This document shows, piece after piece, positions 1 through 28,527 of a stretch of 28,527 nt of DNA. Under the pieces are notes generated by a model. It saw only the letters and a list, made by a program, of their open reading frames with translations, did no database searches and was not told the DNA's origin. Each line of letters opens with the position of its first letter. Position 1 is the stretch's first letter. The position numbers and the translations under genes were made by a program. The stretch is from a virus, in IMG/VR virus record IMGVR_UViG_3300010149_000102, positions 1 to 28,527 of that record; one strand, 5' to 3'.

Positions 1-842
1 GAATATTCTTCTAGGAATGTTTCTTTAATAAAGTTTGCTTCTTCGTAACTAATGTCTACGTCTAAATTAACACGGGCATATGTCTTTGGTGCAAGATACT
101 TTTCAGGACCTTCCAGTAACTGACTAATTTTCAAAACACGATAAGTAGGCTGATCGGGCCAAGCAATAAACTTGCGAGTGCCGTCCCAGTCTAATATCAT
201 CATGCCGCGATCATCATCCCATGCATCACTATAATTGTGCGCAAATGCATTGCCGGTATATACCACATTGTCACGTTCTTGACGCTTATGAAAATGTCCA
301 GTAAACACAGTACCACAACGACCAAAGTCAGTGTGCTTTAGTTCACCGTGATCTGGCATTTGTACCATAGCATTCATATAAAAGTGAGGAAGTTCAAAGT
401 GACCAATAACATAGTCAGCATTAACTTTTTGCATTTGCTTGTGTTCATCGCCTACTAGCCATGGAACAAATGCAACACCGTCTACTGTTGTAATATCATT
501 GTACAACTGAATGTTTTCAAATTTGTTTATAAACGCAATACTATTAAAGTCTCGCTTGTCGCGGTAGTATTCATCGTGGTTACCAGGAATAAAATGTATA
601 GTATCAAAATGTGTGTTGAGCAGTTCAAGTGCCTGCAAACTATAATTTAGAGTTGCAACATTGATACTTGCACGTTGATGGTGCCAGTCGCCCATAAAGA
701 TACAAGTGTCTGCACCTTGTGACTTAGCCTCTTTACAAAACCAAGTTACAAAGTCCAAACAATCTTGATTAAAAGTACGACTGTTACTTTTATTACCAAA
801 GTGAATGTCCGTGAATACGGCGGCCCGTTTAAACAAACTCAT
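1..842 (-). CDS. 47: gp47-like recombination endonuclease subunit (SbcD/Mre11 type), C-terminus outside window
   Basis: Metallophosphoesterase nuclease subunit that would pair with a gp46 (SbcC/Rad50-type) ATPase to process DNA ends for recombination-dependent replication. I read the frame by reverse translation: 280 residues are present and the gene continues past the left edge. The five expected metal-binding motifs are in order: FTDIHFG (D12, H14), MGDWHHQR (D52), PGNHDE (N88, H89), VIGHFE (H148) and TGHFHKR (H183, H185). Length and motif spacing fit T4 gp47. The ATG at 842 is the only usable start: the first motif begins ten residues later, an in-frame stop lies at 861-863, and no other start codon occurs between them. 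No Shine-Dalgarno sequence is properly spaced. It is downstream of the gp55 gene on the same strand, an arrangement like the 46/47/55 cluster of T4-like phages. Family assignment is firm; the gp46 partner is not in view. Confidence 0.93.
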   Translation of the reverse strand, partial: MSLFKRAAVFTDIHFGNKSNSRTFNQDCLDFVTWFCKEAKSQGADTCIFMGDWHHQRASINVATLNYSLQALELLNTHFDTIHFIPGNHDEYYRDKRDFNSIAFINKFENIQLYNDITTVDGVAFVPWLVGDEHKQMQKVNADYVIGHFELPHFYMNAMVQMPDHGELKHTDFGRCGTVFTGHFHKRQERDNVVYTGNAFAHNYSDAWDDDRGMMILDWDGTRKFIAWPDQPTYRVLKISQLLEGPEKYLAPKTYARVNLDVDISYEEANFIKETFLEEY

Positions 843-848
843 GCGTAT

Positions 849-876
849 ATTATAGCACCTTTAAGGTTGTTGTCAA
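849..876 (-). promoter_or_regulatory. Consensus sigma-70-type promoter for gp47
   Basis: On the minus strand a perfect TTGACA (876 down to 871) is followed by 16 bases and a perfect TATAAT (854 down to 849). The expected start of transcription falls at about 842, the A of the gp47 start codon, so the message would be leaderless. This is host-polymerase promoter sequence, which fits expression before late genes. Two abutting palindromes overlap it (857-878). Confidence 0.8.
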
Positions 877-878
877 CA
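857..878. promoter_or_regulatory. Two abutting 11-bp palindromes over the gp47 promoter (candidate operator)
   Basis: ACCTT-T-AAGGT at 857-867 and TGTTG-T-CAACA at 868-878 are both perfect 5+1+5 inverted repeats with a central T. They touch without a gap, so their centres are 11 bp apart, about one helical turn. The first fills the spacer and the second covers the -35 box. This is the geometry of a repressor or activator site. No cognate regulator is visible in the window. Confidence 0.4.
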
Positions 879-891
879 GTCAAAATTTCAT

Positions 892-1710
892 TTATTTTTG
901 ACTAGCGTCTGCTTTCGCTTTCATTTCGTTTTCGTTTTGACGAGTATAACTTGGATTTAGACCTGCACTTTCTAAAATATCATCGCGGATTGCTTGATTT
1001 TTCTTTTCTAAGTTAAGCACACGTGTAAAACTATTTGTGATAGCGGCAGTATAGTATGCAAATGGATTTTCACTTTTGCTTTCGTCAAACTGCAAACCAA
1101 TTTGTGTTAACTGTAATAATGCTTGACTGCGCATTTCATCATTGTATGTATATCCGCGCCAGTTGCTACGAGTACCATAACGTTCACATAACTTCATGTA
1201 CATTCTAGCAAGTTTGTTTGTTGTATGTCCATGTGTTTTACTGAATGCACCATTTTCAAGTCCGCCTTCCCAATGACTCTTGCCGACACAAATTAGATTA
1301 TTTTCATCATCTAATCTGAAATGCTGGAAAGGAGGAAAGTTACACTGCGAATGGTGATCAGCTACAGTTTTTGGATTCTTTTTACGTCCAGGATGAAGTG
1401 GAATATGATCATGGGTCATAATTCTGAAAACTACATCTTTCTTATCAATTTTCTTCCAATCAACAGCAAAATCTGCTTGTTTGACTTTTTGTCCTTCTGC
1501 ACGTGCAGCTTCATATGCTGCCTTCTGTATGCGATCAGCCTGATTTCTTTTTGCTTCAGCAATGGTGCGAATGTTAACTTTTTCAACATTTGGGAGAATA
1601 ATATCATATACATTGTCCTCGTCAGACACAAAACTACTATATGTACATTTACTTAAATGAATTTCTTTCAACAAATCGCGATTGTTGAGATAATTTTTCC
1701 TTTTGATCAT
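892..1710 (-). CDS. 55: gp55-like late-transcription sigma factor
   Basis: Phage sigma factor that redirects host RNA polymerase to late promoters of the TATAAATA class. The C-terminal half (about residues 165-258) carries the recognisable gp55/sigma-2-like core: a helix with NWRGYTYNDEM (183-193), then FDESKSENPFAYYT (208-221), NSFTRVLNLEKK (226-237) and a PSYTRQ end (253-258). At 272 residues it is longer than T4 gp55. The extra N-terminal part includes an Ala/Lys/Arg-rich helical stretch (50-75) and a His- and Cys-rich segment (about 95-163; H100, H102, H106, H119, H120, C123, H130, C141, H146, H160, H162) that could bind a metal, though no classical zinc-finger spacing is clear. The end is charged (KADASQK), without an evident acidic-hydrophobic clamp-binding tail like that of T4 gp55. 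The ATG at 1710 has AAGGAA on the minus strand 9-10 bases upstream (1725-1720). It is followed by gp47 after 49 bases and is divergent from the late operon it should activate. Confidence 0.9.
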   Translation of the reverse strand: MIKRKNYLNNRDLLKEIHLSKCTYSSFVSDEDNVYDIILPNVEKVNIRTIAEAKRNQADRIQKAAYEAARAEGQKVKQADFAVDWKKIDKKDVVFRIMTHDHIPLHPGRKKNPKTVADHHSQCNFPPFQHFRLDDENNLICVGKSHWEGGLENGAFSKTHGHTTNKLARMYMKLCERYGTRSNWRGYTYNDEMRSQALLQLTQIGLQFDESKSENPFAYYTAAITNSFTRVLNLEKKNQAIRDDILESAGLNPSYTRQNENEMKAKADASQK

Positions 1711-1737
1711 GTGATGTGATTCCTTTTATATGGGTAT

Positions 1738-1766
1738 ATTATACAGCCTATAAATATACTTAGCAA
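1738..1766 (-). promoter_or_regulatory. Sigma-70-like promoter for gp55, overlapping a divergent late promoter
   Basis: On the minus strand, TTGCTA (1766 down to 1761; four of six consensus bases) is followed by exactly 17 bases and a perfect TATAAT (1743 down to 1738). Transcription would start near 1731, just before the gp55 ribosome binding site at 1725-1720. The spacer contains the plus-strand late promoter at 1749-1756, so both polymerases would compete for the same DNA. Confidence 0.65.
1749..1756 (+). promoter_or_regulatory. T4-type late promoter, perfect TATAAATA
   Basis: TATAAATA is identical to the T4 late consensus. It lies 32 bases before the first plus-strand gene, with predicted start of transcription near 1762 and a ribosome binding site AAGGA at 1777-1781 ahead of the ATG at 1789. 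It probably drives the block starting with the tube-end protein. Confidence 0.85.
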
Positions 1767-1788
1767 TAAAAAAACTAAGGAATTTTTA

Positions 1789-2631
1789 ATGGCATTTGAC
1801 TTAGGTAGTAAATTTACTAAAAAAGCAAATCAGTTTACATCAGATCAAACTGGCAAACTATTGCCGGGCAATGATCCTATTAGTAAAATTGGTCGCGGCA
1901 TATTAGATGCTAGTGGCAATAGACTCGTGCAAGCAGGATTAGAGTTTGCTGGTGCAAACATTCCAGGATTTGACAACATTGTAAATGCTACGTTTAGAGA
2001 TAATGATATACGTGTTAGACTTGGTATGAGTCCATCTAGCGGTCCTTTGTTATACAAAGATCCTAGTAATAGAATTTTAGAACCGTTAATTGATACTGGT
2101 GGTATATTATTTCCTTATACACCTACTATAACTGTAAGTCATACAGCAGGATACACAGGTGCTCAGCCTGCGCATAGTAATTATATACAGCATAGTTACG
2201 GAAGTAGTAGTGTTGATAGTATAACACTTGATGCATATTTCACAGCAAATACTGCTGATGAAGCAAGGTATGTGTTTGCTGTATTGCATTTTTTACGAAG
2301 TGCTTACAAAATGTTTTATGGTGCAGACAGGCTTAGAGGAACACCACCTCCGGTACTTAGATTAAGTGGATACGGTCCTTTTAACTATAATAGTGTACCG
2401 TGTGTATTAACTAATTTTACTGAGATTATGCCATCAGATAGAGACTTTATAGAAGTGCCGCTTGCAACAGCACCTGACGCGGCTACAAAAACTATGATAC
2501 CAACTTACTTGCCAGTAACACTTGCGTTGCTTCCAATTTATAGTAAGAATCAAATTGGTAACTTTAGTTTAGAAAGTTTTGCTAAAGGAGACCTAATAGG
2601 TAATCCTAGCAAAGGTGGAGGATTTGTATAA
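1789..2631 (+). CDS. gp48/gp54-type baseplate tail-tube end protein
   Basis: A 280-residue structural protein expected at the interface between central baseplate hub and tail tube, where T4 gp48 and gp54 cap the hub and start tube polymerisation. The centre (about 108-215) shows the conserved marine T4-like pattern that I associate with this family: FPYTPTITVSHTAGY, then a Y-x-H/S-x-D sheet, the helix DEARYVFAVLHFLRSAYKMF, and PPPVLRLSGYGPF with a tube-like beta region ending in DFIEVPL. The first 75 residues are Gly-rich without a recognised domain. I cannot tell from sequence whether it plays the gp48 or the gp54 role; only one such gene is in view. The start is supported by AAGGA eight bases upstream and a perfect late promoter. 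Its TAA overlaps the next ATG as TAATG, which implies coupled translation with the gp53-like gene. Confidence 0.75.
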   Translation: MAFDLGSKFTKKANQFTSDQTGKLLPGNDPISKIGRGILDASGNRLVQAGLEFAGANIPGFDNIVNATFRDNDIRVRLGMSPSSGPLLYKDPSNRILEPLIDTGGILFPYTPTITVSHTAGYTGAQPAHSNYIQHSYGSSSVDSITLDAYFTANTADEARYVFAVLHFLRSAYKMFYGADRLRGTPPPVLRLSGYGPFNYNSVPCVLTNFTEIMPSDRDFIEVPLATAPDAATKTMIPTYLPVTLALLPIYSKNQIGNFSLESFAKGDLIGNPSKGGGFV

Positions 2632-2933
2632 TGGATGTTACTTACAGAAATGATAGCCCGTATGCAAATACCTTGGGATATAGTTATTATTTAGACATAC
2701 TAACAGCTCGACATATCCCAGCATACCGAGATGATGTATTACACACACTAACAACGGTGCACCAGCATAGACCTGATCTACTTGCATATGACTTGTATAA
2801 GAATAGTAATCTTTGGTGGGTATTCCAGGCTCGTAATCCAAACGCATTTGAAGATCCGATTTGGGATTTTCGTGCAGGTGTTAAATTTTATATTCCAAAG
2901 AAAGATACAATCGAAACAGCGTTAGGAATCTAA
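2631..2933 (+). CDS. 53: gp53-like baseplate wedge protein (minimal, LysM-like)
   Basis: A 100-residue protein resembling the core of T4 gp53, which links neighbouring wedges around the baseplate hub. Visible features are the pattern HRPDLLAYDLYKNSNLWWVF (residues 46-65), then an NP-x-x-F-x-DPIWDF stretch and a closing FYIPKK. This is the beta-alpha-alpha-beta layout of a LysM-type fold: the protein must dwell on a slot (D-LA-DLY), pass an aromatic helix (NLWWVF) and end in an ILIP-like strand. T4 gp53 is about twice as long, so the extra helical parts are missing here. A strong ribosome binding site GGAGG (2617-2621) precedes the ATG, which overlaps the previous stop. The next gene starts one base after its own stop. 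Assignment rests on the LysM-like motif plus position beside tube, hub and spike genes. Confidence 0.7.
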   Translation: MDVTYRNDSPYANTLGYSYYLDILTARHIPAYRDDVLHTLTTVHQHRPDLLAYDLYKNSNLWWVFQARNPNAFEDPIWDFRAGVKFYIPKKDTIETALGI

Positions 2934-2934
2934 T

Positions 2935-5679
2935 ATGCCTAGTCCGTTTTTTAAAAATAAATTAAACAATCCCGCACCGCAAGATCTAAGTTTGCAAACT
3001 CAGCCAGACTCAGATCCGATACGTATCCCTGAAGGTGAATCTCTAAGTGTAACTGGTATAACACCAGACAACATTACAGTAGAAACTACTCCTGCAGGAG
3101 ATTTGAAAAAAATTATTGTACATCCCAACAGAGCAAGAAATTCTAATAACATAGATCAACCGCCGGTCAATACAATACCTCCGGAAGATAATATAGTAAT
3201 GGATGATCGAGGTCGGGATATAGATTCGACATTTGGTATATCTAGTATTAATAATAGTGACCAAGACTCGAAACCAGGTTTGAATACTTCTCCGGGTGAT
3301 GTTGTTGTAATTGCCGATAGCAAGGATGCTACTTCTGTAAATCAAGGTCCGTTTATTGAAGATCTTACACAAGCAGAAATTAATCCTATGCCAAACGAAC
3401 TTAACTCATTTGGTAGTTATACATATAATATTGCATTGTATATGATTAACAGTAAAAGTTATGTTGATATAACGTCAGCACCTAACAATCCACAACAAGT
3501 ACTACAACCTCCTCATAGTTTGTTATTGATGCGTAGTGGTGGTGTTGGATTAGATGGTAGCGATGCATTCTTCGATGATTTCTATATTGATGATTTGGAA
3601 ATAAGCAACATTGCAGTTGGTCCTAATAAATTTAAACAAAATACAAATGCTGTTGATATTCGTTTTAATATAACAGAGCCACGTGGTGTTACGTTTATTG
3701 AAAGATTGCGAGATGCCGCTGCTAGTGTTATAACTAGTACAAAAGAACGCTACATACATGCACCGTATCTATTAGAAGTATCTTTTAAAGGTTACGATGA
3801 AAACGGTAGACCTCTTCCGGCAATTAGCAAACCAAAGTATATACCTATTAGAATAACAGACATACAGTTTGAAGTTAATACTTCGGGTACACAATATAAA
3901 GTACAAGCAATACCTTTTGCTCATCATACACTAGGAAGTGTAATGAGTACAATACCTTTTAATATAGAACTTAAAGCAAGTACAGTTGGTGATATTTTTA
4001 GTACAGGTGTTACTATTATAGAAACAGTACAAACAAATGTTGACGAAAATGGTGTGCCATTGGAAGAACGTGTTCAACCTTTTGATCCTAGAGCAGGAAC
4101 AAAAAATGTAATTAAGAAAGTTAAAAAAGAAACATCATCTAAAAATCTTGCAGAAATACTAACAGGATATCAAAAGAAACGTACTTTACCTAGCAAAGTT
4201 CTGCAGGAAAAAAATAACGAAGTTGTTGAAAAAGAAATTCCGCCAGCCGCAGAACAATACGACACATATAATTTTGCAATTGCACAAGAGATTGCACAGT
4301 CTAAACTTAACTTAACAGGATTGTATGATGCGTTGAATACACCGGCGCCAACTGAAGAAAACAAAGATGGCAAAGATGCATCCGCGGATAAAAAACAATT
4401 TGATGCATACGTGCAGAGTTTAGGAGCCGGTGTAACATTAGATAAAGAAACACAAGTGTTTAAGATTAATGCTGGTACTGATATTACTAAACTAATAAAT
4501 CTGGTAATCATGCACAGTGATTACATGGATAAAAATATAGTAGATAATCCAACACAAGATATGAGTGACGGAGAACCAATTAGTTGGTTTAAGATTAGAC
4601 CTGTAATCCAAAGTGCAAAAGGCAACGGCAGTGGTTACGATGCTAAAGATGGCAGATACAAATACAATATTAAATTTGCAGTTGAAAAAAATAATATCTA
4701 CTACAATGATTTCCCATGGGCTAAGAAAAGCAAGCCGGTTGGAAATGGTGTACACAAAGTTTATAATTACATATACAGTGGTAATAATACTGAAGTATTA
4801 GACTTTGATTTAAAATTTAGAACTGCATTTTTACAAGTTATGACTTCGGGCAGCGGAAGTCCATTTGCAAATAAACCTGCAGATGAAATACTTTCACCGA
4901 TAGTAAAAGAACTTTCGCAAAGTTTAGAAGGAAACACTATCAATAGTTTAGATAGTTTGAAAAGAACACGAGCTAAAGATTTATTCTCTAGTGTTATGAG
5001 TGATGGTGTAGATTTAGTTGATCTTAATTTACAAATTGTCGGAGACCCGGCTTATATTCCTACAAGTGATGCATACTGGCAGGATAAAGTTAGAAGTGGA
5101 AGAAGTTATACAACACCATTTATGCCAGACGGAACAATAAATTATAATCTAAGTGCTCCTTTTATAAAAGTTAATTTAAAGACACCAACGGACTATGATG
5201 AAACAACAGGACTTGCTAATCCTAATAGTTATGGCAACAGTAGTTTTAGTGGCATATACCAAGTAAGCAGTGTTGATAGCACATTTAGTGGCGGCATGTT
5301 TCAACAAAGAGTATACGGATTTAGAACTGGACTACAAAATACTCGTAACGGTCTAGCAAGAAGTGAAACTCAAACAGCAGGAAAAGAAAGAAAAGAATTT
5401 ATAAATGATTCATCACAGCAAAATGTACAGACGAATGGGATTGACAGAAAAGTAGTCAATAGTGCAGCAACGGTTATTAATCCAGCAGATGCAAATGATG
5501 GATTTATTGACATAATACAAGATACACCGTATACTAATCTACAAGTGAACACTGAGCGTAATCGCCTTGTAGCACAACAAGCAGATCAAAGTGTATTAAC
5601 TATAGACAATACTGAGAGTGATGTTACTGCGGCAGAAGCGTGGGCATCTAGTTACCCAGGCAATCGAGAAAATAGATAG
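2935..5679 (+). CDS. Putative baseplate hub protein in the gp27 position
   Basis: A 914-residue virion protein lying directly upstream of the gp5-type spike, where a gp27-like hub is expected. Residues 1-150 are Pro/Asn/Asp-rich and look disordered. About 155-345 forms a compact beta-rich domain: FGSYTYNIALYMI, a hub-like DIRFNITEPRG (241-251), then a helix and LLEVSFKGYDENG (279-291) with PIRITDIQFEVN. After a charged linker (385-485), a second conserved part (about 515-800) includes SWFKIRPVI, the helix-strand LDFDLKFRTAFLQV, LQIVGDPAYIPTSD (699-712) and GIYQVSSVDSTFSGGMFQQR (773-792). The GDP-x-x-IP motif and the V-x-H/S-x-F-x-x-G-x-F-x-Q ending are typical of tail hub proteins that hold the spike. 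It is more than twice the length of T4 gp27 (391 residues). Role inferred from position and these motifs; I recognise no enzymatic site. Confidence 0.6.
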   Translation: MPSPFFKNKLNNPAPQDLSLQTQPDSDPIRIPEGESLSVTGITPDNITVETTPAGDLKKIIVHPNRARNSNNIDQPPVNTIPPEDNIVMDDRGRDIDSTFGISSINNSDQDSKPGLNTSPGDVVVIADSKDATSVNQGPFIEDLTQAEINPMPNELNSFGSYTYNIALYMINSKSYVDITSAPNNPQQVLQPPHSLLLMRSGGVGLDGSDAFFDDFYIDDLEISNIAVGPNKFKQNTNAVDIRFNITEPRGVTFIERLRDAAASVITSTKERYIHAPYLLEVSFKGYDENGRPLPAISKPKYIPIRITDIQFEVNTSGTQYKVQAIPFAHHTLGSVMSTIPFNIELKASTVGDIFSTGVTIIETVQTNVDENGVPLEERVQPFDPRAGTKNVIKKVKKETSSKNLAEILTGYQKKRTLPSKVLQEKNNEVVEKEIPPAAEQYDTYNFAIAQEIAQSKLNLTGLYDALNTPAPTEENKDGKDASADKKQFDAYVQSLGAGVTLDKETQVFKINAGTDITKLINLVIMHSDYMDKNIVDNPTQDMSDGEPISWFKIRPVIQSAKGNGSGYDAKDGRYKYNIKFAVEKNNIYYNDFPWAKKSKPVGNGVHKVYNYIYSGNNTEVLDFDLKFRTAFLQVMTSGSGSPFANKPADEILSPIVKELSQSLEGNTINSLDSLKRTRAKDLFSSVMSDGVDLVDLNLQIVGDPAYIPTSDAYWQDKVRSGRSYTTPFMPDGTINYNLSAPFIKVNLKTPTDYDETTGLANPNSYGNSSFSGIYQVSSVDSTFSGGMFQQRVYGFRTGLQNTRNGLARSETQTAGKERKEFINDSSQQNVQTNGIDRKVVNSAATVINPADANDGFIDIIQDTPYTNLQVNTERNRLVAQQADQSVLTIDNTESDVTAAEAWASSYPGNRENR

Positions 5680-5687
5680 GATAGACT

Positions 5688-8390
5688 ATGGCAGTAGACG
5701 TTACAAGACAAGGAACTAAAGGCGGAGATCCTCAATATGATACTTCTAATCTCAGAGGTGTTAGAGAAGAAAGAGGTATTGTTACTGGTGTTGTAAAAGC
5801 AAACGTGCATGGTGCTCATATGGGAGTCATAAGAGTATGGATACCTACTTTTAGTACAGACCCCGAAGATAAAGCTCAGTGGAGAACAGTAAGATATTGT
5901 ACGCCTTTCTATAGCAGAGTTGAAAGCCAAAGCCCAGATGATAATAGTTTTCTTAACACAAAAGTTCCTAGTGGTATTGTTACACCTCCACCTGATTTAG
6001 GTACTAAAGTATTATGCTTCTTTCCTGAAGGTCGTAATGCCGAAGGATATTATTTTGCTTGTATTCCAGATACATTTATTATGCAAAATATTCCAGAGGT
6101 AACACTTAACAGTGATAACGAGCCTGCTGGCGAAATAAACGATAAATCAACTGATCATCAAAGTAAAAAGATTACTAACTTTAAATCACAAAAAAGAGCA
6201 ATTGATCCTTTTGCAAAAGTTTATCTAACAGCACAAGGCTTGCAAGATGATCCAGTGAGAGGAATTAGTAATAGTGGATATATGCGAGAATCTCCTAGTG
6301 AACTTATCGGATTCAGCAGTAAGGGTCGTCGAATTACTAGCGATGGAAAAGACTTTTTACGAACATACAACGCAGAGTTAAAAAGCAAAAACACAACAGA
6401 TCCGGCAGTTGTTCAAGGATTGCTATCTCCTGCTGCACGTCGCAAAGGTCATAGTGTCACTTTAGATGATGGCGATATTGATGGCAACAGTAATCAAATA
6501 AGACTACGTACCAGTACTGGTCATCAATTGCTATTAAATGATAGTGAAGGTGTTATCTATATCGGAAATGCAACTGGCTCAACGTGGATTGAATTAAACA
6601 ACACAGGCACAGTAGATGTATTTGCAGAAGATAGTATTAACTTCCGTACTAAAAATATGAATTTTCATGCAGATGAAAATATTAAATTTCACAGTAAAGG
6701 CTACACACAGATTGTAAGTGAAGAACAATTAGCACTACAAGGTAAAGGTGTTACTGTTAGTAGTGGTGCTGATTACTCTGTTAGTTCATCAGGTAAAATG
6801 AATGTACTTAGCGGCGGCGGCATGAAAATTACTAGTGGCGGGTCTGCACATTTTAGTAGCGGAGGTATTATGAGTATTGCTGGCACTTTGGTTTTATTAC
6901 AAGGTCCTAAGTCACCGGCAAAACAAGTTAAACCAATTGCACAACAGCAAAAACTAGATGTTGAATTTGATGAAACAACAAAAACATTTACTCCAAGCAA
7001 AGGTACAGTAACAACTACTGATAGAGTTGTGTCGCATGGACCTTTTCCATATCGTGGAACTAAAAATGAAACAACTAGTTTTACTGGCGGCACAGCAGGA
7101 GGCGGCGGTGGACTTGGCGCGTTCTTTGCTATTGTTAGTGCAGCAGTACAGTTTGCAGGTAAGTTTCCACAAACACCAGAATTAGGAATGAGTCCTGGCG
7201 CAATGGGTGGAAAAATTCCTAGTAGTGGATTTGTTACTGATGGTGCCGGAGGCATTGTAACAAATGCTACAACAGGTGCTCCTATTTTATCTGGAACAAG
7301 TCTTTCAACTAACATACCTGCAGTAACGAAAAATTTTAGTTTGCCGGACAGTGTAACTAGTTCATTTTCAGAAATAGGCACTGGTATATCGGATACGTTT
7401 TCAGAAATAGGTGCTGGCATATCAGATACATTTTCAGAAATAGGAAGTAAAATTTCTGAAATAGACTTACCGGGTATAGATATAGGTTCTTCAACTTCTC
7501 AACTCGCGGGTACATCTAGTTCATTTAGTGGAGCAGATTTAACTAAATTTGTACAAGACGCTGGCGGCAAAATTGTTAGTGTTGCCAATCAAGTAAAAAC
7601 AGACTTTGGTGAGTTTGCAGCAACTACTGGAATTGATGTTACACAATACTTGCCAGCGCCGGCTAGTAAACTAACAGATATTTTAAGTAGTCCAACAGCA
7701 AATAAATTAGTTACAACCGATATTGTTAAACAAAATTCAACAGGATTTGGTATAGGTGTACTAGATGATATTGATATACAAAGTGCAAATGCAGCTGTTG
7801 TAAAAACAGTAGGAAGTAATAATATTTCTACATATATTGACGCAGGGACAAAGGCTGTTGGAAAGTACGGATTTAATGTTAATCAATTGCAACAAGCAGG
7901 ACTTGTAAGACCAGAAGCATCGTTTAACGATCATTTAAGCCAAGCATCAATGTGGACTGGTAAAGCAGGCGGAACAAGTTTGAGTGCTTTCTTAAATAAT
8001 CCAACTTTGCAAGAAACAACACAGCAAGCAATTTATGCTAATGAATATCAAGCAATGGTAAATTCAGGTGCTATTCAGCCTACCGATGGCGCACAAGAAG
8101 TAATGGCTATGCTTGTTGCAAGTAATACTAGTAGCCCTGACCTAGCGGCTCTTGTTCGATCAGGAGGCACAGTTGAAGGACTATTGCCTAATATTACTAA
8201 TATTAATTCAGTTGATCAGGCTACTGGAGAAATTGAACAAGCAATGCGATTAGGTGCAAATGCAAGTAAGAACGCACAAAGAATGAAAGATGTAACTCTT
8301 AGTTCGCAAATTTCAGAAGAAGATGGTTTACCAGGATATGCTCCGGGAACAACTAGAGACAAGGACGGAAACTTAATATTTAAAAGTTAA
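5688..8390 (+). CDS. 5: gp5-type central baseplate spike with long C-terminal extension
   Basis: A 900-residue protein forming the membrane-piercing spike below the hub. Residues about 28-135 match a gp5 OB-fold: RGIVTGVVKANV, MGVIRVWIP, then PPPDLGTKVLCFFPEGR and YYFACIPD. About 250-405 is a short-strand repetitive region (GHSVTLDDGD, IRLRTSTGHQLLLNDSEGVI, NFHADENIKF, GKMNVLSGGGMKI), the hallmark of the triple-stranded beta-helix. No lysozyme domain sits between them, unlike T4 gp5. Residues 410-555 are Gly/Thr-rich with a conserved SHGPFPYRG. Three 11-residue repeats follow (560-592). A helical domain (about 685-825) contains KYGFNVNQLQQAG, MWTGKAGGTSLSAFLNNP and LQ-x-x-x-x-Q; I associate this layout with domains near muramidase-like modules in other phage spikes, but no catalytic Glu is evident. 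Ribosome binding sequence TAGGA overlaps the previous stop. Confidence 0.85.
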   Translation: MAVDVTRQGTKGGDPQYDTSNLRGVREERGIVTGVVKANVHGAHMGVIRVWIPTFSTDPEDKAQWRTVRYCTPFYSRVESQSPDDNSFLNTKVPSGIVTPPPDLGTKVLCFFPEGRNAEGYYFACIPDTFIMQNIPEVTLNSDNEPAGEINDKSTDHQSKKITNFKSQKRAIDPFAKVYLTAQGLQDDPVRGISNSGYMRESPSELIGFSSKGRRITSDGKDFLRTYNAELKSKNTTDPAVVQGLLSPAARRKGHSVTLDDGDIDGNSNQIRLRTSTGHQLLLNDSEGVIYIGNATGSTWIELNNTGTVDVFAEDSINFRTKNMNFHADENIKFHSKGYTQIVSEEQLALQGKGVTVSSGADYSVSSSGKMNVLSGGGMKITSGGSAHFSSGGIMSIAGTLVLLQGPKSPAKQVKPIAQQQKLDVEFDETTKTFTPSKGTVTTTDRVVSHGPFPYRGTKNETTSFTGGTAGGGGGLGAFFAIVSAAVQFAGKFPQTPELGMSPGAMGGKIPSSGFVTDGAGGIVTNATTGAPILSGTSLSTNIPAVTKNFSLPDSVTSSFSEIGTGISDTFSEIGAGISDTFSEIGSKISEIDLPGIDIGSSTSQLAGTSSSFSGADLTKFVQDAGGKIVSVANQVKTDFGEFAATTGIDVTQYLPAPASKLTDILSSPTANKLVTTDIVKQNSTGFGIGVLDDIDIQSANAAVVKTVGSNNISTYIDAGTKAVGKYGFNVNQLQQAGLVRPEASFNDHLSQASMWTGKAGGTSLSAFLNNPTLQETTQQAIYANEYQAMVNSGAIQPTDGAQEVMAMLVASNTSSPDLAALVRSGGTVEGLLPNITNINSVDQATGEIEQAMRLGANASKNAQRMKDVTLSSQISEEDGLPGYAPGTTRDKDGNLIFKS
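7365..7463 (+). repeat. Three tandem 33-bp repeats encoding 11-residue hendecads in the spike
   Basis: The units FSEIGTGISDT, FSEIGAGISDT and FSEIGSKISEI (residues 560-592) are encoded by near-identical 33-base blocks that all begin TTTTCAGAAATAGG. An 11-residue period with hydrophobics at positions 1, 4 and 8 fits a right-handed hendecad coiled coil, which would suit a trimeric spike. The nucleotide similarity suggests recent duplication. Confidence 0.85.
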
Positions 8391-8393
8391 ATA
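8386..8393 (+). promoter_or_regulatory. Weak candidate late promoter ahead of gene 25
   Basis: GTTAAATA differs from TATAAATA at the first two positions. However, it shares the extended TAAATACT with the 8807 and 25621 motifs and lies 16 bases before the gene 25 ATG. It overlaps the spike stop codon (8388-8390). The predicted start of transcription would be near 8399-8400, at the AGGGAG ribosome binding site (8397-8402), leaving little room for a leader. Confidence 0.3.
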
Positions 8394-8409
8394 CTAAGGG
8401 AGAAAGTAA

Positions 8410-8778
8410 ATGGCAGTAGCAACATACAAGGGTTTTGATACAGTAACTAATAATTTTGGTGGCAGTAAATTAACTGACACTGATTTAATTAAGAGAGATA
8501 TTTTAAATCATTTTGCAATTACCAAAGGCGAAAAACTCATGAATGCTGAATTTGGTACAAGTTTGCGTGACCTAATTATGGATCCTCTCACTGAAGAGTC
8601 TAAAGCAACAGTAATACAAGAAGTTAACACAGTAATTAATACCGATCCTAGAGTACGCAGTGAAGGTATTACACTTGATGAGTATGAAAACGGATTACAA
8701 ATTGAAATGACTGTGAGATATGTTCTTACTAATCAAGTTGAGAACTTAATGGTGCGATTCGACAGATCAAACACATAG
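8410..8778 (+). CDS. 25: gp25-like baseplate wedge / sheath initiator
   Basis: A 122-residue protein of the gp25 family, which sits at the wedge inner face and starts sheath polymerisation by mimicking the sheath handshake strands. The family signature is clear: a helix with DLIKRDILNHFAITKGEKLM, then EFGTSLRDLIMDPLTEE (residues 47-63, including the conserved EFG-x-x-x-x-L), a long helix with DPRV and two C-terminal strands (LQIEMTVRYVLTNQ, ENLMVRFDR). Length is close to T4 gp25 (132). AGGGAG seven bases upstream supports the ATG at 8410. It lies between the spike and gp6 genes, its expected partners; in T4 gene 25 is in a different cluster from gene 6. Confidence 0.95.
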   Translation: MAVATYKGFDTVTNNFGGSKLTDTDLIKRDILNHFAITKGEKLMNAEFGTSLRDLIMDPLTEESKATVIQEVNTVINTDPRVRSEGITLDEYENGLQIEMTVRYVLTNQVENLMVRFDRSNT

Positions 8779-8782
8779 CAGA

Positions 8783-8800
8783 ATAATATACCTATATTAT
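8783..8800. repeat. Inverted repeat ATAATATA-CC-TATATTAT
   Basis: Perfect 8-bp arms around a 2-base centre in the gap between genes 25 and 6. The loop is too small and the stem too AU-rich for a convincing terminator, and no U-run follows. It may be an operator or simply AT-rich promoter DNA. Confidence 0.5.
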
Positions 8801-8831
8801 ACAGTGAATAAATACTGCAATACAATATAGG
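8791..8831 (+). promoter_or_regulatory. Possible RNA stem hiding the gene 6 ribosome binding site on read-through transcripts
   Basis: CCTATATT (8791-8798) and AATATAGG (8824-8831) are perfect 8-base complements. The right arm contains part of the gene 6 ribosome binding site TAGGA (8829-8833), while the late promoter 8807-8814 lies in the loop. Transcripts entering from upstream would contain both arms; those starting at the late promoter (near 8820) would lack the left arm. T4 genes e, soc and 49 use this layout. The stem has only two G-C pairs, so stability is marginal. Confidence 0.35.
8807..8814 (+). promoter_or_regulatory. Late promoter ahead of gene 6 (AATAAATA)
   Basis: Seven of eight bases match the T4 late consensus, with the extended AAATACT shared with the motif at 25621. 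It is in the 64-base gap between genes 25 and 6. Predicted start of transcription is near 8820, followed by TAGGA (8829-8833) and the ATG at 8843. Confidence 0.7.
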
Positions 8832-8842
8832 ATTATGAAAAT

Positions 8843-11800
8843 ATGACTGCTAGTACAAGACAATCAAATTTATTTGCTGCTGAGGATTGGAAGAAAGTCT
8901 ACGAGACATTCCGTGAAGCAGACTTTCAGAGCTACGACTTTGAAACCATTCGTAAAAGTATGGTTGACTATTTACGTAACTATTACCCAGAAGATTTTAA
9001 CGATTTCATCGAATCTAGTGAATATATTGCACTTATTGATCTAATCTCATTTTTAGGTCAAAGTTTAAGTTTTCGTGCAGACTTAAATGCTCGTGAAAAT
9101 TTCCTAGAAACAGCAGAACGCAGAGACAGCATTTTACGCTTGGCTCGCATGCTGAACTACTATCCAAAGCGTCAACAAATTGCTCGTGGATTGATTAAAG
9201 TTTTATCTGCACAAACAACAGAAGAAATTACAGATAGCAATGGCAACAGTTTGCGCGATACAGAAATTTCTTGGAATGATCCTACTAATAGTGATTTTTT
9301 AGAACAATTTACAACAATTATTAATAGTGCGCTAGTAAGTACACAGCAGTTTGGTAATCCTTCTTCTCAAACACAAGTAGGCGGTATTAATATTGACGAA
9401 TATCAGATTAAAATTAGCGGTGGAACAATTCCGATTTATGATTTTAAAAGTGATGTAGGCGCACAAAACCTTGACTTTGAGCTAGTTAAAGGAACATACA
9501 GTGGAACAGATTATCTATATGAAGTAGCACCACAACCAAGTAATACAACTAACATTCTTTATCGTAATGATAATAAAGGCTTTAGTAGTGCTAATAACGG
9601 ATTTTTCTTTTACTTTAAGCAAGGAAACTTGCAAAGTGCAGACTTTAGTATTGACGAAAAACTACCAAATCGTACAGTTGAAATAGACATTAATAATATT
9701 GATAATAACGATGTTTGGTTATATCAACTTGACGATGCAGGAAATGAAACTACACTCTGGGATAAAGTACCTGCTATTTCAGGTAACAATGTTATCTACA
9801 ATAGCCTAAGCACTAAAAATAAAAATCTATTTACAGTACGCAGTCGTGCAAATGATCAAATTAGTTTAGTATTTGGCGATGATGTATTCTCAAATATCCC
9901 AACAGGAAACTTCCGTGTTTATTTCCGTACAGGTGCAGGCACAACATATAAAATTAGTCCAGATGATATGCAAAACTTACAAATTGTAATTCCATATCTA
10001 AGTCATGCTGATCAAATTGAAAATTTAACTTTAAGTTTAAGTCTACAAAGCACAGTAGCAAATGCTAGTGGTAGAGAAAATCTACGCGATATTAAACTTA
10101 AAGCACAGCAACAATACTATACTCAGGATCGTATGATTACTGGAGAAGATTATCAAATTCTTCCTTATACTAAATTTAGTAATATTATTAAAAGTAAAGC
10201 AATCAACAGAAGTGCTAGTGGAATTAGTCGATACTTAGACGTTCGCGATACAACAGGCAAGTATAGCAGTACAAATATTGTCGCAGAAGATGGAATATTA
10301 TATCGTACAGAAGACCTACAACAGTTTCAGTTTACTTTTGTTACTGATAGTGATATTAGCAATACAATAAGTCAGCAAGTAGAAAAAAATATTCTAAGAA
10401 ATGATAGTTTACATTTTTATTTAAAAAATTATGGCGGGATTGATGTAACAAACTTAAATGCTAGTTGGAATCTAACAACAACTACTAGTGGTAAGTGTAC
10501 TGGTTACTTTAAGAATGATGTAAGTGCTGCACTTAAAATTGGAAGTTTTGCAAGTAGTAATTTAAAATATGCAAAAGTTGGTGCATTGTTAAAGTTCACA
10601 GCACCAGCTGGAAAAGTATTTGATGTAAACAATAATCTTATTACTGGCACTAGCGGAACTCTTAATACTAGAGATTATATATGGGCAAGTGCTACAAACA
10701 TAGTAACCGATGGTACTAATCAAGGTGTTGGTAATTTAGATACAGGCGTTGGTCCAGTTACACTTAGTGAAGTTATTCCAAGTGATGCAGTTTTAGATCA
10801 AGTTATTGCACCATGGAATACAACTATTTCAAGTGATGTGAGATCAGCTATCATACAAGCAATTGGTGATTACAAAACATTTGGATTGCGCTACGACAGA
10901 GATACCCAAGAATGGGCAATAATTAATTCTCTAGACTTAAATCAAAGCAGTACATTTAGTTTAAGTTATGCTGGAAATACAAACAACACTGGATTAGATA
11001 ACAGTTGGTTCTTTAAGTTTACAAATGATGGAAGTACCTATACAACTAACTATCGTAATACAAGTTATGTATTTGAAAGTAAATTAGAGACACGTTTCTA
11101 TTTTGATAGCGATTTAAAAATCTTTGATCCACGCACAGGTAAAACTATTAAAGATAAGATTAATATTCTTAAGGTAAACTCATTACCAGACAGTAATAGT
11201 AGTTTAGCAGTTGACTACGCAATGCAGATTGATGACGTAATCACAGAAACAGATGGATACACATTAACTAATAGAATTAAAGTTACTTTTCCAGATATTG
11301 ATAATGATGGTGTTGTTGATAATCCTGAAGTATTTGATATTGTTGTTGCACCTGATGTAAGCAGTGAAAGTAAAATTGTTTTTTATCAAACAACTACAAG
11401 TAACGGCGGTTATTTAACTTATACACCAGTCGAGTCTACAACCATTGAACAGCGTTACACTACCCAAGGTGCAATTAATGAAGTTCTTGCGCAGTTTACT
11501 AGTGGTCAAGTATTTTATGCAAGCGCAGACGACAAGTTTTACATCTTGAGTATAAGTGGTGCTAATGTCAAAAGTATAGCACAAACTACTGATTATGTCA
11601 AGCGCACTGGACGTAGTGATTTATTATTCCAGTATACACATAACAGTCCGAACAACAGACGTATTGATCCAAGTCCAAGTAATATTATTGATATGTTCTT
11701 GCTTACTAAGCAGTATGATACTGATTATAGAAACTATGTAACCGATATTACTGGAAGTATTACTAAGCCAGTTAAACCAACTACAAATGATCTGCGTGAT

Positions 11801-12370
11801 CAGTTTGGTAGTCTAGAACAATATAAAAGTGTAAGTGATACAATTATTTTTAACAGTGTAAGTTACAGACCTTTGTTTGGTGATAAAGCAGATGAAGAAT
11901 TACAAGCAACATTCAAAGTTGTAAAAAATACTAGTACACTTATAAGTGACAGTGAAATTAAAGAAAAAGTAGTAGGTGCAATCAATGATTACTTTGCAAT
12001 CGAAAATTGGGACTTTAGTGACAGTTTCTACTTTAGTGAATTAGCGGCATATCTTTATACTACTCTTTCACCTGATGTACTAAGTGTTGTAATTGTTCCA
12101 AAACTTTCAACTAGTAACTTTGGTAGTTTATTTCAAATACAAAGTCAAAGAAATGAAATTTTAATTAGTGCCGCAACAGTAAATGATATTGATGTTATTG
12201 ATGTTATTACTGCAAGTAGTCTACAAGCCAATGGCAATGTTATTAATACTACAACTACAAATCTTTCATCAGAAAGTGCTAGTGCAAATAGTGCTAGCAC
12301 GTCTGTAAACACAGCAACAAACACAGTAACAACAACTACAACTACAACTACCGGGGGGTATAGTTACTAA
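8843..12370 (+). CDS. 6: gp6-like baseplate wedge protein, enlarged
   Basis: Wedge protein whose dimers form the continuous ring that holds the baseplate together. The N-terminus has the gp6 family pattern: residues about 20-125 with FETIRKSMVDYLRNYYPEDF, EYIALIDLISFLGQSLSFR, ENFLETAERRDSILRLARML and NYYPK. The C-terminal conserved domain (1037-1124) has SEIKEKVVGAINDYF, NWDFSDSFYFSELAAYLYTT, LSVVIVPK and ISAATVNDIDVIDVI. These are the two ends of the gp6 core. Between them lie several hundred residues of beta-rich Asn/Thr/Ser-rich sequence, so the protein is 1175 residues against 660 in T4. The last 50 residues are Ser/Thr-rich low complexity with a T-octamer, encoded by CAACTA repeats (12333-12350) and a G6 run. 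TAGGA nine bases upstream supports this ATG; another ATG at 8835 opens only a three-codon frame. Its TAA overlaps the next ATG as TAATG. Confidence 0.88.
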   Translation: MTASTRQSNLFAAEDWKKVYETFREADFQSYDFETIRKSMVDYLRNYYPEDFNDFIESSEYIALIDLISFLGQSLSFRADLNARENFLETAERRDSILRLARMLNYYPKRQQIARGLIKVLSAQTTEEITDSNGNSLRDTEISWNDPTNSDFLEQFTTIINSALVSTQQFGNPSSQTQVGGINIDEYQIKISGGTIPIYDFKSDVGAQNLDFELVKGTYSGTDYLYEVAPQPSNTTNILYRNDNKGFSSANNGFFFYFKQGNLQSADFSIDEKLPNRTVEIDINNIDNNDVWLYQLDDAGNETTLWDKVPAISGNNVIYNSLSTKNKNLFTVRSRANDQISLVFGDDVFSNIPTGNFRVYFRTGAGTTYKISPDDMQNLQIVIPYLSHADQIENLTLSLSLQSTVANASGRENLRDIKLKAQQQYYTQDRMITGEDYQILPYTKFSNIIKSKAINRSASGISRYLDVRDTTGKYSSTNIVAEDGILYRTEDLQQFQFTFVTDSDISNTISQQVEKNILRNDSLHFYLKNYGGIDVTNLNASWNLTTTTSGKCTGYFKNDVSAALKIGSFASSNLKYAKVGALLKFTAPAGKVFDVNNNLITGTSGTLNTRDYIWASATNIVTDGTNQGVGNLDTGVGPVTLSEVIPSDAVLDQVIAPWNTTISSDVRSAIIQAIGDYKTFGLRYDRDTQEWAIINSLDLNQSSTFSLSYAGNTNNTGLDNSWFFKFTNDGSTYTTNYRNTSYVFESKLETRFYFDSDLKIFDPRTGKTIKDKINILKVNSLPDSNSSLAVDYAMQIDDVITETDGYTLTNRIKVTFPDIDNDGVVDNPEVFDIVVAPDVSSESKIVFYQTTTSNGGYLTYTPVESTTIEQRYTTQGAINEVLAQFTSGQVFYASADDKFYILSISGANVKSIAQTTDYVKRTGRSDLLFQYTHNSPNNRRIDPSPSNIIDMFLLTKQYDTDYRNYVTDITGSITKPVKPTTNDLRDQFGSLEQYKSVSDTIIFNSVSYRPLFGDKADEELQATFKVVKNTSTLISDSEIKEKVVGAINDYFAIENWDFSDSFYFSELAAYLYTTLSPDVLSVVIVPKLSTSNFGSLFQIQSQRNEILISAATVNDIDVIDVITASSLQANGNVINTTTTNLSSESASANSASTSVNTATNTVTTTTTTTTGGYSY

Positions 12371-15300
12371 TGGCATTACGTAAAAGCTCAGTACTATTAC
12401 CTGATGTATTTCAGACAGTAAAAAACAATAAGTTCTTAAATGCAACTGTGGATCAGTTAATTAGTGAACCTAATCTACAGCGCATTAATAGTTTTATTGG
12501 ACGTAAGTTTGCTCCAAACTTTTCAGTGGGCGATAGTTATGTTAGTGAAATAGATAGAGACAGACAAAACTATCAACTTGAACCTGCGATTGTATATCGT
12601 TCGCCAAGTAAGCAAGTTGAAAGTTTAACCGGCTATATTGATTTTATTAATCAATTAAAATACAACAATGTTCAAACAACGTCACACAGTGATTTATTTG
12701 AACAAGAATATTACAACTATAGTAGTTTTGTTGACTTTGATAAACTTGTAAACTACGGCGAATACTTTTGGCTTCCTAGTGGCCCGGATAGTGTTCAGGT
12801 GTTTAACAGCATAGTTGATACAGAAAAAGATTTTGATGTGTCAAGACGTACTGTAGCAGGCGTAGATGAATATAGTATTGATTCAAGCGATAATGCAAAT
12901 CCAACTATCATACTTGCTAGAGGCGGCAGTTACACATTTAATGTACAGCAAACAGGTACACCGTTTTGGATTCAAACTGCAACAGGAACTAGTGGCATTA
13001 GTTCACATAGTAAAAATGTTAGCACACGTGAAGTTTTAGGTGTAACAAACAACGGCGAAGATAATGGAACTATTACATTTAATGTTCCTAAAAAAGATGC
13101 ACAAAACGATAAGATCAATGCAACACAATCTGCTAGTCCAGATTTTGCAACAACACTAACTTATAAGCAGCTTCATAATGTTCCTTATAGTGTAGTTGTA
13201 GATTTATATGGCGGCATTGACAGTCAAACTGAGATTGATGGTAAAAGTTTAGTATTTGTTAACACAACTACAGATGAAACAGCATGGGATCAAGGTCAAC
13301 TATTTGATGCATATGGCTTTGACGATGATGATAATCCTTGGGATCAATCTACTACAATTGACATTAGTACAAGATATGATGTTTATAATATTTCAGTAAA
13401 CACGATTGCTGGGGTTGCAACAGTACAACTTACTCAAGGCACAAACTGGCCCAATAAAACAAAAATTAAAGTTAAGCAAGGTACTGCATATGGAAATAGA
13501 GAATTCTTTAAAGATGCTAGTGGATTACCTGAATTAATTCAACCATATACAGCCGGAGCAGATATTCTGTATTACCAAGATGGCACAAATGAAAATCAAT
13601 TTGGCACAATACAACTTGTAGAAATAGATTCTGTTGCTCCTATTAATGTTGAAAATGAAATTCTTGGAAAAGAAAATTATACAAGTACAAATAATGTAAT
13701 TTTTACAAACGGTTTGAAAGTTCAATTCAATAGCGATGTAACTCCAAGCACATATGCAGATAGAGAATATATTGTTGAAGGTGTTGGGCAACCAGGCGGT
13801 ATTGTTTTAGTAGCATATGATCAATTATTGACACCTGAAACATATAGTGTTAGCACTAGTGATGGTTACGATACTGTAGCATATGATGCTGGAGGATGGG
13901 ATGGCACATTAAATAGTCCAACAGAACAAGACTATATTATTATCAATCGTGCTAGTCCAGATCTCAATGCTTGGAGTCGAGGCAATCGTTGGTTCCACAG
14001 AGAAGTAATTGAAGCAACCGCAAAGTACAATGAATATATTGCAAAAGTGGACGACACAGCAAGAGCAAAGCGTCCTATTATCGAATTTCATGCTGGATTA
14101 GAACTTTACAATATGGGAACAAGCAGTGTTAGCCCTGTTACTGTAGTTGATACAACACAAACTGATGCGTTGAGTAATGTTAATGGTACACTAGGATACT
14201 TTGCAGACGGAATTGATCTGCAGAAAGATAACACAGTTATTTTTAGTGCAGACACAGATGAAAACGTAAGAACAAAAATTTATCGTGTTGATTATATTAA
14301 TCAAGATAGTAATACAACAACAGATGAAATTATCAACTTAGTTGAAATTGGAACAGTTGTTGATACAAACTGCATACTAAGCACACTGGGCGCAAATAAT
14401 CAAGGAAAGATGTATTGGTTAAACGGAACAACTTGGACAACTGCACAGCAAAAGACGGCAATTAACCAAGAGCCATTGTTTGACGTACATGATCCAGATC
14501 ATGTAAGTTTTAGTGATCAAACAAAATATCCAAGTAGTAACTTTGTTGGTAGCAAACTGTTTAGTTATAAGCGTAACAATGATGCAAGTCCAGATAGTGT
14601 TCTAAATTTTGGATTGACATATGAAAACTTTAGCACTATCGGTGATATTGTTTTTGAAAATAACTTTGATTTGCAAGAGTTTCAGTATACGAAAAGCACA
14701 GGTAATACTAATGTAATTGTACGTAGTGGACATGCACATACATTTGATAGCGCAGGCAACAGATCATTATTAAATGGCTGGACTAAAACTATTGAAAATA
14801 GTGTACAGTACCAAATTGTTAGTTATAATGTAAACAGTGAGCTTTACAGTTTTGAAATTGGAGCAAGTGTTGATACAACAAAGATCAGACAACCGTTGCA
14901 AGTTTTTGTTAACGGAGAATTTAAGTATCCAAGTACATATACACATTTAGTACAAAGCGATAGAGAATACGTAGTATTTTCTACTGCACTTACTGTTGAT
15001 GATGTTGTTACTATAAAGTTTATTAGTAATACTAAAGCACAAAATAGTTACTATCAGGTACCTGACAATCTAGAGAACAATGCTAGTAATGCTACATTTA
15101 CGTCTCTTACACTAGGTCAACTTAGAAATCATTCAGTTGTAACTAGTCGACAGATTAAATCATTTAATGGAACTTCTCCAGGAAAAAGTAATATACGTGA
15201 TTTAAATAGTCGTGCATATCCAGGTAATATTCTTCAGCACAGTGCTGGTATGACATTGCCTATGTATTTGCTATCTGATAATAATACAAATACAATTAAA

Positions 15301-18300
15301 AGTATAAATTATGTCAAAAATGAATATTCTAAATTTAAAAATAATTTTATTGAAAATATTGATCGTTTAGATATAGATTTAACTGATCCTGTTTCGAGTG
15401 TTGATAAGATATTATTGCATATGGCAGGAAAGAAAACAAGTGCGTTTCCGTTTTACTATAGCGACATGGTGCCATGGGGCGAACAAAAAACGCAAGTTAG
15501 TTATACAATAGACGATGTTACAGAAACTGAATTTGAATTTACTACACAATTTGATTTAACATCTATTAGTAACCAAAGTGTTCTTGTTTATCATACTGTA
15601 AATTCAACTAGCACTAAGACTTTGCTTGTTGAAGGTAAAGATTATATATTCGATACTACAGAAGCAAAAGTTACACTAGTAACCGACAACGCAACTGAAT
15701 TAGCACTAATTGGTATAGCAGTCGATGATACTATTTCTATTATTGAATACGCAGATACCAATGGCAGCTTTGTACCTCCAACTCCAACTAAGTTAGGTCT
15801 TTGGGGAAAGTATCTTCCAAGCAAGTACACAGATAATACCTATACACAAAGCCAAACTGTTGTACAAGGACATGATGGTAGCATATGGGTAGGCTGGGGT
15901 GACTTACGCGATGACGTCTTGTTGGAATTTGAAAAGAGAATATTCAATAATATTAAGACACAGTATAACAAAGATCTATTTGATTTCTCAACAGTAATAC
16001 CTGGATTTTACCGTAGTACTGTTAATGACTTTAGTGAAGCAAATAATATTATCAGAAGTTACTTTGGCGAATGGTCATTAAAAAACAAAGTAAAAGTGCA
16101 ACCTAATACTACAGTAGATGCTGACAACTTGTTTACTTGGAATTATCGTAACGGTGCAAATAAATTAGATGGCTCTCGCTTACCTGGTTACTGGAGAGGT
16201 ATATACAAATGGTTATACGATACTGATACTCCTCATACAACACCATGGGAAATGTTTGGTATTTCAGAAAAGCCAAATTGGTGGAACTTGCGTTATGGTG
16301 CAGCTCCTTATACTAGTGGAAACACTGTATTGTGGGAAGATCTTAGAGATGGCAAGATATACAGCGATGCAGTTGGCACAGATTTTACTATAGATACCAA
16401 CAGGGTTCGTAGTTCTCTATTATCAATCATCCCAGTTGATGAGCAAGGAAATCTAAGAGCTCCTGCGGATTTTTTAACTACTGGTTCGAATCAAACTAAC
16501 ATTGGCGATACTTGGGCATTCAGCGATAATAGTCCAGTTGAAGCAGCATGGCGCCGCAGTAGTGAATATCCATTTGTATTACAAATCTTGGCAGCAAACT
16601 TAAAACCTGCTGCTTACGGCACATTGATGTTTGATACTTGCATGTATCAAAAAGACAAAGCATATGATCAAATACTGCAAAAGGGAAAAAGTTATAGACC
16701 AGGCATTGCAGATTATAAAATGCATGGTCAAACATTAAACGATGGCACTGTAATTAGAGTCGAGGGTTATAATCAATTCATTAGTGAGTATGTAAAGTAC
16801 ACCGGCTATAGTGTTAACGATACAATAACACGCATTAATAATCTACAAGTTAACCTATGTTATAGTATGGCTGGATTTACAGACAAACAGTATCTAAAAG
16901 TTGTTGCAGAAAGTGTTACTCCAAGCAGTACCAGTGAAAACATTTTTGTACCTGACGAAGATATATCAATTTATCTTAAAAAGAGCTTACCACTAGAGCG
17001 TGTAGTTTATAGTGGCGTTCAGATTATTAGAAGACAAAATGGTTACGAAATACAAGGATATGATGTAGCCAATCCTTTCTTTAAAATTGTACCAAGTTTA
17101 GATCATGGTACACCTAATAGATACATTGTAGGTGAAACAACTTACTTTGAATATACTGATTTTGAAAATAAAATTATCAATATACCATACGGAACAATTA
17201 TTAGAAGTAAACAACAAGTTTTCGACTTCTTGGTAAGTTATCAAAGATATCTACTTAGTAGAGGATTTGTATTTGATGGCACAACAGGCACTGGTGAAAA
17301 AAATGATTTTGTAAGTGCCGGCAAAGAATTTGCATTTTGGACAGATCAAAACTGGTCTGACAACAGTGTTATTGTACTAAGTCCTTATAGCAACGTACTT
17401 ACTCTTAATAGAGAATTTGCAACAGTTGATAATTTGAAATTGACCGGCGGGCTAAAAGACGCAAACGGAAGTGCTATTAATCCTAAGTATTATGATGTCA
17501 GTAGACAAGATAATATTGTTGAGATTAGAATTGATACAGAAAATACACAACTATACAGCGTACAGTTAGATCCTATACAATATGAACATGCTATCATATT
17601 CAGTAATACTACAATCTTTAATGATGTAATTTATCAGCCTGAACTAGGAAATAGACACAATCGTTTAAAATTAATCGGTAGTAAAAGTGGAGACTGGAAC
17701 GGCACTCAGCATGCACCGGGATTCTTTATTAGCGAAGATACTATTAATCTTTGGGAAGCATATACAGATTACAAAAAAGGTGATATTGTTAGTTACCAAA
17801 ATAAAACTTATGTAGCGAAGCAAGAGATTTCGAGTAGTAAAGTTTTTGATTATTCAAATTGGAATATAGCAGATAATATTAAGTCTGGACTTATTAAAAA
17901 CCTAAGCAATAAAGCAGGACAGTTTAAAGACTTTTTTGAAATTGACAACTTGAATCTTGAAGATGGAGTTGACCATTTAGGCAAAGGCATTATTGGATTT
18001 AACAATAAAGACTATTTGCAAGGATTGGGACTTGACGATGTTAGCCAAGTTAAGTTTTATCAAGGTATGCTAAAACAAAAAGGCACTAGCACTAGTATTA
18101 ATAAACTTATTGATGCAGAGCTAACAAACCTAGACCAAGAAATTGATTATTTTGAAGAGTGGGCATTCCGTGTTGGTGAATATGGAAGTATTGATAGTAA
18201 TCAGGTTATTGAAACAATTATACCAGAAGATAAAGCAACGAACAATCCGTTCTTATTACATTTCCACGCTGATGGAGAAGAAAATATTTCAGGCGATCAT

Positions 18301-21300
18301 TATCATGTACAAGGTAAAGATTTGTATAAAAAGCCTAACAATTATAATGGTGATGTGTTTAGTCTCAGAGACGCAAACAGTTCAACGTTGGGCGATTTAG
18401 ATAGTGCTGGCTATGCAAGATTAGACGATGTTGACTTTACAGTTCTAAGTAGCGATGATCTAGTACAACTGAGTAGTAGACTAAGTGAAATAGGCAAAGG
18501 TAAAAAGATTTGGGTTGCTAGTGATACAACTAATACTTGGGGAATCCGAAGAGTTGATGAAATGCCAAGTGTAGTAACTGGTGTTGAAGATACTGGTAAC
18601 GGATACTTAATTTATACAACAGACAAAAATCATGGACTTGATAAAGGCGATTACGTAATTGTCAGAGCTCAACAGCCAATTGGCAAAGTTGCAAAAATTG
18701 ATAGTATTGTGAGTGGTAATAAGTTTGCAGTTGTAGACGAAGTAACACAAGTAGAAATTTCCGATGTTAGTTTGCCTATGTATAAGTTAACAAGTGTTAG
18801 GTTTGCACAGCCGAGTGATTTGAGTACATACACTCCAATGAACGGCTGGGAAAGACAAGAAGCAGTTTGGGTAGATAAAGATCAGTCTAACAAGTGGAGC
18901 GTACTACAGAATCAGAGACCATGGACTACAACAGGTACAAAAACAAGCGATGGTATTACTGCTGGTGATGCACACGGATCTAGTATTTCGATTAACGCAA
19001 GTAGTACACTTGCTCTAGTCGGTGCACCTGAAAGCGGTACAGGATTAATTACTCCATATGTAAGAGGTAGTGACGGAGCATTACTAGAAGGCAACACTGT
19101 TACTGTTACCACAATTGGAGATAGTGTTGATAGTTTTGGTGCTAGTGTAGCAACAGGAACAGATTATGTTGCAGTAGGTGCACCGGACACAGAAAGCAGT
19201 AAAGGTGCAGTGTTTACTTACTATGTTGATAGTACAGGAACATTTAATAGACGCCCGAGTATTAGACCTAATGGATTAGGTACTAGTGCTAAGTTTGGAA
19301 ATGACATTGCTATGAGCGGCAATGGCAGACATTTATTTGTTAGCGCACCTGGTGTTAATACAATTTATGCTTATACACTAGTTGAAATACCAACATCAAG
19401 TGTAACGAGCTTTACTATTACAACCACTGGTAGTGCAACTTATACACTAAACTTTACACCTATTAGTATACAAACTCTTAATATTGTAGACGAAAATGGT
19501 AAAGTATATTTGCCAAACAAGGACTTTACCCTAAGCGGAGCAGATGTTACATTCACAAGTACACCGGCTAGTAGTTTACAAATTGTTGTTAGACAAGAAG
19601 ATTATTTTGCACAAGTAAATTCATTTAGCGGACACGATTCTATGGCTTCTGATAACTTTGGTTATAGTATTGACTGTGATTACCATGGACGCTATGTTGT
19701 TGCAGGTGCTCCTAATGCAAGTGTAGTAGGCACTGACAGTGGTATTTTATCAAATGCAGGTGAGGCATATGTATTTGCACAAGTTGTAGAACGTTTCAAT
19801 GGCACCGGTACAACAAGTGCATTTACAACTGATGCAACACTACAAACAAAAATATTTGTAGAAGTAGATGGAGTATTACAAACTGAAACTGATAATCCAG
19901 ATATCCCTACTGACAACGATGGATCAAGTGCTGGATTTTATACTCGTTCTAGCAATACTATTACATTCAAATATATTCCTGCAAACGGCGCAGAGATTGT
20001 AGTATACACAGGAACCTTTGCTCAAAAGCAAAAACTAGATCAAAACTTTACTGGGGAAACTGTTAACGCAGACGAACAGTTTGGCTATAGTGTTGCAATA
20101 GACAGCCAAGGTACAATGGTTGCTATAGGTTCGCCCGGCGAAGATGAAACTAATCCAAACACAGGTAGTGTGTTCATTTTCCAAGATAGCGGCAAGAACT
20201 ACGGAAGTATTACAACTAATGCAGTGCATACCCAAACACTTAATGATGTGTTTTATCTAGATGATCATAAAATTACAGTTAGTGAAACAGGCAATAATCC
20301 AACTGGTATTGCTAGTGATATTAATAATGCAAATGTACCAGGAGTTAGCGCAAGCATATCTGGAACAGGACAAATTGTTATAACAAGTACTAACATTGAG
20401 AGTTTAAACAAACTTACTATAAATCCAGGCACTGGACAATTGTTTGTAAGAGATGAAATTTTTGAGGCATATGTATATACTCAAAAGATAAGTCATCCAA
20501 ACGGAAGTGAAAACGAAAACTTTGGAAACGCAGTAGCATTTGATAAGCATGTTGGTATAGGTGTAAACTCTTTACCGGGTACTAGAAATCTTGTTATAAG
20601 CAGTGACAAAGCAAGCACAAAACTTTCAGTAGGATTTGATATTGAAACAAATTCTAACAGTGAAAACTATACAGATGCAACAACAACATTTGATGCAAAA
20701 GGAACAACATTCACTGACAAGAAAGTACAAAGCGGCGCTGCTTATGTATACGAACTACTAGACGCTAGTACGCCAACAATTAATAATCCTGACAAGATGG
20801 TATTCGGACAACAACTGTCAACTACTAATATTAGCGAACTAGATCAATTCGGTAAAGCAATTGCATTTAGTGATAGCAGAATTATTGTTGGTGCTCCTAA
20901 AGACGATATTGTTAGAGGAAGTAGTACATTAGTCGATAGTGGCAGTGTGTATGAATTTGAAAATTCTGAACGTACAAGCAACTGGCACATATTACGTAAC
21001 GAGGGTGATAGAGTTGATGTAACTCAAATAAATCGTGTAGCACTTTATAATAAAAAAGATGGAGAAGTAAAAGTATTCCTAGACTATATTGATCCAGCCA
21101 AAGGAAAAATCGCTGGAGCTGCAAATGCAGAACTTAGTTACATAAGCCATCAAGATCCTGCTTTATACGACAACAACTTATGGAGTTACAAATATAAAAA
21201 CAGACTATGGTGGGATACAAGCACAGTACATTATCTAAATGCAGAGCAAGGTGATCTTGATTTCCGTACTAATTATTGGTCAGAGTATTTCCCTGGAAGT

Positions 21301-24300
21301 AGCATTGATGTATATGAATGGATTGAAAGTGATGTTGTTCCTGAAGAATATACAGGTGAAGGTACAGTAAAAGATGCAACTCAATTTACAGTAGCAAATG
21401 TATATGAAAGCAAAACAGATAGTACAAAAACACGCTACTACTTCTGGGTGAAAGATATTGCAAGTATCCCAGCTGAAGCAGAATTTAGAACAATCAGTGC
21501 AGATACTGTTCGTGCATTGATCGAAGATCCGAAAGCAACTGGTTTGCCGTATGTTGCATTTTTAGATAAAGATGCAATAAACTTGTATAACTGTAAGAAT
21601 TATTTTTCAGATAACGACACAGTTCTAAGTGTTAACTACGATGTTGTTAAGAATGAAGGAATATTGCATAGTGAGTTTGAGTTATATGGTAGAGGAAACG
21701 TCGATCAAGATATTCCTACTAGAATGTATACAAAACTTGTAGATAGTTTAGCAGGTAGTGATAGTGTCGGAAATATAGTACCGGATCCGTTCTTAAGTGA
21801 TATTGAAAAATATGGTGTGCTAACACAGCCTAGACAAAGTATGTTTGTTAATCGTGCTAGTGCCCTTAAAGTATTAGTACAATATTGTAACAACATATTC
21901 TTGTTACAGCCGTTTGCAAGAACTAGCAACTTTAAAAACTTATTGAGTAGTGAAAGTATCCCTACTATTAATAGTGGAAAATATAACGAAAGTGTTAACA
22001 CAGTAGCAGAACGTGACTTCTTGAATACTGCTATACTTTCAACAGGGTATAAAGTTTTAGTTCTTGAAGATGAAAATAACAACAACTACTGGACTATATA
22101 TTCATTGAATGCAGATAAAACATGGTTGTTATCTAATATTCAAAGTTATAACACAGAAGATTATTGGAATTATAAAACTTATTATGCTACCGGATATGAC
22201 AGCACAACTGTACCGAAATATCAAGTAACACTCGAAGCAGATTTGCAAACACTTAGCGATGCAGTTGAAGGTGATGTTGTTAAAGTAACTAGCAATGACG
22301 AAGGTAACTTCAGTATGTTCTGCTTAAAATCAACAGGCTGGCAAGAAGTTATCATTGAAAACGGCACAATAGAATTTAATGATAGTTTGTACAACTTTGC
22401 AAATAGCAATACTAATTTTGAGTCAACTGGTTTTGATAATGACGGATTTGATTTTGGATCATTTGATAAAGTACCAGTACAAGAAATAAGAATGATAGTA
22501 GACGCACTAAAGAATCAATTATTCATTAACAATTATGAAATAAACATGAATGAATTATTTTTCCGCTTAATGGAGTATGCAGTAAGTGAAAATGACTTTA
22601 CACAAGATTGGTTATTCAAGAGTTCGTTTATTACAGTTGCACACAAGATACGCAGTTTAGATCAATATAAGACATTCAAGTATGATAATACAGAATTTAT
22701 TGAAAACTTTATCAACGAAGTTAAACCTTATAAGTCTAAGATAAGAGAATATGTAAGCAAGTATGATAAAACAGAAACGTTCCAGGGCGATACTACAGAC
22801 TTTGATATACATGCATTCTATGACGAAGATCTAAAGTTTTTCCGTAAACCTAGTGGCGATTATGAAGGCGATAGTATTAAGCAGTCACAAGGGCTAAACA
22901 AACCTTGGTACGATAATCATGGCTACAAATTAGATAGTATTCAAATTGTAAGTGCAGGAACAGGTTATATTATTGATCCTACAGTAACTATTAGTGCTCC
23001 ACAATTAGCAGGTGGCGTACAAGCAACAGCAACAGCAAAAACAAATGGTGATGCAATTGTTAGTATTACAATGACAAACAAAGGCAGCGGCTATACTAGT
23101 AATCCAACAGTAACAATTACTGGCAGCGGAACTGGTGCAATGACTAGCCCAAGAATTGTTAACAGTACTGTTCGTAGTTTCGACACAACTATTAAGTTTG
23201 ATCGTATTACATATAGCAGTGACATCAAAGATTGGACAGCAAATACAAGTTATAGTTTAGGAGATGTTGTTGCATATCAAAATACTGTAACTAAGAAACA
23301 AGAAGTTTATACAGTAAATAGTTCGTTCACTAGTAACTCGACATTTAGTGTAGAAGATTCTAATGGTACTACAGTGATGTCTGTTAAACTTGATGCAGAC
23401 TTTACTAATACAGCAGATAGAATTGCAGCATACTATTATCCAACTAGTGGAATGCTAGGAGATGATCTAGAGCAACTACAAAAAGGCACTGGTTACTTAG
23501 GAAACAATGTTCAAGGTGCAGGCTTTGATCAGAATCCTGGCTTTGATAGTGGAAACTTTGACACAGTAGCATTTGATAATTTTGAAATTGATAGCGATGG
23601 TTTATTGGTTCTAGCAGGACTAGATACTAATATTACTAGTTCGTTCACAGACCTAGCACTAGGCACACGCCCAGAAGATATTAATATTGATGGTGCAGGT
23701 TTTGTTGACACTTACAACAGTCATGCACCTGAAGAATTGATACCTGGTAGAGTATATGATACATTAGACATGGAAGTATACACGCATCCTAGTAATGACT
23801 ATGAAGGTGATGGAAATGCATCTGCAATAAAATATACTAGTTTCTCTGATAGCACAGAATCATTGCATGATTTCCAATACGGCGATCCTACAAAAGCAAA
23901 AGATGATTTTCAATATCTAATTGTGTATAAAAATGCACAACGTCAGTATAACTTTACTGTAAACTATACTAGTAAAACTGTTATATTGCCAAACGAACTT
24001 AGTGCAACTGACATATTACATGTGTATGCATACAGTGCAACTGGCGAAAAGATGGTAGGCGAATACACATACACAGGTGATGGTAGTACAGCAGCATTTA
24101 CGTTATCTAATATACCAGATCTCACTAAACAAACATTGGTGTTTGTTGATGGAGTTGAAACAAGCGTAACAGTTGGTGATACAGATGGCAGATCAAATAT
24201 AACATTTTCAACAGCACCAGACAATGGCGCACATATTCATGTATTTGTGTTTAACCAGGCTGCTACAAGAACAGCACCAAGTAGATTAAAGTTACAGACA

Positions 24301-25614
24301 ACGACGTTAACAGCAAATACATATACCTATGCGCTAGATAATACAGTTGAATATGCACAACCATATGGCGCAAATACTGTTGTCGAAATTGATGACGTTA
24401 GATTACGTCCGGCGAATAGTAAGTATCATGCAGGTGATGGAAGTACAGTACAGTTTGCAATATCTACAACAGCAAACGAAACTAATATTATCAATACAAA
24501 TGATATAGGTGTTGCAGTTATATCAAAAGCAGATGGAACAACATTAAATGCAATTGCTACAGTTGATTATAATGTAGTAGCAGGAACTAATTATGTTACA
24601 ATGACTACTGCACCAGCAGACGGAGACACAGTAATTGTTTATAATCGTGCAGACGCAGAATATATTATTAGTGGTGATGGAACTGAAATTACTATAAACA
24701 AAGCAGTTAGTTTTTCAAGTTCAAGTGTAATGCGTGTCAATACATTTGCCAACCATGATCCAATGCGTATACAAACAAAAGTATTTGTTGGTCAAGGTAC
24801 AGGATCAACAACGATCATAGACGAGTTTGATACAGTTGGCTTTGATAGCGCAGGATTTGATCGTAGTGCAGTAGTAGGTACTACTGGTTCTTATACACTT
24901 GACAGAGCAGTAGCAAATGTAAATAATTTCTGGATAACAGTAGATGGCACAAGGTTGCATCCAGGTGATTATATTACTAACGGTAGTACAATCGTAATGA
25001 GTAATCTAGTACAAGCAACTATTAGCGGCACAAGTATTGTTACAATAACACATATAAGTGAAAATGCAATTCAGCCAAGTACTGGATTTAGAATATTCAA
25101 AGATATGAATGATAATTTTGAATATTTGAGATTATGTAAAAATTCTACAACAACAGTAGCAACAGTTGTTAATCCAGCAGACACAAAAATATATGTTGAT
25201 GATGTATCTGTACTTCCATATATTACTCCAGACAGCGAGTATCCAGGTGTTGTGTTTATTTCCGGTGAAAGAATTACTTATTGGGAAGTTAATCTAGCAG
25301 AAAATTACATTACTGGTTTGCGTAGAGGCACTGCTGGTACAAGTTTAGAGTCAACTATAAATCCTGGATTCTTAGTAATCGACGGAAGTAAAGATCAACA
25401 TTTGCCAGCATCAGATACACATACTAAAACATGGTATGACACAGGCACAGGAAGTGCTGCTGATGGACTAGGATTGCAACAAAGTCATACAACAAATGCC
25501 AACTTCTTAAAAGAATGTGAAGCAGAAGTACCTAATTACATACTAGAACTTAATGAAAAACTTTATCTAGTAGATGGATATGTTGAAGATGATTACATTG
25601 AGGAACTGAAATAA
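12370..25614 (+). CDS. Giant baseplate/tail structural protein with embedded beta-propeller (4414 residues)
   Basis: A single uninterrupted frame of roughly 480 kDa, translationally coupled to gp6 (TAATG). It lies where T4 carries genes 7 and 8, so it may be an expanded wedge protein; I do not recognise gp7 by sequence. It is a chain of modules: N-terminal conserved region (1-150, with SLTGYIDFINQLKY and NYGEYFWLP); a strand-rich cupredoxin-like stretch (185-241); conserved GHDGSIWVGWGDLRDD and a Trp-rich region with WRGIYKWLYDTD, TPWEMFG and LWEDL (about 1165-1330); an aromatic chitin-binding-like module (1795-1831); a seven-bladed FG-GAP-type propeller (2199-2872); an Ala/Tyr-rich conserved region (2880-3500); twin GSGY repeats (3530 and 3572); a second aromatic module (3622-3654); three FD clusters; and several GDGST-type modules (3898-4215). 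No signal peptide, membrane segment or enzyme motif was seen. Structural role is well supported by position; details are inference. Confidence 0.75.
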   Translation: MALRKSSVLLPDVFQTVKNNKFLNATVDQLISEPNLQRINSFIGRKFAPNFSVGDSYVSEIDRDRQNYQLEPAIVYRSPSKQVESLTGYIDFINQLKYNNVQTTSHSDLFEQEYYNYSSFVDFDKLVNYGEYFWLPSGPDSVQVFNSIVDTEKDFDVSRRTVAGVDEYSIDSSDNANPTIILARGGSYTFNVQQTGTPFWIQTATGTSGISSHSKNVSTREVLGVTNNGEDNGTITFNVPKKDAQNDKINATQSASPDFATTLTYKQLHNVPYSVVVDLYGGIDSQTEIDGKSLVFVNTTTDETAWDQGQLFDAYGFDDDDNPWDQSTTIDISTRYDVYNISVNTIAGVATVQLTQGTNWPNKTKIKVKQGTAYGNREFFKDASGLPELIQPYTAGADILYYQDGTNENQFGTIQLVEIDSVAPINVENEILGKENYTSTNNVIFTNGLKVQFNSDVTPSTYADREYIVEGVGQPGGIVLVAYDQLLTPETYSVSTSDGYDTVAYDAGGWDGTLNSPTEQDYIIINRASPDLNAWSRGNRWFHREVIEATAKYNEYIAKVDDTARAKRPIIEFHAGLELYNMGTSSVSPVTVVDTTQTDALSNVNGTLGYFADGIDLQKDNTVIFSADTDENVRTKIYRVDYINQDSNTTTDEIINLVEIGTVVDTNCILSTLGANNQGKMYWLNGTTWTTAQQKTAINQEPLFDVHDPDHVSFSDQTKYPSSNFVGSKLFSYKRNNDASPDSVLNFGLTYENFSTIGDIVFENNFDLQEFQYTKSTGNTNVIVRSGHAHTFDSAGNRSLLNGWTKTIENSVQYQIVSYNVNSELYSFEIGASVDTTKIRQPLQVFVNGEFKYPSTYTHLVQSDREYVVFSTALTVDDVVTIKFISNTKAQNSYYQVPDNLENNASNATFTSLTLGQLRNHSVVTSRQIKSFNGTSPGKSNIRDLNSRAYPGNILQHSAGMTLPMYLLSDNNTNTIKSINYVKNEYSKFKNNFIENIDRLDIDLTDPVSSVDKILLHMAGKKTSAFPFYYSDMVPWGEQKTQVSYTIDDVTETEFEFTTQFDLTSISNQSVLVYHTVNSTSTKTLLVEGKDYIFDTTEAKVTLVTDNATELALIGIAVDDTISIIEYADTNGSFVPPTPTKLGLWGKYLPSKYTDNTYTQSQTVVQGHDGSIWVGWGDLRDDVLLEFEKRIFNNIKTQYNKDLFDFSTVIPGFYRSTVNDFSEANNIIRSYFGEWSLKNKVKVQPNTTVDADNLFTWNYRNGANKLDGSRLPGYWRGIYKWLYDTDTPHTTPWEMFGISEKPNWWNLRYGAAPYTSGNTVLWEDLRDGKIYSDAVGTDFTIDTNRVRSSLLSIIPVDEQGNLRAPADFLTTGSNQTNIGDTWAFSDNSPVEAAWRRSSEYPFVLQILAANLKPAAYGTLMFDTCMYQKDKAYDQILQKGKSYRPGIADYKMHGQTLNDGTVIRVEGYNQFISEYVKYTGYSVNDTITRINNLQVNLCYSMAGFTDKQYLKVVAESVTPSSTSENIFVPDEDISIYLKKSLPLERVVYSGVQIIRRQNGYEIQGYDVANPFFKIVPSLDHGTPNRYIVGETTYFEYTDFENKIINIPYGTIIRSKQQVFDFLVSYQRYLLSRGFVFDGTTGTGEKNDFVSAGKEFAFWTDQNWSDNSVIVLSPYSNVLTLNREFATVDNLKLTGGLKDANGSAINPKYYDVSRQDNIVEIRIDTENTQLYSVQLDPIQYEHAIIFSNTTIFNDVIYQPELGNRHNRLKLIGSKSGDWNGTQHAPGFFISEDTINLWEAYTDYKKGDIVSYQNKTYVAKQEISSSKVFDYSNWNIADNIKSGLIKNLSNKAGQFKDFFEIDNLNLEDGVDHLGKGIIGFNNKDYLQGLGLDDVSQVKFYQGMLKQKGTSTSINKLIDAELTNLDQEIDYFEEWAFRVGEYGSIDSNQVIETIIPEDKATNNPFLLHFHADGEENISGDHYHVQGKDLYKKPNNYNGDVFSLRDANSSTLGDLDSAGYARLDDVDFTVLSSDDLVQLSSRLSEIGKGKKIWVASDTTNTWGIRRVDEMPSVVTGVEDTGNGYLIYTTDKNHGLDKGDYVIVRAQQPIGKVAKIDSIVSGNKFAVVDEVTQVEISDVSLPMYKLTSVRFAQPSDLSTYTPMNGWERQEAVWVDKDQSNKWSVLQNQRPWTTTGTKTSDGITAGDAHGSSISINASSTLALVGAPESGTGLITPYVRGSDGALLEGNTVTVTTIGDSVDSFGASVATGTDYVAVGAPDTESSKGAVFTYYVDSTGTFNRRPSIRPNGLGTSAKFGNDIAMSGNGRHLFVSAPGVNTIYAYTLVEIPTSSVTSFTITTTGSATYTLNFTPISIQTLNIVDENGKVYLPNKDFTLSGADVTFTSTPASSLQIVVRQEDYFAQVNSFSGHDSMASDNFGYSIDCDYHGRYVVAGAPNASVVGTDSGILSNAGEAYVFAQVVERFNGTGTTSAFTTDATLQTKIFVEVDGVLQTETDNPDIPTDNDGSSAGFYTRSSNTITFKYIPANGAEIVVYTGTFAQKQKLDQNFTGETVNADEQFGYSVAIDSQGTMVAIGSPGEDETNPNTGSVFIFQDSGKNYGSITTNAVHTQTLNDVFYLDDHKITVSETGNNPTGIASDINNANVPGVSASISGTGQIVITSTNIESLNKLTINPGTGQLFVRDEIFEAYVYTQKISHPNGSENENFGNAVAFDKHVGIGVNSLPGTRNLVISSDKASTKLSVGFDIETNSNSENYTDATTTFDAKGTTFTDKKVQSGAAYVYELLDASTPTINNPDKMVFGQQLSTTNISELDQFGKAIAFSDSRIIVGAPKDDIVRGSSTLVDSGSVYEFENSERTSNWHILRNEGDRVDVTQINRVALYNKKDGEVKVFLDYIDPAKGKIAGAANAELSYISHQDPALYDNNLWSYKYKNRLWWDTSTVHYLNAEQGDLDFRTNYWSEYFPGSSIDVYEWIESDVVPEEYTGEGTVKDATQFTVANVYESKTDSTKTRYYFWVKDIASIPAEAEFRTISADTVRALIEDPKATGLPYVAFLDKDAINLYNCKNYFSDNDTVLSVNYDVVKNEGILHSEFELYGRGNVDQDIPTRMYTKLVDSLAGSDSVGNIVPDPFLSDIEKYGVLTQPRQSMFVNRASALKVLVQYCNNIFLLQPFARTSNFKNLLSSESIPTINSGKYNESVNTVAERDFLNTAILSTGYKVLVLEDENNNNYWTIYSLNADKTWLLSNIQSYNTEDYWNYKTYYATGYDSTTVPKYQVTLEADLQTLSDAVEGDVVKVTSNDEGNFSMFCLKSTGWQEVIIENGTIEFNDSLYNFANSNTNFESTGFDNDGFDFGSFDKVPVQEIRMIVDALKNQLFINNYEINMNELFFRLMEYAVSENDFTQDWLFKSSFITVAHKIRSLDQYKTFKYDNTEFIENFINEVKPYKSKIREYVSKYDKTETFQGDTTDFDIHAFYDEDLKFFRKPSGDYEGDSIKQSQGLNKPWYDNHGYKLDSIQIVSAGTGYIIDPTVTISAPQLAGGVQATATAKTNGDAIVSITMTNKGSGYTSNPTVTITGSGTGAMTSPRIVNSTVRSFDTTIKFDRITYSSDIKDWTANTSYSLGDVVAYQNTVTKKQEVYTVNSSFTSNSTFSVEDSNGTTVMSVKLDADFTNTADRIAAYYYPTSGMLGDDLEQLQKGTGYLGNNVQGAGFDQNPGFDSGNFDTVAFDNFEIDSDGLLVLAGLDTNITSSFTDLALGTRPEDINIDGAGFVDTYNSHAPEELIPGRVYDTLDMEVYTHPSNDYEGDGNASAIKYTSFSDSTESLHDFQYGDPTKAKDDFQYLIVYKNAQRQYNFTVNYTSKTVILPNELSATDILHVYAYSATGEKMVGEYTYTGDGSTAAFTLSNIPDLTKQTLVFVDGVETSVTVGDTDGRSNITFSTAPDNGAHIHVFVFNQAATRTAPSRLKLQTTTLTANTYTYALDNTVEYAQPYGANTVVEIDDVRLRPANSKYHAGDGSTVQFAISTTANETNIINTNDIGVAVISKADGTTLNAIATVDYNVVAGTNYVTMTTAPADGDTVIVYNRADAEYIISGDGTEITINKAVSFSSSSVMRVNTFANHDPMRIQTKVFVGQGTGSTTIIDEFDTVGFDSAGFDRSAVVGTTGSYTLDRAVANVNNFWITVDGTRLHPGDYITNGSTIVMSNLVQATISGTSIVTITHISENAIQPSTGFRIFKDMNDNFEYLRLCKNSTTTVATVVNPADTKIYVDDVSVLPYITPDSEYPGVVFISGERITYWEVNLAENYITGLRRGTAGTSLESTINPGFLVIDGSKDQHLPASDTHTKTWYDTGTGSAADGLGLQQSHTTNANFLKECEAEVPNYILELNEKLYLVDGYVEDDYIEELK
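12922..13092 (+). other. Cupredoxin-like beta segment in the giant protein
   Basis: Residues 185-241 read GGSYTFNV, GTPFWIQT, then EVLGVTNNGEDNGTITFNVP. This resembles the marine cupredoxin-like pattern in which G-x-YTF-V, HPF-I and GVTNNG-x-x-x-GTITF-VP precede a Cys/His copper site. Here the first His is replaced by T and no C-x-x-x-x-H follows, so it would be a metal-free structural copy. Confidence 0.4.
17752..17862 (+). other. Chitin-binding-like aromatic module 1 in the giant protein
   Basis: Residues 1795-1831 show W-x3-TDYKKGDIVSYQNKTYVA followed by W after the usual gap. This is the W...Y-x-x-GD-V-x-Y-x-x-x-x-Y-x-A...W layout of CBM5/12-type modules. In that family the aromatics stack on sugar rings. 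Sugar binding here is inferred only. Confidence 0.5.
18964..20990 (+). other. Seven FG-GAP-like blades forming a probable beta-propeller
   Basis: Within residues 2199-2872 seven units start with an HG/FG motif at about 2202, 2256, 2309, 2430, 2571, 2718 and 2827. Each continues with alternating strands and, in most, a VGAP/SAP/AGAP/GSP turn: LALVGAPES, YVAVGAPDT, LFVSAPGV, YVVAGAPNA, MVAIGSPGE, a degenerate sixth, and IIVGAPKDD. Several end with an A/G-x-VY-x-F/Y strand (GEAYVFAQ, GSVFIFQ, AAYVYEL, GSVYEFE). Spacing is 50-55 residues for the first blades and 110-147 where inserts occur. Integrin-type FG-GAP propellers have seven such blades. Confidence 0.75.
19420..20514 (+). other. Beta-rich insert modules between propeller blades 3-4, 4-5 and 5-6
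   Basis: Extra sequence of about 60-100 residues separates the later blades. Between 3 and 4 (residues about 2351-2411) and between 4 and 5 (about 2478-2550) it resembles the GDGST-type module found near the C-terminus (G-T/D-G-x-T-x-F...VDG/ENG...I-F-x-x-xP-A-x-x-x-I-VV). Between 5 and 6 it reads LDDHKITVSETG, then INNANVPGVSASISGTGQIV and NPGTGQ, a different tail-fibre-like repeat. Confidence 0.55.
22957..23118 (+). repeat. Twin G-x-GY-x-x-x-PTVTI repeats
   Basis: GTGYIIDPTVTI (residue 3530) and GSGYTSNPTVTI (residue 3572) recur at a 42-residue period, each preceded by an I-x-x-x-x-x-G strand. Similar GSGYT-x-PTVTI repeats are common in marine phage fibres and bacterial surface proteins. 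They indicate a small beta-solenoid or paired beta-sandwich. Confidence 0.65.
23233..23331 (+). other. Chitin-binding-like aromatic module 2 in the giant protein
   Basis: Residues 3622-3654 read W-TANTSYSLGDVVAYQN, then a short loop and EVYTVNSSF. The W...Y-x-x-GD-V-Y...VY layout matches module 1 and the CBM5/12-type pattern. No closing Trp was seen, so it may be degenerate. Confidence 0.45.
23521..23589 (+). repeat. Phe-Asp cluster, best of three in the giant protein
   Basis: GFDQNPGFDSGNFDTVAFDNF starts at residue 3718 (one residue pair omitted at its left). Related clusters are GFDNDGFDFGSFDKV at residue 3354 (22429-22473) and FDTVGFDSAGFDRS at about residue 4154 (24829-24870). They share a (G/N/A)FD unit every five to eight residues, rich in Asp and Gly, resembling calcium-binding or linker repeats. 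Confidence 0.6.
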
Positions 25615-25650
25615 ATGGTTGATAAATACTTCAACAAGAGGATAGCATAA
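25615..25650 (+). CDS. Possible 11-codon leader peptide between giant gene and fibre gene
   Basis: MVDKYFNKRIA starts one base after the giant gene's stop (TAA-ATG). It has GAGGA ten bases upstream (25600-25604) and ends in a TAA that overlaps the fibre gene ATG as TAATG. It could couple translation of the two large genes. The late promoter lies inside it, so only read-through transcripts would carry it whole. It may be chance. Confidence 0.25.
   Translation: MVDKYFNKRIA
25621..25628 (+). promoter_or_regulatory. Late promoter ahead of the tail-fibre gene (GATAAATA)
   Basis: Seven of eight bases match TATAAATA, with the extended AAATACT. It is flanked by a short inverted repeat GTTGA (25618-25622) and TCAAC (25631-25635). 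Predicted start near 25634-25635, leaving a leader of about 15 bases with AGAGGA (25637-25642) seven bases before the ATG. Confidence 0.7.
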
Positions 25651-28527
25651 TGACAATTGTACTCAGAAATAATAAAAGCGCGGCGTTAACATTTAACGAA
25701 ATGGATGGTAACTTTACTGATTTGGATGGACGTACCACTACTATTGAAGGTGCGTACATTAAAAGTGTTAATGGTGTTACTCCTAATAGCAGTAACGAAC
25801 TTACTATTACAACTGCAAACGTTACCGAAGGTGCGAATTTATATTACACAGATGCTAGATCACGAGCAAGTATTAGCATTACTGACAGTGGCGGCGACGG
25901 TAGTCTAGCATACAACAGTAGTACAGGTGTTATTACATATACAGGCCCAAGTGCTAGTGATGTCCGCGCACACTTTAGCGCAGGAACTGGTATTACACTT
26001 AGCAGTGGCGAAATTAGTATTGCTAATGATGCAATCAAAGACACAATGATTGACTTTGGCACTGGCGCAAACCAAATAAACACAGCAGATGTTCCTGAAG
26101 ATCCAAGTGCAAGTGGTAGTAGTGGTACTATGTACTATACTGATGCACGTGCAGACAATCGTATTGCAGCGGCAAGTATTGATGATTTGGTGGATGTACA
26201 ATTAGGTACATTAGTAGATGGTCACGGACTTGTTTATAATACTGGAAGTGGTCGTATTGAACTTGCAGAGTTGCCAGGTGCAGCAGGCGGTCAAAATAAT
26301 ACAGGTTCAAACGTTGGCGGCGCAATTGAAGTATTCCAAGGCAAAGCAGGTGTTGATTTTAAATTTAGAACATTTGAAAAAAATGACGGCAACATTCAGT
26401 TAACACAAAACACAGATACAATTGATATTGATGTTGTGCCTAATCCAATATTTGGAAACATACAAATTAACAGTGAAGCAAACACTATTGAAAATATTAG
26501 CACAAACGCAAACATAATTCTAGCACCGCATGGTACTGGTACAGTTGATGTAAGTAGCACAAAAATTACAAGTGTTGCTGATCCAACAGGCGCACAAGAT
26601 GCTGCAACAAAAGCATACGTTGATACTGCAACAAGTAGCATTTCAACAGTTCTTGCAATTGCAGGCGGCACAGGCACAGACAATGTTACAGTTGGAACAG
26701 ACACACTAACATTTGCTGGAACCACAAATGAAATTGAAACTGCGGTAACAAACAACCAAGTACAAGTTGGATTGCCAACTAATGTTGTAGTTTCAAACGA
26801 TTTAACAGTTGGTAATGCGCTAACAGTAACAGGCAACTTGACAGTAAATGGTACAACAACAACTGTTAGTAGTAGTGAACTTGCTATAACAGACGGTAAA
26901 ATTCAGGTTGGTGTAAACAACGAAAGCAGTGATACAATTGACATGGGTTTTGTTGGACACTACTACAATGGGGTACGCAGAGGACATGCAGGTCTATTCC
27001 GTGATGCAACTGATAAAAAGTTCAAGCTCATGGGAGACTATGGTACAGAGCCAGATCAGCCAACTATCAATACAGATGATGAACACTTTGAACTCGGTGA
27101 CTTGCAGTTACGCAGTTTAGAAATTGGCGACAGTGATGCGCCTAGTATGGCTATCCGCGGCAGTAGACTTGAAACCATTAACACTAACCAAGACATTGAA
27201 ATTGAAACAGCAGGCACAGGCATTGTAAATGTTGGTGCAAACGTACAACTTAAAGCACAAAGCGATTTGCGTTTTGCAGACGCAGACAGTAGTAACTGGG
27301 TTGCGTTCCAAGCACCTGCAACAGTTGCTAGTAATGTAACATGGACATTACCAGATGCAGATGCAACCACTAGTGGTTTTGCATTAGTAAGTGACGCAGC
27401 AGGTGTACTAAGTTGGGCAGCAGCAGGTGCAACAACTACAAGTGATACTACAACCAATGCTGAAGAACAAATTTACTTTGGTGATATTACTAGTGGCGCT
27501 GTTACAGCATTCCACCATGATGCAGACTTAACTTATAATCCAAGCACTGGATCATTAAGTAGTGCTGCCTTTATTGGCGCATTGACAGGCAATGCAAGCA
27601 CAGCAACTACAGCAGGAGCATTGAGCAGTGCAGTAACAGTAACTTTAACTGGTGATGTAACAGGTACTGCTAACTTTACTAGTGCAGGAGACACTGCAAG
27701 TATTACCACTAGTCAAGCAAATAACAGTGTAGACTTAGGAACACACACTACAGGTAACTATGTTGCAACTATTACAGGTGGTAATGGTATCGCTTCGACC
27801 GGTGCAACAACAGGTGAAGGAATTACTCATTCACTTAGCGTTGATTTAGCAGATACAAATATATTTGCAAGTGACGGGACAGTAAGCCGCGCGGTAGTAT
27901 TGGATGGAAGTGGTGACTTTAGTGCTGGAACAATTACTGCAAACTTAACAGGTAATGCTAGTGGTAGTTCAGGAAGTTGTACAGGTAATTCCGCAACTGC
28001 AACAACTGCAACTGTAGCAACAACTATTACAGTAGCAGACGAAGGCACAGATACTACATGCTTTCCATTATTTGCAACTGCAGCCACAGGAGACTTGGGT
28101 GCAAAGACAGATAGTGTTCTAACATACAACAGTTCAAACGGCACACTAGGTGCAACTACATTTAGTGGTGAAGCAACGTCAGCACAATATGCTGACTTGG
28201 CAGAAATTTACAGTACTGATGTAGAGTATGCACCAGGTACAGTAGTAACAGTTGGTGGTGATGCAGAAACAACAGCAGCAACTGCTGACACACAGTATAT
28301 AGCAGGTGTTATATCTACTGATCCTGCTTACTTAATGAACAGTGCGGCTGAAGGTCAGCCAATTGCATTGGTTGGTCGTGTCCCTGTTAGAGTAGTAGGC
28401 AGTATAACTAAAGGTCAGCCAGTGTTTGCAACACATAATGGTAAAGCAAGTAACAATGGACAAGGTCCAATCGTTGGAATCGCATTAGAAACAAATAGCG
28501 ATTTAGGCGAAAAGAGTGTAGAATGTA
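25650..28527 (+). CDS. Tail fibre / receptor-binding protein of marine T4-like type, 3' end outside window
   Basis: I read 959 codons without a stop, so the C-terminus lies beyond the right edge. The start MTIVLRNNKSAALTFNEMDG is a common beginning of marine myovirus fibres, presumably the virion-binding tip. Known fibre modules follow: NVTEGANLYYTDARSRASIS (residues 58-77) with YNSSTGVITYTGPSASDVRA, a second YYTDARADNRI (162-172), DPTGAQDAATKAYVDTA (about 311-327), a DTIDMGFVGHYYNG...GLFRDATD module (about 428-462), then Thr/Ala/Gly-rich repeats with LTGNASTATTAG and LTGNASGSSGSCTGN. The last part in view (841-959) contains SAQYADLAEIY, EYAPGTVVTVGG, STDPAYLMNS and LVGRVPVRVVG, a C-terminal domain shared by many cyanophage-like fibres. 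It probably recognises a host surface glycan or protein. Start supported by AGAGGA and a late promoter. Which distal or proximal fibre it is cannot be told. Confidence 0.85.
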   Translation, partial: MTIVLRNNKSAALTFNEMDGNFTDLDGRTTTIEGAYIKSVNGVTPNSSNELTITTANVTEGANLYYTDARSRASISITDSGGDGSLAYNSSTGVITYTGPSASDVRAHFSAGTGITLSSGEISIANDAIKDTMIDFGTGANQINTADVPEDPSASGSSGTMYYTDARADNRIAAASIDDLVDVQLGTLVDGHGLVYNTGSGRIELAELPGAAGGQNNTGSNVGGAIEVFQGKAGVDFKFRTFEKNDGNIQLTQNTDTIDIDVVPNPIFGNIQINSEANTIENISTNANIILAPHGTGTVDVSSTKITSVADPTGAQDAATKAYVDTATSSISTVLAIAGGTGTDNVTVGTDTLTFAGTTNEIETAVTNNQVQVGLPTNVVVSNDLTVGNALTVTGNLTVNGTTTTVSSSELAITDGKIQVGVNNESSDTIDMGFVGHYYNGVRRGHAGLFRDATDKKFKLMGDYGTEPDQPTINTDDEHFELGDLQLRSLEIGDSDAPSMAIRGSRLETINTNQDIEIETAGTGIVNVGANVQLKAQSDLRFADADSSNWVAFQAPATVASNVTWTLPDADATTSGFALVSDAAGVLSWAAAGATTTSDTTTNAEEQIYFGDITSGAVTAFHHDADLTYNPSTGSLSSAAFIGALTGNASTATTAGALSSAVTVTLTGDVTGTANFTSAGDTASITTSQANNSVDLGTHTTGNYVATITGGNGIASTGATTGEGITHSLSVDLADTNIFASDGTVSRAVVLDGSGDFSAGTITANLTGNASGSSGSCTGNSATATTATVATTITVADEGTDTTCFPLFATAATGDLGAKTDSVLTYNSSNGTLGATTFSGEATSAQYADLAEIYSTDVEYAPGTVVTVGGDAETTAATADTQYIAGVISTDPAYLMNSAAEGQPIALVGRVPVRVVGSITKGQPVFATHNGKASNNGQGPIVGIALETNSDLGEKSVEC

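Follow-up and report, generated by a model that had tools for sequence, protein, structure and literature searches.

A predicted integrin-type FG-GAP propeller in a slot of a probable baseplate wedge protein from uncultured phages

The question raised by this locus is whether a giant protein encoded among phage baseplate genes contains a seven-bladed propeller of the FG-GAP/integrin type, as proposed in an earlier note on the same DNA, and what such a fold might do there. The window, i.e., the whole stretch analysed, is a viral fragment of 28.5 kb carrying on the forward strand, to which all coordinates below refer, a virion structural gene followed by gp53, a further structural gene, a gp5-like hub, gp25, gp6, the giant and an ORF open at the window end. 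A gp53-like baseplate wedge subunit (2631..2933; phrog_7145, E 6.6e-22), a gp5-like hub/tail lysozyme homologue (5688..8390; phrog_13211, E 1e-24) and gp25-like (8410..8778; phrog_43, E 1.1e-11) and gp6-like (8843..12370; phrog_10646, E 4.8e-291) baseplate wedge subunits thus precede the giant (12370..25614; 4,414 aa), with its start codon overlapping the gp6 homologue's stop. In a profile search, the latter ORF is matched by the virion structural protein family phrog_10938 with 1066 bits, and this match together with the conserved gene order after gp25-gp6, syntenic with PA5oct, GAP32, RaK2 and XaC1, assigns it to that family. Cultured homologues of 3,300-4,550 aa are present in PA5oct, Atu_ph07, Phosso, SCTP-2, Vibrio 2.275, GAP32, RaK2 and XaC1, where they adjoin structural genes and mostly lie directly 3' of a gene annotated as baseplate wedge subunit, and the PA5oct homologue is annotated as a virion protein by mass spectrometry (ESI-MS/MS). 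Gene order and this mass-spectrometry annotation support the baseplate context assumed previously, and the giant is likely located in the baseplate wedge. The ORF 3' of it (25650-28526) is matched by families of structural, tail-fibre and wedge proteins and may encode a fibre attached to the giant.

By following directly on gp6, the giant occupies the place that gp7 takes in the T4 gene order. Each T4 tail has six copies of gp7, a monomeric wedge protein that binds gp8, gp9 and gp10 (PMC3004832), and in phage XM1 the tail spikes are bound by the gp7 orthologue (PMC10457771). Alignment of four giant regions with T4 gp7 by hhalign gave probabilities of 0.2 to 3.3%, i.e., no profile relation. For aa 2886-3576, the conserved stretch adjoining the propeller region, T4 gp7 was not among the fold matches listed and none was above Z 8; fragments of tailspikes matched weakly over about 50 residues (Z 4.7-5.7) and were disregarded. 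Since neither a sequence match nor, for this stretch, a fold match to gp7 was found, the equivalence is one of gene position only. T4 gp7 itself (1,032 aa; L177:6061-9156) has no FG-GAP match in Pfam; its residues ~105-640 are without a Pfam family and include a single Asp-box, SNDKGQTW, at residue 212. As this region may itself be a propeller, and a seven-bladed propeller is known from the periphery of the PhiKZ baseplate, the earlier claim of a T4 wedge devoid of anything comparable is not established.

The seven HG/FG starts reported at residues 2202, 2256, 2309, 2430, 2571, 2718 and 2827 are all exactly there in ORF 12370-25614. Across the whole 4,414-aa protein, a strict FG...GAP pattern recovers six of the seven starts and none in 300 shuffles, and the seven 52-aa blade segments are similar to each other with a z of about 16 versus shuffles. 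These shuffle and pattern nulls were relied on instead of random windows drawn from the giant, where windows can overlap and further repeats are included. In Pfam, FG-GAP_2 (PF14312) is significant at E 5.8e-22, scoring 78 bits for the whole protein and 101 bits for the region (curated cut-off 23), with four blades being individually significant. The older FG-GAP model PF01839 has no match in the window and, among the relatives, matches L010 only, below cut-off. When a profile of 65 aligned rows was compared with PDB sequences, integrin alpha-4, alpha-M and alpha-IIb came first at E values down to 1e-7, so that both profile comparisons agree with the proposed propeller. A search of NCBIfam gave no match.

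The region corresponding to the propeller and its inserts comprises aa 2183-2875 (18916..20994), and at all seven FG positions the glycine is conserved in 60 to 65 of 65 aligned relatives. Blade 1 (18973..19134) begins with the HG at aa 2202, a position showing FG, YG, LG or HG in 65/65 rows, and is followed by blade 2 (19135..19293; FG at aa 2256), where FG-GAP_2 matches at 19117-19221 with 23.1 bits. The earlier note did not mention extra segments, which are inserted in blades 3, 4, 5 and 6. Blade 3 (19294..19656; FG at aa 2309, FG in 57/65 rows) holds a small beta domain at aa ~2339-2406, Ig-like by eye only, and blade 4 (19657..20079; FG at aa 2430, FG-GAP_2 at 19612-19776) another at aa ~2474-2543, while the spacing from blade 4 to blade 5 ranges from 70 to 174 among relatives. 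In blade 5 (20080..20520; FG at aa 2571, FG-GAP_2 at 20050-20181, 35.5 bits) a domain is inserted at aa ~2609-2693. According to the strand order in the AlphaFold2 model, the inserts of blades 3, 4 and 5 sit between strands 3 and 4. Blade 6 (20521..20847; FG at aa 2718, G in 60/65 rows) has a degenerate turn. The VGAP-like turns attributed to most blades need correction here, its 'NSLP' being a window-specific stretch and not a GAP turn; the family-wide turn of this blade is 'LVISS/LVVGS'. Strands 2 and 3 of this blade are separated by a conserved TFDxxxTxF stretch with the consensus TFDxxxTxFDxxxTxFxD. Blade 7 (20848..20994; FG at aa 2827, FG-GAP_2 at 20824-20952, 30.3 bits) completes the series. 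FDxxxFD motifs recur in the giant at aa ~2780, 3355, 3719, 3730 and 4153, the blade 6 copy being the family-conserved one (TFDxxxTxFD). Repeats of the GxGYxxxP type are found at aa 3530 and 3572.

An AlphaFold2 model built with 65 relatives reached a pLDDT of 85 and a pTM of 0.84. The best 50 Foldseek matches listed are all integrin alpha chains, and in structural comparison of the model integrin alphaM is best (Z 37.8, 2.8 Å, 356 residues), the integrin alpha match extending over model residues 160-851. Propeller-only alpha5 chains are aligned end to end (residues 1-452) over 368 residues at 2.9 Å. The prediction is confident and superposes on complete integrin propellers, which supports the fold by the structural check that the earlier note proposed. 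From model and sequence together, it is near certain that aa 2183-2875 form an FG-GAP/integrin alpha-type propeller. That the seven blades close into one ring is very likely, because the best structural matches are integrin alpha propellers and the propeller-only alpha5 chains are covered end to end. A blade model applied to 139 distinct slots of relatives detected blades in 127 of them, at recurrent relative positions, with a maximum of seven and never eight, and gave 589 matches in real slots versus 0 in shuffled or reversed ones; as it was seeded with the seven blades of the window and iterated over the same 139 slots, the informative parts are the ceiling of seven and the null. That the region instead consists of seven separate beta units or an open solenoid, a reading which could invoke the regular spacing being broken by inserted domains, is very improbable in view of this ceiling and of complete integrin propellers superposing on all seven blades at 2.9 Å.

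The propeller is an insertion in a slot between two scaffold strand segments and has been lost or replaced within its uncultured clade. The left slot border is a scaffold strand pair, VWVDKDQSNKWSVLQN (18862..18924), kept in the propeller-less relatives L041 and L078, and the right border, NWHILRNEGDRVDVTQINR (20980..21036), is kept in these two and in L076, likewise propeller-less. In L041, the scaffold pieces 'VWVDVNDNNKHAVYQKYD' and 'GAWGLLHEEQDTVDVGLINK' stand on either side with only about 25 residues between them; in both L041 and L078 the slot is emptied to a short linker with the scaffold frame kept. In L076 (L076:6153-8537), a YHYH domain (PF14240, E 4.5e-29) occupies the slot in place of the propeller. 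FG-GAP_2 was found in the giant of 42/42 uncultured relatives tested, a share that is not a census as these records were picked by similarity to the window, and in 0/8 cultured relatives tested. In a tree of the scaffold flanks, rooted by midpoint, L041/L078 and L076 are nested within the propeller clade, with moderate support for the exact placement of L076, and the cultured phages and L151 fall outside. This topology fits a single gain of the propeller with later losses or replacements.

Slot contents vary further. The slots of L038, L023, L131 and L066 hold several hundred additional residues besides the propeller, which in L023 and L066 include repeats of the GxGYxxxP type, and in the propeller region of L068 (L068:12674-15571) carbohydrate-binding 5/12 modules lie between blades. 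In the window, a carbohydrate-binding module of family 5/12 is located in the giant 5' of the slot (17752..17836; PF02839, E 3.2e-6 on the fragment, above cut-off), and a second, weak copy downstream of the propeller at ~23233-23290. Atu_ph07 and Phosso encode FG-GAP in genes other than the giant. In the Sinorhizobium phage Phosso (L175:2339-22979, corresponding to Phosso 48338-68978), two adjacent unannotated genes of ~3,160 and 3,690 aa account for most of the phage's 42 FG-GAP_2 matches. An early global alignment had placed an Atu_ph07/Phosso propeller in the same slot, which was ruled out by inspection and Pfam; likewise, the SCTP-2 slot appeared LamG-like by eye, which Pfam did not confirm. 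A hint at the host from marine MAG contigs was set aside, since the bins concerned are unrelated and contamination with phage contigs is probable.

Relatives were found by searching with conserved scaffold alignments. A close-relative search of viral contigs with the propeller alone found nothing, because the propeller diverges fast, and its comparison with 50,697 phage records gave no match at 1e-5, with weak or partial matches at looser limits. When comparing the window with its two closest relatives, dN is 0.31-0.33 for blades 1-3 and 0.41-0.44 for blade 4 versus 0.15 for the scaffold after the slot, and the propeller evolves at roughly double the scaffold rate. The fastest-evolving part is the blade 5 insert (dN about 0.50); for the blade 3 and blade 4 inserts, the rate is as low as that of the scaffold. 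As dN is below dS everywhere, with dS saturated or nearly so and propeller dN/dS well below 1, the propeller changes faster yet under purifying selection.

Integrin-type propellers are chiefly familiar from animal adhesion receptors, whose ligand-binding heads they form. For the propeller of the giant, the reading preferred here, to which we give a probability of roughly 0.55, is that of an exchangeable adhesion module carried by the baseplate wedge and serving host-surface recognition. Such recognition is judged most likely because the fold is dispensable, replaceable, faster-evolving and of an adhesion type, with carbohydrate-binding modules in the same protein, and a swappable attachment module is probable because the slot is empty or filled with other domains in related phages. 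In the mechanism we propose, the giant would replace T4 gp7 in the wedge, so that several copies, six if gp7-like, would encircle the baseplate and keep the propellers at a distance from its core. The propeller face and the small inserted domains would then bind a protein or glycan of the host surface, or carry a binding fibre, and the module would be exchanged when the host surface changes. Against this reading, the gp7 equivalence is one of gene position, the propeller dN/dS gives no sign of positive selection for escape, and the downstream gene (25650 onward) with its fibre-like matches could be the true receptor binder.

Second to host recognition, and possible rather than probable, is a docking platform, where the propeller would hold fibres, pins or the neighbouring wedge without contacting the host. 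The binding of gp9, gp10 and gp8 by T4 gp7 (PMC3004832) is in line with this role, as are the scaffold-like rate of the blade 3 and blade 4 inserts, expected of a protein-protein interface, and the conservation of the seven positions across a very diverse clade. However, the blades evolve faster than the scaffold, and the propeller is lost in lineages keeping the scaffold frame and absent in the cultured relatives tested; because of these losses and of the cultured relatives without it, the propeller is not essential to wedge assembly generally. Much less probable is a conformational lock, with propellers of adjacent wedges meeting to hold the baseplate in its pre-contraction state. Domain A of T4 gp7 does swivel by about 45 degrees in the hexagon-to-star change (PMC3004832), but many relatives lack the module, which, like its natural losses, argues against an obligatory part of the trigger. 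Slightly less probable again is a glycan-degrading enzyme, comparable to those tail-spike propellers that act as sialidases or lyases: propellers are described as endosialidases of phage tail spikes in PMC4901313, but the best matches obtained here, integrin alpha and FG-GAP_2, are mostly binding or adhesion folds, and no catalytic motif was identified, short of a systematic motif search.

Returning to the adhesion module, a conserved and replaceable propeller insert in a probable wedge protein points to a possible site of host recognition beyond the tail fibres. More tentatively, and with less confidence than even odds, we suggest that jumbo-type phages of a large uncultured clade carry a swappable integrin-type adhesion head on the central baseplate wedge protein itself, and not on a separate fibre, with host range being partly set by domain exchange in the slot. 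The propeller also provides a sequence marker for this large clade, as no cultured phage in the collection searched has the domain in its giant, and the comparison of slots makes its role testable.

Among known systems, the integrin alpha propeller (alphaM, alpha4, alpha5, alphaV and alphaIIb) is closest, likewise showing seven four-stranded FG-GAP blades, with a full-length structural match at Z 34-38, albeit at only about 17% identity. Domains are inserted in its loops as well (the I domain in some integrins), whereas most inserts of the phage propeller separate strand 3 of a blade from strand 4. The integrin calcium loop D-x-[DN]-x-[DN]-G-x-x-D occurs in 0/139 slots. Unlike integrin alpha with its stalk, membrane segment and beta partner, the phage propeller lies inside a structural protein, and its flanks gave no Pfam match to integrin stalk domains. 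Baseplate propellers as such are already known. PhiKZ gp131C (PDB 4GBF) of a jumbo phage has a seven-bladed propeller at the baseplate periphery with a proposed role in receptor binding, as cited in PMC4901313, but as the C-terminal domain of a different baseplate protein. The receptor-binding protein of Staphylococcus phage phi11 is also a propeller on the baseplate, with a proposed glycan pocket (PMC4901313), but is a separate, trimeric, five-bladed protein of a siphophage. Viral FG-GAP proteins are known, too: integrin-like propellers occur in FG-GAP proteins of algal/mimi-like viruses, the 'hemagglutinin' of Atu_ph07 and H6WG31 of cyanophage S-TIM5, which, as far as annotated, are not within a baseplate wedge protein, and the term FG-GAP is frequent in PMC11467894 on a prasinovirus. 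In the literature searched, no FG-GAP was found in phage baseplates, no FG-GAP propeller in a wedge protein at the gp7 position and no such slot behaviour. T4 gp7 (PDB 5hx2/5iv5) resembles the giant in being a large wedge protein following gp6. The phrog_10938 giants of RaK2, GAP32, PA5oct, Atu_ph07, Phosso and SCTP-2, finally, share with it the gene order and, left and right of the slot, a homologous scaffold, whereas the slot itself holds a short linker or unrelated domains.
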